Origin: a bacterium | GTDB taxonomy: Bacteria > Desulfobacterota > Deferrisomatia > Deferrisomatales > Deferrisomataceae | Direction of reading: 5' to 3' | DNA: 64,000 bases | Assembly (NCBI GenBank): GCA_027021615.1 | Contig: JALUTY010000083.1 | Location: forward strand, 1 to 64,000 | Part shown: positions 1 to 64,000 of the stretch, piece by piece | Position numbering within the stretch: the stretch's first letter is position 1 | Layout of the letters: each line of letters opens with the position of its first letter | Translations under genes and position numbers: made by a program | The notes under the pieces: model-generated | The model's input: the letters and a program-made list of their open reading frames with translations, nothing else | Told to the model about the DNA's origin: nothing | Database searches by the model: none

Positions 1-231
1 AAGTGCTGAAACGGACCAACCCACTCCCAACGAACCCGGAGCTGCCGGTGGCTGCCTGATCTACCAACCGAGGATGACGCGGTCGGTTTCTTACACCACC
101 TTGACGGACGTGACCCCCGTGAGCCCCCCTTCCGCTCCCTTACCTTGTGGTGTAGTGTGACCTTTGAAACGCGTACCCCGCGCAAGGCCACTGGCATACC
201 AAAGCGCCGGCGCCTTGTGTGAGGAGGGAAT
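1..231. other. Upstream region, possible tail of a + strand gene
   Basis: No complete gene is visible here. A + strand frame from position 3 to a TGA at 57-59 has GC-rich third positions and could be the last 18 codons of a gene that begins outside the window, but it is too short to identify. The rest is leader DNA for the lipoprotein gene. It includes an inverted pair CAAGGC (183-188) and GCCTTG (211-216) that could fold in the 5' UTR. I could not fit it to a known riboswitch. Confidence 0.25.
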
Positions 232-237
232 GTGGTC

Positions 238-1536
238 ATGAAAAAGCGGTCGTGGCACGGGGCCCTAGTCGCAATAGGGATAGCCAGTCTGCCCTTGTTG
301 GGAGCGTGCGCGGCATCCTCCGGCGACGGTGATGAGGTCGGCGGGTCCGTGGGGGGAACCGTGATGGGCACCGTCGACGTCTCAGGTCTGGGGCGGCTGC
401 CGGGAATCCGGGTCACTCTCGGAGATCAGGTTTCCACCCTTACGGATGCGGAGGGCGCGTTCCGTTTTTCCTTCGTGCCCCAAGGTGTGCACGAGGTCAC
501 CGCCCAGTACCGGGCCTACCGGTACTCCGGCACCGCCTGGGCGCGTTTGGAAGGCGACGGCGTGCCCGTGGTGAACTTGACCCTCCAGCCCAACTCCGCC
601 GTTGGCAAGACGGTCGGGGTGCTGACACCGGAGGATATTCCCGGGGTGGACGCGATCAACATTCAGGACGTGGTCGGCCACGAAGGCATCGTTGTCCTTT
701 GCGACGTGGAAAACGGGTTCGAGGTGGTCGACGTGTCCGACCCAACCGCGCCCGCCCTCATCGGGGGCGTTTTGGGGGACCGCAACTGTGAGGCCGCGGC
801 CCTCGACTGGCCCCTTTTGTATTGCGGTTGGAACCTCACATCTTTGCAGGAAGGGGGAGTTGCGGTCTACTCACTGGCCGATCCGACCAGCCCGGTGAAG
901 CTCGGCGAGGTGGTGACGGACAACCGCGTGTACGGGATATCGCTCGATGGCACGGCTCTGTACGCCATCGGAGACGCGGCGTTCCAGGTGTACGATGTGA
1001 CGGATCCGAAGGCGCCCTCGCTCCTGGGAAGCCTTCCCATGGCCGGCGAGGGCGTCGAGCATCGCAGCGGCTACGCTTTCGTGGCCACGGACGGCCCCGT
1101 GCTGACCGTGGTGGACGTGCGAGAGCCGTCCAGCCCCGTGGTGGTGTGGCGGTCAGCCGAAACATCGAGCGCGGTGGACTGCGCCATCGACGGCACGTAC
1201 GTGTACGTGGCCGCAGACAGGCTGTACCAGTACGACGTTCGCGACCCCACCGACGTGCGGCTCGTAGGCGTGATCGACGCGGGCGACCTGGAGGCACAAG
1301 GCGCGGGGTTGGGGAGTGGCCTCAACCTGGAAGGGCTCTCCGCAGCCGGCGGAAGCGTGTATCTGGGGGCCATGTTCGACGGGATGGTAGTGGTGGACTA
1401 CAGCGACCCACACCGCCCCCGGTTCGCATGGCAGAGCGACGGGATGGTCCCGTTCGCGATGAACGTCTATGTCAACGGTGCTTACGCCTACACCGCGAGC
1501 TGGACGGAAGGCCTGCGCGTAGTGAGGAGAAAGTAG
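238..1536 (+). CDS. LVIVD-repeat (beta-propeller) lipoprotein with carboxypeptidase-regulatory-like domain
   Basis: A 432-aa predicted lipoprotein. The first 23 residues form a signal peptide ending in the lipobox LLGAC, with Cys24 as the lipidation site. Residues about 38-115 resemble a carboxypeptidase regulatory-like beta-sandwich. From about 130 to the end there are six degenerate LVIVD-type repeats, for example VVDVSDPTAPALIG and VYDVTDPKAPSLLG, which normally fold as a propeller at the cell surface. The ATG at 238 is chosen over the in-frame GTG at 232 because GAGGAGGG at 221-228 is well spaced from the ATG and too close to the GTG. It stands alone on the + strand, convergent with the cytochrome block. 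The LVIVD family has no known enzymatic role. A surface-binding or scaffold role is inference. Confidence 0.85.
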   Translation: MKKRSWHGALVAIGIASLPLLGACAASSGDGDEVGGSVGGTVMGTVDVSGLGRLPGIRVTLGDQVSTLTDAEGAFRFSFVPQGVHEVTAQYRAYRYSGTAWARLEGDGVPVVNLTLQPNSAVGKTVGVLTPEDIPGVDAINIQDVVGHEGIVVLCDVENGFEVVDVSDPTAPALIGGVLGDRNCEAAALDWPLLYCGWNLTSLQEGGVAVYSLADPTSPVKLGEVVTDNRVYGISLDGTALYAIGDAAFQVYDVTDPKAPSLLGSLPMAGEGVEHRSGYAFVATDGPVLTVVDVREPSSPVVVWRSAETSSAVDCAIDGTYVYVAADRLYQYDVRDPTDVRLVGVIDAGDLEAQGAGLGSGLNLEGLSAAGGSVYLGAMFDGMVVVDYSDPHRPRFAWQSDGMVPFAMNVYVNGAYAYTASWTEGLRVVRRK

Positions 1537-1550
1537 CGGTCGCGGGCCAC

Positions 1551-1568
1551 CGCCGTCTCTGGACGGCG
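1551..1568. terminator. Short perfect hairpin between convergent genes
   Basis: CGCCGTC and GACGGCG form a perfect 7-bp stem with a 4-nt TCTG loop, placed between the stop of the LVIVD lipoprotein and the stop of the convergent synthase-like gene. The flank is CTCTCTCC rather than a T-run, so termination is only suggested. Confidence 0.4.
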
Positions 1569-1575
1569 CTCTCTC

Positions 1576-3834
1576 CTATCGAAGCCGATCTTGCCGATCC
1601 ACGAGCACAGCGTGGGTGAGCACGTGCCGGGCCGTGCGGAAACTCAACACGGGACGATCGTCGGTGTTGAGAGGAACCTCCCCGGACAGGTCACGCACGG
1701 TTCGCGGCCCTGCGTAGGCCTGTCGGATCGCTGCGGGGAGGCGCGAGGAAGGGGCCCGGCCCCGATCGGGGGCGAGCAGCAGCAGATCCCCCCGTTGAGG
1801 CACCCAGAGGGACCATTCGGGGAAAACGCGGGCAAAGGTGGCCTCGAATATCGCCAAGTCCCTGGGGGCCGTTCCGTATGTCTGGAACCACTGGACCAGC
1901 AGCCCGCCCTCCGCCAGTCGGTCCCGGCACATCGCCAGGAACTCCCGGGTGAACAAGGCCCAGGAAAACCCCACCCACGGGTTCGAGGGCTGGGAGACAA
2001 TGATATCGAAAGGCTCTCGGCCCGAAGCGAGGAAGTGGCGAGCGTCATCAACGACCAGGGTGAGCCGTGGGTCCTGAACGGCCCGGGCGTTCACGCCTCT
2101 AAACCACGGAGCCGCCCGTACAACCTCGGGCGAGATCTCTACGCACACCACCTCCCGGACCGGGTAGCGCAAGATCTCGTCAACCGTCTGACCACTTCCC
2201 CATCCTATGACGAGCACCCGCTTCGCATCGGGCTTCAGCGACATGGGTAACCGGGCCAGCATCCGTTGGGTTGGGCTATCGAGCAACGTGTTGGAAGCCG
2301 GCTTTCCATCGATGATCAGATAGCGTTGCGCCCCCTGCTCCACCACCAGTACCGTGCCTATTGGCCCCTCGATCACGGCCAACAGCTGTGAGCGTCGCGC
2401 GGCTGCCACGGCTCGCATTGGGGGGGAGACGGCAAGATTTTTTGCGTATCTCGGGGCCGCCCAGTACACTCCGGAGTGCACCGTCAAGGGCGATGGCGAC
2501 GGGGCGGCGACCAGCAGCAGTACCGCCGACACCGCCAATGCCAGGAACGGCGTCGGTACGCGCCACCGGAGCTTCGGCAACAATGCCGCACCGACCAAGA
2601 CATACCCCCCCGCCATCGTCCGGTACGCGCCATCCACGCCCACCTGCCCTACGAGCAGGCTGTTGACGATCACCGGCCCGAACACCGCCCCCAGGGTGTT
2701 CGCCGCCACCAACACACCGGTCTGGTGCCCTCCCGGGCCACCGACGGGAGCTGACATAGCGAGCACCAGGGGGAAAAGAGCCCCCAGGGCAACGGCCCCC
2801 GGGTACAACACCACCATGGCACACAAGCCCTGGGCCGTCAGCAGATCGCTCCATTGCACCCCTGCCGGGGGCAAAAGATCGGCCAGCCACACCACGGTCC
2901 AGGGAAGCACGGGCAAGGTCCACGGGAGAAGCGCCAGCAGCCCGGCCGCTGAGGCCGCGATGGAGGAAGACCACCGCGAGGCATTGGGGGCCACACGCGC
3001 GGCCAGCAGGCTTCCGGTACCCAGACCCAACAAAAAAGGCACCACCGTGCCGGCCAAAGCGTAGATGCTGAGCCCCATGATGGGGGTCAAAGCCCTCACG
3101 GCTGCCGTCTGCAGGCCGAGCCCCAAGAACCCCAGAGAAAAAGCTATGACGATCCACCGTACGGAGGTTCTCGCGTGGTGAGCTGGGGCTGGCGGGGATG
3201 AGGGCTGCCCCCGCGGCGCAGCTCCGCCCACGCCGAGGAACAGACCCGCCAACACGACGGAGGCTGCTGCGGACCAGCCGGCACAGGCACGGGCGCCCAG
3301 GAGTTCCAGCCCCAAGAACGAGACGAGCACGGTGCCGGTGGCCGCACCCAGGATGTTGAGGCCGTAGAGCAAGGCCAAGTGAGGTGCCCGCCCGCCGCCG
3401 CTGGGCAGCACAGCGGCCAGCACAGGAAACATGCCACCCACTGGTGCGGCCACGAGAACCATCACGACAAACGCCATGACCCGGCGGGCGGCCGGAGAGA
3501 ACCACGGGGGCGCGGGGATGACGGGGAAGAACAGCATCAAAGCCAACCCCGTTACCCCCATCAGCACGTGGAGGGCAGCGAGAGCCTGGCCGGGCCTCCT
3601 GGCCCCATACCAGCCCCAGCGCCCCCCCAACCATGCGCCGGCCGCGAGCCCCCCCATGTACCCCGACAGCAGAACGGAAACCGCTGGGGCGGATGCGCCC
3701 ACGGCCAGCTCCAGGGCCCGGAACCACAGGATCTCCAGGCTCAGGGCCACCACGCCGGAAGCGAAGTAGAGCGCTCCAGCAATCCGGATGTCCGACAACC
3801 CTCGCCCCGACCGCAGCCCCCAAGTGGGGCGCAT
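1576..3834 (-). CDS. Membrane-fused spermidine synthase-like protein
   Basis: About 752 aa in two parts. The N-terminal 430 residues hold about ten hydrophobic helices, a transporter-like module. The C-terminal part, about residues 460-752, is a Rossmann domain of the SpeE class, with the nucleotide loop VLVIGWGSGQTVDEI near 540, an acidic strand VCVEISPEVV, VVDDARHFL and SQPSNPWVG. The family is known as membrane-fused spermidine/spermine synthase homologues. The substrate of this subgroup is not established, and the GWGSG loop differs from the usual GGGDGG. The frame is open upstream to 4047, but the ATG at 3834 sits directly before the first membrane helix. It is the last gene of the minus-strand cytochrome block, downstream of the 20-codon peptide. 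A role in modifying or exporting a small product is inference. Confidence 0.85.
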   Translation of the reverse strand: MRPTWGLRSGRGLSDIRIAGALYFASGVVALSLEILWFRALELAVGASAPAVSVLLSGYMGGLAAGAWLGGRWGWYGARRPGQALAALHVLMGVTGLALMLFFPVIPAPPWFSPAARRVMAFVVMVLVAAPVGGMFPVLAAVLPSGGGRAPHLALLYGLNILGAATGTVLVSFLGLELLGARACAGWSAAASVVLAGLFLGVGGAAPRGQPSSPPAPAHHARTSVRWIVIAFSLGFLGLGLQTAAVRALTPIMGLSIYALAGTVVPFLLGLGTGSLLAARVAPNASRWSSSIAASAAGLLALLPWTLPVLPWTVVWLADLLPPAGVQWSDLLTAQGLCAMVVLYPGAVALGALFPLVLAMSAPVGGPGGHQTGVLVAANTLGAVFGPVIVNSLLVGQVGVDGAYRTMAGGYVLVGAALLPKLRWRVPTPFLALAVSAVLLLVAAPSPSPLTVHSGVYWAAPRYAKNLAVSPPMRAVAAARRSQLLAVIEGPIGTVLVVEQGAQRYLIIDGKPASNTLLDSPTQRMLARLPMSLKPDAKRVLVIGWGSGQTVDEILRYPVREVVCVEISPEVVRAAPWFRGVNARAVQDPRLTLVVDDARHFLASGREPFDIIVSQPSNPWVGFSWALFTREFLAMCRDRLAEGGLLVQWFQTYGTAPRDLAIFEATFARVFPEWSLWVPQRGDLLLLAPDRGRAPSSRLPAAIRQAYAGPRTVRDLSGEVPLNTDDRPVLSFRTARHVLTHAVLVDRQDRLR

Positions 3835-4049
3835 GGTCGACCTCGCGGAGTGAGTAGATGTAGGAAACAAGGGTGTCCGTCCCCGGTCCTGCTTCGCCCT
3901 CGGGAGGAAGTACCGGCTCATCATAGGCGGGTCAAACGGGCCCGTGCACCGCCCGGACGAGATTCTTGCCCGTTGCCCCCGGTTCCGTGGGGAACTCCGG
4001 GGAGCGATCCCCCCCTCCGTCCGTTTGGGGAGCGCACGGGAGCCCAACC

Positions 4050-4084
4050 GGAAAGAGGGCCGGCGAACCGCCGACCCTCTTTCC
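4050..4084 (-). terminator. Very stable 16-bp stem-loop downstream of the small peptide gene
   Basis: In the minus-strand transcript, GGAAAGAGGGUCGGCG pairs along its whole length with CGCCGGCCCUCUUUCC around a 3-nt loop. The one non-Watson-Crick pair is U-G in the minus-strand RNA but C-A in the plus-strand RNA, which fits selection on the minus-strand transcript. It lies 20 nt after the stop of the 20-codon peptide and about 215 nt before the synthase-like gene. No U-run follows, so it may be an attenuator, processing site or stabilising 3' end rather than a classical terminator. Confidence 0.55.
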
Positions 4085-4104
4085 GAACCTCGTGCCGTGC
4101 TTCT

Positions 4105-4167
4105 TCAGCAGGGATGCACGGTGGAGGTCCCCACGATCTTGGGCTTTACATAACGGACTTTTTTCAT
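4105..4167 (-). CDS. 20-residue peptide gene, RiPP-precursor-like
   Basis: A 20-codon frame, beginning MKKVRYVKPKIV and ending STVHPC, with a near-ideal ribosome site AAGGAG 7 nt before the ATG. The YxxPxI motif (Tyr6, Pro9, Ile11) resembles the recognition motif YxxPxL of leader peptides read by PqqD-like elements in lasso-peptide and some radical-SAM pathways. The last residue is Cys20, preceded by His-Pro. It lies 103 nt after the Ig/Big-domain gene on the same strand and is followed by a strong stem-loop. No maturase (radical SAM, PqqD or ATP-grasp) is in the window. The next gene is the membrane-fused synthase-like enzyme. It could instead be a leader peptide for attenuation of that gene. 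Function unknown. Confidence 0.6.
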   Translation of the reverse strand: MKKVRYVKPKIVGTSTVHPC

Positions 4168-4193
4168 GGCATCGCTCCTTGGTTTTAGGGGCA

Positions 4194-4227
4194 GTGACGG
4201 ATGATCGGTGACGAGTGACGGGTGACG
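4194..4227. repeat. Degenerate GTGACGGG-type tandem repeat
   Basis: GTGACGGATGATCG, then GTGACGAG, GTGACGGG and GTGACG in a row give a degenerate 8-bp period. The same sequence type, in the other orientation, lies at 30185-30220. It occupies the short gap between the Ig-domain gene and the 20-codon peptide. Confidence 0.6.
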
Positions 4228-4233
4228 TTCCCC

Positions 4234-4288
4234 CGTCCCAACGTCCCAACGTCCCAACGTCCCAACGTCCTAACGTCCCAACGTCCCC
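4234..4288. repeat. Octamer tandem array (CGTCCCAA)n overlapping a gene end
   Basis: Seven head-to-tail copies of the octamer CGTCCCAA, with one variant unit CGTCCTAA at 4266-4273 and a last unit CGTCCCCA. Read on the minus strand, the array encodes the last residues GTLGR of the Ig/Big-domain protein, and the variant unit supplies its TAG stop. The matching array at 16403-16466 does the same for the paralogue. Confidence 0.9.
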
Positions 4289-7200
4289 AGGTACTCGTCC
4301 TTCCACACGTCCTCGTCGATCTCCACGTACCCCAAGGTGTCGCCGAGCTCCACCCGGTCCCGGCGGCGCTTCACCTCTCGGACGAACATCCCCTTCTCCG
4401 GCGACGCAAGCGTCCAGGTGGTCTTGCGGCCTTCCAGGATCACGATCGGCTCCCCCTTCTCCACCTCGTCCCCCGGCTCCACCAGCCACTCGGCCACCTT
4501 GATGCGGTCCCGCTCCTGCCGCTCCTCCAGCCGAGGCACGAACACCGTCCCGTAGATTCGCCGGAGCTCTTCCTCCGTGGGCGCCCGGCTCGTGTGCCGG
4601 GCCTCCACGACCACCATACCGGGCCGTCGCCCCGCCCGGAACACCACCTGGGCCTCGCCGTGGCGGTCGGTCTGCACGACCTCCGGGGTCACCGCACCCG
4701 CCCCCTCCAGCACCGCAAAGCTTACCGGCACGTCGATGTTCGGGTTGTCGTGGATATCGGTGACCCGCACCGAGAGATCCGCCGTGCTCCGCCCGTCTGC
4801 CGGAAGCCGCACGGCCGAGGAGACCAGATCGATCTTGGCGGGTGCGTCCGCCCGCAGCTCAATCTGCACGCTCCCAGCGACCCCCCACTCCTCGGACGAG
4901 GCCGTCATCGTCACGAAACCGGCCACCGTGCCCGCCCGGTACTCGGCCTCCGCCACTCCCCGGTCGTCCGTGCGACCCCCGCGTAGGACCTTGAGCCGCC
5001 CGTTGTCGTTGCCAAGGGCGAAATGAACCCGGGCTCCCTCGATGGGGTTCCCCTGAAGATCCAGGAGCACCACCTTGATTCGGCTTCGGCTCCGGCCGTC
5101 CGCCGTGAGCCACGCCGGATCCGCCGTCATCCGCAGGACCGCCCGGTCCGCCGCACCCCTCTGGGCTCTGGGAAAAAGCTCGATCGCCACCGTGGAGGCC
5201 ACGTAGGTATTGAGCCACCCCGCGCCCACGTCCCCTGTGGTCAGGTCCTTGGCGATCACGAGCGCCGTCTTCGCCGCAAACCCGGCCGTGTACGTGGCCG
5301 TGACCTCACCAAAGGCGTCCGTCACTCCGCCCCAGCGCACCTCCACGTCGTCCACATCGTCCATCCGGGCTTCCCGATCCTCGACGCGGCCTCCACCCAC
5401 CACCCCTGTGTACTCGCTGGTGGTGGAGAGGGTTAGCGCCAGCTCGTGACCCGAAACCTCGTCGCCGTTGGCGTTCACGGCTTTGGCCACGAGCCGGGTG
5501 GTGCTTCTCCGGTCCGCCGGAAGCAGGGAGTCCCGCGCCGTCACGGTCAACCGCACCCGGGTATCGAACGACACGGGCCGGCCCGCGGGCTGGGTGGTCA
5601 CGTTGCCGGCTTCGTCGGCGAGCCGCACCACCACCGGTACCTCCGTACCTTCGTCGTCCCAATCCACGGTGTAGGTGCCCCGGTAGGACCCGGGGGCCGT
5701 CTCGGCCATCGGGACCCCGGTCACGACGCCCTCGATGTCAAAGGTGGCATACCCCCCGGCCTCCCCTTCCAGGGTCACGGTGAGCACGTCGCCGGCCACT
5801 AGTTTTCCGCTGAATCCGGCTACGGAGAAGAAATCGTTCTTCGCCGATGCGATCACCGGCGGGGTCGTATCGTTCAAGGCATCGAGCCCCACCACCGCGA
5901 GCTCCGGTCCCGCACGGTCCGATGTTCCGTAGGGGTCGGCCATGTGGACGACCACCCGGTGAAGGCTCTTGGTGGGCCCCACATCCGCGTCGGTCACCGT
6001 ATAGGTCGCCGTGTACCGGCCCGTGCGCCCCACCTCCGCAAGGGCAAGGCCCGTGGCCAACCCCCCGAGGTCCGCCGTCACCCTGGCTCCGCTCTGGCCC
6101 GTGACCGTGACCGTTACGATCTCGCCGGGCTTCACCGGCTTTCCAAAGGGCTCCACCTTGACCCCGGTGATGGCCGGGCCCTCGCCCGCCACCGCCTCGG
6201 CCGACACCACTTCGCTCGGCTCACTTCGGTTGCCGGCCCGATCCACGGCCACCACTACATAGCGGTAGGAAAGCCCCGGCACCACGGCGGTGTCGACGAA
6301 CGAGAGTTCCCGCGTGGTTTCATAAGGCGCTCCGGAAAGATCCGGGCCCACCCCCTCACCCCGATAGATCTCGTAGCGGTCCACATCGGCCGAAGGGCTC
6401 GCCTCCCACGTGATCTCGATCTCCCCCGGCCACGGCGCCGAGGCCAGGATCCGGCCTGCGGGCACGGGGTCCGGAACATCCGTGTCGATCGTGACCGCCG
6501 GACCCGGGAGGCTCGCAGTCTCCCCCGTGGCAGGGTCGGTGAGGGTGCCGATGAGGGCAAAGGTGCCGTTCACGCCGTCCGCCACGACCACCTTGCCCAC
6601 GTACACCCCGTCGTCCACCTCGGTCATGGACACATTCGTGGCCACGCCTTCGATCGTGAACGTGGCCTCCTTGTCCGGCGCGCCTCGCAATGTCACCGCG
6701 ATCTCCTGGCCCGCACCGTAAAGGGCCTTTTCGGCTCCCAGGGCGATCACGGCGGCTTCGTTCCCCGGCCCCAGGTCCTCTCCGAAGGAGTCCCCCACCT
6801 GGAAATCCACCAAAGGTGACGCCAGCTGCGACCAAGCTCCCCGCGGCACGTCTCGATCCGGCTCTGCTCCGATCACCAGATACCGGGCCTGTCGGAGCAA
6901 TGCGATGAAGTCCTCCGCCTTGCCCGTACCCTCTTCGAGCTCCACCCCGTTCACGTTCAGGGAGATCCGCCCCCTGTTCCATCTCAGCACCACCCTCACC
7001 CGGTCCCCGATCCCAACCGGCTCTGGCAGCGGTACGAAGGCGGCGGGAAGGATCCTCGCCCCGAAGTCTTCCAACCGCAGCTCCGGCACCGGCTCCCACC
7101 AGTGGATCTCAAGCACCAACGTCCGGTGCCAAGACGCATCGGCGAGACTGAACAGCGCCTCGGTCTCGGACTCGTTCCCCCGGTAGAAGGTGAGTGCGAT

Positions 7201-7461
7201 CACGCCGTTGTCCGGGTTCAGCGGCGTTTTCTCCAGATCGAAGTACAGGTACGTTCCGCCCCTTGTCACGTCTCCCCCCCGCGGGGCGCGCCACGTCTTC
7301 CCCGGGGCCCCGAAGTCCCCCTGGGGACCACCTTGAGGCGCCCCATCAACCCGGATCGAGGCTTTGCGGGCATCCAGCACCACCCGCGCTGCAGCCGGGC
7401 CGGCTGCGGCACAAATCACCGCAGCTGCCGTAAAACCCGCGATCCATCGAACGGTCTTCAT
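4270..7461 (-). CDS. Secreted Ig-like (FN3/Big-1) protein with C-terminal biotinyl/lipoyl-like domain, copy 1
   Basis: 1,063 aa. Residues 1-25 are a signal peptide ending PAAA. Next come a LamG/concanavalin-like beta-sandwich (about 30-190), Ig-like strands, a fibronectin type III domain (about 340-430, WEASPSADVDRYEIYRGEG) and further Ig-like segments. Three Big-1/invasin-like domains lie at about 640-990, each with the ADGRS/LPADRRS start and DxxGNP core. The last 60 residues match the biotinyl/lipoyl hammerhead fold, with PGDEVEKGEPIVILEGRK then GDTLGYVE, and Lys1013 sits where the modified lysine of EAMKM would be. Start is the ATG at 7461, with GGAGG upstream. It lies 22 nt after the 2,945-aa cytochrome. 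The 1,198-aa protein at 16447-20043 is a paralogue. Likely a surface or periplasmic scaffold. Partner unknown. Confidence 0.88.
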   Translation of the reverse strand: MKTVRWIAGFTAAAVICAAAGPAAARVVLDARKASIRVDGAPQGGPQGDFGAPGKTWRAPRGGDVTRGGTYLYFDLEKTPLNPDNGVIALTFYRGNESETEALFSLADASWHRTLVLEIHWWEPVPELRLEDFGARILPAAFVPLPEPVGIGDRVRVVLRWNRGRISLNVNGVELEEGTGKAEDFIALLRQARYLVIGAEPDRDVPRGAWSQLASPLVDFQVGDSFGEDLGPGNEAAVIALGAEKALYGAGQEIAVTLRGAPDKEATFTIEGVATNVSMTEVDDGVYVGKVVVADGVNGTFALIGTLTDPATGETASLPGPAVTIDTDVPDPVPAGRILASAPWPGEIEITWEASPSADVDRYEIYRGEGVGPDLSGAPYETTRELSFVDTAVVPGLSYRYVVVAVDRAGNRSEPSEVVSAEAVAGEGPAITGVKVEPFGKPVKPGEIVTVTVTGQSGARVTADLGGLATGLALAEVGRTGRYTATYTVTDADVGPTKSLHRVVVHMADPYGTSDRAGPELAVVGLDALNDTTPPVIASAKNDFFSVAGFSGKLVAGDVLTVTLEGEAGGYATFDIEGVVTGVPMAETAPGSYRGTYTVDWDDEGTEVPVVVRLADEAGNVTTQPAGRPVSFDTRVRLTVTARDSLLPADRRSTTRLVAKAVNANGDEVSGHELALTLSTTSEYTGVVGGGRVEDREARMDDVDDVEVRWGGVTDAFGEVTATYTAGFAAKTALVIAKDLTTGDVGAGWLNTYVASTVAIELFPRAQRGAADRAVLRMTADPAWLTADGRSRSRIKVVLLDLQGNPIEGARVHFALGNDNGRLKVLRGGRTDDRGVAEAEYRAGTVAGFVTMTASSEEWGVAGSVQIELRADAPAKIDLVSSAVRLPADGRSTADLSVRVTDIHDNPNIDVPVSFAVLEGAGAVTPEVVQTDRHGEAQVVFRAGRRPGMVVVEARHTSRAPTEEELRRIYGTVFVPRLEERQERDRIKVAEWLVEPGDEVEKGEPIVILEGRKTTWTLASPEKGMFVREVKRRRDRVELGDTLGYVEIDEDVWKDEYLGTLGR

Positions 7462-7483
7462 ACCAGCCTCCGAGCCTCCCCTC

Positions 7484-10400
7484 TCACCAGGGGGTCACCT
7501 TGTTCCACCCCGGCCCGTAGCTCGTCCCGGATCCGCCCTCCCCCGCCGCTTCAGCAGGACCCCGTCGATGACAGTTTTGGGACGTCGTCCAGTTCGCCAA
7601 CCGTTCACCGTTTGTCAACGATCCGGACCTCGTGTCCTTCTGATAGAGGTCTTGCCAAGTGTTGTGATTGGTGTCCAGGCAGTTGGTGATCATCAGCTTC
7701 GGCAACCGGGACGCGTGGGGGTTGTGGCATTTTCCGCAGTTGAACGTATGGAACTGGACCTGGAGAGTGTTCTCGTCCACCGTCAACTCGACCGTGCCTG
7801 TCGCGATCTGGGGCGTGCTCCCGCCGTCGCTCGTGCCCCACTCGAAACTCTTGTACGCATAGGCCCGGGAGGCGGGGTTGGTGGGAGGGCTGTAGCCGTA
7901 GCCCCACGAACCCCTGTACGAGTACCCCCTGCCGGTCTCCTGGGCCAATCCCATGGACTGATCGCTCCCGCTTCCTCCTGGCGTTGCGTTGCCGCCGCGC
8001 CACGTGTTCCGGAAGATGTTCACCGCCTGTGCCCCTGTCCCCCCGATCACCGCGTTGGAATGGCCGTTGGTACCCACCCACAGGTTTTCGCCCGTGGTGT
8101 AGTCCATGTTGTCTACGTCGGTGCCGTGGCAAAGGGTACACAACCCAGCCATGGTCGAGAGGGTCTCCCCGTTGTTCGGGTTGCCGCTGTTCTGGTCGAT
8201 CCAGTACCCCCCCACCCCGTTGTTGTTGTTCGGGTCCGCGCTGCCGCGGGGGACAAAACCGTAGCGGTTCGTCCCGGTCCAGTTTCCGTCCATGCTGCTC
8301 TGGGGGGCCCCGTCCTCGTTGTAAGGGTTCCCCTTCCAAGTACCTCGCAGATACGGTTGCCCCGCGACGGTATCGCCGCTCGCCTTGTTCAGATCGTGTA
8401 CATCATGGCAGTAGCTACACCGGATGTCCGCCACGTTGTCCACGGTCTCGCTCATCCCGCCGGTCGCGTAGGGAGTGCCCGACACAGCGGCCGTCCCGTT
8501 CGTAAAATTCACCGAGTGGGTGGACTGAATGGCAGCCGTCTTGTATGAGAACTCGGGCACCGCGCTGGTCCAGGTCGCGATCGTCCAGTTGGAGACGTCC
8601 AGGCTCCCGTAGTCGTAGGAGAGCCCTCCGGTGCTCGCGTTGTTGTTCACCCCCCACTCCGAGACCCCGTTGCTGTCGTGGCAGTTCCAGCAGATCTCCG
8701 CCTCGGTCGTTCCGGAGGTCGCGCTGCCGCCCAGGTGGATCCCCCCGTCCATCGTGTAGTCGATCCCGAGCTGGGTCTGCATGTTTAGCGTTTGTCCGCT
8801 ACCGTCGGTCCGGTTGTTCCAGCTCGTCGGCGGCACGGGGATGTCCACCCCCCCGGCTATGCCGGTATGCCCGGCATGGCACTTCTTGCACTGGGCATCC
8901 CAGTCCGACACCAGGGAAAGGTCGTCACCCGTGGTCTGCTTGAGGTGCGACCCGTAAGCCGTGGTCTTGCCGGTGGCATCACCAGCCGGCCACACCACCT
9001 GGGGCGCCCCTGCGAAGCTCCCGTCGTGGCACTCCACGCAGCTCACCTTGAAGCTCTTGGTGTGGTCGTGGCAATCGATGCACACCCGTCCCTGGTTGTG
9101 GTTGCCGGCCCGAGGAGTATTAGCGTGGGGCTGACCCGCGTCCTGGTGACAGCGGTCGCACACGCCGTCGTCTGCCGCTGTGGTCGGGTCGAGGTCGGTC
9201 TCGGCCGTCAGGGTCACCCCGGTCGCATCCGCCCCCATGCCGTCCACGATGGTGGTGTTGATCATCGCGATGTTGGACGTGCCATGGGGGTCGTGGCACT
9301 TCACGCAGGGGTAGTCGTAGGCCGCGTTGCTGCCGTAGTTACCCGTGACCGTGGTGGAGTGGTCGCTCGCCTCGACCGTGGCATCGTAGCCCAGGGTGCC
9401 GGCCGTGGTCTGGCCGGGCTGGTGGCAGTCGGCGCAGATGGTCGCCTCGGTGAACGAACCCCGGAGCCGGTCCGTGTCATCCAAGGCCCCCGAGATGTGG
9501 GAGGCGGTCTGATCGTGGCACACGGTGCAGGCATACCCTGGGCCTGTGTTCCCGGTGCCCGTGTAAGTTCCGCCGTACCCATGGCCCCCGTCGTCCACGG
9601 CATAGTACGTGTCCTTTGCCGGAGCCGCCACTCCGCCGGTCACCGGTGCGCTGTAGGCGGGCGAGCTCTGATTGTGGCACAGCAGGCAGTCGGGCAGCCG
9701 GTACGAGGCCGTGCCCCAGTTCTGCTTGGCCAGGGTGGCTCCCACCTGCCCGTTCACCGTGGCCGTGGAGTGACACCGGTTGCAGATGTCGGTGCCGGTG
9801 TCGAAGCTCGTGCCCAGGGTCGAGACGGTGCCCGGGGTGCCGTTGTAGTCAGAGATATCGTTCCATCCTCGGGTAAGGTCCCCTTCGAAGTCCACCGTAA
9901 AGGCCCCCTCCACGTGGTCCCGAGTGGGGAACGACGAGAACCCCTGGTCGCTGGCCGCGCCCGGCAGGTCAAACCCTCCGCCTGGGTGACACGCATCCGC
10001 CCCACACCCCGCCTGGAGGGCACCCGCGCCGTCGACCACCCCATGGCACACGGTGCACGCGGGAGCGTGGTAACTGTATGGCGGACCGTAATCGTAGGGG
10101 GATCCGGGGCTCGCGTGGGTCTTGTGTTTCCCCTCGGTAAACTCCTGACCGAACGTCCCCGTGGGGCGGGTGTCCACGTCGTGGCAGGTGCTGCAGTACG
10201 CCGTGGTGTGGTCGTTCCACACCGGGGTGACGTCGGTGCCCTGGGTTGCAGCGCTGAAGTCCGCGCCATGGCAGTAAAACCCCGAACAGGTGGCGTTGGC
10301 CGTTCCTGCCCCGTACTTGACGCTCAGGTCGGTTTGGGTGATCACCTCGTCACCGTTCGCCCGGGGGCTCCCCGATCCGTCCAGGTCGATCTGCCCGTTG

Positions 10401-13400
10401 GTGTGGGCCGTATTCCCCCCGTTGTCCACATGACAGTACACGCACACGTAGTCGTGGCTCTGGTCCGCAGCCGGCGGCGCAACTCCGGCCACATGCACCT
10501 GATGGGCGTCTGGCAGGTCACCCGCCGTCCAAGCCATCGTCGGGTACGTGGTACTATCCCGGTAATAGTGACACGTCTCGCAGTCGGGGTCGTTGCCTGC
10601 GGTGTCTGCATCGGCCCACCCGGCTCCCCCATACGTCGGAGTTGTCCGCTCGTAGTGGCAGTCCACATTGGCACAGGTGCCCGTGGCCGGGTCGTACGTG
10701 GCGGTGTTGTGGGTATCGTCGCCGTAGGCGCCCGCCCCCACCAGGAACGTCTGGAACAGATCCCCCGCTCCCGTACCGCCATACAGGTCCACCCGCTGGT
10801 CCCCCGAGTCCACATTGTGACCGCTTCCCCCCGGATCCGGGTGACAAAACGCGCAGATGGTCACCTGCTGACTGTGGGTGTACATGCTGGTGCTGAAGTC
10901 ACCGTACCCCAAATACTGGCCGATGGCACGAACATGCCTGTCATGGGCACCGGCCTCGTCGTCCACGTAGGCCGGGGTACCGCCGGAACCGTCAGGCCAA
11001 TACTGGCCCGTGGCCGGATCACCGTGGCATCCGGTGCACGAGGGGCTGAACGCCTTGTTGTGGGGGTGGCAGTCGGAGCAGTCGCCCGGGTTTCCGGTGC
11101 CGCCCGGATGAGGCCCGGTCGACGCCAGCTGATCGTCCACGAACGCGAAGGTTGTGTCGGTACCCGGCGTGCTGCCCTCGTGGCACTCTTGGCACATGCT
11201 CGAGAACGGAGCGTCGCTGTCGGCGTAGCTCGTGCCCGTGGTGCTCTGCCCCGTCGTGTCGTCGGTGAAGGCGAGCGCGGTCTGCTCGGTGGGCTCTGCC
11301 GGGGGCGGGCCGGCAGGCAGGCCGAACTGCGCCTTATCGTAAAGCTCGCGCTGGACCATCGACAGGTTCGAGTCATCTCCGTGGGGATCGTGGCAGTTCA
11401 CGCACTCCGGTGCAAAGCTCCAGGTGTACTTCGGCGTGTAACCCGCGTTCGACATCTCCGTGGAGGAATGGGTCGTGAAGGTGGAGATGTCGAGGCCCGT
11501 GGCCGGCCCGATCGTACCGGACACGTGGCAGCCCGTTCCGGTGTACGAGCACGAGAACTGTACCCCAGCCGTGCCCGCGTCCTGGTCCTTCAGGCGGAAG
11601 GGGTTCGTGCCGTCCAGCTGGGCCGGTTGCAGAGCGTTCGTGGCCGCGTCATGGGGCACGTTGCTGTCATGGCACCCGGCGCACGCCACGGTCTTTGAGC
11701 CGTGGCCCCGGGTGTCGTACTCGGTCTGGTTGATCTTGGACTGGGCCCCGGTGTTGTCCCAGACGAAGTCGTTCACGTCCGCCGTGGAGGCCGCCCCCCC
11801 GGTGGTCGCGTGGCACACGTCGCAGGTGAAGTGGCCGTTGGTGGTTACGTCGTAGTCCCACCCGATGTTGCTGCGGCCGCCGTGGCAGTTGGCCGTGGAG
11901 CACGTGCCGTTCACCCCGCCCGTCCCCGCGGTGAACGTGAAGTACCCCAAATCTGCCGTGGTGAGCGCCGGGTCCACGTCCACGTTGTACTGCATGTTCA
12001 CGTGGGTCGCCGGGTTGAAGCTGCCGCCCTTGCCCTTGACCGTGGTGTAGTGGCATGCCCCGCAGTCCGAGTAGAGGTTCTCGCCCACGTGCTTTTCGTG
12101 CTTGTTCCCCTTGGGCGTGCCGTCGATGTCCTGGAGATCGGCGTAGTCCGGCCTGGAGCCGTGGCACTTGGAGCACGAGCCGTTCGGGTTGTCCCAAGTG
12201 ATCGGAGTCCAGGTGCCGCTCACCCCCTTCTGGCGCGTGTAGGTGAACTCGCCGAACGGAGGCACCCGGTCGTTCCCCTGGCTGTGACAGTAGGTCTGGG
12301 TGCAAGCTCCGTAGCCCGAGCCCACCACCGTGTCGCCCCCGTACGTGCTGTTCGAGTCCAACCTGGGGTCGGTCGTGTCAAACGCGACGTCGGCCAGGCC
12401 GTTCACGTGGCTGGGATAGCTCACCGTGGTCCCGTCGGACGTCGTTCCCACGTGGCAGAGGTTGCAGCCGTACCCGTATTCGCTGGACGAGGTGTGCTTC
12501 AGATGGGCGTTGCTCCGGGGAGGCGCGGAGGCCGTGGCTCCGTGACACGTGCCGCAGGCGCCCGTGGCAGCGTTGTTCCATTCGGGCGTGGTGTCGGAGC
12601 CGCCATTGTTCGCTGGGAACGTGGCTGCGTCGTCTCCGTGGCAGTACAGGGTGTTGCAGGTTCCGTAGGTGGTGGTGTCGTTGGGTCGGCTCCCTTTGGC
12701 CAGGCTATAGGCTCCGTTGGGATTCGATCCGTCAAACACCACGTCCACGTTGTTCCGGATCGTACCCGGGCTCGTGCTCATCAGGTTGTTGAACTCGGTG
12801 GCGTCGGCCACCCCGGTTTCGTTGTGGGTGCCGGCGTTCTGGTGGCACTTGCCGCAGTCGAACCCTGCGGTGGTCACGTGCTTGGCGTGGGCGTTGGTGG
12901 CCGGGGGAAAGCCGTGGCAGGCGTCGCACTGGAGCGGCATGAACCCGTCGGCCGTGCCGCCGGCGTCCGAGTCGTAGTCGTGGGAGTGACATCCGGTGCA
13001 GTCGTTGCCCTGCTCGTTGGAGGTGTAGTCGTTCAGCTCGATGTGGTTCCCGTCGGTGTTCGTCATGGCCGTGGTGCTGCCCGGACGGTTGGCGTCGACA
13101 TGGCAGGCCACGCACATGTTGTCGGTCTGCGTCACCCCGTCGTCGAACGAATTCGTTCCCGTCCTCGCCTCGAACACCACCGAGACCGTCGTGGTGCGGT
13201 CGGCCCCGGTGGTGGGCTCCGAGTAGTTCTTGATCTCCAGCGAGGGCCGCACCATGTAGATGTTCGGGTTCCCGTTCGTGTTCTGGGCCAGGCCGTGGGG
13301 CTCGTGGCACGCCTCGCAGTTGTACGCGAAGCTCTCCGCGTTGGGATCGTGGGTCGACCCCGCCGTGAACGACGTGTTCAGGTTGCCGTGGCTCGACACC

Positions 13401-16321
13401 TGGGCCTGGGCGGGCGAGCCGGCCGTGGTCTGGTGGCACGCCCCGCACAGCCCGCTCACGGTCGACCCGGTGGCCACCGTGTTCACCGTGGCCCGGAGGC
13501 GGTTGCCCGCAAAGGTGGTGTCGTCGGCGTTGTTCACGTGGGTCGAGGCCGTGTCGTGGCAGTCGCCGCAGGCCTTGGCAGCCGCCGGGTTGCCCGAGGC
13601 CGGGTAGGTGCCCGTGGCCAGGTTGTGCCCCGTGACCTCAGCACCGTACGTGGTGTCGTCCCCCAGAACGTCCGGGGCGGTTCTCCCGGTTCCGTCGGCA
13701 AGGGAGGTTCCGGGATCGGTGCCGTTGTGACAGTTCACGCAGGGAATCGTGTTGGTGGTGGCCCAGTAGCTCTTGGCCAGGTCCCGGCCCACCTGACCGT
13801 TGATCGAGGCCGTGGAGTGGCAGTTGTCACAGGCGCTCGTGGCGGCGAGCTGAACGTCCCCCACGAAGTCCACGTTGCCGTCCACGTGGGTCGGGCTGGG
13901 CGTGGTCGCCCCCGGGCCCAAAGCCCCCTCGCCCCCGGAGCCGTGGCAGAGGGAGCAGTCTGCCGAGAAGTCGGCGATGCTGTTGTGACACGAGCTGCAG
14001 CCCGGAGCCGTGCCTCCGTGCCCCTCCACGATCGCCGGTCCGTTGGCTGCGGTGTAATGGGTGGGGTGGTTGTTCGAAGTAACCGCCTTCTCCGGAACCG
14101 ATGCGTTCGCTGGGTCGCCGAACACTCCGTGACAGGTTCCGCAATTTCCGGTGGTCTGATCCGTCCACACCGGAGACTGGGTCACGCCCCCGTTGTTCAA
14201 CGTGGCGCCGTGGCAGTAGATCCCCGTGCATGTGGCTGTTGCATTGGCGAACGCTTCGCTGCCGGTTATCGGCAATCCCGCTTGTGAGAGATCAAAGGCG
14301 ACAAGAGCCGGGTCGGTCAGGCTGCCCCGGGCGTGGTCGGGGCTGTAACTGTTGTTCGTGGGGTCCTCCCCCGCATGACACGTACGGCACGGGTAGTTCT
14401 TTTGGGGCGCCGTGGGGTTGTCGTGGGCGTAATGGTTGCCGCCGTCCGGGTTGGAGGACAGGGAGTTGAGGTGGCAGGCCTCGCACTCCTCGCCGGTGTC
14501 GCCGATCTCCCAGTTGCCGGCGTTGGCCGGGTACCCGTTCCGGGTGGCCTCGGTGCTGGCCGTGGTCTTGTATGCGTCGAGCCATACGGGGGCCGACCGG
14601 GTGGTCTGGGTCGTGTCGCCCTTGCCGGTGATCCCGATGGTGGGATCGTCGGGGTTGTGGCAGGTGAGGTTCGAGCAGGTGTTCGTGCCGCTATCGTAGG
14701 TGCCGCTGGCGTTGAACGCCGGGTTGAACGCCACCTCCACGTTGGCTGCGGGCACGGCCGTGCCCTGGTCCGAGCCCCACCCGCTCTGGTTGTGGTTGTT
14801 GCCGTAGTGGCACTCGGAGCACCCGTAGCCCATCTTGTTCACGTGGGTGTCGTGCACGCCCACGGCGTCGGGGTTGTCGGGGTGCGTGTCCGAAGCGTTC
14901 GGGGGAAACCCATGACAGGTGTCGCAGGCCTGGGCTGCACCGAAGTTGGTGGAGGAGCTGTGGCCGTCGTGGCATCCGGTTCCCGAAGCGCAGGTGGTGG
15001 AGGTCAGCGTGCCCCCCAGGTGATTGGTGCCCCCCGCGCCGTTGTCGTTGAGGCTCTGGCCCGACGGGATCTGGGTGTGGCAGGCGGTGTTGTCGCAGGT
15101 GCCGTAGGTCTGCCCGAAGATGTACCAGTCTCCGTTGTACTTCGTGTCGTCGTCCGGCAGCCGGGTGTCCTCCCCGGCCAGCGTGCGGCGGATCATGGTG
15201 TCGTTCTGGAACGTAGAGTCCGCCGCAGTCGTGCCGTGCTGGTCGTGACAGTCCAGGCATCCGGCGCTGCGGCCCGTACCGGCGTCGCCCCCGTCCGCCG
15301 GGCTGGGCGTGTGGGGGGCGTGGCCCGCATGGCAGTGCCGGCAGTTGGAGTAAAAGTTGGTACCAAGCGTTGAGGTGCCCGCGGTGGTGTCCTCGGCCAG
15401 GGTAGCTTTGAGCCGGGGCGCGGGGTCAAACACCCCGTCCCCGTCCACGTCGTGGGACAGCTCGTGGCAGGTATCGCATCCAATCCCCATCTTTCCGTGA
15501 CCGTACAAGCCATAGTTGTCCGTGAGCCCACCGTTCTCGTCCTTGGTGTGGCACACGTCGCACTCGGTGAGCTGCACGGTCTGGTTCGTGGCGGGTTGAC
15601 CCGAATGGCCCGAGGTGTTCTGAAGCACCAGAAGGCGCTCCCCGTCCGGGCTGGCGTGCTTGCCGTGGCACCGGGTGCAGTAGACAGGGTTTTCCGCAAC
15701 GGCCACGTCGTTCAGTGTGATCTTCGTGTTGTCGGCTCCGTGGGCGGCGGGAGCCACGTACCCGTTGAGGTTCCCTCCGTCGACGTCGTGGCAGTTGGCG
15801 TTCTGACAGGTCTTGGTGGAGAGCTCCGCGTCGGAGAGGTCCGCAGGGCTCCCGATCAAGGTGGTACTCACCGCAAGGAGCGTCTGGGACGCATCGACGC
15901 CGTGGATGTTGGCGTTTCCGGCCCCGTCCGCGGTCATGCCAGACACGGTGTGACAGTCGAGGCAGTCGAAGGCCGTGGAGTCCTGGGCGAAGGTGCTCTT
16001 GGTCACGTCCACGGGGTGCTTCGACAGCGATGTGGCGTCGAAGTCGTGGTCCACACCCTTCATTCGATCTCGGTTCTGCACCGACACGGCGTTGGCCTCG
16101 TGGCAGAAGAGGCACCGGACGGTGGGGTCGGTATCGGTGATACCCAGGTCAAAGGTCTTTTGGGACTTCCTCAGCAGGTGGGTGCCCGCGACCATCTTCC
16201 CCGCGCTCACGGCGTGGCAGTCGTAGCACAGGGCCCCGGGCGGGTAGTGGGTGGCGCCCGAGGGCACTGCCCACGCCACAGCCGCCGCCACGATCGCACC
16301 GACCCAGGATCTACGGTTCAT
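7484..16321 (-). CDS. Giant multihaem c-type cytochrome, about 64 haem-type motifs
   Basis: 2,945 aa with a signal peptide (about 1-23) followed by THYPPG. By my count it has about 52 CXXCH, about 10 CX4CH (for example CTGIYCH, CNTLYCH, CANVDCH), one CX5CH (CASGTGCH) and one CX6CH (CSYTGTGCH). The CX4CH...CXXCH pairing is the signature of the Geobacter CxxxxCH...CXXCH domain family. Such proteins are exported and act as haem chains in extracellular electron transfer. Start is the ATG at 16321 (MNRRSWVG), with GAGGCGGG just upstream. The frame stays open further up only because of GC-rich sequence inside the paralogous Ig gene. Internal repeats are visible: two modules share VNGQVG/INGQVG then LAK. 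The C-terminal third has fewer haems, with shared segments QTQLGIDYT and EAEICWNCH also found in the 1,665-aa cytochrome. Electron partners are unknown. Confidence 0.93.
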   Translation of the reverse strand: MNRRSWVGAIVAAAVAWAVPSGATHYPPGALCYDCHAVSAGKMVAGTHLLRKSQKTFDLGITDTDPTVRCLFCHEANAVSVQNRDRMKGVDHDFDATSLSKHPVDVTKSTFAQDSTAFDCLDCHTVSGMTADGAGNANIHGVDASQTLLAVSTTLIGSPADLSDAELSTKTCQNANCHDVDGGNLNGYVAPAAHGADNTKITLNDVAVAENPVYCTRCHGKHASPDGERLLVLQNTSGHSGQPATNQTVQLTECDVCHTKDENGGLTDNYGLYGHGKMGIGCDTCHELSHDVDGDGVFDPAPRLKATLAEDTTAGTSTLGTNFYSNCRHCHAGHAPHTPSPADGGDAGTGRSAGCLDCHDQHGTTAADSTFQNDTMIRRTLAGEDTRLPDDDTKYNGDWYIFGQTYGTCDNTACHTQIPSGQSLNDNGAGGTNHLGGTLTSTTCASGTGCHDGHSSSTNFGAAQACDTCHGFPPNASDTHPDNPDAVGVHDTHVNKMGYGCSECHYGNNHNQSGWGSDQGTAVPAANVEVAFNPAFNASGTYDSGTNTCSNLTCHNPDDPTIGITGKGDTTQTTRSAPVWLDAYKTTASTEATRNGYPANAGNWEIGDTGEECEACHLNSLSSNPDGGNHYAHDNPTAPQKNYPCRTCHAGEDPTNNSYSPDHARGSLTDPALVAFDLSQAGLPITGSEAFANATATCTGIYCHGATLNNGGVTQSPVWTDQTTGNCGTCHGVFGDPANASVPEKAVTSNNHPTHYTAANGPAIVEGHGGTAPGCSSCHNSIADFSADCSLCHGSGGEGALGPGATTPSPTHVDGNVDFVGDVQLAATSACDNCHSTASINGQVGRDLAKSYWATTNTIPCVNCHNGTDPGTSLADGTGRTAPDVLGDDTTYGAEVTGHNLATGTYPASGNPAAAKACGDCHDTASTHVNNADDTTFAGNRLRATVNTVATGSTVSGLCGACHQTTAGSPAQAQVSSHGNLNTSFTAGSTHDPNAESFAYNCEACHEPHGLAQNTNGNPNIYMVRPSLEIKNYSEPTTGADRTTTVSVVFEARTGTNSFDDGVTQTDNMCVACHVDANRPGSTTAMTNTDGNHIELNDYTSNEQGNDCTGCHSHDYDSDAGGTADGFMPLQCDACHGFPPATNAHAKHVTTAGFDCGKCHQNAGTHNETGVADATEFNNLMSTSPGTIRNNVDVVFDGSNPNGAYSLAKGSRPNDTTTYGTCNTLYCHGDDAATFPANNGGSDTTPEWNNAATGACGTCHGATASAPPRSNAHLKHTSSSEYGYGCNLCHVGTTSDGTTVSYPSHVNGLADVAFDTTDPRLDSNSTYGGDTVVGSGYGACTQTYCHSQGNDRVPPFGEFTYTRQKGVSGTWTPITWDNPNGSCSKCHGSRPDYADLQDIDGTPKGNKHEKHVGENLYSDCGACHYTTVKGKGGSFNPATHVNMQYNVDVDPALTTADLGYFTFTAGTGGVNGTCSTANCHGGRSNIGWDYDVTTNGHFTCDVCHATTGGAASTADVNDFVWDNTGAQSKINQTEYDTRGHGSKTVACAGCHDSNVPHDAATNALQPAQLDGTNPFRLKDQDAGTAGVQFSCSYTGTGCHVSGTIGPATGLDISTFTTHSSTEMSNAGYTPKYTWSFAPECVNCHDPHGDDSNLSMVQRELYDKAQFGLPAGPPPAEPTEQTALAFTDDTTGQSTTGTSYADSDAPFSSMCQECHEGSTPGTDTTFAFVDDQLASTGPHPGGTGNPGDCSDCHPHNKAFSPSCTGCHGDPATGQYWPDGSGGTPAYVDDEAGAHDRHVRAIGQYLGYGDFSTSMYTHSQQVTICAFCHPDPGGSGHNVDSGDQRVDLYGGTGAGDLFQTFLVGAGAYGDDTHNTATYDPATGTCANVDCHYERTTPTYGGAGWADADTAGNDPDCETCHYYRDSTTYPTMAWTAGDLPDAHQVHVAGVAPPAADQSHDYVCVYCHVDNGGNTAHTNGQIDLDGSGSPRANGDEVITQTDLSVKYGAGTANATCSGFYCHGADFSAATQGTDVTPVWNDHTTAYCSTCHDVDTRPTGTFGQEFTEGKHKTHASPGSPYDYGPPYSYHAPACTVCHGVVDGAGALQAGCGADACHPGGGFDLPGAASDQGFSSFPTRDHVEGAFTVDFEGDLTRGWNDISDYNGTPGTVSTLGTSFDTGTDICNRCHSTATVNGQVGATLAKQNWGTASYRLPDCLLCHNQSSPAYSAPVTGGVAAPAKDTYYAVDDGGHGYGGTYTGTGNTGPGYACTVCHDQTASHISGALDDTDRLRGSFTEATICADCHQPGQTTAGTLGYDATVEASDHSTTVTGNYGSNAAYDYPCVKCHDPHGTSNIAMINTTIVDGMGADATGVTLTAETDLDPTTAADDGVCDRCHQDAGQPHANTPRAGNHNQGRVCIDCHDHTKSFKVSCVECHDGSFAGAPQVVWPAGDATGKTTAYGSHLKQTTGDDLSLVSDWDAQCKKCHAGHTGIAGGVDIPVPPTSWNNRTDGSGQTLNMQTQLGIDYTMDGGIHLGGSATSGTTEAEICWNCHDSNGVSEWGVNNNASTGGLSYDYGSLDVSNWTIATWTSAVPEFSYKTAAIQSTHSVNFTNGTAAVSGTPYATGGMSETVDNVADIRCSYCHDVHDLNKASGDTVAGQPYLRGTWKGNPYNEDGAPQSSMDGNWTGTNRYGFVPRGSADPNNNNGVGGYWIDQNSGNPNNGETLSTMAGLCTLCHGTDVDNMDYTTGENLWVGTNGHSNAVIGGTGAQAVNIFRNTWRGGNATPGGSGSDQSMGLAQETGRGYSYRGSWGYGYSPPTNPASRAYAYKSFEWGTSDGGSTPQIATGTVELTVDENTLQVQFHTFNCGKCHNPHASRLPKLMITNCLDTNHNTWQDLYQKDTRSGSLTNGERLANWTTSQNCHRRGPAEAAGEGGSGTSYGPGWNKVTPW

Positions 16322-16402
16322 TGGTTCCCGCCTCGACAGAGAATCCGGTAACAGGTTATCCGTAACGAGCGACGAGAGATTCACGACGCAGGCGCGTTCT
16401 TC

Positions 16403-16466
16403 CGTCCCACCGTCCCACCGTCCCACCGTCCCACCGTCCCACCGTCCTAACGTCCCAACGTCCCAA
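16403..16466. repeat. Octamer tandem array (CGTCCCAC/CGTCCCAA)n overlapping a gene end
   Basis: Eight head-to-tail octamers. Five are CGTCCCAC, one is CGTCCTAA (16443-16450) and two are CGTCCCAA. On the minus strand the CGTCCTAA unit provides the TAG stop of the 1,198-aa Ig-domain gene, and the following units encode its final GTLGR. The array lies in the gap before the giant cytochrome at 16321. Confidence 0.9.
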
Positions 16467-19400
16467 CGTACTCGTCCTTCCACACGCCTTCGTCGATCTC
16501 CACGTACCCCAGGGTGTCGCCCGCCTCCACCCGGTCGCGGCGGTGCTTCACCCTCCGCACGAACACCCCCTCCTCCGGGGCAGTGAGCGTCCATGTGGTC
16601 CTGCGCCCCTGCAATACCACCAACGGCTGCCCCTTCTCCACCTCGTCCCCCGGCTCCACCAGCCACTCCGACACCTTGATCCGGTCCCGTTCCTGGCGCT
16701 CCTCCAGCCGCGGCACGAACACCGTTCCGTAGATTCGCCGAAGCTCTGCTTCCGTGGGCGCTCGGCTCGTGTGCCGCGCCTCCACGATCACCGTGCCCGG
16801 TCGCCGACCCGCCCGGAACACCGCCTGCGCCTCCCCGTTCCGGTCCGTCAGCACCGTGTCCGGCCTCACCGCCCCCGTCCCACGCAGCACCTTGAACGCC
16901 ACCGGCACCTCGTGGCTCGGGTTGCCGTGGACGTCGGTCACCCGCACCGAAAGCCCTGTCTCGGTCCGGCCGTCCGCCGGCAGCCGCTCGGCCTCCGCCA
17001 GCAGGTCGACCTTGGCCGGCGCGTCGCTCATCAGTACGATCTGCACCGCCCCTGTCACCCCCCACTCCTCCGCGGATGCCGTAACGGTCACCGTGCCGAT
17101 CGCGGTGCCCGCCCGGTACAGGGCCTCGGCCATCCCTCGCTCGTCCGTGCGGCCTACGCGCAGCACCTTGAGCCGCCCGTTGTCGTTGCCCAGTGCAAAC
17201 CGAACCCGGGCGCCCTTGATGGGATTCCCCTGAAGGTCCCGCAGCACGGCCTTGATCCGGCTCGTGCTCCGGCCGTCCGCCGTGAGCTTTGCCGGCTCCG
17301 CCGTCACTCGCAGCGCTGCCCGGTCCTCAGCCCCCCTCTGGGCCCTCGGGTAGAGCTCGATCGCCACCGTGGAGGCCACGTAGGTGCTCAGCCACCCCAC
17401 CCCCACGTCCCCAGTGGTCAGGTCCTTGGCGATCACGAGCGCCGTCTTCGCCGCAAACCCGGCCGTGTACGTGGCCGTGACCTCCCCGAAAGCGTCCGTC
17501 ACCCCTCCCCAGCGCACCTCCACGTCGTCGGCGTCTTCCAACCGGGCTTCCTTTCCCTCGATCCGGCCCCCGCCCACCACGCCCGTGTACTCGCTGGTGG
17601 TCGACAGGGTGAGCGCCAGCTCGTGCCCCGACACCTTGTTTCCGTTGGCGTTCACCGCCTTGGCCACGACCCGGGTGGTGCTCCTTTGGTCCGCCGGCAA
17701 CAGCGCATCCCGCGCCGTCACCACGAGCCGCACCCGTGTGTCGAACGTGACCGGTCGGCCCGCGGGTCGTGTGGTCTCGTTGCCGGCTTCGTCGGCGAGC
17801 CGCACCACCACCGGCACCTCGGTGCCCTCGTCGTCCCAGTCCACGGTGTAGGTGCCCCGGTAGGTCCCTGGCTCCACCTCGGTCATCGGGACGTCCGCAG
17901 CCACACCCTCGATGGAGAACGAGGCGTACCCTCCCGCCTCCCCCTTCATCGTCACCGTGAGCACGTCCCCCGCCACCAGTTTCCCGCTGAAGCCCGCCAC
18001 CGAGAAGAAGTCGTTGTCCGCCGACGCGATCACCGGCGGGGTCGTGTCGTGCAGGGCGTCCAGGCCCACCACCGCGAGCTCCGGCCCGGCCCGCTCGGCC
18101 GAGCCATAGGCGTCGGCCACGTGCACCACCACCCGGTGCAGCGTCTTGGTCGGGCCCACGTCCCCGCCGGTCACGGTGTAGGTGCCCGTGTACCGGCCCG
18201 TGCGCCCCGCCTCCGGCAGGGGAAGGCCCGCCGCCAGGGTGCCGAGATCCGCCGTCACGGTGGCCCCGCTCTGGCCCGTCACCGTGATCGTTACGGTCTC
18301 GCCGGGCTTCACCGGTTTCCCGAAGGGCTCCACCGTGACCCCGGTGATGGCCGGGCCCTCGCCCGCAACCGCCTCGGCCGAAACGATGTCGCTCGCCTCG
18401 CTTCGGTTTCCCGCCCGGTCCACCGCCACCACGGCGTAACGGTATTCCAGCCCCGCCACCACGGCGGTATCCGTGAACGAGAGCTCCCGCGTGCTCTCGT
18501 AGGGATCGGCGGACAGGTCCGGGTCGGCCCCCTCGCCCCGGTAGATCTCGTAGTGGTCCACGTCGGCCGAGGGGCTCCTCTCCCAAGAGACCGCGATCTC
18601 CCCCGGCCATGGTGAGTCAGCCAGAATCCGGCCGGCCGGCACCGACTCAGGCGCGGCCGTGTCGATCGTGATCCCCGGGCCCTCCAGGCTCGCCGTCTCG
18701 CCCGTGGCCAGGTCGGTCAGGGTGCCGGTGAGGGCGAAGGTGCCGTTCACGCCGTCGGGCACCGCCACCCTGCCCACGTACACTCCGTCGTCCACCTCGG
18801 TCATGGACACCTCGGTGGCCAGCCCCTCGACGGCGAACGTGGCCGTCTTGTCCGCCGTTCCCCGCAGGGTCACACCGATCTCCTGACCCGCCCCGTAAAG
18901 CGCCTTCTCCGCCCCCACCGATGCCACCGAAAGCTCCGCCACGGTCACCGTGACCTCGGGGGGGTACTTGCTCTCCACGTCCCCGCCCTTGCCGTCGCCG
19001 AACACGGCCACGACCGAGTACCGGTAGGTCTTCCCCTGCTCGGCCGTGGGGTCGGTAAAGGTCAGGTCGTACACCCGCTCCGGTGTGAGCTTCTCGAACC
19101 GGCCGTTTCCCTCCCGGCGGTACACGAGGTACCCCTGGTTCACCCCCCGCTTCTCCGGCGGCTCCCATGAGAGGGCCACCCCCTCCGGCCCCACCGACGC
19201 CCGCAGGTTCCGGGGGTCGTACTCCGGCCCGTGCACCGCCGAAACCGGCATCGCCGCCTCCCCCACCGCGATCACGAAGTTGTCCAGCACCGCGTTCGAA
19301 AGGGGAGAGGTGGCCTCTTCGTCCCCGGGGCTCCAGTTGATCCCGAACCGAAGGGTCTTCGCCCGCTCCAGCAGGTCCCCGAAACGGTGCGGCACGTAAC

Positions 19401-20043
19401 GCGGCGGCCGGCCCTCCCGAACCTCCACCTGGTTCGTGACCTGCCGGGGATCCGGATCGATATCTTTTTGCACCGCGTCGTAGAACTTGGGTGCCGTGTC
19501 CTGGAGCCGGCCGTCCACGTACAGCTCGTATCGGCCCGCCGTATCGTCCCACGTGAGCTCCACGTGGATCCACTGCCCCGCCTCCACCGGCTCGTCCAGC
19601 AGGATCCACGGGCTCCACCAGGAGACCCCCTCTTCGTAGTACGGCCCCCCCGTCAGAAACAGCATCGGCCGGGCCGGGTCGAAGTCCGAGCTCCAGTCGA
19701 TCTGCACCAGCAGGAGGTCACGGCCTCCTTCGTCCTGCAGGGAGAACACGCTGCGCTGGTCCCGCTCCAGATCCACGGCCCGGCGCTGAAGATCGAACGC
19801 GATCACCCCTCGGGCGGCGCCCCGTATCGACATCCCCCGCTCCACCCGGACCGGAGAGCGAACCTCGAATGCCATCTCCGGGTAGGACCACCCCTCCCCG
19901 TCCCGCCCCTTCACCGCACCCGCCACCCCCGCCCCCTCGAACCCTTCCCGCACCGCCTCGGAGGCCGACACGGCCTGGGCCAGCGCGAGCAGCCCCAAGA
20001 AAAAAGCCAGCACAACCCCCTTCCTGCGTCCCTGCCCACTCAT
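16447..20043 (-). CDS. Secreted Ig-like (FN3/Big-1) protein with C-terminal biotinyl/lipoyl-like domain, copy 2
   Basis: 1,198 aa, paralogue of the 1,063-aa protein at 4270-7461 and close to it over the C-terminal 800 residues. A signal peptide (about 1-28, ending AVSASEA) is followed by a LamG-like domain with FEGAGVAG and FLTGGPYYEEG. There are two FN3 domains (WEPPEKRGVNQGYLVYRREG and WERSPSADVDHYEIYRGEG), against one in copy 1. Ig-like and Big-1-like domains follow (LPADQRSTTR, LTADGRSTSR, LPADGRTETG). The last 60 residues form the hammerhead-like module, but Arg1148 replaces the lysine seen in copy 1 (VLQGRRTTW against ILEGRKTTW), so this copy cannot be biotinylated or lipoylated at that position. 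Start is the ATG at 20043. It lies 53 nt after the 1,665-aa cytochrome. Probably exported with the cytochrome. Role unknown. Confidence 0.88.
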   Translation of the reverse strand: MSGQGRRKGVVLAFFLGLLALAQAVSASEAVREGFEGAGVAGAVKGRDGEGWSYPEMAFEVRSPVRVERGMSIRGAARGVIAFDLQRRAVDLERDQRSVFSLQDEGGRDLLLVQIDWSSDFDPARPMLFLTGGPYYEEGVSWWSPWILLDEPVEAGQWIHVELTWDDTAGRYELYVDGRLQDTAPKFYDAVQKDIDPDPRQVTNQVEVREGRPPRYVPHRFGDLLERAKTLRFGINWSPGDEEATSPLSNAVLDNFVIAVGEAAMPVSAVHGPEYDPRNLRASVGPEGVALSWEPPEKRGVNQGYLVYRREGNGRFEKLTPERVYDLTFTDPTAEQGKTYRYSVVAVFGDGKGGDVESKYPPEVTVTVAELSVASVGAEKALYGAGQEIGVTLRGTADKTATFAVEGLATEVSMTEVDDGVYVGRVAVPDGVNGTFALTGTLTDLATGETASLEGPGITIDTAAPESVPAGRILADSPWPGEIAVSWERSPSADVDHYEIYRGEGADPDLSADPYESTRELSFTDTAVVAGLEYRYAVVAVDRAGNRSEASDIVSAEAVAGEGPAITGVTVEPFGKPVKPGETVTITVTGQSGATVTADLGTLAAGLPLPEAGRTGRYTGTYTVTGGDVGPTKTLHRVVVHVADAYGSAERAGPELAVVGLDALHDTTPPVIASADNDFFSVAGFSGKLVAGDVLTVTMKGEAGGYASFSIEGVAADVPMTEVEPGTYRGTYTVDWDDEGTEVPVVVRLADEAGNETTRPAGRPVTFDTRVRLVVTARDALLPADQRSTTRVVAKAVNANGNKVSGHELALTLSTTSEYTGVVGGGRIEGKEARLEDADDVEVRWGGVTDAFGEVTATYTAGFAAKTALVIAKDLTTGDVGVGWLSTYVASTVAIELYPRAQRGAEDRAALRVTAEPAKLTADGRSTSRIKAVLRDLQGNPIKGARVRFALGNDNGRLKVLRVGRTDERGMAEALYRAGTAIGTVTVTASAEEWGVTGAVQIVLMSDAPAKVDLLAEAERLPADGRTETGLSVRVTDVHGNPSHEVPVAFKVLRGTGAVRPDTVLTDRNGEAQAVFRAGRRPGTVIVEARHTSRAPTEAELRRIYGTVFVPRLEERQERDRIKVSEWLVEPGDEVEKGQPLVVLQGRRTTWTLTAPEEGVFVRRVKHRRDRVEAGDTLGYVEIDEGVWKDEYVGTLGR

Positions 20044-20096
20044 CGCCTCACTCCCGGGCCCCCCGCCCAGTACGCCTCACCCGCATCGCCTTCCAC

Positions 20097-23000
20097 TCAC
20101 TGCTGCGGCGCCAGCCGGTTCCACCCCGTGCTGCTGCTCTCCTTCCGGTGGCAGTTGTTTGCCTGCTGGATGCTCGGGTTCGAGTTCACCGTGCTCCAGT
20201 TGCTCACGTTCTTGTCCAGGCAGTTCGTGATCAGCAGCGCCGGCAGCCCGGTCGCGTGGGGGCTGTGGCACTTGGAGCACGGAAACTTGTGGGCTGTGGC
20301 GTTCACCCCGTCGTTGCCCACCCCCCCTGCGCCGTACCAGGTGGAGTACTGGGTTCCCTTTGTCGTACTGCCCGGCGTGCCGCCGTACCAACCGGTGTTC
20401 CGGGGCGGCGCGTACTGCCCCCCCGATCTCGCCGGCTTGAACCCGTTGAAGTCGGCCCGAAACGGCCCGTTATTGTCCGCGCCGCTGTTGTTCCCGTACT
20501 CGAACACATTCACCCCGTCCTGATGGGCCATGAAAAGCCAGGTGCTCTGCCCCCGCCGGGCGTCGAACAGGTCGATGCCGTTCACTCCCGTGCCCCCCAG
20601 GGTCGAGTTGGAGTGGCCGTTGGGGCCCCGCCACAGGCTCGAGCCGGTGTAGTAGTCCATGTTGTCCACGTCCGAGCCGTGGCACAGCGTGCACAGCCCG
20701 GCCGCCTCCGCCAGGGTGTCGTAAGCGGGGTCGTCCGTAGGACGGCCGGAGTTGACGTCGATGAAGTACCCGCCCTTGTTGCGCGACGTGGCATCCGCCC
20801 ACAGCCGGGGCACGGCATCGCTGAACTGCCCGTCTCCGCGGGGGCCGCTCGTGGAGAACCGGTTCCCCACGCTCAACGGGCCCGGCCCGCCGGTGGTCGG
20901 ATACGTGTACCCCGCAAGCGGCGGCATGTCCGGGGGGTAGGGGTTCCCCATCCACGTTCCCCGCAGGTGCGGCCGGCCCGACTGGGTGTCGTTCACGGCC
21001 TTGTTGAGGTCGTGCACATCGTGGCAGTACGAGCACCGGATCCCGCTTCGCGGCTCCAGCACCTGGGTGGTGTCCCGAATCACGTTGCCGTTGGTGTCCA
21101 CGTTGTTGGCCACGCTGGAGCCCGGGTTCGAGCCCACGGTAAAGTCCACCGAGTGCACCGATGTGATCCGCCGGCTCAGCCGGTAGCTCGGGTTCGTGTT
21201 CGAGTCGTGCTGATACCCGTCCTTCCGGTACATCCCCTGCGCCGGGTTGTTCGTGTTCACCCAGTACGGCGTCAGCGTGGTCCACGTGTCCGAGTAGAGC
21301 CAGCCGTAGTTGTACGAGCCGGCTGTGTTGCCGTTCACGTCTGGGATCTGCACCACCGGCCAGCTCGTCCCGTTCGTATCCGTGTTGTACCCCCACTCGT
21401 TGATCTGGTCGTTGGTGCCGTGGCAGTTCCAGCAGATCTCCGCCTCGGTCGTGCCGCTCGTCGCCGTGCCGCCCAGGAAGATCCCGCCGTGCTGGGTATA
21501 GTCGATCCCGAGCTGCGTCTGCATGTTCATCGTCGTGCCCGACCCGTTGTCCCGGTTGTTCCAGCTCGTCGGCGGCAGCGGCACCGTCACCGGGCCCGAG
21601 TGGCCCGTGTGGCAGTAGTTGCACTGCGTGTCCCAGTCGGTCCCGGGTCCCAGGCTCTGCGTGCTCACGGTTTTCAGGTGCGATCCGTAAGCCGTGGTCT
21701 TGCCCGTGGCGCTTCCGTCCTCCCACAGCACCTGGGGCGCGTTGGGGTCGGTCGTCCGGTCCGTGCCGTGACACAGCACGCACGAGGCCCCGAACTCCTT
21801 GGTATGCTTGTGGCAGTCGGTGCACCGGGTCGTGCTGTTGTGGCCGTCCCCCGAGGTCGAGGTGTAGTGGGCCGTGCTCGTGTGGCACACCTGGCAGATC
21901 CCGTCGTAGGGGGCTGAGCTCTTGGCGTAGTCGGTGCCGGTGGTGTTGCTCGTGAACACCGGGGTGACCGTAGTGGAGGGAATCCCGTACGTCCCGTCCG
22001 ACACCTGGGTCGCGTCCCGCTGAACCATGTAGATGTTTCCGGTGCCTCCGCTGGTCCGGTCGCCGTGGGGATCGTGGCAGTCCCAGCAGAAAGCTCCGCC
22101 GTCCGTGGTCTGGTCGTGCTTCGCACCGTAGTGATTCGCGTCCACGTCCAGGGTGGAGTTGACGCTCGCGTACCCCGTGCCCGCCCCATCCGGATCGTAG
22201 CCGGCGTCGCCCGAGCTGTGGCACACCAGGCACACGTCGTTCCATCCCCCGTCCTCTGTGGCGCCCCGACCCAGAACGCCCTGGTTCGCCAGCCGAAACG
22301 GGTTCGTGGCCGTTCCGTGGGTCACGCCGAAGTCGTGACAGTAGGCGCACCCTTTGGGGTCCGACGCCGGCCCGGCGAAGGCGGCCGCCGCGTTCCCGGA
22401 CACGTCATAAGTACTCGACGCCTTGCCGTGCCCCGAGTGGCCCCACTCGTCCGAGCTCAGGACCGCGGTGGTGCCGTTGTTGTACGTGAAGTCGTCCACG
22501 TCCGAGGTGCCCAGGTGGCAGTCGGCGCAGCTCAGGGTGCCACCCCAGGTGGCGCTGCCGCCGCCGTGGCACGAGATGCTCGAGCAGCTCGTGGGCACCG
22601 TGAGATCCCCCAGGGTGCTCACCGTGAAACTCACTCCCGCGCCCGTGTCCGGCGCCAGGTCGAAGGTCACGTCCGCGTGCTGGGTCCGATCCGTGATCGT
22701 GGTGCCCGTGGTCGTGGTGGGCTGGTGGCAGGTCTGGCAGCCGTAGTTGGCATGCTTCGGGTGGCTGTTCTTCTTGGTTCCCGCCTCGATCGCGGTGTCG
22801 TTGGCATACGACGGGCCGAAACCGTGGCAGGTGGAGCAGTCCACGGTGGTCGAGTCCCACGAGGCCGAGACCAACGGGGCCGTGTTCGCTCCGTCGAACG
22901 GGTCCGTGCGGTCCAGCCCCTGGCTGTGGCAGTAGGTGTTGGAGCAGGCGCCGTAGCCCGAGCCCACCGCGGTGTCCCCGGCGTAAGCGCTCGTGCTGCC

Positions 23001-25094
23001 CAGCCTGGCCTCACCCGTGTCGAAGGCCACGTCGGCCTGGCCGTCCACGTGGGCCGGGTAGATCACGTTCACCCCGTCGGCCGTGGTGTTCACGTGGCAC
23101 GTGTTGCAGGCAAACGAGTAGCCGCTGGCGTTCCCCGCGTGGGTCGGGTGGGCCAGGCTCCCCGGCGGGGCCGCGGCCGTGGCCCCGTGGCAGGTGCCGC
23201 AGGCCGCGGTGGCCGCGTCGTTCCACACCGGCGTGGTGTCCGTGCCCTGGCTCGCGGCCGGGAACAGGGTGGTGTCGTCGCCGTGGCAGTACAGGGCGGT
23301 GCAGGTGCCGTAGGTGGTGGTGTCGTTGGGTCGGCTCCCCTTGGCCAGGCTGTAGGCGCCGTTGGGGTTTGTGCCGTCGTAGGGCAGGTCGATGTCCACG
23401 TTGTTGCGGATGGTGCCCGGGCTCGTGGACCAGGTGCTGTCGTACTCGGTGCTGTCGTTGACGCCGGTCTCGTTGTGGGCCGTGCCCGAGGCGCCTCCGA
23501 GCTTACCGTGGCATGCCTCGCAGGCGAACCCGGCCGTGTCCACGTGCTTTTGGTGGGCGTTCGTGGCCGGCGGAAACCCGTGACACCCGTCGCACGAGGC
23601 CGCCCCCATCGTGGTCCCCTGTTTCCCGGCCCCTAAGTGCGTGGCGTGACAGCCCGGCCCGGTGGCGCAGGTGGTGTCGGCCAGGGCGCCGCCCTTGTGG
23701 TCGGTCTGCAGATCCGTGGTGAGGGATGTGTGACAGGCCACGTTGTCGCAAGCCCCCGTGGTCACGGCCGGGGTCCCCGCGCCCGGATTGAACCAGTCGC
23801 CGTCGTAGGTATCGCCCGCGCCGTCCGGCGGCGGGGCGCCGATCAGCCCCAGGTCGCCGGGAAGCTGCGTGTCCTCCCCCTGGATCGTGCGGCGGATCAT
23901 CGTGTCGTTCTGGAAGGTCGTGTCCGCGGCCGTGGTTCCGTGCTGGTCGTGACAGTCCATGCAGCCCGCGCTCCGGCCGGTGCTGGGGTCCCCCCCCGAT
24001 GCCGGCGTGGGAGTGTGGGCCGCGTGGCCTTTGTGGCAGGCCCGGCAGTTTCCGTAAAAGTTCGTGCCGAAGGTCGAGGTGCCGGCGGTGGTGTCCAGGG
24101 CCAGGTTCGCCTTCAGCCGCGGGGCCGGCTCGAAGGCGTTGTCGCCGTCCGTGTCGTGTCGGAGCTCGTGGCAGGTGTCGCATCCCCCCAGGATCCGGCC
24201 GTGGCCGTATGCGTAGTAGTTGTCCGTAAGCCCACCGTTCTCGTCCTGGGTGTGGCACACGTCGCACTCGTTCAGGGCCACCGTCTGGTTGGTGGCGGCC
24301 TGGCCGTTGTTCCCCGACGTGTTCTGGATGACCAGCAGGGCCTCCCCGTCCAGGCTGCCGTGGGCCCCATGGCACTTGGTGCAGTAGATCTGGCCCGTGG
24401 CATCGGCGTCGGCGCCTCCCGAGACCACGGCCACGTCGTTCAGGCTCAGCTTGGTGTTGGAGGCCGAGTGCTTCGGCGGGGCGGCGTAACCGTTCAGGCT
24501 TCCGCCGTCGGCGTCGTGGCAGTCGGCGTTCTGGCAGGTCTTGGTGGAGATCTCGGCATCCGTCGTGTCGGCCGGGGCACCCACCAGGGTCGTGTTCACG
24601 GCCAAGAGGGTCTGGGACGCATCCACCCCATGGATGTTAGGGTTGGCCGGGTTGGTGGTGTCGAAGCCGGTGACAGTGTGGCAGTCCAAGCAGTCGAAGG
24701 CCGTCGTGTCCTGGGTGAAGGTGCTCTTTGTCACGTCGATGGGGTGCTTCGATAGGGCCCCCGCCCCGAACAGATGGTCCACCCCCTTCATGCGGTCCCG
24801 CGCGATCCCGGAGGGGTTCGAGGCCGAGCGAAACGCCTCGTGGCAAAACAGGCACCGGATCGTGGGATCGGTACCGGTGATTCCCAGGTCGAACGTCTTC
24901 TGACTCTGCTTGATCAGATGGGTGCCCGGAACGATCTTGGAGGCGCTCACCGCATGGCACTCATAGCACTTCCACCCGGGGGGGTAGTGGGTTGCCCGGC
25001 TCTCTGTCGCCAACCCTCCCACCGCCACGGCAAGCCCCATCACAAACCACCGGATCTTCCGAAGAAACCCCATGGATCCCGCTCTCAAGCCCAT
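20097..25094 (-). CDS. Large multihaem c-type cytochrome, about 32 haem-type motifs
   Basis: 1,665 aa, with a signal peptide (about 1-34, ending TESRA) then THYPPGWKCYECH. I count 26 CXXCH, five CX4CH (CQNADCH, CDNVACH, CTALYCH, CSNTYCH, CSSISCH) and one CX5CH (CATGPGCH), the Geobacter CxxxxCH...CXXCH type. It is a paralogue of the 2,945-aa protein. The first 450 residues align nearly throughout, as do one internal block (NPNGAYSLAKGSRPNDTTTYG) and the C-terminal 450. The larger copy has extra central modules. The ATG at 25094 is preferred over 25073 because GGAGAGGA stands 6 nt upstream. It ends TNCLDKN...NNCHRKE, a Cys pair also present in the larger copy. Presumed exported haem wire in metal or extracellular electron transfer. 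Confidence 0.92.
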   Translation of the reverse strand: MGLRAGSMGFLRKIRWFVMGLAVAVGGLATESRATHYPPGWKCYECHAVSASKIVPGTHLIKQSQKTFDLGITGTDPTIRCLFCHEAFRSASNPSGIARDRMKGVDHLFGAGALSKHPIDVTKSTFTQDTTAFDCLDCHTVTGFDTTNPANPNIHGVDASQTLLAVNTTLVGAPADTTDAEISTKTCQNADCHDADGGSLNGYAAPPKHSASNTKLSLNDVAVVSGGADADATGQIYCTKCHGAHGSLDGEALLVIQNTSGNNGQAATNQTVALNECDVCHTQDENGGLTDNYYAYGHGRILGGCDTCHELRHDTDGDNAFEPAPRLKANLALDTTAGTSTFGTNFYGNCRACHKGHAAHTPTPASGGDPSTGRSAGCMDCHDQHGTTAADTTFQNDTMIRRTIQGEDTQLPGDLGLIGAPPPDGAGDTYDGDWFNPGAGTPAVTTGACDNVACHTSLTTDLQTDHKGGALADTTCATGPGCHATHLGAGKQGTTMGAASCDGCHGFPPATNAHQKHVDTAGFACEACHGKLGGASGTAHNETGVNDSTEYDSTWSTSPGTIRNNVDIDLPYDGTNPNGAYSLAKGSRPNDTTTYGTCTALYCHGDDTTLFPAASQGTDTTPVWNDAATAACGTCHGATAAAPPGSLAHPTHAGNASGYSFACNTCHVNTTADGVNVIYPAHVDGQADVAFDTGEARLGSTSAYAGDTAVGSGYGACSNTYCHSQGLDRTDPFDGANTAPLVSASWDSTTVDCSTCHGFGPSYANDTAIEAGTKKNSHPKHANYGCQTCHQPTTTTGTTITDRTQHADVTFDLAPDTGAGVSFTVSTLGDLTVPTSCSSISCHGGGSATWGGTLSCADCHLGTSDVDDFTYNNGTTAVLSSDEWGHSGHGKASSTYDVSGNAAAAFAGPASDPKGCAYCHDFGVTHGTATNPFRLANQGVLGRGATEDGGWNDVCLVCHSSGDAGYDPDGAGTGYASVNSTLDVDANHYGAKHDQTTDGGAFCWDCHDPHGDRTSGGTGNIYMVQRDATQVSDGTYGIPSTTVTPVFTSNTTGTDYAKSSAPYDGICQVCHTSTAHYTSTSGDGHNSTTRCTDCHKHTKEFGASCVLCHGTDRTTDPNAPQVLWEDGSATGKTTAYGSHLKTVSTQSLGPGTDWDTQCNYCHTGHSGPVTVPLPPTSWNNRDNGSGTTMNMQTQLGIDYTQHGGIFLGGTATSGTTEAEICWNCHGTNDQINEWGYNTDTNGTSWPVVQIPDVNGNTAGSYNYGWLYSDTWTTLTPYWVNTNNPAQGMYRKDGYQHDSNTNPSYRLSRRITSVHSVDFTVGSNPGSSVANNVDTNGNVIRDTTQVLEPRSGIRCSYCHDVHDLNKAVNDTQSGRPHLRGTWMGNPYPPDMPPLAGYTYPTTGGPGPLSVGNRFSTSGPRGDGQFSDAVPRLWADATSRNKGGYFIDVNSGRPTDDPAYDTLAEAAGLCTLCHGSDVDNMDYYTGSSLWRGPNGHSNSTLGGTGVNGIDLFDARRGQSTWLFMAHQDGVNVFEYGNNSGADNNGPFRADFNGFKPARSGGQYAPPRNTGWYGGTPGSTTKGTQYSTWYGAGGVGNDGVNATAHKFPCSKCHSPHATGLPALLITNCLDKNVSNWSTVNSNPSIQQANNCHRKESSSTGWNRLAPQQ

Positions 25095-25172
25095 CGCGAT
25101 TCCTCTCCGCCTACCGCACCCCTATCAGCCTTCCGTGGTGCTGCCACCGAATACCGAGGGGGCCGATTGGGG

Positions 25173-26978
25173 TTACGACCCGCCGGAGGGCAGCCGCTGG
25201 ACGCCCAACCCGTCCGTTCCCAGAAAGCCCCCCCCGGCCTCTGCCCAGACAGAGGTCACCCTCCCTCCCTGCCAGACCCTGCGGACTCCGGCCGGTCCCC
25301 AGACCCATAGCCCGCGGCTCGTTCCCAGCCAGATCCTATCGCCGTCCCACCCCCACGAGGAGAACTGCTCCCCCCGCTCCAAGGGCACGGCAGGCACCCC
25401 GGCTCCGACATCGAGCTGCCGCAGGCCCCTGGGCTCCAGCATCCACACCTCGCCCCGGCCAGGCGTGACGTGCAGGGCCACCGCCTCACCCCCTGCCGCC
25501 CGCTCCCACGCCGTGCCCCCGTCCTCTGATCGGTACACTGCGCCTCCCCCGGCCGCCCAGACCCTGCCCGGTCGGGCAGGGTCTGCCGCCACGACCCACC
25601 GGCCGGCCGCAGGGAGCCCCTCGGACACGTGCTCCCAAGGCCCCTTCGGGCCGCGGCGGACGATCCCCCCCTCGGTCCCGGCGTACAGGGCCTCGCCGTC
25701 CCAGGTCAGGGAGAAGATCGTGTTGGCCGTGCCCAGTCCCTGGGAGACATCCTCCCAACGGCCCGCCTCCGGCAGCCATCGGAACACGCCCCGGCCGCCG
25801 GTACCGGCATAGAGGGAGGCCCCGGCCCGCAGGAGAACGTTCACCGAGGCCCCTGGAAGCCCCCGATCCTGGGCGATCCAGGTCTTTCCCCCGTCGTCGG
25901 AGCGGAACACGCCGTTGGTGTCGCCGCACCAGAGAATCCCGTCCGGCTCCCGCAGCAGAGAGAGAACCGTGGTGGCGTCCATGCCCTCGTTCTCGGACCG
26001 TTGAGGGGTCCCGTCCGGCGCCAGGCGCCAGGTCCCGTCGTGGACCACCCCTGCAAACCATCCTTTGTCCGCAGGCAGGAGCACCCGAACCTCGGCGGTC
26101 TTCCAGACGCCCAGGACCCGAGGCCGAGGCTTGCCCGACGCCACGAGCCCCTCCCCCGCGAAAAGAGCGAGCCACCCCCCCCCGGGGGCCACGGCCACAG
26201 CCTCGACCATGCCGTAGAACCCCTTGCGAACCCGCCTCCAGGTGCCCCCAGCGTCCCGGCTCTCCCACAGGCCGAACCCGCGGGTGGCCAAGAGGAGATG
26301 CTCCGGCCTTCCGGGCTCGGCCGCGATCGCTCGGACCCGAAGCGCCGGCGGCAGCCCGCCCACCGCCTGCCACCCCTCGGCGGTCCAAGAGAACAGGCCG
26401 GCACCGTCGGTGCCCATGAGCAGGGGCCGGGCCCCTTCGGACGGCAGGATCGCCGTAACGTGAAACGCGGGGGGGGATTGGGCCTCAAGTCCCTCGTCCA
26501 GGCGTGTCCAGGTGCGGCCCCCATTCCGGCTCTCGAAAAGCCCCTGCCCTGCCGAGCCCAGGTACACCCTCCGGCCGTCGGCAGGGTCGGTGACGAGACA
26601 GAGCACCTCCCTCACCCGGGTGGCCGTGGGGGTCTGGAGCCCCTCTTGCACCCTCTCCCAGGTGGCGCCGTGGTCGGCACTGCGCCACAACCCGTTTCGG
26701 TGCTCGGCTGCAAGCACCGCATCGCCCGCGCGGGCGAGGGCCGTGACGTGGCGCGTCTCCCAAAACGACACCCGGAGCCACCGGCCCCCTTCGAACCGGA
26801 AAAGCCCCCGCTCGGTGCCGACCCAGGCCGGGGACCGGCCGAGCCCGTCCAGAACCAAAGAGGTCACGGACCCTCCGAAAGGCCCCGCAGCCGCCGCGCC
26901 CGACACCGAGAGACACGCCAGCCCCCAGGCCAGGGCGACCCGGCCGATCCACCGACCCCGGGCACCGGGGCGGCTCAC
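25173..26978 (-). CDS. Secreted sialidase/BNR-type beta-propeller protein (shorter)
   Basis: About 601 aa. A signal-like hydrophobic stretch at about 12-32 is followed by repeats of the BNR/sortilin/YCF48 type: RSADHGATWERV, ESRNGGRTWTRL, ESRDAGGTWRRV, RSDDGGKTWIAQ and RSEDGGTAWERA. These form asp-box propeller blades. No sialidase active-site arginine triad is apparent. The GTG at 26978 is chosen over a GTG at 27008 because GGGAGG sits 5-8 nt before it and it overlaps the previous stop as GTGA, a typical coupled start. It is translationally coupled to the longer propeller gene at 26975-29341 and lies 78 nt before the 1,665-aa cytochrome. Likely a periplasmic or surface scaffold. Confidence 0.82.
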   Translation of the reverse strand: MSRPGARGRWIGRVALAWGLACLSVSGAAAAGPFGGSVTSLVLDGLGRSPAWVGTERGLFRFEGGRWLRVSFWETRHVTALARAGDAVLAAEHRNGLWRSADHGATWERVQEGLQTPTATRVREVLCLVTDPADGRRVYLGSAGQGLFESRNGGRTWTRLDEGLEAQSPPAFHVTAILPSEGARPLLMGTDGAGLFSWTAEGWQAVGGLPPALRVRAIAAEPGRPEHLLLATRGFGLWESRDAGGTWRRVRKGFYGMVEAVAVAPGGGWLALFAGEGLVASGKPRPRVLGVWKTAEVRVLLPADKGWFAGVVHDGTWRLAPDGTPQRSENEGMDATTVLSLLREPDGILWCGDTNGVFRSDDGGKTWIAQDRGLPGASVNVLLRAGASLYAGTGGRGVFRWLPEAGRWEDVSQGLGTANTIFSLTWDGEALYAGTEGGIVRRGPKGPWEHVSEGLPAAGRWVVAADPARPGRVWAAGGGAVYRSEDGGTAWERAAGGEAVALHVTPGRGEVWMLEPRGLRQLDVGAGVPAVPLERGEQFSSWGWDGDRIWLGTSRGLWVWGPAGVRRVWQGGRVTSVWAEAGGGFLGTDGLGVQRLPSGGS

Positions 26979-29341
26979 CCCCTGCCTCCCAGAACGTCCA
27001 AGAAGCACCCGCCCCCTCCTCCACCACCGGTCGGCGAAGACCCGGTTTCACCACCGGAAGGGGGGGGCTCCGCCCCTCCTCCGGGCGGCTCTCCCCCGCC
27101 GGAGGGAGCCTCCGCCCCAGGGACCTCGACCACCACTTGATAAGTAGCGGACTCACGCCCGGCAGGCCCCCGAAGCCGGACGTAGATCGGCCGAATCCCA
27201 CCGCCGAACACCGAGTAACGGATCTCCTCTGTCGGCGGCTCCTCGCTCCAGTTCACCAAGTCGGAGCTGAGCAGCACTGCATCCACCGGGGCTGGAGCCT
27301 CCACCCGCAGCATCACCTCGCCGGAGGACTCGACCGAAACCACCGAGATCTTCCCTTCGAAAGCCTCGGCAGCGGTCGGCAGGTCGATGGACCAGAGCCC
27401 CCGGTGCCGAAGCGCTGCCACGAGCCGAGCCCCCCCCGGCTCGAACCGGAGGCATCGGACCTGGGTCGTCGATCCGTCGTCGGCCCGCAGCCCATCGCCC
27501 ACGGCAGGGGCCCAACCTGCCCCCCGGTCCATGCTCACGATCACACCCTGCCCCTGAACGAACGCCGCCATCCACTCCTCGTGCGAGTCCGCAACGGTCA
27601 CCGCGTTCACGGGAACCTCCGAAGGCGCGTCCGCCACCCGGCCCCACGAGCCGCCACCGTCCTCCGAAAGCCACAGGCCCTCCGCGGTTCCGGCCAGCAC
27701 CCGACCGGTCCCCCGTTGGGACGCGGCCAGGCAGAGAACCGGAGGGACCGCATCCACCAGTACCTCCCAGGTCTCCCCCCCATCGTCGGAGCCGTAGATC
27801 CACCCGGAGGATCCGTTGCCCCCACCAGCCAACAGCCGGACTCCCCCCCGGAGGGGAACGGCCGCCACGGCCCACGGCTGCCGGCTCGTCTCCGGGAGGC
27901 CTTCCACCCGGGCCCATTCGTCCCCTCCGAGGGTTCCAAGGAAAAGGCTCGGGCTCGCCCCCGCCAGGAGCCGGTCGGGCTCTGCCGGGTGAACGAGGAA
28001 CGAGCCCATCGATCGGCGGTCGGTGCTCGATGTGAACCCAGTCGAGCGGTTCTCCCAAGAACCGATCTCCCCATCCCATCGATACAACCCCAGGGCATCG
28101 ACGAGCACCCAGGCTTCCTCACCCCGGTAGACCACCCCCTTTGCGGAGCCTGGGGGAAGCCCCTCGCCCGACCACCGCTCCCACCGGCCCGCAGCCGGGT
28201 CCCACCGGGCCAAGCCGCCGCTGCCGGAGCCCCGTTCCGCGGCTCCTCCGGCGAGGAGCACCCCGCTTCCGGTGGGCTCAAAGGCGAAGTCCGCCACGTC
28301 GAAGGCCCGCAGACCAACGCTCGCGTGGACGAACTCAGCCGAGCCGCTGGGGCGCCGGAACACACCCGCCTCGTTCGTGCCGATCCACTCGCCCCCGGAC
28401 TCCACCCAGACGGACAGCGCTTCCAGGCCCGGCTCCGGCAACTCCACCGGGGACGGAACCGCACCCGGGTCGGAGACGTTCAGCTCGTACAGCATCGGGA
28501 TCACGTCGCTGACGAAGTACAGCACCCGCCCCGGCACGGCCGGGTCGGCCGCCACGGCCTCCACAAACCCCTGCTCCCCGCCCGGGGCGAAATCGGCGAT
28601 CTCTCGGGTGGGCTCAATCCCGCTGGGATCGATGACTCTTAGACCGTCTCCTCCGACGGTCGCGACCAGGTCCCCCCCGGCAAGCACCAGGTCGGCCACA
28701 CCAACCCCTTCGGGGTGACGGTACAACAAGGCGGTCGTGGGCCCCGGCACCGAAACGCGAACGACCTCCCCCGCCTGGGTCCCCAACGCGAACTCCCCTC
28801 CTCCCAGGGAGAGAAGCCTTGCCAGGGGGGCCTGGGCCCCCCGATCGCTCCATGTGGCGCCCCCGTCCACGGAGGAGAAAACCCGGTCCTGGGAGGTGGA
28901 CCACGGCCCCGCCGCGACAACGCGGTCACAGTCGTTGGGATCCACCCCCACGCCGATGAACGCCTCGACGCGTCGCCCCGCCACCACAAACGACTCGGAC
29001 TCCACCGGGGCCCAGGCGTCCCCTCCATCCGCGGACACGAAGAGCCCCGAAGAGCTGGCGGCCCAGACCCTGGTGGGATCCGTTTCGCACACCGACACGT
29101 CGTTCACCTCGACGCCCCCGAGCCCCACGAGGGTCCAAGCCTCTCCGTCCGAGTCACGTCGATAGACCCCGCCTGCCGTGGCCGCCCACAAGGTGCCGTC
29201 ACCCACCCCAACCAGGCGTCGCACCGAGCCTCCCCACGGACCGCCGACCCCTGGGGGGTACGGCTCCCACCGGTCGGTTGCGGCGCCCGCAGGGCCCATG
29301 GCCACGATCGCCCCCAACATCCCAGCGACGAGGGATCTCAT
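26975..29341 (-). CDS. Secreted sialidase/BNR-type beta-propeller protein (longer) with Gly-rich CFLD tail
   Basis: About 788 aa. A signal peptide (about 1-21, ending GPAGAA) is followed by many propeller blades, with asp-box-type repeats such as VSADGGDAWAPV, SSVDGGATWSDR, GSDDGGETWEVL, LSEDGGGSWGRV and VSMDRGAGWAPA. A final Ig-like strand region (about 690-745) leads into a Pro/Gly-rich linker. The C-terminus is GGGGGGGCFLDVLGGRG. Gly-run then CF[IL] is a recurring tail motif of secreted proteins in this group. Here the protein stops 10 residues later, with no membrane helix. Start is taken as the ATG at 29341. A TTG at 29380 with AAGGA upstream is an alternative. Coupled to the shorter propeller by a GTGA overlap. 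Confidence 0.82.
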   Translation of the reverse strand: MRSLVAGMLGAIVAMGPAGAATDRWEPYPPGVGGPWGGSVRRLVGVGDGTLWAATAGGVYRRDSDGEAWTLVGLGGVEVNDVSVCETDPTRVWAASSSGLFVSADGGDAWAPVESESFVVAGRRVEAFIGVGVDPNDCDRVVAAGPWSTSQDRVFSSVDGGATWSDRGAQAPLARLLSLGGGEFALGTQAGEVVRVSVPGPTTALLYRHPEGVGVADLVLAGGDLVATVGGDGLRVIDPSGIEPTREIADFAPGGEQGFVEAVAADPAVPGRVLYFVSDVIPMLYELNVSDPGAVPSPVELPEPGLEALSVWVESGGEWIGTNEAGVFRRPSGSAEFVHASVGLRAFDVADFAFEPTGSGVLLAGGAAERGSGSGGLARWDPAAGRWERWSGEGLPPGSAKGVVYRGEEAWVLVDALGLYRWDGEIGSWENRSTGFTSSTDRRSMGSFLVHPAEPDRLLAGASPSLFLGTLGGDEWARVEGLPETSRQPWAVAAVPLRGGVRLLAGGGNGSSGWIYGSDDGGETWEVLVDAVPPVLCLAASQRGTGRVLAGTAEGLWLSEDGGGSWGRVADAPSEVPVNAVTVADSHEEWMAAFVQGQGVIVSMDRGAGWAPAVGDGLRADDGSTTQVRCLRFEPGGARLVAALRHRGLWSIDLPTAAEAFEGKISVVSVESSGEVMLRVEAPAPVDAVLLSSDLVNWSEEPPTEEIRYSVFGGGIRPIYVRLRGPAGRESATYQVVVEVPGAEAPSGGGEPPGGGAEPPPSGGETGSSPTGGGGGGGCFLDVLGGRG

Positions 29342-29399
29342 CCAGGCTCGGGGAAACGGGGAACGGCACAGGCCGGGCAACGGTCGGGTCCTTCAGCCC

Positions 29400-30146
29400 T
29401 CAGTGGCAGGCTTCGCACAGCGTGTTGTCGTAGTCACGAAGTCGCAGGAGGGCGTCGCCTGACTCGCGAGCCACGAGATCGGTATCAAGCTCCTCCTCCG
29501 ATCCCACGCCAGCCAGATACCCGTAGTGGGGGTTGTGGCAGGTGGTGCAGGTGACCACGTTGGGCTCTGTCACCGTCTCCCCCTCTACGGTCTCGACGAC
29601 CGTCTCCAGGGGAAGGCGGGCCACGAGCTCCCTGCGACCGTCGGGGAGGGTGCGGAGCTCCAACGCATCGGCCCGACCCTGCTGCAGGGGCGCGTACCGG
29701 CCGTACACCTCCTGCCCTTCGGCAGGCCGCACGATGCGGTCGGGAACCCCGTCGTCGTCGGTGTCCTTCTTGTAGGTGGGATGGTGCGCCCCGGGGCGAC
29801 GCTGGTCGCCATGACAAGTCCCGCAAAGCTCGTCCACCGGCCGGCCAGCCCCTCCGGCCACCAAGAACGCCTCACCGCCGGTCTCCGGACGGTGGCATCC
29901 GGTGGGGCGCCCGTCCTCACCCAGCACGCCGGCACACGAAACGCTCGGGTGGCCCTGAACCGACTTCGCACCGAGCAGCCGGGCCCAGAACCCCGGCGGC
30001 TCCGGCACCACCTTGGGCGCGTCTGCCGGCCCCTGGCCGACCGTGTGGCAGGCCTTGCAGTTGGCCCCGCTCCCGGGGTGCTCGGCCGCCCCGACGCCCC
30101 CGGCCGCTAGCACCGCGCCGACCACGAAAATCCAAATCCGTCTCAT
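29400..30146 (-). CDS. Small multihaem c-type cytochrome
   Basis: 248 aa with a signal peptide (about 1-19, ending GVGAAEH). Four CXXCH motifs are present: CKACH, CGTCH, CTTCH and a terminal CEACH that ends the protein. A fifth candidate is CAGVLGEDGRPTGCH, a CX12CH spacing where a haem site would be expected. Other distal histidines (HHPTYKK, NPHYG) are suitable sixth ligands. The ATG at 30146 follows AGGGAG and fits the signal peptide. The frame extends upstream without a better start. It sits between the 1,305-aa cytochrome and the longer propeller gene. Both this protein and the 1,305-aa cytochrome end in NTLCxACH-stop, which suggests a common origin of the C-terminus. Probably periplasmic. 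Confidence 0.87.
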   Translation of the reverse strand: MRRIWIFVVGAVLAAGGVGAAEHPGSGANCKACHTVGQGPADAPKVVPEPPGFWARLLGAKSVQGHPSVSCAGVLGEDGRPTGCHRPETGGEAFLVAGGAGRPVDELCGTCHGDQRRPGAHHPTYKKDTDDDGVPDRIVRPAEGQEVYGRYAPLQQGRADALELRTLPDGRRELVARLPLETVVETVEGETVTEPNVVTCTTCHNPHYGYLAGVGSEEELDTDLVARESGDALLRLRDYDNTLCEACH

Positions 30147-30184
30147 CCGCACTCCCTGTAACTTTGGGCCTTCGGCCCGTCCCT

Positions 30185-30220
30185 CGTCAGTCGTCACCCG
30201 TCACTTGTCACCCGTCACCG
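30185..30220. repeat. Degenerate GTCACCC tandem repeat
   Basis: CGTCAGTCGTCACC, CGTCACTTGTCACC and CGTCACC follow one another just after the stop of the 1,305-aa cytochrome. It is the reverse complement type of the GTGACGGG repeat at 4194-4227. Confidence 0.55.
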
Positions 30221-30223
30221 CCC

Positions 30224-33200
30224 CTAATGACACGCGTTACAGAGGGTGTTGTCCGTGTCCCGCAGCCGCAGCATGTTGTTGTCGGGAATCTCCGTGTAGG
30301 TCCCGCCGCCACCGGAGCTCACGTCCACAGCCAGATCGGTCCCGTGGGGCTGGTGACACGTGGTGCAGGCAAGCTCCACGGCCTGGCCCGGGAAGATGTC
30401 GTCCAGCCTCGGCAGGTCCACCTGGCTCGGGCTTCCGATGGCGGTGTAGGTGGTATCGGCCCAGTACATGACGAACTCGTCCACGTCCCCCTCGCCCCCG
30501 GCCGGCACGTCGTAGTTCACCCCGGTGGGCTCGTTGTAGGCTCGGGTGAACGCCACGCCCGAGGGGTGGTGCAGGGGGTTTCCGTTGGGAGCCGTGTCGT
30601 TGTACGCGGTGTGGCACCGGGTACACAGGCCGTTGGCGTCCGTGGTGTTGTCCTGCAGGGTCTGGGTCCGCAACCGGTGGAGCGTCGCCGCGTCCGCCGG
30701 AAAATGAGCAAGCGTGTTGTCGTGGCAGGCGGTACAGTCGACGGGCGTGGTCACCCCGGGGGCCGAGTCGATGAACGGGTCCTCGGTCTGGATCGCGGCG
30801 TCGCCGTGGCCGCCCCGGGAGTAACCCGACCGGGTGCCGTAGTAGTTGGCCGCCGCGTCCGGAGCCGGCTTCGAGGTGTACACGGCGGTGTCGTTCCGGT
30901 CGTAGAGACGGATCTCGGCCTGGCTGTCGAGCCCGTCGTGGCACCCCGCGCACGCCTGGCTCCGGCCCAGGCCGTCGGAGTCCCCCGTGCCGTCCCCGGC
31001 AGAGGCGAGGTTCCAGTACAGCCCCTCAGCAGTGGACGGATTGCCGTGGCAGTCCACCCCGGTGCAGGTGCTGTCTGCGTTGTCCACCGCGTCGCCGGGG
31101 GGAGTGGTGGGCAGGGGGTTCCCGCCGTACGCGCCGGAGGCGGGGTCTCCCGTCATCCCGTCCCACGAGCTCAGGGTCCGTGGCTTCAGGTCCACGAAGG
31201 CCCGGCTCAGGATGCTCCACGTCCCGCCCAGCTCACCCGACTGGGCGTGGTTGGTGCTGGCCCCGGCGTCGTCCCCGTGGCACGGACCGCACAGCTCCTT
31301 GGCGTTGTCCGACGCTGGGAACTTGCCCAGGAGGAACCTCACGTGCTCGATGTGGGCCCCGCCCCCGCCGGTGTAGTTCTCGGCCACCAGGTTCGGATCC
31401 CCCCCTTCCAGCGCCCGGGCGGCCGGGGCCGGCGGGAACCCGTGGCAGCCGTTGCAGGCGGCCTGGGGGAACCCGATCAGGCCCTGGTTCGCGGTGCCCT
31501 GCCCCTTCTTGCCCCCGTGCCGATGGCACTGGGTGCAGTTGTTCCCCACCTGGTGGTCGGTGGACAGGGTCTGGCTCCGGTAGTTGTGGGACACGTTGTC
31601 GGCGCTGTTCTCCGTGGGGTTCTGGTGGCACACCGTGCACAGGTCGTCGGTGTTGTCCGTGTCGGGCTCGTCGAAACTGTCGGTGCCCGTCGTGTTCTGG
31701 AACACGACCGCGCTCCACCAGCTGGTGTTCTTCACGTCCGCCTCGGAGTCGGTAGGGGCATGCTTGATCTTCTTGCGGATCATGTAGATGTTGTGCTGGC
31801 CGTCGTCCGGGTCGCCCTGCCCCGAGCCGTGGGGGTCGTGGCACTCCACGCAGTCCTTGAAAAAGTTCATCTGCGATTTCAGGTCGTTGCCCGAGCAGTC
31901 CGTGAGCCCGACACTTCCTTCATGGGTGTACACCCACCCATAGGTCGTTTGGGTGCCGTCGGTGGTCTGGTCGTAAAAGTGGCAGGCGTTGCAGAATCCG
32001 ATCTTGGTGGTGGTGTTCTGGGCATCCTGGTTACAGCGGAGCTCGGTCGTCACGTCCGTGTTGTCGTGCATCTCGCCCGAGGTGCCAAAGTGGGTCGTCA
32101 CCCCGTCCGGGGTCTGGATCGTCCCGGTCTTGTAGTAGGTGGACCAGGGGGTGGTGTTCAGGTAGTCCGACACGTACCACGACCGGAAGTAGTTCCGGAT
32201 GGGGGTGATGTTGCCCAGCCTGGGGTTCCGGGCCGGGTCGGTGTAGTCGGTGTAGTCGATCTCGGTCGAGTCCGCCACCCCCCCGATCGTGAACTTGATA
32301 CCCACGGTCTCCCGAGGGTACGTGGCCCCCTTCACCACGTGGCCCACCCCGTCGGCGGTCTGCCGATCGCCGGGGAGGAGCTTGTAGGCAGTGGAGCCGT
32401 GGTAGAGGTGGCACTCCAGGCACGGCACCCGGGGCTCGGGGTTGCCGGACCAGGGAAAGCTCCCGGTGACGAGCCCGTTGCCCCGGCCGTGGCCGGCCTC
32501 GAAGAAGTAGCCCCGGTTCCAGGTGGTTCCCAGAGGGTTGTTGATCTTCGGCGGGAGCCGGGTGCCCGCCGGAAACGTTATGGTTCCATACGTGGGGTCG
32601 GAGACCGAGAAAGAAAACCCGATGGTAAAACCGATGGTCAGGGTTTGCCCGCTCGCGTCTTCCCCGTCGTGGCACGAAAGACAGAACTGATCGTAATACT
32701 TCAGGCTCTCCCTCGTCGAGAAGGTGGTCCCCCGCGAACCCGTGTAGAAGTTCCCGTCGTCGTCCTTCAGGATCGCGTTCGTGGGCCCCCCCCGGGTGTC
32801 GTGACACTTCAGGCAGCCGTTATTGTCGGCCACTGTCATGTCCTGGGTCACATCGTAGTTGATGGTGTGGAAGCTGAGCAGATCGTTCCCAAGCACCGCC
32901 CCGATGTGGCCGAACTCGCTGTCCACGTGATCCACGTTCGCCAGGCTCCCGGCCGAGTTCGGGTCCCGGCCGGTGGAGTGGCAGTCGAGGCACCGAAAGA
33001 AGTTGGTGTTGTGGGGCCCCTGGTGGCAACCCCCGTTCTTCTGGAGACAGTTCTGGGTGGCGTTGCCCACGTTGGCGTGGACGTCGGCGTGGAACGGGAA
33101 CACCGGCGTGGTGCTTGCGGGATCGGGAGGGTTCACCCCCTCCACCGTGAACGCGGCTCCCCCGTTTCCCTGGGAGTCGTGGCACCCATAACACACGACC

Positions 33201-34141
33201 CGGTCATTGGTGCCGTCGTACCCGGTGGTGGCGAAGTCGCTCGTGGCGTACGGGTTGACCGGGGTGTCCGTCCCGTTGATGATCAACGCCTTGTTGCTCG
33301 CGCCGGCACCGGCCGCCGCGTGGGGATCGTGGCAGTCGTAGCAGGGCAGCTTTCCGGTCAGGTTTCCCCGAGCGGCGAGGTTGTGCCCGCCCCCCGGCTG
33401 GTTGTAGTCGGTAGCCACGTCCGTGGCCGTGATTCCCGTAGAGTAGGGCGGGCTGGGGCTCCCATCGTGGCACACGAAGCACAGAAGCTCGCTCGAGGTA
33501 AGGGACGGCTTGGTCCAGTCCACCCCTCCCCCGCTCGAGGTGGCGCCGCCGTTGGGGCCGTAAGGTGCCGTGAGCCGGGGGGGGTTGTCCGCCAGGTTGT
33601 TGGCGCCCGGGTCCACGGCGCCGATCACGATGCTGTGGTGGTTGGGGTAGCCGTCGGTCGCGGACTTGGTGCACTCCGTGGCCGGGGTCAGGTCCGGCCC
33701 GGGATTCGTGGCGTTGTCCGTGTCGCCGTTGTGACAGTCGTTGCAGAGAATCCGGGTGGAGCTCGGGTAGCTGGCGCTGTCCCCCCCCACGTCCACCGGG
33801 TGGGCGCTTCCGTTGACGCCACCGGCAGCGGTCGCGATCTCGTTGGCGATATCCCCCGAGGAACCGTGACAGTACGAGCAGTCCAGGGGCTCGCCTCCGT
33901 CCCACTGGCCTCCGCAGTAGAAGTCCGTCGTGTACAGCGCATCCTGGACGTTGTCGCTCAGGATGTTCCGGGACCCCGGCACCACCTTGGTGGAGCGAAG
34001 GGCGTGGCACGACAGGCACGGACGCCCCAAGGAGTGGTCGGCCCAAGCGGTACCCCCGAGTCCCACCACCACCGCCAGAGCCACCACGATCCGTGCAGAA
34101 ACCCGGGCGAACGAACACGCCGTTCGGGAGTTTCGGTGCAT
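30224..34141 (-). CDS. Large multihaem c-type cytochrome, about 23 haem-type motifs
   Basis: 1,305 aa with an N-terminal signal region (about 1-34, ending GTAWA) then DHSLGRPCLSCH. By my count it has 21 CXXCH, one CX4CH (CTGVDCH) and one CX6CH (CLQKNGGCH). Most motifs are followed by PHG or DP, as in multihaem cytochromes that carry paired CXXCHxPH ligands. It is poorer in CX4CH than the other two giants, so it belongs to a different branch. The protein ends exactly at its last haem motif (LCNACH-stop). Start is the ATG at 34141 (MHRNSRTACSF), with AGGGAGCGGG about 10 nt upstream. The frame is open further up inside the neighbouring gene. It lies 20 nt after the Reg_prop lipoprotein gene, so it is almost certainly cotranscribed. 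Likely a periplasmic or outer-membrane electron carrier. Confidence 0.92.
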   Translation of the reverse strand: MHRNSRTACSFARVSARIVVALAVVVGLGGTAWADHSLGRPCLSCHALRSTKVVPGSRNILSDNVQDALYTTDFYCGGQWDGGEPLDCSYCHGSSGDIANEIATAAGGVNGSAHPVDVGGDSASYPSSTRILCNDCHNGDTDNATNPGPDLTPATECTKSATDGYPNHHSIVIGAVDPGANNLADNPPRLTAPYGPNGGATSSGGGVDWTKPSLTSSELLCFVCHDGSPSPPYSTGITATDVATDYNQPGGGHNLAARGNLTGKLPCYDCHDPHAAAGAGASNKALIINGTDTPVNPYATSDFATTGYDGTNDRVVCYGCHDSQGNGGAAFTVEGVNPPDPASTTPVFPFHADVHANVGNATQNCLQKNGGCHQGPHNTNFFRCLDCHSTGRDPNSAGSLANVDHVDSEFGHIGAVLGNDLLSFHTINYDVTQDMTVADNNGCLKCHDTRGGPTNAILKDDDGNFYTGSRGTTFSTRESLKYYDQFCLSCHDGEDASGQTLTIGFTIGFSFSVSDPTYGTITFPAGTRLPPKINNPLGTTWNRGYFFEAGHGRGNGLVTGSFPWSGNPEPRVPCLECHLYHGSTAYKLLPGDRQTADGVGHVVKGATYPRETVGIKFTIGGVADSTEIDYTDYTDPARNPRLGNITPIRNYFRSWYVSDYLNTTPWSTYYKTGTIQTPDGVTTHFGTSGEMHDNTDVTTELRCNQDAQNTTTKIGFCNACHFYDQTTDGTQTTYGWVYTHEGSVGLTDCSGNDLKSQMNFFKDCVECHDPHGSGQGDPDDGQHNIYMIRKKIKHAPTDSEADVKNTSWWSAVVFQNTTGTDSFDEPDTDNTDDLCTVCHQNPTENSADNVSHNYRSQTLSTDHQVGNNCTQCHRHGGKKGQGTANQGLIGFPQAACNGCHGFPPAPAARALEGGDPNLVAENYTGGGGAHIEHVRFLLGKFPASDNAKELCGPCHGDDAGASTNHAQSGELGGTWSILSRAFVDLKPRTLSSWDGMTGDPASGAYGGNPLPTTPPGDAVDNADSTCTGVDCHGNPSTAEGLYWNLASAGDGTGDSDGLGRSQACAGCHDGLDSQAEIRLYDRNDTAVYTSKPAPDAAANYYGTRSGYSRGGHGDAAIQTEDPFIDSAPGVTTPVDCTACHDNTLAHFPADAATLHRLRTQTLQDNTTDANGLCTRCHTAYNDTAPNGNPLHHPSGVAFTRAYNEPTGVNYDVPAGGEGDVDEFVMYWADTTYTAIGSPSQVDLPRLDDIFPGQAVELACTTCHQPHGTDLAVDVSSGGGGTYTEIPDNNMLRLRDTDNTLCNACH

Positions 34142-34161
34142 GATGTTTCCCGCTCCCTCGC

Positions 34162-35418
34162 TCAATAGCTCTTCACGAGTCGGTTCAGACCGTTGGCCGT
34201 ACCCACCCACACCTCGTCACCAAACACGTACAGGCTGGTGATCCGGTTGTCCGTCAATCCGTCCTCGGTATAGAAGTTCGTGAACTCGAACCCGTCGAAC
34301 AGACCGAGGCCCTTCTTCGAGCCGAACCACACGAGATCCCCGTCCACAGCGATGGCGTTCACTGTGGAGTGGGGCAGGCCTTCCGCGATGTCGTAGATTT
34401 TCCACGAGCCCTCCTCGTACACGCTCACACCGCAGCACCCCCCGAGGTAACAGGTCGATCCCTTTACGGCCAGGGTGTACACGAAGTTGCTCGCGATCCC
34501 GTCGGCCACGGTGAACGTGCGCCACCCCTTCCCGTCGAACCGGTACACCCCTCGGTTCGTCGTGCCGATCCACAGGGTCTTCCCGGAGAAACCAAAATCG
34601 GACACATTGTTCAGAACGGTGCCCGGCTTCATGGTGCTCCGGTCCTTCCATCGCTCACCATCGAACGTGAGCACCCCCCCGTGCATGGTGCGGGCGGCCA
34701 CCCAGAGGAGGCCGTCGTGCACCCGGAACCGGGCGTTCACCAACTTGACCTTTCCCTCCCGCTCTTTGGTGGCCCAGGAGACTCCGTCCCAGATGCTCAC
34801 ACCGGCGTCCGTTCCCACGTAGACGAGGCCTTTGTACTTCGCGATGTCGGTGACCCGGTTCGATGCCAGGCCGTCCTCGACTTTTGTGACGATCCAGTTC
34901 CCTTCGGCAAAGTTCAGCCGGGCCACCCCTCCGTCCGCCGTGCCCACCCACGCGTCGCTCCCGTCCACGTACAAGGCCGTGATCCGGTTCGAAGGCAGCC
35001 CGTTATCCGTGGTGTACCGTTGCGCAACCCGAACGTTCGGGACCGCCACCCGCTCGGAGGCAGGAGCGGTCTGCGGCAGCGGCTTTGCCGCAGGGGAAGG
35101 GGGGGCCGGAGAGGAGGGCCTGGACTTCAGCTTTGCCTCCCGGGGCGACCGGACCTCCTCCGGGACCGGGGGGGGGGAGACCCCCTCGATGTCCTTCTGG
35201 ATCAGGGGCTCCAGCCGAGCCGCCCGCGCCACCGCCGCTCTCCAACGCTCCTCCGGAGATCGGACCGGCGGGGGCGGAGGAGCCTCCAACACGGGGGGGG
35301 ACGGTTCGAGGACCGGGGCGACGGTGGGCCCGGCGGGCTCCGGCCGTGGGCGGGAGGCTGCGCAGGCTGCCAAGACCACGCACACGGTCGTCAGGAGCGC
35401 GAAACGACGCATGGACAT
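34162..35418 (-). CDS. Reg_prop-type beta-propeller lipoprotein
   Basis: 418 aa. The signal peptide ends in LAAC with Cys19 as the lipidation site. A Pro-rich linker runs to about residue 140. Five or more blades follow of the two-component-regulator-propeller type, with the recurring DGLxSNRVT...VGTxxG pattern: NGLPSNRITALYVDGSDAWVG, DGLASNRVTDIAKYKG, DGIASNFVYTLAVKG, EGLPHSTVNAIAVDG and DGLTDNRITSLYVFG. In hybrid sensors such blades form the periplasmic ligand-sensing head. Here no kinase or membrane helix follows, so the propeller stands alone. The ATG at 35418 has AGAGG 7 nt upstream and gives the lipobox. Likely anchored in the outer membrane next to the cytochromes. Confidence 0.83.
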   Translation of the reverse strand: MSMRRFALLTTVCVVLAACAASRPRPEPAGPTVAPVLEPSPPVLEAPPPPPVRSPEERWRAAVARAARLEPLIQKDIEGVSPPPVPEEVRSPREAKLKSRPSSPAPPSPAAKPLPQTAPASERVAVPNVRVAQRYTTDNGLPSNRITALYVDGSDAWVGTADGGVARLNFAEGNWIVTKVEDGLASNRVTDIAKYKGLVYVGTDAGVSIWDGVSWATKEREGKVKLVNARFRVHDGLLWVAARTMHGGVLTFDGERWKDRSTMKPGTVLNNVSDFGFSGKTLWIGTTNRGVYRFDGKGWRTFTVADGIASNFVYTLAVKGSTCYLGGCCGVSVYEEGSWKIYDIAEGLPHSTVNAIAVDGDLVWFGSKKGLGLFDGFEFTNFYTEDGLTDNRITSLYVFGDEVWVGTANGLNRLVKSY

Positions 35419-35719
35419 CACCAAACCTCTTGTAGGGGAAACGGGGACCTCAAAGGCCCCGCGATTCTCTAAATCAGGAGGCTGCCCCCCGCCGTGGGTC
35501 TTTTGGCGGCCGCTCCCGTCTCTTCGGAGCCAGCCCCATGGCTCGCCCCTTCTCTGGGGGCCGGGGGGCGCACCGTGCGGGGCGTTCGCCTTTGCTCTCT
35601 GGCGGAGCCCACAGACCCCATCGAGTGCCGCGGCGGAGGGGCCCGGGACCGCCTCCCGAGAGCGGTGTTCCCGCGATTCGTCCCTCAAACCAGCCCTACT
35701 GCCCGCCCGGAGGCCGGGT
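35419..35719. other. Intergenic gap inside the cytochrome block
   Basis: About 300 bases between the 3-haem cytochrome and the Reg_prop lipoprotein, with no gene that I can support on either strand. A modest stem GGGGCC...GGTCCCC lies near 35450. A promoter for the downstream part of the block could be here, but I see no clear -35/-10 pair. Confidence 0.5.
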
Positions 35720-36544
35720 TCAGAGATGGCACTGATAGCAGAGCATGTTATCGGCTTCGTAGCTCATCACGACGAACTGCTTCTGCTCGGTGGGGATGTG
35801 GCGGGTGTGGCACGTGTCGCAGGTGACGTACTTGTCATCCACGAGGGTCAGCGCGTCCGGCTTCCGGTACCGGCCCCGATACTCCTCCAGATCCAGCTGG
35901 GGAATCAGCTCCATGTTCATGCCGTCTGGATGGGTGTCCTGGTAGCGCAGCTTCCGATACGTGTCCTTCCGCACCCCCTTGAGCCGGAGCGTCTCCTTGT
36001 ACTCCTCTACCTCATCCTCCGAGACGATGATCCCCCGGAGATCCTTCCCGCTCTTGATCACATCCTCGTAGGAGGCCGTTTCGAGGCAGGGGTTGTTCCC
36101 GTGGCAGGAGCTGCAGAACCGATCCACCTCCTGGGAAGGGAGGGGCTGGGGCTGCAACAGCAACTCCACGTCCTCCGAGGGATCCGCAATAACGATGTCA
36201 AAGCGGCCCTCCACAGCCACGGCCACGGGATAGAAACGTACCGGCACGTCCACCGTGACGCAGCCGATGATCAGGCCGGAGCGGCTCTTGACCCGGAGAC
36301 TCACCTCGGCCGTGTGGGTCAAGGGAACCTTCTCGAACACAAACCTTCCCTGCTCGTCCGTGGTGGTCACCTCGTAGAGCAGACTCACCGGTACGCCGGC
36401 CAAGGGCTCGCCGGTCTCCGGGTCCACCACGCGGCCGCGCACGTCGTGATACAGCTCCCGCCCCGCAGGGGGAGGCTCCGTGAACGCCAAGCCCGCCGTC
36501 AACAGCAGCCCCATCCCCCCCACAACGGCCGCCCAAGTCCTCAT
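35720..36544 (-). CDS. Three-haem cytochrome with carboxypeptidase-regulatory-like domain
   Basis: 274 aa. Signal peptide (about 1-21), then a carboxypeptidase-regulatory-like beta-sandwich at about 30-110 (VRGRVVDPETGEPLAGVPVSLL, DEQGRFVFEKVP). The cytochrome part has three CXXCH motifs: FCSSCHGN, TCDTCHTR and LCYQCHL at the very end, with a charged helical segment in between. The ATG at 36544 follows GGGAGG. It lies 30 nt after the thioredoxin-like gene. A beta-sandwich fused to few haems is typical of secreted cytochromes that dock to other proteins. The partner is presumably one of the larger cytochromes of the block. Confidence 0.85.
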   Translation of the reverse strand: MRTWAAVVGGMGLLLTAGLAFTEPPPAGRELYHDVRGRVVDPETGEPLAGVPVSLLYEVTTTDEQGRFVFEKVPLTHTAEVSLRVKSRSGLIIGCVTVDVPVRFYPVAVAVEGRFDIVIADPSEDVELLLQPQPLPSQEVDRFCSSCHGNNPCLETASYEDVIKSGKDLRGIIVSEDEVEEYKETLRLKGVRKDTYRKLRYQDTHPDGMNMELIPQLDLEEYRGRYRKPDALTLVDDKYVTCDTCHTRHIPTEQKQFVVMSYEADNMLCYQCHL

Positions 36545-36574
36545 CGGGAACCTCCCAACTCCACCGGCTTCCCC

Positions 36575-37102
36575 CTACGGCTTCAACAACTGCTGGATCC
36601 TCTCCTCGAGAACCCTCTCGTCCCCCGGTCGGTAGCCGCCTTTCAGCGACACGATCTTTCCAGCCCTGTCCACCAGGACCAACGCCGGCGTGAACGAAAA
36701 GCCGAACATCCCCGGCGTGTTGAACTCCGGGTCGTGGAGGAAAGGAAACTCGAACCCGAAGTGCTCCTTGTACCGCTTCACCCGGGCAGGGCTGCCCGAG
36801 TCCACGCTGATCGCGATCACCTTGAGCCCCGGGTACCTCGCCCCAAGCTCCTTCAAGGCCAGCAGCTCTTTGCGGCACGCCGCACACGAGGTCTGCATGA
36901 ACACCACCGCGCCCACGCTCCCTGAGAGGTAGTCCTTCACATCCACGCTGCCCCCTCCTTCCACGTCCGGCAGCGCCAACGTGGGAAGCTCCGCCCCTGC
37001 CGCGTACCGCTCCGCGGCAGGGGCGGTCGCCGCCCCGATCGACACGCCCACCAGGAGGACCACCACCCAGCCCCACAGGGCTCTTGCCGTCCTGTTCGTC
37101 AT
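36575..37102 (-). CDS. TlpA/ResA-type periplasmic thioredoxin
   Basis: 175 aa with an N-terminal signal or anchor helix (about 8-28). The AhpC/TSA-like thioredoxin fold has the redox motif SCAACRKEL (CAAC), the strand LKVIAISVDSGSP and the cis-Pro region SFTPALVLVDRAGKI. Members of this family reduce apocytochrome cysteines for haem attachment or carry electrons in the periplasm. The ATG at 37102 is preferred over a GTG at 37117 because GGGAGAG precedes it by 8 nt. It lies between two cytochrome genes, 19 nt after the 9-haem cytochrome, so a role in cytochrome maturation is likely. Confidence 0.87.
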   Translation of the reverse strand: MTNRTARALWGWVVVLLVGVSIGAATAPAAERYAAGAELPTLALPDVEGGGSVDVKDYLSGSVGAVVFMQTSCAACRKELLALKELGARYPGLKVIAISVDSGSPARVKRYKEHFGFEFPFLHDPEFNTPGMFGFSFTPALVLVDRAGKIVSLKGGYRPGDERVLEERIQQLLKP

Positions 37103-37121
37103 CACGATCTCTCCCACCCGT

Positions 37122-38732
37122 TCAATGGCTGTGGCACTCGCTGCACAGCGGATCCAGGTAATCCCAGCTCGTAGGGAACTTCCGGAGCATGGCCTGGGTG
37201 TTTTCCGTGGCCGACGGGGGGCTCGGCGCGACGCCCCCCTTGTAGTCCCAGTGCGTGGACGCCGTGCCGTGGGGATCGTGGCAGGTCAAACACATGACCC
37301 AGCTGGACCCCAGCGTTGGCCCGTACCCCCGCGCCTCGATCGCCCCCCCCGTCCCGCTGTAGAACGGCAAAATCCCCGTTTCAACGTAGGCGTCCGGGGG
37401 GGTGCCTGCGCCGTTGGGATCGCTGAAGGGGTTTGCGATGTCCATGAACCCTGAGGTGTACTCCCGCCACAGGCTCATGCCCACGCCTGCGTTCGCGTGG
37501 AGCGGCTCGGTGCTCCCGGTCCAGCTGCCGTGGAAGAAGTTCTTCGCCAAGATGGCATTGTTCGGGTCCCCCAGATCCGTCTCCACGTGGCAGCCGTAAC
37601 ACACGTTCATCGCGAACTCGGTGGCGGTGTCGGCCCCGGCCCCGAACAGGAAGTCGTCTGCAAGAAAACGGTTCTTGGTCCCGTGGGGGTTGTGGCAGCC
37701 TTGGGCGCCCGATCCCCCCGCAAGGCAGGTGACGTCCATCTGGTTGCCTTCGATGCTCGTCGCGTACCCGTGGCCGTTGGTCTCGTAGTAGTCGAAAAAG
37801 GGCGGGGAGTTCGTGTAGGGAGCCCCCGCGTTGACGTCCTTGGGGGGCACGGCAGGGACAAGCCAGGGGGCAGCGGTCTGCTGGGTGGATGGATCGGACC
37901 GGTCCGAAGGGGGGACCTGGCCCGTGGGTACCGGCCCGTTGAACTGCTGGAACGAGGCGTTGGCTGCACCCTCGTCCACCCCGTCGTGACACGACAGACA
38001 AAAGCTCTGGTACGCGGAGAAGTCCGTGGCCCGGGCCACCGGGTCCCCTGCGGTTACGCCTGCCGAGGCCAGGTCGTCCGGATATACGAGAAAGGCGGCG
38101 TCACTGGGGTGCTTCGTCCCGTCGCCGTGACACTTCTTACACTCGTTCAGGCTGGCGTCCTCGGTGGTGTTGAAATCGCCGTCCACGGCATACCGGATGT
38201 TGTGCTGGCTGAGGATCGTGGCATCGTTCACGGCCCCGATGCCGTTGAAGAACCGGTCGACCTCGAAGCTCGTCTCGGTGGTGTCGTCGAACAGCCCGCC
38301 GTTGGCCGAGGTGGTGTGGCACACCAGGCAGTCGTCGTTGGGGATGACGAACGACTTCTTGTGATCGTGGCAGGTGCCGCAGTTGTCGTACTTGGTGTCG
38401 GTGGTGTGAGGATAGGGCGGAGGCGTCACCCCGGTCACCGAGTCCCAACCGGCCCCGGTGGGCAGGGTGCCGTCGTGGCAGTCCATGCACAGCCGCGCCG
38501 GATACGTCGTGTACCCGGTGTTTCCCACGCGCGCCCAGAGCCGCTGGTCCTGGGCGCCGTGGGGCACGTGGCACTCGGCACACACTCCCCCCCCCGTGAA
38601 TCCATTATCCACGAAGTCATGGGGGCTCCCTACCATGGCGGCGGGCGCGGAGGCGGCGAGGAACCCGGCGAGAACGAGGGGGCCCCAAAGCCCGATCAGG
38701 AGAGCTCGCGGCTTCCGCTGGCCTGTTCCCAT
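37122..38732 (-). CDS. Nine-haem c-type cytochrome
   Basis: 536 aa, first gene of the cytochrome block. Signal peptide about 1-31 (ending AAMVGSPH). Nine CXXCH motifs: CAECH, CMDCH, CGTCH, CLVCH, CKKCH, CLSCH, CYGCH, CLTCH and CSECH. A tenth candidate, CLAGGSGAQGCHNPHG, has CX9CH spacing followed by the NPHG seen after true haem sites. Opens FVDNGFTGGGVCAECHVPHGAQ, typical of small outer or periplasmic cytochromes. The ATG at 38732 has GGAGGA about 10 nt upstream. A TTG at 38756 is less likely. A possible terminator lies at 38789-38829, so the block promoter would be within the 60 nt in front of this gene, or transcription reads through from the anti-sigma gene. Confidence 0.87.
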   Translation of the reverse strand: MGTGQRKPRALLIGLWGPLVLAGFLAASAPAAMVGSPHDFVDNGFTGGGVCAECHVPHGAQDQRLWARVGNTGYTTYPARLCMDCHDGTLPTGAGWDSVTGVTPPPYPHTTDTKYDNCGTCHDHKKSFVIPNDDCLVCHTTSANGGLFDDTTETSFEVDRFFNGIGAVNDATILSQHNIRYAVDGDFNTTEDASLNECKKCHGDGTKHPSDAAFLVYPDDLASAGVTAGDPVARATDFSAYQSFCLSCHDGVDEGAANASFQQFNGPVPTGQVPPSDRSDPSTQQTAAPWLVPAVPPKDVNAGAPYTNSPPFFDYYETNGHGYATSIEGNQMDVTCLAGGSGAQGCHNPHGTKNRFLADDFLFGAGADTATEFAMNVCYGCHVETDLGDPNNAILAKNFFHGSWTGSTEPLHANAGVGMSLWREYTSGFMDIANPFSDPNGAGTPPDAYVETGILPFYSGTGGAIEARGYGPTLGSSWVMCLTCHDPHGTASTHWDYKGGVAPSPPSATENTQAMLRKFPTSWDYLDPLCSECHSH

Positions 38733-38788
38733 GCTTACCCATCCTCCACCACGCAAGCTGGAGCGGTCCCACCCCGTTTCGGGCGCAC

Positions 38789-38829
38789 AAAAACCCAGCC
38801 GCGCACCGTGGGCCGCCCCGTCGCGCGGC
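38789..38829 (-). terminator. Hairpin plus T-run between anti-sigma gene and cytochrome block
   Basis: On the minus strand GCCGCGC (38823-38829) pairs with GCGCGGC (38798-38804), and TTTTT follows at 38789-38793. The loop is long, 18 nt, and GC-rich. If active it would separate the sigma/anti-sigma genes from the cytochrome block. Confidence 0.4.
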
Positions 38830-38840
38830 GCCTCCCAAAG

Positions 38841-39497
38841 CTACAATCGGATGCCCGCCCGCTCTGCCCCCACGTACAGCACCGAGTTCCGCCCGCCGAA
38901 GCCGTCGGGGATGATACCGGGCGCGTTGGGATCGGGCAACCACTTGGTCCCGTCCACCACGAACGAGTACTGGTAGCGACCGGGCTCTAGCCGCAGCCGG
39001 AACACCCATCGGTCCCCCTGCCGGGCGGCGCTCACCCCTCCGGGGCTCCGGCCCCAGTCGTTGAAGTCCCCCACCAGTCGCACGTCCCGCGCGTGGGGGG
39101 CTGAAAACTCAATGACCACCGCTTCTCGTCGCGCGTCGAGCACGATGTTGAGGCGATGGACCTCCCGGGCCAGGAGCCCCACGAAGAACGCCAGCACCAA
39201 CGCCGCCATCGTGGCGGCCGGCCGGAGCGTCGGGAAGCGCCCCCACCACCGTCTCCACCGGCCCGGCCGGGAAAGCTCCCCGAGGCGGGCCTTGACCCGG
39301 GCGGCTAGGTACGGCGGCGGCTCGGGTCGATCCTCGCCCAGGGCCTCCAACGCGTGCTCCAGCCGTTCCAATCCGTCTGCCAGCCGGGCGCACCGGGAGC
39401 ACCCGGCCCGATGGGTATCCGCCGCCTCCCTTTCCGCCGGCCCGGCCGTGCCATCGAGCACCCGGAACCACAACCTCTCGAACCGATCACACTCCAT
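38841..39497 (-). CDS. Anti-sigma factor with external glycogen-binding-like (CBM48) domain
   Basis: 218 aa in three parts. Residues 1-40 hold a zinc-binding anti-sigma motif with His29 and Cys33/Cys36 (THRAGCSRC). A membrane helix lies at about 94-112 (MAALVLAFFVGLLA). The rest is an extracytoplasmic domain with the hallmarks of the AMPK/isoamylase early-set fold: VRLVGDFNDWGRS, DRWVFRLRLEPGRYQYSFVVDG and WLPDPNAP. Zinc-finger anti-sigma proteins hold ECF sigma factors at the membrane. The cognate sigma is probably the one at 40556-41137. The external domain could sense a carbohydrate-like or periplasmic ligand. The ATG at 39497 begins the zinc finger. The sensed signal is unknown. Confidence 0.8.
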   Translation of the reverse strand: MECDRFERLWFRVLDGTAGPAEREAADTHRAGCSRCARLADGLERLEHALEALGEDRPEPPPYLAARVKARLGELSRPGRWRRWWGRFPTLRPAATMAALVLAFFVGLLAREVHRLNIVLDARREAVVIEFSAPHARDVRLVGDFNDWGRSPGGVSAARQGDRWVFRLRLEPGRYQYSFVVDGTKWLPDPNAPGIIPDGFGGRNSVLYVGAERAGIRL

Positions 39498-39554
39498 GTC
39501 TCCCCCGTTCCTCTTCGGGCCTTAGGCCCGCCAGGCGGCTTCCATGTAATTTCT

Positions 39555-39588
39555 GCTAGGATGCTGGGAGGCTAGGACGCTAGGACGC
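39555..39588. repeat. Degenerate GGCTAGGACGC tandem repeat
   Basis: GCTAGGATGCTGGGA, GGCTAGGACGC and TAGGACGC follow in a row, upstream of the anti-sigma gene. The same sequence type is in the nadK/rarA gap (49612-49735). Confidence 0.5.
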
Positions 39589-39657
39589 ATGAAAACCTAC
39601 TTGATTCCAGAGTGTTCCAAGTATGGCCCCGTCTCTGTGGCGCCACCTCACGGTCTC

Positions 39658-39845
39658 GGGAGGCATGGGGTCTGCTGGAGAGCCGCGTGCGGCCCCTTGG
39701 CTCGCCGCGCAGCGCCTCCACCGCTTGCCCCGTGAAATCGCTCGTGGCTGCCGGTCTCCTATGAAGCCACCGCCGGCGCCCCGTGCCTGCGCGGCGAATC
39801 TCAATGCCCGGCTTCGCGCGCGGCCGGAAGCAGGCCCCATGCCCC
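39658..39845. mobile_element. MITE-like element, copy A
   Basis: About 188 bp between the anti-sigma gene and the small secreted protein gene. Its ends are inverted repeats (GGCATGGGGTCTGCT on the left, AGCAGGCCCCATGCC on the right, one mismatch). The interior contains GAGAGCCGCGTGCGGCC and TGCGCGGCGAATCTC. These segments recur in copy B at 59002-59188 in the same orientation, and in part in copy C at 61563-61756 inverted. A minus-strand frame runs through it but has no family resemblance. Confidence 0.65.
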
Positions 39846-39989
39846 ACCGCCGAAACTGTGCGGGGATCGGTGCAAGTTGCTTCTTCCAAACCCGCCGCCC
39901 CATGGCCCAGCGGGGCTTCCACGCTGTTTTCCCGCACGAAGAAAATGCGTAGTCTTTACCGGGGCCGCGCCAGGGGGTTACGCCACCCC

Positions 39990-40559
39990 TCACCAGGGGT
40001 GCTTCGACCGACGGAAGGCGACCCGCACATCGGGCAGCCCCGCCTCGAGGGGCCGGTTTTCCCGGACCGACCGGAGGATTCGGGACGCGTCCACCCCTGC
40101 CCACAGGGCATCGGCCACCATCTCCACCGCGGTGAGCCGCTCGACAGGAGGAAATCCTGCCAAGGTGAGGCGGTCCACCAAGGCGGCCGCCCGGCGCAGG
40201 GTCAGGGTACGGCGGTCCAGCGCCCGGAGGATGGCGTCGGCCCCTGCCCGTTTCGCCACCCCCTCCCGGAGCTTGGACAGTAGGTCCCGGTCGGGAAGAC
40301 CGGCCACTCGGGCCCGGGCCAGCAACAACAGGACCCTTGCCGTCTCGGCCGAGGAGAACCCGGCCTCCTCACACGCCTCCTCCGCCTCCCGGATCCGGTC
40401 CTTCGAGAGCCCCGCCGCCCGGGCTTGGAGACGCACCTCCTCCAGCGGGCCGGCGAGGCTCCCCGGCCCCAGCCGCCCCACGGCCGGCTCCCCTGCCGGG
40501 GCCCATCCCGTCGGACCCCCTAGGAGCACGAGCACCCCCACGGCCAGCCACCGTTTCAT
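39990..40559 (-). CDS. Unknown secreted alpha-helical protein, coupled to the ECF sigma gene
   Basis: 189 aa with a signal peptide (about 1-22, MKRWLAVGVLVLLGG). The rest is predicted alpha-helical and rich in Arg, Ala and Leu. I see no domain that I recognise and no Cys motif. Its ATG overlaps the stop of the sigma gene by four bases (ATGA, 40556-40559), so the two are translationally coupled. Such coupling often marks a regulator of the sigma factor or part of its sensory chain. Whether it acts with the anti-sigma protein about 500 bases downstream is inference. Confidence 0.7.
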   Translation of the reverse strand: MKRWLAVGVLVLLGGPTGWAPAGEPAVGRLGPGSLAGPLEEVRLQARAAGLSKDRIREAEEACEEAGFSSAETARVLLLLARARVAGLPDRDLLSKLREGVAKRAGADAILRALDRRTLTLRRAAALVDRLTLAGFPPVERLTAVEMVADALWAGVDASRILRSVRENRPLEAGLPDVRVAFRRSKHPW

Positions 40560-41137
40560 GGCTCCTCTCCGTCGAGCAGCCCCAGCCGTCTCAAGATCAT
40601 CTTCTTCGCCCGAAAGATCCGAATCTTCACGTTATTGAGCGAGATCCCCACGATGTCGGCAATCTCCTGATAGGGCAACCCTTCCAGGTAGCACAGGACC
40701 AGCGGGGTCTTGTACTTCTCGGGTAGCTCATGAAGGGTCCTCATCAGTCGGCTCCAGTCCTCCCGCCGAAGCAGTTGGTCCAGGGGGTCGGCCTGGGGCC
40801 GGTGCGCCAAGAGGGCCAAGGGACTCACACGGTCGCTGTCCACCTCGTCCCTCCGTACCTTGTCTCGGTGCCGGTCGATACACTGGTTTCGCGCGATGGT
40901 GAACAGCCAGGTGGCGAACCGCCGGGACGGGTCGTAGGTATGAAGGAACCGGTAGGCCCGCAGGAACGTGTCCTGGGTCACGTCCTCGGCCCGGGAGGGA
41001 TCCTGAAAGAAGTGCAGGGCAAACCGGTAGATCGGCCCCTGGTACTTCTCGATCAGGGAGCCGAACGCTTCTCGATCCCCGTTCAGGGCCCGAACCGCCA
41101 GCTCCGAGTCCGTGTCGAAATACCCGTGCGAGTTCAT
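40556..41137 (-). CDS. ECF RNA polymerase sigma factor (sigma-70 family, RpoE-like)
   Basis: 193 aa with region 2 (LAVRALNGDREAFGSLIEKY, FFQDPSRAEDVTQDTFLRAY, RFATWLFTIARNQCIDRHR) and region 4 (ELPEKYKTPLVLCYLEGLPYQEIADIVGISLNNVKIRIFRAKK). These are the two DNA-binding parts of an extracytoplasmic-function sigma factor. The ATG at 41137 is preferred. An ATG at 41209 with AAGGA upstream is possible, but the codons in between lack the high third-position GC of the rest. It opens the regulatory group that includes the small secreted protein and the anti-sigma factor. The nearby cytochrome block is a natural candidate target. Confidence 0.9.
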   Translation of the reverse strand: MNSHGYFDTDSELAVRALNGDREAFGSLIEKYQGPIYRFALHFFQDPSRAEDVTQDTFLRAYRFLHTYDPSRRFATWLFTIARNQCIDRHRDKVRRDEVDSDRVSPLALLAHRPQADPLDQLLRREDWSRLMRTLHELPEKYKTPLVLCYLEGLPYQEIADIVGISLNNVKIRIFRAKKMILRRLGLLDGEEP

Positions 41138-41307
41138 GGACCTCGTCTGCGTCGAAACACCCTCGTCAGCGTGAAACCGCGCAGTCGGACACCCAGAAGG
41201 GGCGTTCATCTCAGAATCCTTCCCCCTGCTGGACGTTAGCAGCAACCCGCGTGCCGTCTCGGGAGTAAAGACCCGAACCCCACCGGCCGATCAAAGGAAC
41301 AGCCGTT

Positions 41308-41330
41308 CAAAGTCCGCCCATTTGACTTTG
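41308..41330. promoter_or_regulatory. Perfect inverted repeat, possible operator
   Basis: CAAAGTC, 9 nt, GACTTTG. The 7-bp arms are perfect and lie in the divergent gap between the ECF sigma gene and the thioredoxin at 41633. It is an unusually AT-rich spot in a 70% GC gap and could bind a dimeric regulator. No function is shown. Confidence 0.35.
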
Positions 41331-41348
41331 GTTTCCTGCTTGTCCAAG

Positions 41349-41525
41349 CTAACCCGGATCGGTCATGAAGCCTCGTGCTGCAACCCCTGACAGCACGCCG
41401 TTTCGGGGCGTGCTCGTGCCTCGGTCCCGCCCGGTACGCCTGCGCCCCTCGCGCGTTCGTGCTTGCCCCGATCTGGCGCACCCTCGTCGGTTTCGCGACG
41501 AACGCCCATGAGTGATCCGGGTTAG
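41349..41525. repeat. 177-bp segment bounded by 19-bp inverted repeats
   Basis: The left end CTAACCCGGATCGGTCATG (41349-41367) matches the reverse complement of the right end, CTAACCCGGATCACTCATG (41507-41525), at 17 of 19 positions. Inside are a perfect 8-bp hairpin (AGCACGCC 41392-41399 with GGCGTGCT 41407-41414) and no credible gene. It has the size and end structure of a miniature inverted-repeat element, but no second copy was found in the window and no target duplication is clear. Confidence 0.45.
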
Positions 41526-41632
41526 ACCGACCCCTCCGGCACGGGGCTTGCTGGTGGGGGTGGAGTTTCGATCGGTCCCCTCCCCCGCCGCGGGGCAAGG
41601 GGCACAACCTTTCTCTTCCACGGAGGAGCACA

Positions 41633-42160
41633 TTGCGGTTTCTCTGCACTGTCCTCGTCGCACTGCTCTGTTCCACCCAACCGGCGCTGGCCCTGTTCGG
41701 TGCCGGGAAAAAACCCCAACCGGGCTCGGACGCGCCCACGTTCAACGCACCCCTTCTGGTGGGGGGCGACTTCGACCTTGCCCCCTATATCGGCACCAAC
41801 GCGATCCTCCTCGACTTCTGGTCCATCTACTGCGTCTCGTGCATCCAGGAGATGCCGAAGCTGGTGGACATCTACAACCGGTACAAGGACCAAGGGCTCG
41901 AGGCGGTGGCCGTGAATCTGGACAGCTTCGGTACCCGACGGGTCAAAAAGTTCGTGAAGGGTCTCGATTTCAGGGTGACCTACCCGATCGTGATCGACAA
42001 ACGCCGGGAGGTCGCTGCCAAATACGGCGTGAGCGTGCTGCCCACCACCGTGGTGATCGGCAAGGACGGCAAAGTGACCTACTACCACGTGGGGTACTCG
42101 CCCGGCGACGAGGAAGAGATCGAGCAGAAGGTGAAGGAGGCCCTGGGCGCAGGGCAGTGA
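41633..42160 (+). CDS. TlpA/ResA-type thioredoxin
   Basis: 175 aa with a signal peptide (about 1-21, ending PALA). The thioredoxin fold has FWSIYCVSCIQEMP (redox motif CVSC), VNLDSFG and the cis-Pro loop VSVLPTTVVIGKDGKV. The start is a TTG at 41633, with GGAGGA 5 nt upstream. No ATG or GTG lies at a sensible position. It is followed after 34 nt by a second thioredoxin of the same class, and together with the one at 36575 there are three TlpA-like proteins flanking the cytochrome block. The family exchanges disulphides in the periplasm, commonly for cytochrome c maturation. Confidence 0.85.
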   Translation: MRFLCTVLVALLCSTQPALALFGAGKKPQPGSDAPTFNAPLLVGGDFDLAPYIGTNAILLDFWSIYCVSCIQEMPKLVDIYNRYKDQGLEAVAVNLDSFGTRRVKKFVKGLDFRVTYPIVIDKRREVAAKYGVSVLPTTVVIGKDGKVTYYHVGYSPGDEEEIEQKVKEALGAGQ

Positions 42161-42194
42161 CCCACAACCCCCCCTCGGCAAGGAGTGACGCGCG

Positions 42195-42767
42195 ATGAAG
42201 CGTTCCTTGATCTCTCTGGTGATCGTGGCCGCATTGGCCGCCACGGTCGTTCCCCCGGCCCCTGCGACCGCTGGGGAGGCCACGGCGTTGAAAGGGAAGA
42301 AGGTGAACTCCAACGGCCTGTTGGCGGTGGGGTCCAAGGCGTTGCCGTTCACACTGAAAGATCTGGACGGCAACACGGTGAGCCTGGACCAGTTCCAAGG
42401 CCGCAAGGCGGTGCTTGTCACCTTCTGGTCGTTCTTCTGTGGCCCATGCCGGGAGGAGATCCCCCTGCTGGACCAGATCCTGAAGAAGTACCAGGACCAG
42501 GGTTTCGAGATGCTGGCCATCAACCTCGACGGCCCCAAGCTCGCGAAGGCGGTCCGCCGGTACGTGGACTCCAACGGCTTTTCGTTCCGCGTGCTGTGGG
42601 AAGAGATCGACGGGGTGAGCTACAAGACTGCGGATGCCTACGGCGTCGCCGGCACCCCGAGCCTGGTGCTGGTGGGCAAGGAGGGCAGAGTGCTGTGGAC
42701 CCACGTGGGCCGGGAGGAACCGGCGAAGATCGAGGCCGTGATCCGCAAGGCCCTCGGGAAGGGGTAA
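42195..42767 (+). CDS. TlpA/ResA-type thioredoxin
   Basis: 190 aa with a signal peptide (about 1-26, ending PATAGEA). The redox motif CGPC lies in FWSFFCGPCREEIPLL, with NLDGPK and the cis-Pro loop GVAGTPSLVLVGKEGRV further on. The N-terminal part before the fold (NGLLAVGSKALPFTLKDLDGN) is the usual AhpC/TSA/TlpA lead. AAGGAG stands 8 nt before the ATG. It forms a two-gene unit with the thioredoxin 34 nt upstream. A terminator-like hairpin follows at 42802-42830. Role probably thiol reduction in the periplasm, linked to cytochrome assembly. Confidence 0.88.
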   Translation: MKRSLISLVIVAALAATVVPPAPATAGEATALKGKKVNSNGLLAVGSKALPFTLKDLDGNTVSLDQFQGRKAVLVTFWSFFCGPCREEIPLLDQILKKYQDQGFEMLAINLDGPKLAKAVRRYVDSNGFSFRVLWEEIDGVSYKTADAYGVAGTPSLVLVGKEGRVLWTHVGREEPAKIEAVIRKALGKG

Positions 42768-42801
42768 GGCCCGCATCTCGCTCCGCCCCGACCGCAAAAA
42801 G

Positions 42802-42830
42802 AGGCGCCGCTCCCGAGGGGCGGCGCCTTT
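42802..42830 (+). terminator. Rho-independent-type terminator after the thioredoxin pair
   Basis: AGGCGCCGC and GCGGCGCCT form a 9-bp stem with a short GC-rich loop. AAAAA precedes it and TTT follows. It lies 35 nt after the thioredoxin stop and just before the convergent tRNA gene, so it may serve both strands. Confidence 0.75.
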
Positions 42831-42838
42831 CGTCGTCG

Positions 42839-42914
42839 TGGAGCGGGCGACGGGATTCGAACCCGCGACTCTCAGCTTGGGAAGCTGATACTCTACCAGC
42901 TGAGTTACGCCCGC
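42839..42914 (-). tRNA. tRNA-Gly (anticodon CCC)
   Basis: A full cloverleaf on the minus strand, 76 nt. The acceptor stem GCGGGCG pairs with CGCCCGC. The anticodon stem TCAGC/GCTGA has the loop TTCCCAA, giving anticodon CCC. The T arm GCGGG-TTCGAAT-CCCGT is canonical. The 3' CCA is encoded at 42839-42841. Confidence 0.96.
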
Positions 42915-42933
42915 ACCGTCCGGAGGGTTGATG

Positions 42934-42961
42934 ATTATAGGCATACGCTCCCTCTTGTCAA
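42934..42961 (-). promoter_or_regulatory. Consensus sigma-70 promoter of tRNA-Gly
   Basis: TTGACA and TATAAT on the minus strand, separated by 16 nt, are exact consensus hexamers. The -10 box lies 20 bases upstream of the tRNA 5' end. It is one of the few AT-rich stretches in this part of the window. Confidence 0.88.
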
Positions 42962-43037
42962 CGCCAAAGTTTCTCCGACCGGGCGGCCGGTTCCGGGCCG
43001 CCCCCGATCGACCTTTCTCGAGCCGGTGACCGACGCC

Positions 43038-43235
43038 ATGACCGACGAGCCCTGGTTTCGCCCCGCCGGCGCCCTCCCCGGCCGGCTGTACGTACCGACC
43101 GGCAAGGGCGGCAAGAAGCACCCCTGCCCGGAGTGCTATTGGTGCCAGTGGTGCCCCGAGATCCGATGCCAGGCCTGCCGGTCCTGCCAGAGGAGGCGCC
43201 CCGAGGAGCCGAGGGATCAGGCCACGAACAGGTAG
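43038..43235 (+). CDS. Cysteine-rich miniprotein, possible zinc-binding
   Basis: 65 aa with seven cysteines packed into about 22 residues: CPECYWCQWC then CQACRSC. The CxxC pairs suggest a zinc or iron-sulphur site. The protein is hydrophilic, with no signal peptide or membrane helix. The ATG at 43038 has GGTGA 7 nt upstream. A GTG at 43026 is the alternative. Its last 19 bases overlap the end of the convergent glycosyltransferase gene. I do not recognise the family. Confidence 0.6.
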   Translation: MTDEPWFRPAGALPGRLYVPTGKGGKKHPCPECYWCQWCPEIRCQACRSCQRRRPEEPRDQATNR

Positions 43236-44173
43236 TCCTGGCCCTCTCGCACCCCGGGGGCCACGCACCGTCGCACCCGGTCGCGTACCGTGGCTGCCCC
43301 GAAGCAAAACAGCGCCATCCCCTCCCAGCGAGGCCCGGCCGAGCCCGGCTTCCACTCGAAGCCCCGAGCCCCCACGCCCCGGGACCGGAGGGCCCGGGTC
43401 CAGTCGGTCAGGGTCTGCCCCCGTCCGAACACCGTGACGTTCCCGATGCCCCGGGACACAAGCTCGGCGGCCAGGTGGCGGGCCTTCACGGCCCGGAACG
43501 CTCCGACCCCCATCCGTGCCGACCGGCGGGTCTCGCGGCCCGGGTGTTCCCGCCACAGGTACAGGACCCGGGGCACCTTTCCGATCCGGTACCCCAGGCG
43601 GTGCCACCGCAGCAGCAGGTCCAGGTCCTCCGGGCCGTCCCCCTCCCACCATCCCCCAGCCGCCATCAAGGCCCCCGTCCGGATCGCCAGGGTGGCATGG
43701 GTCACGGTGCACTCCACGTAGCGCTCGCGGGCGATCTGCCCGGGAAGGGCCAGGCGGTTCTGCCACCGCAGGTACGAGGCCATGCGCTCGGACACCCGAG
43801 CCGCTGGGAACAGCCGCACCCGGCTTCCCACTGCCTGCCAAGAGGGGTTCCGCTCCAGAGCGTCCACCAATGCCCCCAACCGGTCGGGGTGACACACGTC
43901 ATCGGCGTCCATGCGGACCGCCACCGGTGCCGACACCTCCCTCAAGGCCCGGTTCAGGGCGGCAGCGACCCCCCGGCCGGCCCCGGGAATCAGGGTCAAC
44001 CGCCGGTCGCCCCCGGCCGCTCGGACCAGGGCCTCGACCGAGTCGTCGTGGCTGCAGTCATCCACCGCGATCAGGCGCCAGTCGGTCAGCCGTTGGCGCC
44101 ACAGGCTCTGCCAGGCTTGGGCGATCCACGGCCCGGCGTTCCGAAACGGCATGAGGATGTCCACGGCGGGCAC
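43217..44173 (-). CDS. Family 2 glycosyltransferase
   Basis: 318 aa, GT-A fold. The N-terminal VDILMPFRNAGPWIAQAWQS starts the nucleotide-sugar-binding domain, with IAVDDCSHDDS near residue 35. The metal-binding DxD is in VRMDADDVCHPDRL, and an ED acceptor-side motif in GPEDLDLLLRWHRLGY. The C-terminal 90 residues do not resemble a known domain, and there is no transmembrane helix. The start is a GTG at 44173, with GAAGG 6 nt upstream. The long open frame upstream lacks GT sequence. Such enzymes add sugars to polysaccharide, lipid or protein. The substrate is not evident. Divergent from the response-regulator gene at 44271. Confidence 0.85.
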   Translation of the reverse strand: MPAVDILMPFRNAGPWIAQAWQSLWRQRLTDWRLIAVDDCSHDDSVEALVRAAGGDRRLTLIPGAGRGVAAALNRALREVSAPVAVRMDADDVCHPDRLGALVDALERNPSWQAVGSRVRLFPAARVSERMASYLRWQNRLALPGQIARERYVECTVTHATLAIRTGALMAAGGWWEGDGPEDLDLLLRWHRLGYRIGKVPRVLYLWREHPGRETRRSARMGVGAFRAVKARHLAAELVSRGIGNVTVFGRGQTLTDWTRALRSRGVGARGFEWKPGSAGPRWEGMALFCFGAATVRDRVRRCVAPGVREGQDYLFVA

Positions 44174-44270
44174 GCTTGCCTTCCCTCGGGGCTGTGGTAG
44201 CGTGGGTTCACGCGTCCGTCCGCGTCCGTGACGCGGGGTCCGGGGCAACGAGGCGCGAGGGGGTGTGCCG

Positions 44271-45263
44271 ATGATCGACACGATCCTGTACGTGGAGGAC
44301 GAGCCCGGTCTGGTTCGGCTGGCCGAGGTGGTGTTTCGGAAGATCGGCTTCGTGGGGCGCATCGTGTCGGCGGCGAGTCTGGCCGAGGCTCGGCTCGCTT
44401 TGGCCGGCATCCGAAAAGGGGGGTCCCTTCCCAAGCTGGTGGTGACCGATCTCGGGCTCCCGGACGGCTCGGGCCTCGAGCTGGTCCGCCACATCAAGGA
44501 GGACCCAAGCCTGCGCGCCGTGCCCGTGGTGGTGCTGTCGGGTTCGGCCACCCCGGAGACCGTGACCGAGGCGTACGCCCTGGGGGCCAACGCTTTCCTG
44601 TCGAAGTCGCCCGCCGCCGGCGACCTCCTGTCGGCCATGGAGGGGCTGGTTCGGTGCTGGCTCCGGGAGGTGGAGCTGCCCAGCCCCCGGATCGGCGACC
44701 GGCTCCAGTGGGCCCTGGCCCGGGCCGTGGGCTACGAGACCCGGGTGGCCCAGATCTACCTGGAGCTGGCCCGGCGGCTCCGGGCGGACCCCGAGGCCCT
44801 TCGGTTCTGGCTCGATCTGGCCCTGGCCGAGGGCAACCACGCCAACCTCCTCCGGTTCTTCGAGTCCCTGGTGGAAGACTCCGAGGCCCCCGCGTCCGTG
44901 CTCGATCGGCTCGAAGGCCAACTCATCAAGGTGGAGACCTGTGTGGCCGGGGTCGAGATGGGCCTTGGTGCCCGGCCGGAACTGGACCGGGGCGGAGCGC
45001 TGGAGATCACCCTGCGCATCGAGGAGAGCCCCAGCGAGGAGCTGATCCTGGCCGGCCTCGGGGTCCTCCTCCCCTCCGCGCCGGGGGCGGTGGCCACCTT
45101 GGCCGAGAGCCTGGCCGAGCACGCGGCCCACATCGCGGACGGGGTCCGACGGATGACCCCACGGCAGGACCTGTGGGCACGGGCCGGGGCGTTCCTCACC
45201 CGGGCACAGGCGCTGCGGGACCGGTTTGCAGGGGAAGGGGCCGACGAGTCCCACGCCCTCTGA
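44271..45263 (+). CDS. Response-regulator receiver fused to a ferritin-like helical domain
   Basis: 330 aa. Residues 1-120 form a receiver domain with acidic residues Glu9-Asp10-Glu11 (YVEDEPG), phosphoacceptor Asp60 (VVTDLGLPDGSG), Ser90 and Lys112 (FLSKSP). The C-terminal 200 residues are helical and look ferritin- or rubrerythrin-like, with YETRVAQIYLELARRL, then ALAEGNHANLLRFF giving an E...ExxH pattern, and a later ESLAEHAAHI. The ATG at 44271 follows GAGGGGG by 7 nt. A GTG at 44265 is in frame but closer to it. No kinase is adjacent. A receiver controlling a di-iron-type or stress-sensing domain is an unusual combination. Confidence 0.8.
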   Translation: MIDTILYVEDEPGLVRLAEVVFRKIGFVGRIVSAASLAEARLALAGIRKGGSLPKLVVTDLGLPDGSGLELVRHIKEDPSLRAVPVVVLSGSATPETVTEAYALGANAFLSKSPAAGDLLSAMEGLVRCWLREVELPSPRIGDRLQWALARAVGYETRVAQIYLELARRLRADPEALRFWLDLALAEGNHANLLRFFESLVEDSEAPASVLDRLEGQLIKVETCVAGVEMGLGARPELDRGGALEITLRIEESPSEELILAGLGVLLPSAPGAVATLAESLAEHAAHIADGVRRMTPRQDLWARAGAFLTRAQALRDRFAGEGADESHAL

Positions 45264-45285
45264 GACGACGACGGATCTCGCCGCC

Positions 45286-46620
45286 TCAGCCCGCCAGATC
45301 GAGCCCCTCCACCAGAAGCGGTGGGGCTCCGAGTCCACCGTGCATCTCCAGGTCCGTGCCCACCACGGCCACCCGCCGCAGCAGCTCTTCCACGGTCCCG
45401 GCCAGGGCCGCGCCGGTCACGGGGTGGGCCGGCACCCCTCCCTCGAACCAGATCCCCGAGCACCCCACGGAGAACTCACCGGTGACCGGATCGGCCGTGT
45501 GAAGCCCCAGCACGTCACGGACCCACAGCCCCCGACCGGCAAGGGCCATGAGATCCTCGGTGCCCCCGCCCTCGCCGGGAGCCCAGATCAGGTTGCTCAC
45601 GTGGGGCCGGGGCGGGACCGTGGCCCCCCCGGCCGCGTTGCCCGTGGAGCTCCGCCCGGCACGGCTGCCGCTGGACCGATCGTAAAGGAACCCCTTTAAC
45701 ACCCCCCGATCGATCACCTCCGTGAGCTGCCGGGGTACCCCCTCGTCGTCCACCGGCCGCGTCTCGATCCCGCCCGGTCGAAGCCCCTCGTCCCGGATGA
45801 TGACGCTCCGGGCCGCCACCACCGCGCCCTCCTCCCGGAACAACCCCATCCCCTTCTCCACGGTCTCTCCGAGAAACGACGGGGCGAGCACGGCCAGGAG
45901 GTCTGCCGCGACACGGGCGTCCAGGACCAGGGGGAACCGACCCGTGGGAGCCGGGCGGGCTCCCAGCAGCTCCACCGCCCGGCCGGCCGCATCGGCCGCA
46001 AGGCGGGCCGGGGACAGCTCGGCCCACTGCCGGGCCTCGGCCGACGACCAGCCGGTCTGGGCCGTGCTTCCCTCGGCCGCAGACACCTCGAGGGAGGCGG
46101 AGACCGAGGTCTCGACCCATGCCACCTCTTCGGTCCGGTGGTTTCGGATCGTCCGGCGGATCACCACCGCTTCTGCCGAGGGCTTCCGCACGGAGACCAC
46201 CCGAGGGTCCCCAGCCCGGGCGGTCCGGTCCAGGGTCTGAACGAGCCCGGCCAGGTCGGCGGCGGTGAGCGCTTCCACCCGGGAGTCCCGGATCGCCAGA
46301 TCGCCGACCGGCGGAGGCCCCAAGGGGCCCTCCAGGTCCGCAGCCGGCACCGGGTCCTGGGCCCCGGCGGCCTGGCGTGCCCAACCCATCAGATCGCCGG
46401 GATCCCACCGAGAGCCAGGGCCGAGGGGCACGGCGGCAAACCCCACCCGGCCGCCCCCCAGATCCAACCGCACCGACAGGTAGGACTCGCGCCACCGCTC
46501 CACGGCCGCCTCCCCCTCACCGCCCTCGACCCGGATGCCCCGCTCCTCCCACACCGAGGCCTGCCAAGGGCGCCCGGCCGCCGCCCGGCTCAGGGCCTCC
46601 CACAGATCGGCGGGCATCAT
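45286..46620 (-). CDS. TldD/PmbA-family protein (PmbA/TldE-like)
   Basis: 444 aa. The TldD/PmbA fold is visible in the central RFPLVLDARVAADLLAVLAPSFLGETVEKGMGLF, in VIDRGVLKGFLYDRSSGSRAG with STGNAAGG, and in the C-terminal SNLIWAPGEGGGTEDLM and SGIWFEGG. The HExxxH zinc motif of TldD is absent, as expected for the PmbA/TldE partner. The family forms peptidases that mature modified peptides such as microcin B17 and act on CcdA. The ATG at 46620 overlaps the previous stop (ATGATG), so it is the last gene of the overlapping nadK-recN-GNAT-pmbA operon. A TldD partner is not seen here. Confidence 0.85.
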   Translation of the reverse strand: MMPADLWEALSRAAAGRPWQASVWEERGIRVEGGEGEAAVERWRESYLSVRLDLGGGRVGFAAVPLGPGSRWDPGDLMGWARQAAGAQDPVPAADLEGPLGPPPVGDLAIRDSRVEALTAADLAGLVQTLDRTARAGDPRVVSVRKPSAEAVVIRRTIRNHRTEEVAWVETSVSASLEVSAAEGSTAQTGWSSAEARQWAELSPARLAADAAGRAVELLGARPAPTGRFPLVLDARVAADLLAVLAPSFLGETVEKGMGLFREEGAVVAARSVIIRDEGLRPGGIETRPVDDEGVPRQLTEVIDRGVLKGFLYDRSSGSRAGRSSTGNAAGGATVPPRPHVSNLIWAPGEGGGTEDLMALAGRGLWVRDVLGLHTADPVTGEFSVGCSGIWFEGGVPAHPVTGAALAGTVEELLRRVAVVGTDLEMHGGLGAPPLLVEGLDLAG

Positions 46621-47081
46621 GGGTCCAGCTCCCGCATCACCGCCACCTCGTCGCACTCGGGGAACTTGGAGCAATGGAGGCAGTCCTTCCAGACCTTGTG
46701 GGGGAGCTGGGACTTCTCCACCTCGTGGAACCCCATCTTGGCGAAGAACCCCGGTCGGTAGGTGAGGGCGAAAAGCCGCCGCAGCCCCAGGCACCGGGCC
46801 TGCTCCAGGCAGGCGTCCACGAGGTGGCGGCCGATGCCCCGGCCCTGGAGATCCTGCCGCACGGCCAGAGAACGAACCTCCCCCAGATCCACCCAGCAGA
46901 TGTGCAGGGCCGAGAGGCCCACGATCTCGTCGCCGCGCCACGCCACCACAAAGTCCCGAACGTTCTCGTACAGGTCCAGCCAGGACCGCGACAGGACCAA
47001 CCCTTCCCGGGCGTAGTCGTCGAGAATGGTTTTCATGGCCTCCACGTCCTGGAGGCGGGCCGGAGCCACGGAGATCGTCAC
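46617..47081 (-). CDS. GNAT N-acetyltransferase (ArgA-like)
   Basis: 154 aa, a single GNAT fold with beta-strand 4 to motif A (VDLGEVRSLAVRQDLQGRGIGRHLVDACL), where RGIG binds acetyl-CoA, and FALTYRPGFFAKMGFHEV. The C-terminus adds a Cys-rich stretch, CLHCSKFPEC, that recalls the short ArgA-type acetyltransferases (N-acetylglutamate synthases) of related bacteria. The start is a GTG at 47081 that overlaps the recN stop (GTGA). Substrate not proved: glutamate for arginine synthesis is the best guess. Two genes downstream of nadK in the overlapping operon. Confidence 0.82.
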   Translation of the reverse strand: MTISVAPARLQDVEAMKTILDDYAREGLVLSRSWLDLYENVRDFVVAWRGDEIVGLSALHICWVDLGEVRSLAVRQDLQGRGIGRHLVDACLEQARCLGLRRLFALTYRPGFFAKMGFHEVEKSQLPHKVWKDCLHCSKFPECDEVAVMRELDP

Positions 47082-48757
47082 GGCGCAAACCTTTCCACCA
47101 GCTCCTGCGCATGCCGCAGCGAGGTTTCGGTCACATGGCGCCCGCCGAGCATCCGGGCCAGCTCCTCCAACCGGTCCCGGCCGATCAGGGGGCGCACCCG
47201 GGTCACGGTCCGGCCGTCTCGGACCTCCTTCTCCACCCTCAGGTGGCCGGTGGCCCGGGCCGCGATCTGGGGCAGGTGGGTGATGCACAGCACCTGGCCG
47301 TGCTCGGCCAGACGGGCCAGGCGGTCGGCCACGGCGTCGGCCGTGGCCCCTCCGATGCCCGCGTCCACCTCGTCGAACACCAACGTGCCCCCTCCTCCCC
47401 GATCCCGCAACGCGTTCTTCACGGCCAGCAGCAGACGGGACAGCTCTCCCCCCGACGCCACCCGGGCCAGGGGACGAGCCGGCTCTCCGGGGTTCGCGGC
47501 CAGCAGGAACCGCACCCGATCCCCACCCTCCGGGCCCGGCTCCACAGGTTCCACCTCCACCTGGAAACGCGCCCGGCCCATGGCGAGGTGGGCCAGCTCC
47601 TCGGCGACCCGGGTCTCGAGGGTTCGGGCCGCCTCCCCACGAAAGGCCCGTACCCCGGCCACGGCCCGCTCCAACGCGGCCCGGGCGGCCCCCAGCTCCC
47701 GGCGGGCAGCATCCAGGTTCCATTCCAGGGCCTCGATCTCGGCCAGCTCGGCCTCCATGGTCCCCAGGCGAGCCAGCACCGTGTCCACACCGGCCCCGTG
47801 CTTGCGCTCCAGGCGGCGGATCGTCTCCATGCGCGCCTCAATCGCATCGAGCCGAGCCGGGTCCGCCTCCACGGCCCCCAGGCGGCGGCGCACCCGCAAC
47901 GCGGCCTCGTCCACCAAGGCCGCAGCCTCTGCCACCAGGTCCAGGATCTCGCCGGCCCCGTCGTCCCAGGCCCGGGCCCCCTCCAGCTCCCGCTGAGCCC
48001 GGCCCAGCCGGGCCCAGGCCGCGGTCTCGGCTGCGTACAGCTCGGCCTCTGCCCGGCCATAGGCCTCCCGGAGCCGCGCCGCATGGGCCAGGAGGTCGCG
48101 CTCGGCCCGGAGCCGCTCGTCCTCCCCTGGTTCCAGACCGGCCGCACGGATCTCCTCAATCTGGAACCGCAGGAGGTCGGCCCGCTCGCGGCCCTCCCGC
48201 TCCAAGCGCTCCAGCCGGTCCACCTCGGCCCGGGCCGTCTGCCACGCGCGGTACGACTCCTGACACGCACTCAGGGCCGCCCGGCCCTCCGCCCCCAGGG
48301 CCCCGTCCAGGAGCCGGCCGTGCTCCTCCTCCCGAAGCAGGGCCTGGTGCTGGTGCTGGCTCGACACCTCCACCAGGTGAGCACCCATCCGGGCCAGCAC
48401 CCCGAGGGGCACCAGGGCCCCGTTCACGTGGGCCCGGCTGCGGCCGTCCCCGGTCACGGTGCGGCTCACGATCAGGGGCTCGTCGGGCTCCCACGGCACC
48501 CCTGCCTCCTCCAAAATCAACCCCGTCGCTTCGCGTGCGGGACCCTTGGGCGAGAACACCCCCTCGACCCGGGCCTGGACCGCCCCGGCCCGAACCCAGT
48601 CCCTTCGGGCCCTATCGCCCAACAGGAGCCCCAGGGCCTGGAGCAGCAACGACTTGCCGGCCCCGGTCTCGCCCGTGAGCACGGTGAAGCCGGGGGAGAA
48701 CTCCAGCTCCAGCTCGTCCACGAGGGCGAAGTCGCGGATGCGCACCCACTCGATCAC
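47078..48757 (-). CDS. recN: DNA repair protein RecN
   Basis: 559 aa. SMC-like ATPase head in two halves: Walker A GETGAGKS at 29-36 and, near the C-terminus, the ABC signature VASGGELSRLLLA and Walker B GGGTLVFDEVDAGIGG, with a coiled-coil arm rich in Arg and Ala between. RecN joins broken DNA ends in recombinational repair. The start is a GTG at 48757, with GGAGGAGGGG before it, and it overlaps the nadK stop as GTGA, so the genes are translationally coupled. The nadK-recN order is common in bacteria. Confidence 0.95.
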   Translation of the reverse strand: MIEWVRIRDFALVDELELEFSPGFTVLTGETGAGKSLLLQALGLLLGDRARRDWVRAGAVQARVEGVFSPKGPAREATGLILEEAGVPWEPDEPLIVSRTVTGDGRSRAHVNGALVPLGVLARMGAHLVEVSSQHQHQALLREEEHGRLLDGALGAEGRAALSACQESYRAWQTARAEVDRLERLEREGRERADLLRFQIEEIRAAGLEPGEDERLRAERDLLAHAARLREAYGRAEAELYAAETAAWARLGRAQRELEGARAWDDGAGEILDLVAEAAALVDEAALRVRRRLGAVEADPARLDAIEARMETIRRLERKHGAGVDTVLARLGTMEAELAEIEALEWNLDAARRELGAARAALERAVAGVRAFRGEAARTLETRVAEELAHLAMGRARFQVEVEPVEPGPEGGDRVRFLLAANPGEPARPLARVASGGELSRLLLAVKNALRDRGGGGTLVFDEVDAGIGGATADAVADRLARLAEHGQVLCITHLPQIAARATGHLRVEKEVRDGRTVTRVRPLIGRDRLEELARMLGGRHVTETSLRHAQELVERFAP

Positions 48758-49599
48758 CGCCCCTCCTCCAACCCGGGAGAGCCTCCCCACATGAGCTTGG
48801 TGCGCACGACCCGGTAGTAGTCCCGCTCGGCCGAGCGCACCAGCAGGACCCGGCTCGTCCCCCGCCCCACCGTGACCCGGTCTCCCTCGTCCAGCTCCAT
48901 GCCCTCCTGCCCGTCAAGGGTCAGGAACACCTCCCCGTTCTTCGAGGCCAGCCGCACCTCCACCCGACAGGTGTCTGGCAGCAGGATCGGCCGTTGGGTC
49001 AGGGTGTGGGGGCAGATGGGCGACAGGACCAGGGCGGGCACCTGGGGCTGTACGATCGGCCCTCCGGCCGAGAGGCTGTAGGCCGTGGATCCGGTGGGGG
49101 TGGCCGCGATCAGCCCATCGCCCCGGTAGTTGGTGAGGTACGCCCCGTCCACCCGCACCTCCAGGTCGCTGATCCGCGCGAGGGCCCCCTTGTTGAACAC
49201 CACGTCGTTCAAGACCCGGAACCGCTGAATCACACGTCCCTGCCGCACCACCTCCCCCTCCAGGGTGGTGCGCGGGTCCACGGTCCAGCCCTCCTCCCGG
49301 ATCCGCTCCAACGTGGAGAACAGCTCGGCCACGGGGATCTCGGTCAAAAACCCCAGGAACCCGATGTTCACACCCAGGATCGGGATCTCCCGGCCGCCCA
49401 AGGCCCTCACCGCCGCGAGCAGCGTCCCGTCGCCCCCCAGCACCACCACCAGGTCTGCCCGGTCCGGGGTCTGGCCGAAACGCCCGTCTTCCAGCACCCG
49501 GATCCCCCGGGCCCGAGCCCACCGGCACAGATCCTCAGCGGCCCCGTCGGCCTCGGGGGAGCTGCGCTTGCGGAATACAGACAACACGCGAAGGGGCAA
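48754..49599 (-). CDS. nadK: NAD kinase
   Basis: 281 aa. The GGDGT motif at 55-59 (VVVLGGDGTLLAAVR) is the diagnostic NAD kinase signature, and NDVVFNKG and TPTGSTAYSLSAGGPI form the rest of the NAD and ATP pocket. It makes NADP from NAD in the cytosol. The start is a TTG at 49599, with CCGGAG upstream. A GTG at 49587 is the alternative. First gene of the operon nadK-recN-GNAT-pmbA, in which each stop overlaps the next start by four bases. The upstream gap (49600-49750) holds short repeats. Confidence 0.95.
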   Translation of the reverse strand: MPLRVLSVFRKRSSPEADGAAEDLCRWARARGIRVLEDGRFGQTPDRADLVVVLGGDGTLLAAVRALGGREIPILGVNIGFLGFLTEIPVAELFSTLERIREEGWTVDPRTTLEGEVVRQGRVIQRFRVLNDVVFNKGALARISDLEVRVDGAYLTNYRGDGLIAATPTGSTAYSLSAGGPIVQPQVPALVLSPICPHTLTQRPILLPDTCRVEVRLASKNGEVFLTLDGQEGMELDEGDRVTVGRGTSRVLLVRSAERDYYRVVRTKLMWGGSPGLEEGR

Positions 49600-49611
49600 A
49601 CGACCGGCTCC

Positions 49612-49735
49612 GGAAACGTGGGAACGTCAGGACGCTATGACGTTGGAACGTTGGGAGGCTAGGACGTTGGGACGCTTCGCGTCTGCTGGGCGGCTTCCAG
49701 CCTTCTGGCTTCCTAGCCTTCTAGCTTTTCAGCCG
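49612..49735. repeat. Degenerate short tandem repeats between divergent nadK and rarA
   Basis: Units such as GACGTTGGAACGTTGGGA, GGCTAGGACGTTGGGACG and then CTTCCAGCCTTCTGGCTTCC, TAGCCTTCTAGC fill most of the gap. The same unit types occur at 4234, 39555 and 54425. Promoters for both genes must lie here, but none stands out. Confidence 0.6.
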
Positions 49736-49750
49736 GTATTCTAACAAACC

Positions 49751-51085
49751 ATGAACCCACGGGAAACGAAGCACCGCGCTCCCCTGGCCGATCGGATGCG
49801 GCCCCAGACCCTCGACGAGGTGGTGGGCCAGGACCACCTGCTGGGCCCGGGCCGCCCCCTGCGTACGGCGGTGGAGTCGGGGGCACTGCCCTCCCTGCTG
49901 CTCTGGGGGCCGCCCGGCAGCGGGAAAACCACACTGGCCCACCTACTGGCCCGGCTAGCGGGTTACCGTCTCGTGACCCTTTCGGCCGTGGAGAGCGGGG
50001 TCAGGCAGGTCCGAGACGTGGTGGCCCGGGCCCAAAAGGCCCGGGGGTCGGGGGAGGCCACCCTGCTCTTCCTGGACGAGATCCATCGATTCAACAAAGC
50101 CCAGCAGGACGCCCTGCTGCCCCACGTGGAGGCCGGCACCATCACCTTGGTCGGGGCCACCACCGAGAACCCCTCGTTTCAGGTGGTCTCGCCCCTCCTG
50201 TCGAGACTGCTGGTGGTGCGGCTCGAGCCCCTCGAAGACGAGGCGGTGCGGGTGATCGTGCGCCGGGCCCTTCAGGACCCCCGACGGGGGCTGCCCGGCG
50301 TGACCCTGGAGGAGGGGGCCGAGCACCTGCTGCTGCGGGCCGCCCAGGGGGACGCCCGCCGGGCCCTCAACCTGCTGGAGGCAGCGGCGCTTGCGGCCCC
50401 ACGGGCCGCCGACGGCGCGGTCACCGTGACCCGGGAGGTCCTGGCCCAGATCCTCCAGAGCCCCACCCTGTACCACGACACCCGGGGCGACTGGCACTAC
50501 GACGTGGTGAGCGCCCTCATCAAGAGCTTGCGGGGCTCGGACCCGGACGCCGCCCTCTACTGGCTGGCCCGCATGGTCGAGGCAGGGGAGGACCCCTTGT
50601 TCATCGCCCGTCGGCTCGTGATCTTCGCCAGCGAGGACGTGGGCAACGCCGACCCCGAGGCCCTCCGGATCGCCCTGGCCGCAAAGGATGCCGTGCACTT
50701 CGTGGGCATGCCCGAGGGATGGATCCCCCTGGCCCAGGCCACGGTGTATCTGGCCACGGCTCCCAAGTCCAACGCCTCTTACATCGCCTACCTGCGGGCC
50801 CGCAAGGACGTGCGGGAGCACGGCAACCTCCCGGTGCCCCTGCACCTGCGCAACGCCCCCACCCGGCTGGCCCGTCAGATGGGCCACGGCCGCGGCTACC
50901 TCTACCCCCACGACCACCCGGATGCCGTGGTGGCCCAGACCTATCTGCCCGACGCCCTGGCGGGTCGGAGGTACTTCCGGCCCGGCCGGTTCGGTTTCGA
51001 GCGGGAGGTGGCCAAACGCCTGGCCTGGTGGGAGCGAAAGCGGGCCGAGCAACGGGAGCAAGACCCAGAGGAGGAGCACCGATGA
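49751..51085 (+). CDS. rarA: Replication-associated recombination protein A (RarA/MgsA)
   Basis: 444 aa AAA+ clamp-loader-like ATPase. Walker A GPPGSGKT at 53-60, Walker [11 protein letters not shown] (Asp109-Glu110), sensor 1 ATTENPSF and an arginine finger in the [11 protein letters not shown] segment. The C-terminal part has [30 protein letters not shown] and the [11 protein letters not shown] stretch of the MgsA/RarA family. It acts at stalled replication forks. The start is the ATG at 49751. The stop overlaps the next start (ATGA at 51082). Divergent from nadK across a repeat-rich gap. Confidence 0.95.
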
Positions 51086-51582
51086 GCCGACCGGAACCCG
51101 CCCCGGAAGGGGTCACGCCCGAGCGTGTCGCCCCCTTTCGACGGATCGTGGCCACCACCGACTTCACCCCCGGCTCCAAACGGGCCTTCCGGCGGGCCCT
51201 GGCCCTGGCGCGTGCGTTGGGTGCCGAGCTCCACCTGCTCCACGTGGCCTGTCAGCCCAACCTCCGATCCGTGTTCTTCGTACGGGTGAGCGGGGACGCG
51301 ATGGAGCGCCTGTGCACCCGGGCCCGCCAGCGGGCCCGGCGGCGCACGGAGGACTTTTTGCGGGGGGAGGACCTGGAGGGGGTCCGTCTGGTCCCCCACG
51401 TGGTGACCGGTCACCCGGCCCGGGAGATCGTGGGATATGCCGACCGGGTGGGCGCCGACCTGATCGTGCTCGGCGAGCGACCGGAGAGCCGGAGCCAGCA
51501 TCTGCTCCAGCACGTGGCATTCGAGAGTGTGGGGGAGCGGGTCCGGCGCACCGCGCCCTGCTCGGTGCTCACGGTGCGCTGA
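51082..51582 (+). CDS. Universal stress protein (UspA family)
   Basis: 166 aa Rossmann-like fold with FRRIVATTDFTPGSKRAFRRALALARALGAELHLLHVAC at the start and GADLIVLGERPES near 130. The usual ATP-binding GxxGS loop is only weakly present (GERPESRSQ). The ATG at 51082 overlaps the rarA stop by four bases and follows GAGGAG, so it is translationally coupled. Convergent with csrA, 3 nt between their stops. General stress role inferred from the family. Confidence 0.9.
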   Translation: MSRPEPAPEGVTPERVAPFRRIVATTDFTPGSKRAFRRALALARALGAELHLLHVACQPNLRSVFFVRVSGDAMERLCTRARQRARRRTEDFLRGEDLEGVRLVPHVVTGHPAREIVGYADRVGADLIVLGERPESRSQHLLQHVAFESVGERVRRTAPCSVLTVR

Positions 51583-51585
51583 GGA

Positions 51586-51819
51586 TCACCCCTTTTTCCG
51601 CAGCAGGTCCTTGAGGCGGTCCACGTCCACTGCGGGGGCGCGGGTGGCGGCCACGTTCTCCCTGCGGATCTCCTCGTAGATCTCCTTACGGTGGACGGGG
51701 ATCTCCCGGGGAGCCTGGATGCCCAGCTTCACGGCCCCGCCGTCGATGCCGAGCACCTTCACCTCGATGGTGTCCCCGATCATGATGGATTCGTCAACCT
51801 TCCGTGTCAGAACCAGCAT
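51586..51819 (-). CDS. csrA: Carbon storage regulator CsrA
   Basis: 77 aa, [16 protein letters not shown]...[34 protein letters not shown], with the conserved LTRK start and the GxxxxLGIxAP RNA-binding core. It binds GGA sites in mRNA leaders as a dimer. The C-terminal tail is about 15 residues longer than in E. coli. No flagellar genes surround it. A clear sigma-70 promoter lies 45 nt upstream. Convergent with the UspA gene. Confidence 0.95.
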
Positions 51820-51863
51820 CCCGACCCCCTAAACCCCATAGAGATAGGAAACGGATGGGTCGG

Positions 51864-51893
51864 ACTATACCCCCGTTTCCCAGGTTCTTTCAA
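51864..51893 (-). promoter_or_regulatory. Sigma-70-type promoter of csrA
   Basis: TTGAAA (51888-51893) and TATAGT (51864-51869) on the minus strand are separated by 18 nt, close to the sigma-70 consensus. The -10 box is 45 nt upstream of the csrA start. Confidence 0.65.
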
Positions 51894-52140
51894 GAAAGTG
51901 ATACCGTTTGGGGACACCTTCCGGACGACCTCGGTCGACGGTCGTCGGTCTTCGGTCTACGGTCGTCGGCCGGAGCGGCTCGCGAGCCGCCGCCATGCCC
52001 TGCCGCCGAGAATGGCCTGGGAGAGGCGCCAGGGGCTGCTAGATCGCCTGCCCCCGCCCCCGGGGCAGGGGCTTCGGCGCGGGTTGTGTTCTCGGCTTGG
52101 AGCTCGTAGAATCCGCTGCCGTCGGGGGAAAGGAGGCCGA
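51894..52140. repeat. Short GGTCGTCGGTCTTC repeats and hairpins between csrA and DUF882 gene
   Basis: At 51931-51970 GGTCGACGGTCGTC, GGTCTTCGGTCTAC and GGTCGTCGG follow in tandem with an approximate 7-bp period. The gap also holds the palindrome CGGCTCGCGAGCCG near 51977 and a hairpin CCTGCCCC/GGGGCAGG at 52047-52069. There is no gene here that I can support. Confidence 0.5.
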
Positions 52141-52692
52141 GTGAACCGACGGGAGGCGTTGGGCCGGATCGCGCTCGCGTGCGGCGGGCTGGTGCTGCCC
52201 CAGTGGCCGGGCGGCGAGGCGAGGGGGGCGAAGCCCCCCTCGGCCACCGGGGTTCTGGCGGTGAGCAACGTGCACACCGGTGAGACCTGCCGGGCGCGGT
52301 ACCTGGATCCGAGAGGCGGGTGGAGCCCCAAGGGGCTGGCGGCGTTGGACCGCCTGTTCCGTTGCCATTACACCGGGGAGGTGCGCCCCATCGACCCCAA
52401 ACTGTACCTCCTGCTCGACCGGCTAGGATCCGCCCTGGGCCGGGCCGACGAAACCTACCAGCTCGTCTCCGGGTACCGATCTCCCCGCTACAACGAGATC
52501 CTCCGACGCAACGGTCATGCGGTGGCCCGCCGCAGCTACCACCTGCGCGGCATGGCGGCCGACGTGCGGCTGCCGGGGGTGCCCCTGGCACGCCTGCGCC
52601 GGGCCGCCCAGGGGCTTCGGGCCGGGGGGGTCGGCTCGTACCGGGAGTTCGTCCACGTGGACGTGGGCCCGGTGCGTTACTGGAAGGGGTGA
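52141..52692 (+). CDS. DUF882 / peptidase M15-like (YcbK family) exported protein
   Basis: 183 aa. N-terminal RREALGRIALACGGLVLP resembles a weak Tat-type signal peptide (RRE then hydrophobic). The DUF882 body has LVSGYRSPRYNEILRR, the metal-ligand motif SYHLRGMAADVR (His134, Asp141) and the second ligand His172 in FVHVDVGPVRYW, as in M15-type DD-carboxypeptidases. Probably hydrolyses or binds peptidoglycan in the periplasm. The GTG at 52141 follows AAAGGAGG. The frame continues upstream through csrA only because of GC bias. Convergent with the 2-TM gene. Confidence 0.85.
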   Translation: MNRREALGRIALACGGLVLPQWPGGEARGAKPPSATGVLAVSNVHTGETCRARYLDPRGGWSPKGLAALDRLFRCHYTGEVRPIDPKLYLLLDRLGSALGRADETYQLVSGYRSPRYNEILRRNGHAVARRSYHLRGMAADVRLPGVPLARLRRAAQGLRAGGVGSYREFVHVDVGPVRYWKG

Positions 52693-52701
52693 GGGGGCCG
52701 A

Positions 52702-52983
52702 TCAGTCCCGCTCCGCTGCCCCCTCCCCGTCCCGGGGAGGGGAAGAGTTCCGCAGGCGCCGCCAGGCGATCACGTAGTACAGCCCGAACACGACCACCAC
52801 CGGGGCCACAAACCCCGCCAGGACCGCCACCGCCAGCCCCCCCTTCAGCTGCCAGGCCACGAACAGGCCCGCGGCCACCAGGCCCAGGGCCGGCACCCCT
52901 ACGACCACCTGGGCCCGACCCAGGCGTCGGGGGTGGGGCTCGGCCGGGCTCAGCTCAGATCGATCAGGGGCCGTTCCTCCCAA
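52702..52983 (-). CDS. Small two-TM membrane protein at the end of the AAA+/Hsp70 operon
   Basis: 93 aa with two hydrophobic helices (about 27-44 and 51-71) and an Arg-rich, charged C-terminus. The start is a TTG at 52983 with AAGGTGAT upstream, inside the end of the Hsp70-like gene (34-bp overlap). The overlap and the shared strand make it part of the operon. I do not recognise the family. It could anchor the complex to the membrane. Confidence 0.55.
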   Translation of the reverse strand: MGGTAPDRSELSPAEPHPRRLGRAQVVVGVPALGLVAAGLFVAWQLKGGLAVAVLAGFVAPVVVVFGLYYVIAWRRLRNSSPPRDGEGAAERD

Positions 52984-54410
52984 ATCACCTTCTCCTCGCG
53001 CAGGTCCTTCACCGTGACGGTCAGGCGCTTGCGGCTGTCCACCTTGAACTCCAGCAGGAACCGACGTTCTCCCACCCTGCCCGGGGGCTGCACGGGGATC
53101 ACCAGGGGCCCCTCCATGGCCGGCTCGTGGGTCTCGTCCTCCTGGGAGGCCACGAAGCTGATCCGGCCGTCGTCGCCGTAGAGGATCTCCCGGGCCTCGG
53201 CCCGGGGGCCCCCGCCGGCCGACCGGTAGATCCGCAGATGCAGCTCGTACTGGCCGTCGTAGAAGGTGTTCACGATGTACCGGGCCGTGGGGTTTCGGGT
53301 AGGGTACCGCGTGAACCGCTCCACCACCACCGGGTAGTGATACTCCCCGCTGATCGGGTCCCGCACCTGGAGCGAGTAGGTATCGCGCACCATGTCGTCC
53401 ACCGGGCTGTCCGACAGGAACCGCAGGGCGCCGCGGCCCGTGGCCAGCTCGGGCTGGGCCCCCAGGATCCGGTCGCCGAAGTTCTCCTCCAGGGTCCGGC
53501 GTACGATGGGGATCCGGGTGCCCCCTCCGAGCAGGAGCACCTTGCGGATCGCCCCGGGGTCAACCCCGCCCAGGCGGGCCTCCTCCAGCGCCCGGTCCAG
53601 GGCCCGCTGCACCTCGGAGGCCAGGTTCTCGCGCTCCAGGATCTTGCGGAACTCCTCCTGGCCCCAGGTATGGGCGTCGGCCTCATGCAGCACGAACCTC
53701 TTCCAGTAGAACGAGGGAAGGGGCTTGCCCATGTCGTCGGCATGGAGCTCCCGGAGGATGCGCTGCTTGAGGTCGGCCGTGCCCACCGGCACGCTCACCG
53801 AGGCCTTGATCACGGGGGGCGAGTAGGCCTCGCGCCCCATCCAGTGGAACTGGACCACCCGCACCCGTAGGGCCGAGAACCCGAAGTCGAACACCGCCAC
53901 CAAGTCGTCGGTGAACAGGTTCAGGCCGTACCCCAGGGCCAAGGCGGTGTCCTCGTCCACCAGGGTGACGGACCGCACCGACTCCAGGTCCACGTCCCCC
54001 AACCAGTCCCGGAACGCCTCCTCCCCTCCCGAGGGGAACAGGATGACCGCGTGGACCCCTTCGTCCAGCTCCCCGCCCAGCCGCTCGAGCACCCCCCGCA
54101 GGAACGCGGCCGCGGCCTCCTTGTGGGTGACCCGCCGCTCCCCCACCTTTCGACCCACGGGGGTGGGGTGGAGCACGTGGTCCTTGAGGTCGCGGAACGT
54201 GGCGTCGTCGCCGTACACCCCGGCCCGGAGCACCTCCTCCCCAAGGAGAAGCTGTCTGCCGAAGTGCACCAGCGATGGCACGAACAGGGTCCCCGGCACG
54301 TCCCTCACCTGCCGGGCCACCCCCTTCAGCAGCCCCCGATACCGGGTGTCCCCCTCCCGGAAGGTGATCAGGGTGTTGTAGTTGCCCAGATCCACAGCGA
54401 TGTCGGCCAC
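52950..54410 (-). CDS. Divergent Hsp70-like ATPase
   Basis: 486 aa. The actin/Hsp70 nucleotide-binding fold is seen in phosphate-1 DLGNYNTLI, phosphate-2 VFDFGFSALRV and the adenosine motif LLLGGGTRIPIVRRTLEENFG. A shortened substrate-binding-like beta region follows (about 370-486, VKDLREEKVIWEERPLIDL). It is about 150 residues shorter than DnaK. The helical lid and the EEVD-type tail are absent. The start is a GTG at 54410, preceded by GAGG. It lies about 95 nt after the HEAT-repeat gene and overlaps the 2-TM gene. No DnaJ or GrpE is nearby, so it is not a canonical DnaK. It probably works with the AAA+ and HEAT proteins. Confidence 0.88.
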   Translation of the reverse strand: MADIAVDLGNYNTLITFREGDTRYRGLLKGVARQVRDVPGTLFVPSLVHFGRQLLLGEEVLRAGVYGDDATFRDLKDHVLHPTPVGRKVGERRVTHKEAAAAFLRGVLERLGGELDEGVHAVILFPSGGEEAFRDWLGDVDLESVRSVTLVDEDTALALGYGLNLFTDDLVAVFDFGFSALRVRVVQFHWMGREAYSPPVIKASVSVPVGTADLKQRILRELHADDMGKPLPSFYWKRFVLHEADAHTWGQEEFRKILERENLASEVQRALDRALEEARLGGVDPGAIRKVLLLGGGTRIPIVRRTLEENFGDRILGAQPELATGRGALRFLSDSPVDDMVRDTYSLQVRDPISGEYHYPVVVERFTRYPTRNPTARYIVNTFYDGQYELHLRIYRSAGGGPRAEAREILYGDDGRISFVASQEDETHEPAMEGPLVIPVQPPGRVGERRFLLEFKVDSRKRLTVTVKDLREEKVIWEERPLIDLS

Positions 54411-54424
54411 GGAAAGAACCTCGT

Positions 54425-54478
54425 GGAAAGCTGGAAAGCGAGAAAGCTGGAAGGCTAGAAGGCTGGGGGGCCGGAAGC
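54425..54478. repeat. Degenerate GGAAAGCTGGAAGG tandem repeat
   Basis: GGAAAGCTGGAAAGC, GAGAAAGCTGGAAGGC, TAGAAGGCTGG follow in tandem between the HEAT-repeat gene and the Hsp70-like gene. The type recurs in reverse complement at 49690-49735. Confidence 0.55.
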
Positions 54479-54504
54479 CAAAGGCCCACCGCGGACCGCC
54501 GCCC

Positions 54505-56259
54505 TCACAGCGCCTCGATCAGCACCATGTCGCCCCGCACCTGCCCCTCCACCAGGAGCACCATGTCCCGGCACTCGGCCTTAAGAGCGGTCCGGGCGCG
54601 GTCGAGCATGTGGCGCACCGGCCCCACCACGGCCCCCTCCGCCGGCAGCCCCGCCGCGATCCGGTCCAGCTCGGCCAGATCCCGATCCGTCCGGCCCTGG
54701 ATCCACCGCCCCAGGGCGGTGGGCAGGCCGTGGAACAGGGCCCGGCCGAGCCCACCCCGGTGCACCCCCTCCCAGCACAGGAACAGCTCCAGGAGCGGGT
54801 CTCCTCGATCCTCGAGCTGGACCATCAGGGCCCACAGCCGGTGAAGGGCCTCCCTACGGCGGGGCTTTGCCGCGGCCAGGGCGGCCAGGTACCGGCCCAG
54901 GGACCTCTCCGCCGGACCGGAGAACCGCGACTCCGGGTCCTCGGCCGGGGGATAGGCTCCCGCGGCGAACCTCTGCCCGAGCTGCCGCTCCAGCCCCTCC
55001 AGGTCCACGAGACCCTCGTCCAGGAACGAGGCCAGGTTCACGACCGGGTTCGCCTCGGCCGCGGTGACCTCCAAGAGCCGTTCCGGATCGGCCCCCGCCG
55101 GCAGGTCATCGGCCTCTAGCAGGCCGGGCCGCCCCAGGGAGGCCACGGCCTCCGCCAGGAACGCGGTGGTGGGGATCTGCATCAGGCACCGGGCGGCCAA
55201 GTACGCCGGAAGGAGCTCCCCCCGGTGCCACACGGCCTCCAGATCGGGCGCGTATCGGGGGTCCTCCCGGAAGGCCCTCACGAGCAGGAGCTCCCGCAGC
55301 GAGCGGCCCGATTCCCTGGGCAGCCGCAGCGCGAGACGTTCCAGGGCCGCCGGGGCGGTGGCCCGGCGCAGCCCCCGGTATATCGGCACCGGGTCCCCGG
55401 GCTCCGATCGGCGCCGCCGGAACAGTCGTCCCCAGAACCCCTTGGGCTCTTTGGGATCCAGCATCCGGGCCACGAGCTCCTGGGCCTCTGGATCCGACAC
55501 CGCCCCAAGGGCCTCGATCATCCACGGCTCCGGATCCTTCCCGGCCGCCTCCAGGAGAGGCCCCACCCCTGCCGGCGCCCCGAGCGCGGCATAGGCTTCG
55601 AACGCAGCCCGCGCCTTCTCCCGATCCGGGACCGCGAGCCAGGGGATCAGATCCTCGGCCAGGCTGGGGTCCCCCAGCCGGCCGATCCCCAGGGCCGCCC
55701 AGGCCCCCACCGGGGAGTCCTCGGCCAGGCGCTCCCGGAAACGATCCCGGGCGCCCGCCGCCCCCATCCGGGCCAGGGCCTGGAACGCTGCCGGATCGTC
55801 GGCGAGGGGGAGGAGCGCCGCCTCGGCCTCCGGCCCCCCGTACCCGGCCAGGGCCTCGCAGGCGGCCGCCCTGAGGAACGGGTGCTCCAGGGCGGCGAGC
55901 ACCAGGGGGAACGCCTTGGGGCCCCGGATCCGGCCCAGGGCCCGGAGCGCCTGGCCGGCCGCGTCCAGGGCGGAGCGCTCCCGGCACAACCGGACCAGGT
56001 ACCCCTCGGCCAGGGGGTGACCCAAGCTGCCCAGGCCCAGCATGAGCCCCCGCTTCTGCGTCGAGTCGGGCCGGGCCACCCACTCGTGGAGCACCTCGTC
56101 CACCTCGGGTCCCAGGCACAGAGCGCCCAGCAGTACCGCCAGCCGGTACGGCCGGGGGGCCGAGCCCGCTGGGGGAAGATGGCGGGGAAACGCCCCCGGC
56201 CCCCGGTCGAGAATCTCCTCGAGGAGGTCCCCCAGGGGGCGGTGGACCTGGGCATCCAT
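54505..56259 (-). CDS. HEAT-repeat protein of the AAA+/Hsp70 operon
   Basis: 584 aa of almost continuous HEAT-type helical repeats, for example GYLVRLCRERSALDAAGQALRALGRI, AALEHPFLRAAACEALAGYGGPEAE and GAWAALGIGRLGDPSLAEDLIPWL. No catalytic motif, signal peptide or membrane helix is seen. HEAT proteins are scaffolds for protein-protein contact. The ATG at 56259 begins 6 nt after the DUF2997 stop, which ties it to the operon. Probably an adaptor between the ATPase and the Hsp70-like protein. The link is inference. Confidence 0.8.
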   Translation of the reverse strand: MDAQVHRPLGDLLEEILDRGPGAFPRHLPPAGSAPRPYRLAVLLGALCLGPEVDEVLHEWVARPDSTQKRGLMLGLGSLGHPLAEGYLVRLCRERSALDAAGQALRALGRIRGPKAFPLVLAALEHPFLRAAACEALAGYGGPEAEAALLPLADDPAAFQALARMGAAGARDRFRERLAEDSPVGAWAALGIGRLGDPSLAEDLIPWLAVPDREKARAAFEAYAALGAPAGVGPLLEAAGKDPEPWMIEALGAVSDPEAQELVARMLDPKEPKGFWGRLFRRRRSEPGDPVPIYRGLRRATAPAALERLALRLPRESGRSLRELLLVRAFREDPRYAPDLEAVWHRGELLPAYLAARCLMQIPTTAFLAEAVASLGRPGLLEADDLPAGADPERLLEVTAAEANPVVNLASFLDEGLVDLEGLERQLGQRFAAGAYPPAEDPESRFSGPAERSLGRYLAALAAAKPRRREALHRLWALMVQLEDRGDPLLELFLCWEGVHRGGLGRALFHGLPTALGRWIQGRTDRDLAELDRIAAGLPAEGAVVGPVRHMLDRARTALKAECRDMVLLVEGQVRGDMVLIEAL

Positions 56260-56265
56260 GGACGC

Positions 56266-56469
56266 CTACGCCTTCTCCCGGACCCGGGCCTTTTCCTCGT
56301 CGGTCAGCTGCTCGTAGTACTCCGACGTGAACTCCCTCTCCACCTGCCCGCCGAGGAGGGCCTCGATCCTCTCGGTGATCTCCAGGCACCGCCCCCCCTT
56401 GGCCCCGAACACGGTGACCTTCACGTTGCCCTCTTCGTCGATGGTCACCTTCACCTCTTCCACGGTCAC
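56266..56469 (-). CDS. DUF2997 small protein
   Basis: 67 aa, matching DUF2997 by the pattern VKVTIDEEGNVKVTVFGAKG then CLEITERIEALLGG. It is acidic with no Cys pair. The start is a GTG that overlaps the DUF1257 stop (GTGA, 56466-56469) and follows GAGGAGGAT. DUF2997 is usually encoded next to Ycf35/DUF1257 and Ycf46-type ATPases in cyanobacteria, so the trio is conserved. Its function is unknown. Confidence 0.88.
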   Translation of the reverse strand: MTVEEVKVTIDEEGNVKVTVFGAKGGRCLEITERIEALLGGQVEREFTSEYYEQLTDEEKARVREKA

Positions 56470-56840
56470 ATCCTCCTCAGGGTCAGGCTGACGGTTTCGC
56501 CCTGGCGGTCCTCGTTGACCACCTGGAACTCCTGGTCCGCCAGCTGGTCCTTGACCACGTGGTACGCGTACCGGCGGGTGACCTCCTTGACGAACGCCTC
56601 CTGGGAGAACGATCGAACCATGTCCCAGTCGGCCACCACCTCGTAGGTGTCGCCGTTCTTGATGAACCCGATGTCACACCCCTCGGGGGTGCGCACCTTG
56701 AGGTCCACGGTCATCTTTCGGCCCAGGTAGCCCCGGATCTTGCTGCGTCCCTCCACCACGTCGAGCTCCATGTCGGCCAGGGCTCGCCTCAGGAACAGCA
56801 GATCCACGATCCGGGTTTTCAGTCGGGAGAAGTGGGACAT
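56466..56840 (-). CDS. Ycf35-like (DUF1257) protein
   Basis: 124 aa. MSHFSRLKTRIVDLLFLRRAL, IRGYLGRKMTVDLKV, DIGFIKNGDTYEVVADWDMV and VTRRYAYHVVKDQL match Ycf35/DUF1257, a protein encoded in cyanobacteria and many plastid genomes. Here it lies directly after a Ycf46-type AAA+ ATPase gene and overlaps DUF2997, the same association as in cyanobacteria. Cytosolic, no membrane segment. Exact activity is not known. It could be the adaptor or substrate of the ATPase. Confidence 0.92.
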   Translation of the reverse strand: MSHFSRLKTRIVDLLFLRRALADMELDVVEGRSKIRGYLGRKMTVDLKVRTPEGCDIGFIKNGDTYEVVADWDMVRSFSQEAFVKEVTRRYAYHVVKDQLADQEFQVVNEDRQGETVSLTLRRM

Positions 56841-56891
56841 GGGGAACCTCGGTCGTCGGCCGCTGGGGATGGGGACTCCGCCCCCGTCTCG

Positions 56892-58379
56892 TCAGTGCAC
56901 CTCTTTGTTCGCCTTCCGGGTCCGGTCGGCGGCCCACTCGCGCAGGCGCTCGATCCGCTCGCTCATCAGCTTCGAGATGGGCACCACCTCCCGGATGCCC
57001 TGCAGGATGTCCTCGGTAGTGAAATCCCGCTCCCCGTCGTCGAAGGCGTTGTACATGGCGTTGATGATGGCCTGCTCGATCTCGGCTCCGCTGAACCCCT
57101 CGGTCTCCCCCGCCAGCAGGGCCACGTCGTAGTTTCGGACAACCGGCCGCACCTTCGACAGGTGGACCCGGAAGATCTCCATGCGCTCCTCGTAGTGGGG
57201 AAGGTCCACGAAGAAGATCTCGTCGAACCGCCCCTTGCGCATCAGCTCCGGCGGCAGGTTCGTGATGTCGTTGCCGGTGGCGATGACGAACACCGGCTTC
57301 TCCTTCTCCTGCATCCACGTCAGGAACGTGCCGAACACCCGGGCCGAGGTGCCCGAGTCGCCAGCGCCCGTGACCGACGAGAACGCCTTCTCGATCTCGT
57401 CGATCCAAAGGATACAGGGGCTGATCGTCTCGGCCAGCAGCAGGGCCTTGCGCATCCGCTCCTCCGACTCCCCCACCAGGCTGCCGAACACCTTGCCCAT
57501 GTCGAGCCGGAGCAGTGGCAGACGCCACAGGGCCGAGGTGGCCTTGGCCGTCAGGCTCTTCCCGGTGCCCTGGATCCCGATGATCAGGATCCCCTTCGGG
57601 TTGGGGAGCCCGTACTCCTTGGCCCGGCTGCTGAAGGCCTTGTCCCTTTTTTTGAGCCAGTCCTTGAGGTTGTCGAGCCCCCCGATGTCCGAGATCCTCT
57701 CCCGGGCCGGGAAGAACTCCAGCACCTCCTCCTTGCGGATGACCTTCTGCTTCTCGGACAGGACCAGCTGGATCGCGGACTGGTCGAGCACCTTGTTCTT
57801 CAGAATCGATTTGACGAACACGCCCCGGGCCTGATTCTCGGTGAGCCCCAGGGCGGACTTCACGAGCTTCTCCTCCGTGTCCTTGCTCAGGTCCACCTTC
57901 ACGTCCCGCGACTCGCAGATCTCGTGGAGGATCTCCCGGAGCGCCTTGTAGTCCGGCAGGGGGAGGAACACCTGGGGCACGTCGTCGCGGATCTCGGGGG
58001 GCAGCTTAAAGAACGGGGACAGGAGGATCACGGTCTTCCGGGAGGAGCGCAGGGAGTAGAGCAGGTTCCGGAGCATCCGAACGATGACCGGTTGCTCGAA
58101 GAAGGGATGGAAGTCCTCCAGCACGAAGATCGCGTCGTCCCGGTACCCCTCGATGCGCTGCAACGCCGTGAGGGGGTCCATGCGCCCCTCCTCCAAAGGG
58201 TTCGAGCCCCCTTCCCGCCGGAACCCCATGACCGTGTTCCAGAAGAACAGGTCCCGCCCGTTCAGGCCCTGTGCGACCCCCTTCATCAGATCGCGGGCGC
58301 GCTCCTCCTCGCCGGTCACCACCGAGATCACCGGCTGGCGGGAACGGATCAGGATGTCGAGCTCCTCGCGGATGTCCAT
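56892..58379 (-). CDS. Ycf46-like AAA+ ATPase
   Basis: 495 aa. The N-terminal domain (about 1-220, [21 protein letters not shown]...[11 protein letters not shown]) is a degenerate ATPase-like module typical of Ycf46. The C-terminal AAA module has Walker A GIQGTGKS (268-275), Walker [10 protein letters not shown] (322-330) and arginine-finger candidates at RKGRFDE (381-387). Ycf46 is encoded in plastids and cyanobacteria, where a Synechocystis homologue has been linked to photosynthesis or CO2 use. Why a non-photosynthetic bacterium carries it is open. First gene of the operon AAA-Ycf35-DUF2997-HEAT-Hsp70-2TM. The ATG at 58379 follows GGAGGGAGG at some distance. Confidence 0.93.
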
Positions 58380-58488
58380 GGCTGTGCCACACCTCCCTCC
58401 GCCCGACCGAACCTCCGGTCGAACCTGCGTTTTCGGCTACTCTAGGGCAGGGACGGTGGATGGGTCAACGGCGGTCCCTGGGAAGCCG

Positions 58489-58893
58489 TCACGCCCTTCC
58501 CAGGCGCCCCTTCTCCCGCTCCAGGTAGACCCGCATGGCCTTCCAGTGGTCGTCCCAGATGTCCACGAACTCGATCCCCACCTCCACCCGTCCCCCCTCC
58601 ACGGGGCGTGTGCGCACCACCCGCCCGATCGCGGTCAGGGGCCGGGTCACCGAGTCCTCCCCGTACTTCAGGAACTCCGAGGTGTGGCGGTGCCAGCCGG
58701 CCAGCTTCAGGGCCACCTGCACGGGCCGGTTCGGCTCCAGGGGCTGGTCCAGAACCAGCCTCACCCCCCCCTCGCTCACATCGCACATCTCGGCCTCGAG
58801 CTCGGGCGCCCGCCCCAAGGGGTAGGTGATCTCCTGGCAGGTGATGAGAGCCCGTTTGGGAATGCGTTCGTGCCTGCGTCGTTCCCGGTCCAT
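58489..58893 (-). CDS. PilZ-domain protein
   Basis: 134 aa, a single PilZ fold: RRRHERIPKR at the N-terminus is the RxxxR c-di-GMP-binding motif and MCDVSEGGVRLVL is the DxSxxG motif. VKYGED-type loops and a C-terminal EFVDIWDDHWKAMRVYLEREKG follow. It should bind c-di-GMP and could regulate surface structures or motility. It lies 109 nt upstream of the AAA+ gene on the same strand, so it may share its promoter, but it is not essential to that operon. Confidence 0.88.
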   Translation of the reverse strand: MDRERRRHERIPKRALITCQEITYPLGRAPELEAEMCDVSEGGVRLVLDQPLEPNRPVQVALKLAGWHRHTSEFLKYGEDSVTRPLTAIGRVVRTRPVEGGRVEVGIEFVDIWDDHWKAMRVYLEREKGRLGRA

Positions 58894-58913
58894 GGTGAGT
58901 CCTCCCGGTAATC

Positions 58914-58944
58914 TCGGTCGTCGGTCCTCGGTCGTCGGTCAACG
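58914..58944. repeat. Degenerate CGGTCGTCGGTCCT repeat
   Basis: CTCGGTCGTCGGTC, CTCGGTCGTCGGTC and AACGG in tandem upstream of the PilZ gene. The same type occurs at 51931 and 63656. Confidence 0.5.
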
Positions 58945-59001
58945 GTTTGTGGCCTTCGGCCCGCTGGGCGGCCAGGCGGCTCTCGAACCGCGCCAAGGCC
59001 C

Positions 59002-59188
59002 GGGGGGCATGGAGCCTGCTGGAGAGCCGCGTGCGGCCCCTTGGCTCGCCGCGCAGCGCCTCCAACGTTCGGACCGTGGGTTCGTTCGTGCCCCACGAGC
59101 TGTCATGAAGCCACCGCCGGTGCCCCGTGCCTGCGCGGCGAATCTCGACGCCCGGCTTCGTGCTCGGCCGGAACCAGGCCCCCACCCC
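59002..59188. mobile_element. MITE-like element, copy B
   Basis: About 187 bp in the gap between the PilZ gene and the membrane protein at 59483. The left end GGGGGGCATGGAGCCTGCT matches the 19-bp terminal repeat of copy C at 18 of 19 positions. The right end is degenerate (ACCAGGCCCCCACCCC). The interior shares GAGAGCCGCGTGCGGCC, CTTGGCTCGCCGCGCAGC and GCCTGCGCGGCGAATCTC with copy A in the same orientation. No gene is supported inside. Confidence 0.65.
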
Positions 59189-59482
59189 GTACCCTGGCAA
59201 TACGTTTGAAGGTCTCAGTATCTCCTAGCGGTTCTGGCAACCCCATCTCGGGGGCGGCAAAGGACCTGCCCCCGAGAAGACGACCCCATTTCTCGCCGGG
59301 TCAATGCTTCGCAAGCGGGCCGCCTCCCGGCCCACCGGCCCTGACAGGGGGTTCGTGCGCCGCACTGTACCGAAAGGTCCGTGGGGAACGCCAGGTGCCC
59401 CCGGCCGGCCTTGGAGTTCCCGCCGGCACCGTATTAGACTCCAAACACCGAAGGCTTCGCCAACCCCGACGAAAGGACGCGA

Positions 59483-60859
59483 ATGTTTCGCACGTTGCGA
59501 GGCCCCGGGGGCGTTTGGCTGGTCGGCGTCGGCGCCGGGGCCGTGCTGGGGGCGGCCCGAACCCGGGAGGCAGCCCTCCACCTGCTGGCGAAGAACCGGG
59601 CGCTCCTCGACGCGGGCATTCCCGCCCTGCCGGGGCCGGGGCACCTGGGCACCTTGGGTTCCTGGGCCCCGGCCGGCGCCGGGGCAGTGTTCTTCGGCCT
59701 GAGCCTGGGGCTGGGCGGTGCGGCCCTCCTGGCCCTGCTGGCCGCGGCCCTCGGTCTCGCACCCGGGCGGGCCGGGAGAATCCTCCCCTGGGGCACGGCC
59801 CTGGCACCCCTGGGTCTGGGTCTTTGGGGGCGGGACTGGGGCCTTGTCGCGGCGGCCGAGCCCGTGGCTCTGGCCGCCGCGGCATGGGCGGCCGGGCGGC
59901 CGGGGCGAAGGTTGCCGGCCTTGCGCCTGGCGTGCGCCGCCCTGACGTTGGTCGGCCTTTTGCCCTGGGCCCTGGCCGACGAAGGGCCGTTCATCCGGTT
60001 CCGGGATCGAGTGCTTCTGGCCCGGGAGACGGGCCCGGCTCTTGCCCTGAACACCTTCTATTACCGCTGGACCCTGTACCCGGCCGAGGCGCTGAAGCCC
60101 CTTGCGGCCCGCAGCCAGCCGACGGCCTGGGCGAACCCGGCGGCCGGGGACCGTGCAGCTCTATGCGGGGCCGCGGCCCGGGTCGGGCTGTGGTGCGTGG
60201 ACGATCCTTCCGGTGCGGACGTGCGGATCGAGCCGGGCCCCAGGCTGGTCCTCGGTCCGGCCGAGGTCCCGTGGACCGGAACGCCCCAGGCCCGCCGACA
60301 GGCGTGGGACGAGCTGTCGGCCCGGGCCGACCGGGCCCGGCCCCTACGAAGGGTCACGGCGGTGTCTCTCTTCTACGGGTGCCCGCTGGTGCTCGCGGGC
60401 CTGCTCTCCGGCCTGGCCGTCTGGCTCGGGGCCTGGATGCCCCACCCCGGCCACCGGAAGGCAGCGGCGCTGGTGTGCGCCGCGCTCCTGGGGGGGCTCG
60501 TGGCAGCGGTGGCGAGGCAGCCCCCGTGGCTCGTGCGGGTTCGACAGGATTTGGCGGACATCCCCACGCCCGAGGCCGGGCGGGTGGAGGCCGCCCTTCG
60601 TGCCCGGCGCCCGGTGGCGAGGTTCTACGGGGCCCAGGCGGCCGGCCGACTGGGCCCCGGTTGGGAGGCGGCCCTGGAGGCGGCCCTGGCCGATCCGGTG
60701 ATCAACGTCCGTTACGCGGCGGCCCAAGCCCTGGGCCGCATCGCCAGCCCCCGGGCCCGGCAGACGCTTAAAGGGTTGCTGGAGAGCCCGGCGGACTGGT
60801 ACGTGAGGGAACGCGCGTGGTCCGGGCTCCGGAGGTCCGGGTGGCGGCCCGGGAGGTGA
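59483..60859 (+). CDS. Membrane protein with C-terminal HEAT-like repeats
   Basis: 458 aa. About seven hydrophobic helices (N-terminal 170 residues, then around 293-340). A soluble stretch lies between them (about 175-290), with YRWTLYPAEALKPL. The last 100 residues are HEAT-type helices (DPVINVRYAAAQALGRIASPRARQTLKGLLESP). The ATG at 59483 follows AAGGACGCG. The stop overlaps the start region of the CPBP protease, so they are coupled. I do not recognise the family. A role as a membrane scaffold is possible. Confidence 0.75.
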   Translation: MFRTLRGPGGVWLVGVGAGAVLGAARTREAALHLLAKNRALLDAGIPALPGPGHLGTLGSWAPAGAGAVFFGLSLGLGGAALLALLAAALGLAPGRAGRILPWGTALAPLGLGLWGRDWGLVAAAEPVALAAAAWAAGRPGRRLPALRLACAALTLVGLLPWALADEGPFIRFRDRVLLARETGPALALNTFYYRWTLYPAEALKPLAARSQPTAWANPAAGDRAALCGAAARVGLWCVDDPSGADVRIEPGPRLVLGPAEVPWTGTPQARRQAWDELSARADRARPLRRVTAVSLFYGCPLVLAGLLSGLAVWLGAWMPHPGHRKAAALVCAALLGGLVAAVARQPPWLVRVRQDLADIPTPEAGRVEAALRARRPVARFYGAQAAGRLGPGWEAALEAALADPVINVRYAAAQALGRIASPRARQTLKGLLESPADWYVRERAWSGLRRSGWRPGR

Positions 60860-61497
60860 CCGTTGCCGAGGCCGTCCTGGTCGTGACCGTGTGGGCGGCG
60901 GCCGAGACGGCTCTCTCCCGGCTCGTGCCGGGGTCGGGGTCGGCGGCGGCTGCCCTGATTTGGACCGGCACGATCCGGCTCGCCGAGACCGGAGGTCTCG
61001 CGCTGTGGTGGCACGCCCGCCGCTTCTCCCCGGGGCCCCTGGGGCTTACCGGCAGGCAGGCCCGGCAGGGGCTGCGGATTGGGGTCTGGGCGGCTGCCGG
61101 ATTCGGGGCCGTGGTGTTCGGCACCGAGCTCCTGGCTCGGCTGCTCGTCGGCCGGGGTTGGCTCGCGGCGATCGCGGGCCCGGCCCGGCCCTGGGACCAG
61201 ACCCTGTGGCTGGTGGCGGTGGGGGCCGGGGTGGCCCCGGCGTTCGAGGAGCTCCTGTTCCGGGGCGTGGTGTACCGGGCCGTTCGCGTGCGGTGGGGGG
61301 TGACGGCCGGGGTGGCGGCATCGACTACGCTGTTCGGCCTGGCCCACGTGGCCACGGCCCCCATCCCCTGGACCCAGATGGTGGGGGGAGCGGTGTTCTG
61401 CCTGGTGTACGAGGCATCGGGAAGCCTGTGGGCCCCCTACACGGTGCACGCCCTGGGGAACGGCTGCCTGTTCCTGCTCCCCTTTGTGCTTCGATGA
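60841..61497 (+). CDS. CPBP-family intramembrane metalloprotease (CAAX/Abi-like)
   Basis: 218 aa with about six transmembrane helices and the CPBP motifs: EELLFRGVVYRAVR (motif 1, two Glu and Arg), FGLAHV (motif 2 His) and HALGN (motif 3 His). These residues coordinate zinc in the membrane. The GTG at 60841 has GGAGGTCCGG just upstream. The frame overlaps the end of the preceding membrane protein by 19 bases. Family members cleave prenylated or membrane substrates or act in bacteriocin immunity. The substrate here is unknown. Confidence 0.88.
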   Translation: MAAREVTVAEAVLVVTVWAAAETALSRLVPGSGSAAAALIWTGTIRLAETGGLALWWHARRFSPGPLGLTGRQARQGLRIGVWAAAGFGAVVFGTELLARLLVGRGWLAAIAGPARPWDQTLWLVAVGAGVAPAFEELLFRGVVYRAVRVRWGVTAGVAASTTLFGLAHVATAPIPWTQMVGGAVFCLVYEASGSLWAPYTVHALGNGCLFLLPFVLR

Positions 61498-61562
61498 CGG
61501 GGAGGCGATGATCGCCCCCGACGGGCAGACCGTAGGGGTCGGGGTGCCGGTTCGTTGGTGGC

Positions 61563-61756
61563 GGGGGGCATGGGGCCTGCTTCCGGCCGGGCGCGAGTGC
61601 AGCATCCGATCGCCGCGCCTTCGCATGCCGTTGCCGGAGCCGCTTGTTCGGGCAGCGACAGCGGAGGGGCCTGGAATTCGACAAAGCTACGGATGTTCGG
61701 GGGGCGCGGCGAGCCAATGAGCCGCGCCCGGCTCTCCAGCAGGCCCCATGCCCCCC
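61563..61756. mobile_element. MITE-like element, copy C (inverted, perfect ends)
   Basis: 194 bp with identical 19-bp terminal inverted repeats GGGGGGCATGGGGCCTGCT (61563-61581 and 61738-61756). It lies in the gap between the CPBP protease and the PerM exporter. The outer parts match copy A (39658-39845) in reverse complement, including GCTTCCGGCCGGGCGCGAG and CGGCTCTCCAGC. No transposase is in the window, which fits a non-autonomous element. No target-site duplication could be made out. Confidence 0.75.
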
Positions 61757-61830
61757 GTGGTCTTGGCGTCGGCGCTCAGGAGCCGCCTGCCCGCCTGCCC
61801 GCCTAGCCGCCCAGCGGGCCGGAGGCCCCC

Positions 61831-61856
61831 GGCCAACGACCAACGACTGACGACCA
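61831..61856. repeat. Short CCAACGACCAACGAC repeat
   Basis: GGCCAACGACCAACGACTGA CGACC gives three degenerate copies of CAACGAC or GACGACC, just upstream of the PerM-type gene. Small and possibly part of the leader. Confidence 0.35.
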
Positions 61857-61884
61857 GAAACCGAGGTCACAAGGAGCAACCCTG

Positions 61885-62961
61885 ATGATCCGGGAGCGCA
61901 TCGGCCTGACCGTGTGGGGCCTGGCCGCGGTGGCGGCGGGCCTGTGGCTGCTGGCCCGCCTGGAGGCGGTGGTGGTGCCGCTGCTCCTGGGCTGGTTCAT
62001 CGCTTACGCCCTGGACCCCGTGCTCGACCGGCTGGAGACCTGGCGGATCCCCCGGGCTGCCGGGGTCTTCCTGCTGCTCTCCGGCGCGTTCCTCCTCGTG
62101 TTCCTGTCGGTGGTGGTGGTGATCCCGGCCTTCGTCGAGCAGGTACGGGGCGCGGCCGGAGCCCTTCCCGGCTACCTGGAGGCCACCCGGGGCGCCTGGC
62201 TTCCGCGCATCGAGGGCCTGCTGGGCCGCCCGTTGCCCGTGGACCCTGCGGCGAGCCTCGCGGAGATCCTGAAGGCCGTAGGCGCGAACCTACCGGACCT
62301 CGGAGGCCGGGCCGCGGCCCTGGCCGGGGCCGTGGCCGCGAACCTGTGGCGGCTCCTCGGCACTGTGCTGGGCCTGGCCCTGATCCCGGTGTTCGCGTTC
62401 TACCTGCTGCTCGACTTCAACGGTCTCGGGGCACGGCTGGTGGAGCTGCTGCCGCCCCGCCATCAGGGGCTGGCGAACCGGATCCTGTCGCGGGCCGACG
62501 AGGCCCTGGGCGCGTTCGTGAGGGGGCAGATCACGGTGTGCGCCTCCCTGGCCCTGGTGTACTCGGTGGGGCTCGGGTTCACCGGCATCGATATGCCCTG
62601 GGTGGTGGGAACCCTGGCCGGCGTCCTGTTCCTGGTGCCGTACCTCGGCACCTTGGTCGGGCTCGTGCTCGCCACCTTGCTGGCCCTGCTCAAGTTCCAC
62701 GATCTGGCCCACGTGGTCGCCGTGTGGGGGGTGTTTGCGGCGGGACAAGCCCTGGAGGGATTCGTGCTGACCCCCCGGCTGGTGGGGAACCGGGTGGGGC
62801 TGCACCCGGTGGCGGTCATCGTGGCCATCCTGGCCGGGGGCGAGCTGTTCGGGGCCGTGGGGGTGCTGCTCGCCGTGCCTTCAGCCGCCGTGCTCCGGGT
62901 GGCTCTGGCCGAGCTGCTGGCTCTCTACCGGACGTCGGCGTGGTACCGGGAGGAGGTCTAA
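61885..62961 (+). CDS. AI-2E/PerM-family membrane exporter
   Basis: 358 aa with about eight transmembrane helices. Features of the AI-2E (PerM) family are WFIAYALDPVLDRLETWRIPRAAGV, the periplasmic loop with LPGYLEATRGAWLP, and the C-terminal VGTLAGVLFLVPYLGTLVGL and FVLTPRLVGNRVGLHPVAVI. Members export signals or ions and many act as Na/H antiporters. The substrate cannot be told from sequence. AAGGAGC lies 8 nt before the ATG. The stop overlaps the next start by one base (TAATG). Confidence 0.88.
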   Translation: MIRERIGLTVWGLAAVAAGLWLLARLEAVVVPLLLGWFIAYALDPVLDRLETWRIPRAAGVFLLLSGAFLLVFLSVVVVIPAFVEQVRGAAGALPGYLEATRGAWLPRIEGLLGRPLPVDPAASLAEILKAVGANLPDLGGRAAALAGAVAANLWRLLGTVLGLALIPVFAFYLLLDFNGLGARLVELLPPRHQGLANRILSRADEALGAFVRGQITVCASLALVYSVGLGFTGIDMPWVVGTLAGVLFLVPYLGTLVGLVLATLLALLKFHDLAHVVAVWGVFAAGQALEGFVLTPRLVGNRVGLHPVAVIVAILAGGELFGAVGVLLAVPSAAVLRVALAELLALYRTSAWYREEV

Positions 62962-63647
62962 TGCTCCCCGTGGCCGCGCTGTTTCCCCATCTCCGGCTCC
63001 GGGCCCCGGCCCTGGCCCGACGGCTGGACGGAATCACCGGCCTCGAGCGGGCCGGCGACGTCTTGCGGGTTCGGGTGTCCGCCGGGGGCTGGGCCCACCG
63101 GGAGCTTCCGAGTTGTCTGCCAGAGCTGCGATCCCGGGCGAGGGAGCTGTTCGGCCCCTCCACTCGGGTCGAGCTCGCCGTAGGCCCGTCCGATCCCGAG
63201 CGCCTCCCGTTTCCGGTGCTGTCGTCCAAGCACTGGAACCTCGTGGCCTTCTGGGCGTGGGATGGGACCCACTGGGCGTGCGCGGCCGTGCCCAAGCCCG
63301 AGTACCGGAAGGCGCTGGAGGGGGGAGTGTCCCCCGAGCCCGGGTTCCTGGGGCAGGGACCGCTCCCGCCCGGGGGCCCCGCAGCGGTCCTTCCGGACCT
63401 GCTGGAAGACCTCGCCCGCAAGGCCCAGGCCGACCGGTCTTACGCCCACCTGGTGATCCCCTTTCCCGGGGACACCCTGGCCCGGGACCTGGAAACCGCC
63501 CTCTACACGGCCAAGGACTGGGGAACCCCCCGGGTGCCCGGCCCCGTGCTCCAGAGGTACGTGGGCCGCATCCACTGCACAGACCCCGCCCGCCCCCCCT
63601 TGGGGGTGCGGATGGCCCAGGGAATGATCCGCCCGGCTTCCCAGTAA
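62961..63647 (+). CDS. Unknown conserved-looking soluble protein
   Basis: 228 aa, no signal peptide or membrane helix. Contains LSSKHWNLVAFWAWDGTHWACAA and a C-terminal RYVGRIHCTDPARPPLGVRM. I do not recognise a domain. GGAGGTCTA precedes the ATG, which overlaps the stop of the PerM-type gene, so it is cotranscribed and translationally coupled. Could assist that exporter, but there is no direct support. Confidence 0.7.
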   Translation: MLPVAALFPHLRLRAPALARRLDGITGLERAGDVLRVRVSAGGWAHRELPSCLPELRSRARELFGPSTRVELAVGPSDPERLPFPVLSSKHWNLVAFWAWDGTHWACAAVPKPEYRKALEGGVSPEPGFLGQGPLPPGGPAAVLPDLLEDLARKAQADRSYAHLVIPFPGDTLARDLETALYTAKDWGTPRVPGPVLQRYVGRIHCTDPARPPLGVRMAQGMIRPASQ

Positions 63648-63655
63648 CTTCGGGC

Positions 63656-63686
63656 TACGGTCGTCGATCGACGGTCTTCGGTCTCC
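63656..63686. repeat. Degenerate CGGTCGTCGATCGACGG repeat
   Basis: CTTCGGGCTACGGTCGTC, GATCGACGGTC, TTCGGTCTCC in tandem, of the same type as 51931-51970 and 58914-58944. Next to it, 63723-63737 carries GGGGGGCATGGGGCC, a lone copy of the MITE end. Confidence 0.5.
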
Positions 63687-63859
63687 TCGCCCCAGGGCAA
63701 GTGACTCTCGCCAACCCGGCGGCGGGGGGCATGGGGCCGGGGGGGGCGGCCCCCTCCTTCCCGAACCCTGTGTACCCAACGGCGGCCCTGCCAGTAAAGT
63801 TTCCGGCCTCCCCGTCGAAAAGAGGGGAAATATCGTGTTTTACTCGCGGAGGTTCCGCA

Positions 63860-64000
63860 TTGTTGTTCGTCCGGGCTCTCGCCCTCTTCCTCGCCCTCGT
63901 CTTGACCCCCCAGCCCGCCCGGCCCCAACCCAGCCGCCGGATCGTGGTGCTCCACTCTTACCACCAAGGGCTCTCCTGGGTGGACGGGATCAACCGGGGG
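63860..64000 (+). CDS. Partial: exported ABC-substrate-binding-like protein, N-terminus of a probable sensor
   Basis: 47 codons run off the window end. A signal peptide (LFVRALALFLALVLTPQPARP) is followed by RRIVVLHSYHQGLSWVDGIN, which matches the start of ABC-type periplasmic binding domains often fused to histidine kinase or GGDEF outputs. The start is a TTG (63860) with GGAGG about 8 nt upstream. The output domain lies outside the window, so its class cannot be given. Confidence 0.7.
   Translation, partial: MLFVRALALFLALVLTPQPARPQPSRRIVVLHSYHQGLSWVDGINRG

Follow-up and report, generated by a model that had tools for sequence, protein, structure and literature searches.

A Conserved Peptide of 17–20 Residues Encoded beside Giant Multiheme Cytochromes as a Probable GeoRSP Radical SAM Precursor

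Does a frame of only 20 codons, lying at the end of a block of cytochrome genes, encode a genuine peptide, and if so, what becomes of that peptide? The question was raised by an earlier note on a stretch of 64,000 nucleotides from a Deferrisomataceae bacterium (assembly GCA_027021615.1, contig JALUTY010000083.1, positions 1 to 64,000; hereafter the window), which proposed either a RiPP precursor or a regulatory leader peptide. In this study, we conclude with high confidence that the 20-mer is a precursor (RiPP) of the GeoRSP radical SAM system of metal-respiring bacteria, bound by a PqqD-like protein and modified at its VHPC terminus; the binding, the site and the chemistry are inferred. Genome data show that the peptide is conserved, that it is linked to genes for PqqD and radical SAM proteins, that it co-occurs with the radical SAM enzyme and that it is linked to cytochromes carrying a WNxxTPW C-terminal domain. 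A role of the peptide at the cytochrome is likewise inferred, and is put forward only tentatively.

The peptide gene and its surroundings

The frame lies on the minus strand (the earlier note stated no strand), with its ATG at 4167 and its TGA at 4105, and specifies MKKVRYVKPKIVGTSTVHPC, ending in HPC as had been described. The predicted Shine-Dalgarno sequence AAGGAG (4175..4180, minus strand) stands 7 nt before the ATG, and 103 nt separate the frame from the end of the preceding Ig-domain gene, both in agreement with the earlier note. On their own, a short frame and a ribosome site carry no significance; the gene is judged to be real because it is conserved (see below). Approximately 18 nt past the stop codon lies a hairpin with an 18-bp stem (4086..4048, minus strand), the claimed stability of which was borne out (-38.3 kcal/mol; z = -4.9 against shuffled sequences). 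It probably marks the 3' end of the transcript; no U-run is present in the window copy, and GC-rich inverted repeats, as judged by eye, are found 3' of many other copies in related genomes.

The gene immediately upstream (7461..4270, minus strand) encodes a Big_1/Ig-like protein of 1063 aa with a signal-like N-terminus, matches to Pfam Big_1, Invasin_D3 and Biotin_lipoyl, and a C-terminal biotinyl/lipoyl-like domain. Such a neighbour is also present beside the peptide in G001, G002, G004 and G005, and a distant version in G032. Short tandem units (GTTGGGACG) occupy 4198-4290, between the Ig gene and the peptide gene, and the stretch 3900-4400 has 47 matches across the same genome, mostly to the Ig-gene end and the tandem-repeat region. 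Further upstream in the same block are a giant multiheme cytochrome (7484..16321, minus strand; approximately 2945 aa from the likely ATG, with 52 CxxCH and 10 CxxxxCH motifs and the ending GWNKVTPW), a second Ig/fn3/biotinyl-lipoyl-like protein (16447..20043, minus strand) and a second multiheme cytochrome (20097..25094, minus strand; 1665 aa, 26 CxxCH motifs) of the GSu CxxxxCH/CxxCH family. Each of the two Ig proteins follows a multiheme cytochrome, and each combines a signal-like N-terminus with a biotinyl/lipoyl-like C-terminus, which is odd for an exported protein. On the other side of the peptide gene, positions 1576-4047 encode a membrane-fused spermidine-synthase-like protein, for which position 3924, or one still further inside, is a likelier start than 4047. 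Its score exceeds the threshold of NF037959, the fused MFS/spermidine synthase model, so that the protein belongs to an ordinary family and is less unusual than had been claimed.

Conservation of the peptide

When the bare 20-mer was searched against 59 genomes, 13 others proved to hold complete or almost complete copies (60-95% identity), often more than one each, while a profile search of 345 genomes of the phylum identified 26 carriers, with true E-values mostly from 1e-12 to 1e-8 and a wide gap to noise. The absence of the peptide from related genomes, which the earlier note had named as grounds for abandoning its proposal, can thus be dismissed. Weak matches in four further genomes lacked the VHPC stop on reading and were discarded as chance. 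The search of viral contigs yielded a single copy, on an IMG/VR contig (L139); this contig, although labelled viral, is possibly misassigned host DNA. None of the NCBIfam and Pfam models matches the peptide itself, and it is so short that standard annotation and gene finders have missed it.

The family follows the pattern Y-x-K-P-x-[VI]-x-G-x-[SA]-x-V-H-P-C over 17-20 residues, and true copies stop directly after HPC. Across 91 distinct loci the final residue is always Cys (91/91) and VHPC is almost invariant, with Tyr at -15 in 87 loci, Pro at -12 in 90 and Gly at -8 in 88; a Shine-Dalgarno match precedes 87 of the 91 frames, and 88 start with ATG. Among copies pS (0.75) exceeds pN (0.21), a comparison that is biased, since a protein profile was used to select the copies. 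The stop codon is TGA in 71 of the 91 copies, and, taken together with the hairpin located 3' of the frame and a YedE-type putative selenium transporter encoded in the maturation cassette (see below), this could suggest that the terminal TGA is a selenocysteine codon and that the peptide continues as HPCU. This reading was rejected, since the remaining 20 copies have TAA (18) or TAG (2) after the same VHPC ending; the sequence past the stop is, moreover, not conserved, so that the proposal is largely refuted and retains virtually no credence.

The earlier note's other option, a regulatory leader or attenuator, would have the short frame sense a metabolite or an amino acid and thereby control the hairpin and the downstream synthase. 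The strong ribosome site and the very stable hairpin ahead of the synthase gene are compatible with such a device, and the synthase is also found 3' of the peptide in G001 and G002; however, conservation extends along the entire amino acid sequence, whereas the downstream genes vary between copies, and the frame is without a run of any one codon. Furthermore, copies are mostly situated at the 3' ends of operons, followed by hairpins, rather than ahead of regulated genes, and in many cases the gene that comes next is convergent or unrelated. A leader would also leave the co-occurrence with one radical SAM family, described in the next section, unexplained, and we consider this function highly improbable.

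Pairing with the GeoRSP maturation enzymes

A second copy of the peptide (MKKIPYVKPRIAGTSSVHPC) lies elsewhere in the genome, on a different contig (G000:C46, locus L029), where it comes after genes for the PqqD-like and radical SAM proteins; the start codon of the peptide (ATG) and the radical SAM stop codon overlap (TCATGA), and the Shine-Dalgarno sequence of the peptide falls within the enzyme gene. The earlier note had proposed that maturase genes within 20 kb would support a RiPP: this is not the case for the window copy, and holds on the other contig, beside the second copy. Among all models TIGR04303 is the best match to this radical SAM/SPASM protein (391 bits against a cutoff of 400), and TIGR04302 is the best model for the PqqD-like protein (L029:4560-4877; 69 bits against a cutoff of 100). 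The proteins linked to the peptide correspond to the three GeoRSP families of NCBIfam, namely TIGR04302 (PqqD), TIGR04303 (radical SAM/SPASM) and TIGR04304 (SPASM), the Deferrisomatales proteins differing in that they are divergent and score near or below the cutoffs. In 19 genomes of the phylum the enzyme exceeds the TIGR04303 cutoff, as it does in the genome of Geobacter sp. AOG1, where the cassette also encodes a TIGR04302 PqqD protein (164.8 bits) and a TIGR04304 SPASM protein (339 bits), both over cutoff. In one annotated Desulfuromonadales cassette the gene following the peptide has TIGR04304 as its best model (113 bits), and at two Desulfuromonadales loci (L091 and L213) the peptide is flanked by the radical SAM gene on one side and a GeoRSP-SPASM-like gene on the other. 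In several relatives, as on the second contig, the operon that ends in the peptide encodes a PhnD-like lipoprotein, a TPR protein, the YedE-type putative selenium transporter, a NosD-like beta-helix protein, the PqqD-like protein and the radical SAM/SPASM protein; neither a dedicated protease nor an exporter was recognised in the cassette.

As an independent test, 80 named genome loci were chosen by the GeoRSP radical SAM enzyme alone. At 34 of these the peptide lies directly downstream, within approximately 200 nt of the enzyme gene, and these adjacent copies span the Deferrisomatales, the Desulfuromonadales and one Nitrospirae genome. All genomes without an adjacent copy, plus one other, were then searched whole (47 genomes), and 43 of them were found to contain the peptide, which is therefore present in 76 of the 80 enzyme-selected genomes (33 by adjacency and 43 by whole-genome search). 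Of the 345 phylum genomes, 24 have both genes, out of 26 with the peptide and 25 with the enzyme (Fisher 1.4e-33, without correction for phylogeny). The exceptions are G001 (81% complete) and G249 (no radical SAM protein near family level), which have the peptide without the enzyme, and G003, which has the enzyme without a detected peptide. Among the genomes listed, the peptide and the enzyme are present or absent together within families f28 (2/4 carriers) and f30 (3/8), indicating that the pattern does not reflect shared ancestry only, albeit without formal phylogenetic correction. The pairing of the peptide with the GeoRSP enzyme thus has strong genomic support. Conservation of the peptide, together with the PqqD-like and radical SAM/SPASM genes that adjoin it or share its genome, satisfies the genomic criterion for a RiPP precursor, a short encoded peptide that is conserved and linked to modifying enzymes. 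The precursor proposal of the earlier note is thus strongly supported, the modification of Cys20 being inferred.

By the mechanism proposed here, the PqqD-like protein would bind the peptide, probably through K-x-x-Y-x-K-P-x-[VI], for which there are no binding data, and the SPASM radical SAM enzyme, together with a GeoRSP SPASM partner if there is one, would then modify the invariant C-terminal V-H-P-C. This modification is inferred most likely to involve the terminal Cys. Mycofactocin (MftA/MftB/MftC) combines a short precursor, a PqqD-like chaperone, a SPASM radical SAM enzyme and a conserved extreme C-terminus in the same manner, and, judged by enzyme sequence similarity, is the nearest analogue: the mycofactocin radical SAM model (TIGR03962) is the second-best match to the enzyme (200-208 bits against a cutoff of 265). 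In that system MftC acts on the Val-Tyr at the C-terminus of the 31-aa MftA (PMC7491314). In contrast, the present peptide ends in Val-His-Pro-Cys and has many scattered precursor copies, and no homologues of MftD, MftE or MftF were recognised in the cassette; membership of the mycofactocin system is not met. The PQQ pathway (PqqA/PqqD/PqqE) similarly pairs a PqqD-type chaperone with a SPASM radical SAM enzyme, and PqqE (6c8v) is the best match of the enzyme among solved structures, whereas the precursor differs and further genes of PQQ biosynthesis were not recognised next to the peptide. The Y-x-K-P-x-[VI] half of the peptide resembles the YxxPxL motif through which lasso leaders are bound by RRE proteins (PMC5067487, PMC7168211), a likeness without binding data. 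Unlike lasso systems, the peptide has no separate lasso-type core, and neither a lasso cyclase nor a protease was recognised.

Giant cytochromes and scattered copies

The window copy is of a scattered type, being located downstream of the giant cytochrome and its Ig/biotinyl-lipoyl-like protein, and giant cytochromes also precede peptide copies in Geobacter, Desulfuromonadales and Nitrospirae. These cytochromes have a common C-terminal domain (CxKCHxPH..LPxLM.TNCLD..NCH..WNxxTPW) with invariant Cys residues outside the CxxCH motifs, which is found at 7487..7750 (minus strand) in the giant cytochrome of the window and in degenerate form at 20103-20291 in the second cytochrome, and which may deserve a family of its own. 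The domain co-occurs with the GeoRSP system: it was detected in 21 of the 345 phylum genomes, all 21 of which carry the peptide or the enzyme, and in 40 of the 47 enzyme genomes searched whole. Of the 93 peptides in these 47 genomes, 44 lie at most 2.5 kb downstream of the domain on the same strand, where random placement would give 0.11. Five genomes (G009, G010, G011, G069 and G207) have peptide and enzyme without a detected cytochrome domain. Other scattered copies, at six loci, are near secreted FG-GAP/ASPIC or beta-propeller proteins, so that the cytochrome may not be the only partner.

Since the cytochrome domain (TNCLD..NCH..WNxxTPW) co-occurs with the system and has invariant Cys residues that belong to no CxxCH motif, it could itself be the true substrate, in which case the peptide would merely guide or assist the radical SAM enzyme. 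The five genomes without a detected domain speak against this, as does the fact that the cytochromes are very large and exported while characterised PqqD-type systems act on short peptides; the short conserved form of the peptide and its placement adjacent to the enzyme are what is expected of a substrate. A guide function is thus unlikely. Alternatively, a peptide that is short, linked to a radical SAM enzyme and encoded several times per genome might be a secreted antimicrobial or signalling peptide; however, its sequence is almost fixed across phyla, unlike that of antagonistic peptides, its scattered copies track cytochrome operons, and at the loci read none of the genes next to the peptide was recognised as coding for immunity, a bacteriocin exporter or a receptor. 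A secreted function appears still less plausible than that of a guide.

For a modified GeoRSP precursor, the arrangement of the copies suggests a division in which one precursor copy often sits with the maturase genes while a scattered copy, such as that in the window, ends a giant-cytochrome operon, so that the modified peptide would be made together with the cytochrome it serves. At the cytochrome it may act as a small cofactor, a bound peptide or a maturation factor, between which the data do not decide. It is possible, though doubtful at present, that the VHPC peptide represents a new cofactor or mini-subunit of giant extracellular cytochromes, recognised through their C-terminal domain, with a precursor copy per operon being typical. 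A radical-SAM-modified small polypeptide that works with periplasmic heme proteins is known in the gamma subunit of quinohemoprotein amine dehydrogenase (QhpC/QhpD); QhpC is, however, larger, exported and Cys-rich, unlike the peptide. One Geobacter cytochrome weakly matches Qn_am_d_aIII, which we take to be an Ig-like domain.

The maturase families are already known and the GeoRSP radical SAM system is catalogued in databases. The literature searched, which was not exhaustive, yielded no paper naming GeoRSP or the TIGR accessions, the VHPC peptide, or Geobacter RiPPs with cytochromes, and the precursor family, its scattered copies and the link to the cytochrome domain were not found in NCBIfam, Pfam or that same literature. 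No named substrate of GeoRSP was found either, and the peptide of 17-20 residues provides a concrete candidate. Should the product prove to be a redox cofactor, it would extend the group of peptide-derived cofactors to which PQQ, mycofactocin and their relatives belong. The link to giant multiheme cytochromes suggests, in addition, that Geobacter, Desulfuromonas, Deferrisomatales and some Nitrospirae may rely for extracellular electron transfer on a peptide that has remained unannotated.

Follow-up and report, generated by a model that had tools for sequence, protein, structure and literature searches.

A receiver domain joined to a divergent ferritin-like domain in an orphan response regulator found in one genus of the Deferrisomataceae

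Introduction

The last domain of an ordinary response regulator binds DNA, acts as an enzyme or serves in docking. A gene in a stretch of 64,000 nucleotides from a member of the Deferrisomataceae (this whole stretch is called the window throughout the paper) encodes a receiver (REC) domain followed by a long helical region. What does such a region do behind a receiver? With a ferritin-like output, phosphotransfer would directly govern metal or redox chemistry or be governed by it, as c-di-GMP enzymes are coupled to hemerythrin. In the literature searched, no fusion of a receiver with a ferritin-like or rubrerythrin domain was described; mention in reviews of response-regulator outputs or in domain databases is possible. 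The reading that we favour, with slightly less than even confidence, is an orphan response regulator in which a linker of seven residues connects REC to a divergent ferritin-like domain of the rubrerythrin clan that acts as a metal or redox module.

Results

The features of the gene are compiled in Table 1. The ATG at 44271 is a likelier start than the alternative in-frame GTG at 44265, because both genus relatives have Met at the same place. Scanning the protein against Pfam, PF00072 was the only family found at E <= 0.01, with 57.7 bits against a gathering cut-off of 30.2, and a PF00072 search of the own genome picked out exactly the stretch 44283..44639 within the window. The E9/D10 acidic pair, D60, S90, F109 and K112 were all there, with roles that we assume to be those of their counterparts in CheY. 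Judged from these residues, the receiver appears competent for phosphorylation. The clear receiver with phosphoacceptor Asp60 proposed in the initial annotation thus turned out to be complete. In the whole-chain AlphaFold2 model the REC part reached a pLDDT of only about 49-72, because the model alignment had no REC homologues; none for a deeper receiver alignment were found in the viral contigs searched. The last REC helix (residues 116-133 in the model secondary structure) ends just before the VELPSPR linker, and a tail after helix E closes the chain.

Table 1. Features of the response regulator gene, in window coordinates
Feature	Coordinates	Strand	Basis or remark
Orphan response regulator gene	44271..45263	+	330 aa; stop codon within coordinates
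Receiver (REC) domain, residues 5-123	44283..44639	+	Pfam PF00072 E 1.5e-15 and PF00072 search of own genome
Asp60 phosphoacceptor codon	44448..44450	+	Residue numbering; role presumed from the REC family
Seven-residue linker VELPSPR, residues 134-140	44670..44690	+	Model secondary structure; precedes helix A
Helix A, residues 141-169, with E156	44691..44777	+	AlphaFold2 models and alignment of relatives
Helix B, residues 174-200, with FW179-180 and E187xxH190	44790..44870	+	AlphaFold2 models and alignment of relatives
Extra helix X, residues 208-234, between B and C	44892..44972	+	AlphaFold2 models
Helix C, residues 240-251 and 255-266, with E251 and P254	44988..45068	+	Models and alignment
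Helix D, residues 271-295, with E283, H284 and H287	45081..45155	+	Models and alignment
Terminal helix E, residues 299-320	45165..45230	+	AlphaFold2 models

The response regulator is an orphan. Neither another receiver nor a HATPase_c domain was found within the 64-kb window, which holds one of the 115 PF00072 matches of the genome, and the nearest of 89 HATPase_c matches lies 21 kb downstream at C83:66455. Neighbouring genes shared with G002, named there by similarity to the genes of the window, encode a sigma factor, two thioredoxin-like proteins, a PmbA/TldD-type peptidase, an acetyltransferase, a RecN-like protein, NAD kinase and, upstream on the opposite strand, a glycosyltransferase; no histidine kinase was present among the flanking genes of the window or G002. 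The window itself carries two adjacent thioredoxin-like/AhpC-TSA proteins at 41633-42767 (+). A possible giant multihaem cytochrome is encoded at 7487-17326 (-), where an open frame of 3280 aa contains 52 CxxCH motifs, and further frames on the same (-) strand contain 26 (20100-25121), 21 (30227-34216) and 9 (37125-38840) such motifs.

In the AlphaFold2 models residues 141-320 were almost entirely helical and formed a six-helix domain with helix C interrupted at residues 252-254. Using 68 relatives, the whole-chain model reached a mean pLDDT of 76.8, with the C-terminal part mostly >85, and the domain-only model (residues 132-327) a pLDDT of 88.9 and a pTM of 0.85. The two antiparallel helix pairs of the ferritin-like superfamily were present in the predicted model. 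Its top VIA match was 1vjx (TM1526 from Thermotoga, a ferritin-like diiron-carboxylate protein) at Z 13.0 over 143 residues (2.7 A) and at Z 12.7 over 144/149 (2.8 A), a level near 13 that may mean no more than a common helical arrangement. Nearly all of the 50 VIA matches listed were titled ferritin, bacterioferritin, Dps or YciF. Foldseek with the helical domain gave no match at E <= 0.001, the best being 3ezu (E 0.11).

Taken alone, the helical domain of the window falls under every family cut-off. Rubrerythrin (PF02915) was the sole other Pfam name in the protein, and its 13.3 bits (whole protein) or 15.1 bits (domain) missed the gathering score of 22.8. A phmmer search of the domain against PDB sequences yielded nothing significant (best 2oh3, E 0.17). 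A profile of 69 domains, i.e., the window domain and its 68 stand-alone relatives, matched the encapsulated ferritin 5n5e (4e-5), 2oh3 of COG1633 (3.4e-4) and 1vjx (1.3e-3) among the PDB sequences; weaker matches were 3ezu (0.084), symerythrin (0.085) and unrelated proteins, among them a DARPin (0.017) outranking 3ezu. PF02915 was matched at E <= 0.1 by 53 of the 69 domains (best 1e-5) and, among the 83 full frames, by 48 at E <= 0.01. For PRK13654, the model of the AcsF diiron cyclase, 35/69 domains gave a match at E <= 0.1 (best 4.6e-5), with no match by the window domain itself, which BLAST connected to the nearest stand-alone relative (G029) at E 1.4e-6. When the profile was compared directly with those of 23 classical rubrerythrins and 15 others, there was no match (E 0.15 to 0.87), and the C-terminal rubredoxin domain of classical rubrerythrins is lacking in the window protein. 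The initial annotation had described the region as ferritin-like, suggested looking for a rubrerythrin or hemerythrin match with AlphaFold, and named the lack of a four-helix bundle or of conserved Glu/His ligands as evidence to the contrary. The bundle was borne out by the confident model together with the profile matches, the best match of the domain model was to a diiron-carboxylate protein, and both bundle and conserved Glu/His residues were found.

These residues are E156, E187, H190 and E251. The window and both genus relatives have all four, as do 68/68 stand-alone loci, which had been collected with peptide patterns containing E187, H283 and D284, so that invariance at these positions is partly selected; E156, H190, E251 and E254 were absent from the patterns. 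The same four were found in all 13 rows obtained by profile (8 of them identical to one of the 68), and they persist at ~20% identity. The Glu on helix A and the ExxH on helix B (E156 ... E187xxH190), which correspond to the "E...ExxH" of the initial annotation, are more than a chance pattern, because they are invariant in all 68 loci and all 13 profile rows. In the second half of the bundle, the helix C Glu is present as E251, and helix D reads E283-H284-xx-H287 in place of an ExxH. At these positions the stand-alone relatives (n=68) carry E254, H283, D284 and D, E or N at 287 (40/25/3), versus P254, E283, H284 and H287 in the window. P254, H284 and H287 are common to all three genus members, and position 283 is D or E. 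Every helix-D position invariant in the 68 relatives (283, 284, 291, 293) is changed in the window.

By analogy with the ligands of rubrerythrin, E251-E254 and D284-287 would make up the second half-site. The helix C and D positions are putative ligands, assigned from the alignment. The first half-site looks canonical, while the second seems either remodelled to a histidine-rich form or decayed. The ferritin-like superfamily includes members with an incomplete metal site. From the conserved residues, metal binding by the helical domain is likely. A di-iron centre in the window protein can only be inferred, because the canonical second half-site is absent. Of the di-iron-like pattern claimed initially, the conserved E156/E187xxH190, along with E251, stood, and the part that did not hold is the second half, with helix D lacking an ExxH and P254 replacing Glu. 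The initial interpretation is supported in part; the gating of an iron or redox site by phosphorylation, raised there as well, is hypothetical.

The REC fusion was found in all three available genomes of one genus, i.e., in 3/12 genomes of the class; the genus copy in G001 ends at a contig end at residue 309. Of 59 relatives searched, 4 had a match, three of them the genus, and in a sample of the phylum 16/395 genomes had a match, the same three being the genus. Scanning 84,980 species genomes by peptide pattern yielded 68 loci, largely from Binatota and "Deltaproteobacteria" MAGs; these patterns were drawn from the stand-alone form and are escaped by window-type sequences, so that fused relatives beyond the phylum were possibly missed. 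Among 83 full frames (the window, 14 from the phylum profile search and 68 from the pattern scan) a receiver was detected by Pfam scan in the window only and in 0/82 others. The rarity of such fusions, suggested at the outset, is thus reflected in their occurrence in one genus. Fusion of REC to ordinary rubrerythrins was considered as well: among the matches listed, the ten with open frames of at least 268 aa were inspected by eye and none starts with REC. A tblastn search against plasmids and phages found no match to the window protein, and a relative was likewise without a plasmid match. Single-sequence phmmer, an insensitive search, gave no sign of a separate receiver partnering the stand-alone relatives, showing one weak REC-like frame among the 7915 frames of the 68 loci.

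Three pairwise comparisons within the genus gave dN/dS values of 0.16-0.20 in REC and 0.31-0.66 in the helical domain. As judged from these ratios, the gene is under purifying selection within the genus; the ten codons of the tail after residue 320 were without conservation there. Both a chance match and an artefact were rejected in view of the genus orthologues and the dN/dS values, and the observation of a receiver fused to a ferritin-like domain is confirmed. In a tree without outgroup, which gives no direction between the fused and the stand-alone form, the genus branch measured 4.2 substitutions per site and its placement had weak support (0.67-0.73).

The stand-alone relatives (L012-L024 and L026-L093, ~180-200 aa, from Binatota-type MAGs) share the motifs FW..MA..EA.H and HDLG.LSYMIE. 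Searched against Pfam and NCBIfam they gave no named family over cut-off, only weak Rubrerythrin or AcsF matches, and they form a ferritin-like family that these libraries leave unnamed. Within 5 kb of the stand-alone gene, 25 of the 68 loci (L055 and 24 others) carry a frame of one blastp cluster, the longest member of which was identified as ribonuclease Y (TIGR03319, E 1.9e-207); the identity of neighbour clusters was taken from cluster representatives only. At L055 a ZapA-like gene lies further upstream. At L131 and L132 a rubrerythrin-like domain is followed by a membrane part of ~150 aa, which to us resembles VIT1-type iron transporters.

Discussion

Beyond a ferritin-like domain with four conserved ligands, what follows is what we infer. 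In a response regulator with a metal or redox module, the helical domain would bind one metal ion or two, iron being the likeliest, in a remodelled site with a second half rich in histidine (H284 and H287, with E283). As the partner of the phosphorylation switch it would respond to metal, redox state or oxygen, and it is presumably neither an iron store nor a classical rubrerythrin peroxidase. A histidine kinase encoded elsewhere in the genome would phosphorylate D60, this would alter the dimer interface or the contact between REC and bundle, and the way in which the phosphorylated protein binds its partner would depend on the state of that metal site. Across the short linker at residues 134-140, D60 phosphorylation may shift the bundle, or the metal state of the bundle may bias REC. 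In our estimate it is somewhat unlikely that, in one polypeptide, D60 phosphorylation controls the bundle's metal or redox state and is in turn controlled by it, the second half-site having been re-invented in a histidine-rich form; if true, this would found a new class of response regulators that integrate metal or redox state. Regulation tuned in this way would suit an organism with very large multihaem cytochromes.

Other explanations account for parts of the same data. A degenerate, metal-free bundle, in which the ferritin-like fold is kept and phosphorylated REC uses it solely for dimerisation or docking, is in our view rather unlikely. It would agree with the replacement of E254 by Pro, where helix C is broken, with the alteration of every helix-D position invariant in the relatives and with the strong divergence of the domain, but E156, E187, H190 and E251 survived while much else changed, and new His residues at 284 and 287 are found in all three genus members. 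We regard it as quite improbable that the protein is an enzyme, a di-metal oxidase or peroxidase whose activity REC switches. The protein comes without rubredoxin or any other electron-transfer domain and misses the canonical second half-site, even though the relatives match the diiron enzymes AcsF and rubrerythrin, and receivers on metabolic enzymes are an established class according to a review (PMC5847659).

An unrelated helical bundle, e.g., an output of HPt-like or coiled type in which the ExxH arose by chance, has a very small likelihood. The confident model with its VIA match, the profile matches to three ferritin-like structures and the 53 of 69 domains matching PF02915 at E <= 0.1 argue against such a bundle, with which the uniformly non-significant single-sequence searches and the missing profile match to classical rubrerythrins would be compatible.

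Coming back to a metal or redox module behind a receiver, several known systems invite comparison. The TM1526/COG1633 proteins (1vjx, 2oh3) resemble the window protein in the helical fold, the Glu on helix A, the ExxH on helix B and the profile matches. They have no REC domain, while the window protein differs by its extra helix X, the broken helix C and a helix D without ExxH. The stand-alone family of Binatota and "Deltaproteobacteria" has the same domain by profile and BLAST, including E156, E187, H190 and E251, but lacks REC and retains E254, H283 and D284 where the window has P254, E283 and H284. A comparable helical domain also occurs in a signalling protein, the GGDEF protein 3ezu of Geobacter sulfurreducens (NP_951600.1), which ranked first in Foldseek and gave a VIA Z of 11.2 over 149 residues; this likeness is not significant by Foldseek (E 0.11) or by the sequence profile (0.084), and in 3ezu the helical domain is N-terminal with GGDEF as partner. 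The ligand of 3ezu is listed as unknown (PMC2954221).

Domains attached to REC may act on the input side as well as on the output side, as noted in the review on archaeal two-component systems (PMC5847659). Bacterial hemerythrin switches likewise carry a helical domain inside a signalling protein: Vc Bhr-DGC and the Ferrovum Bhr-HD-GYP are described as signalling proteins switched by redox state or oxygen through a non-haem di-iron domain, the state of the hemerythrin domain biasing the c-di-GMP enzyme (PMC8846402, PMC10101095). In contrast to the window protein, they belong to another family with another ligand set, and their effector is c-di-GMP turnover; here the partner domain is REC.
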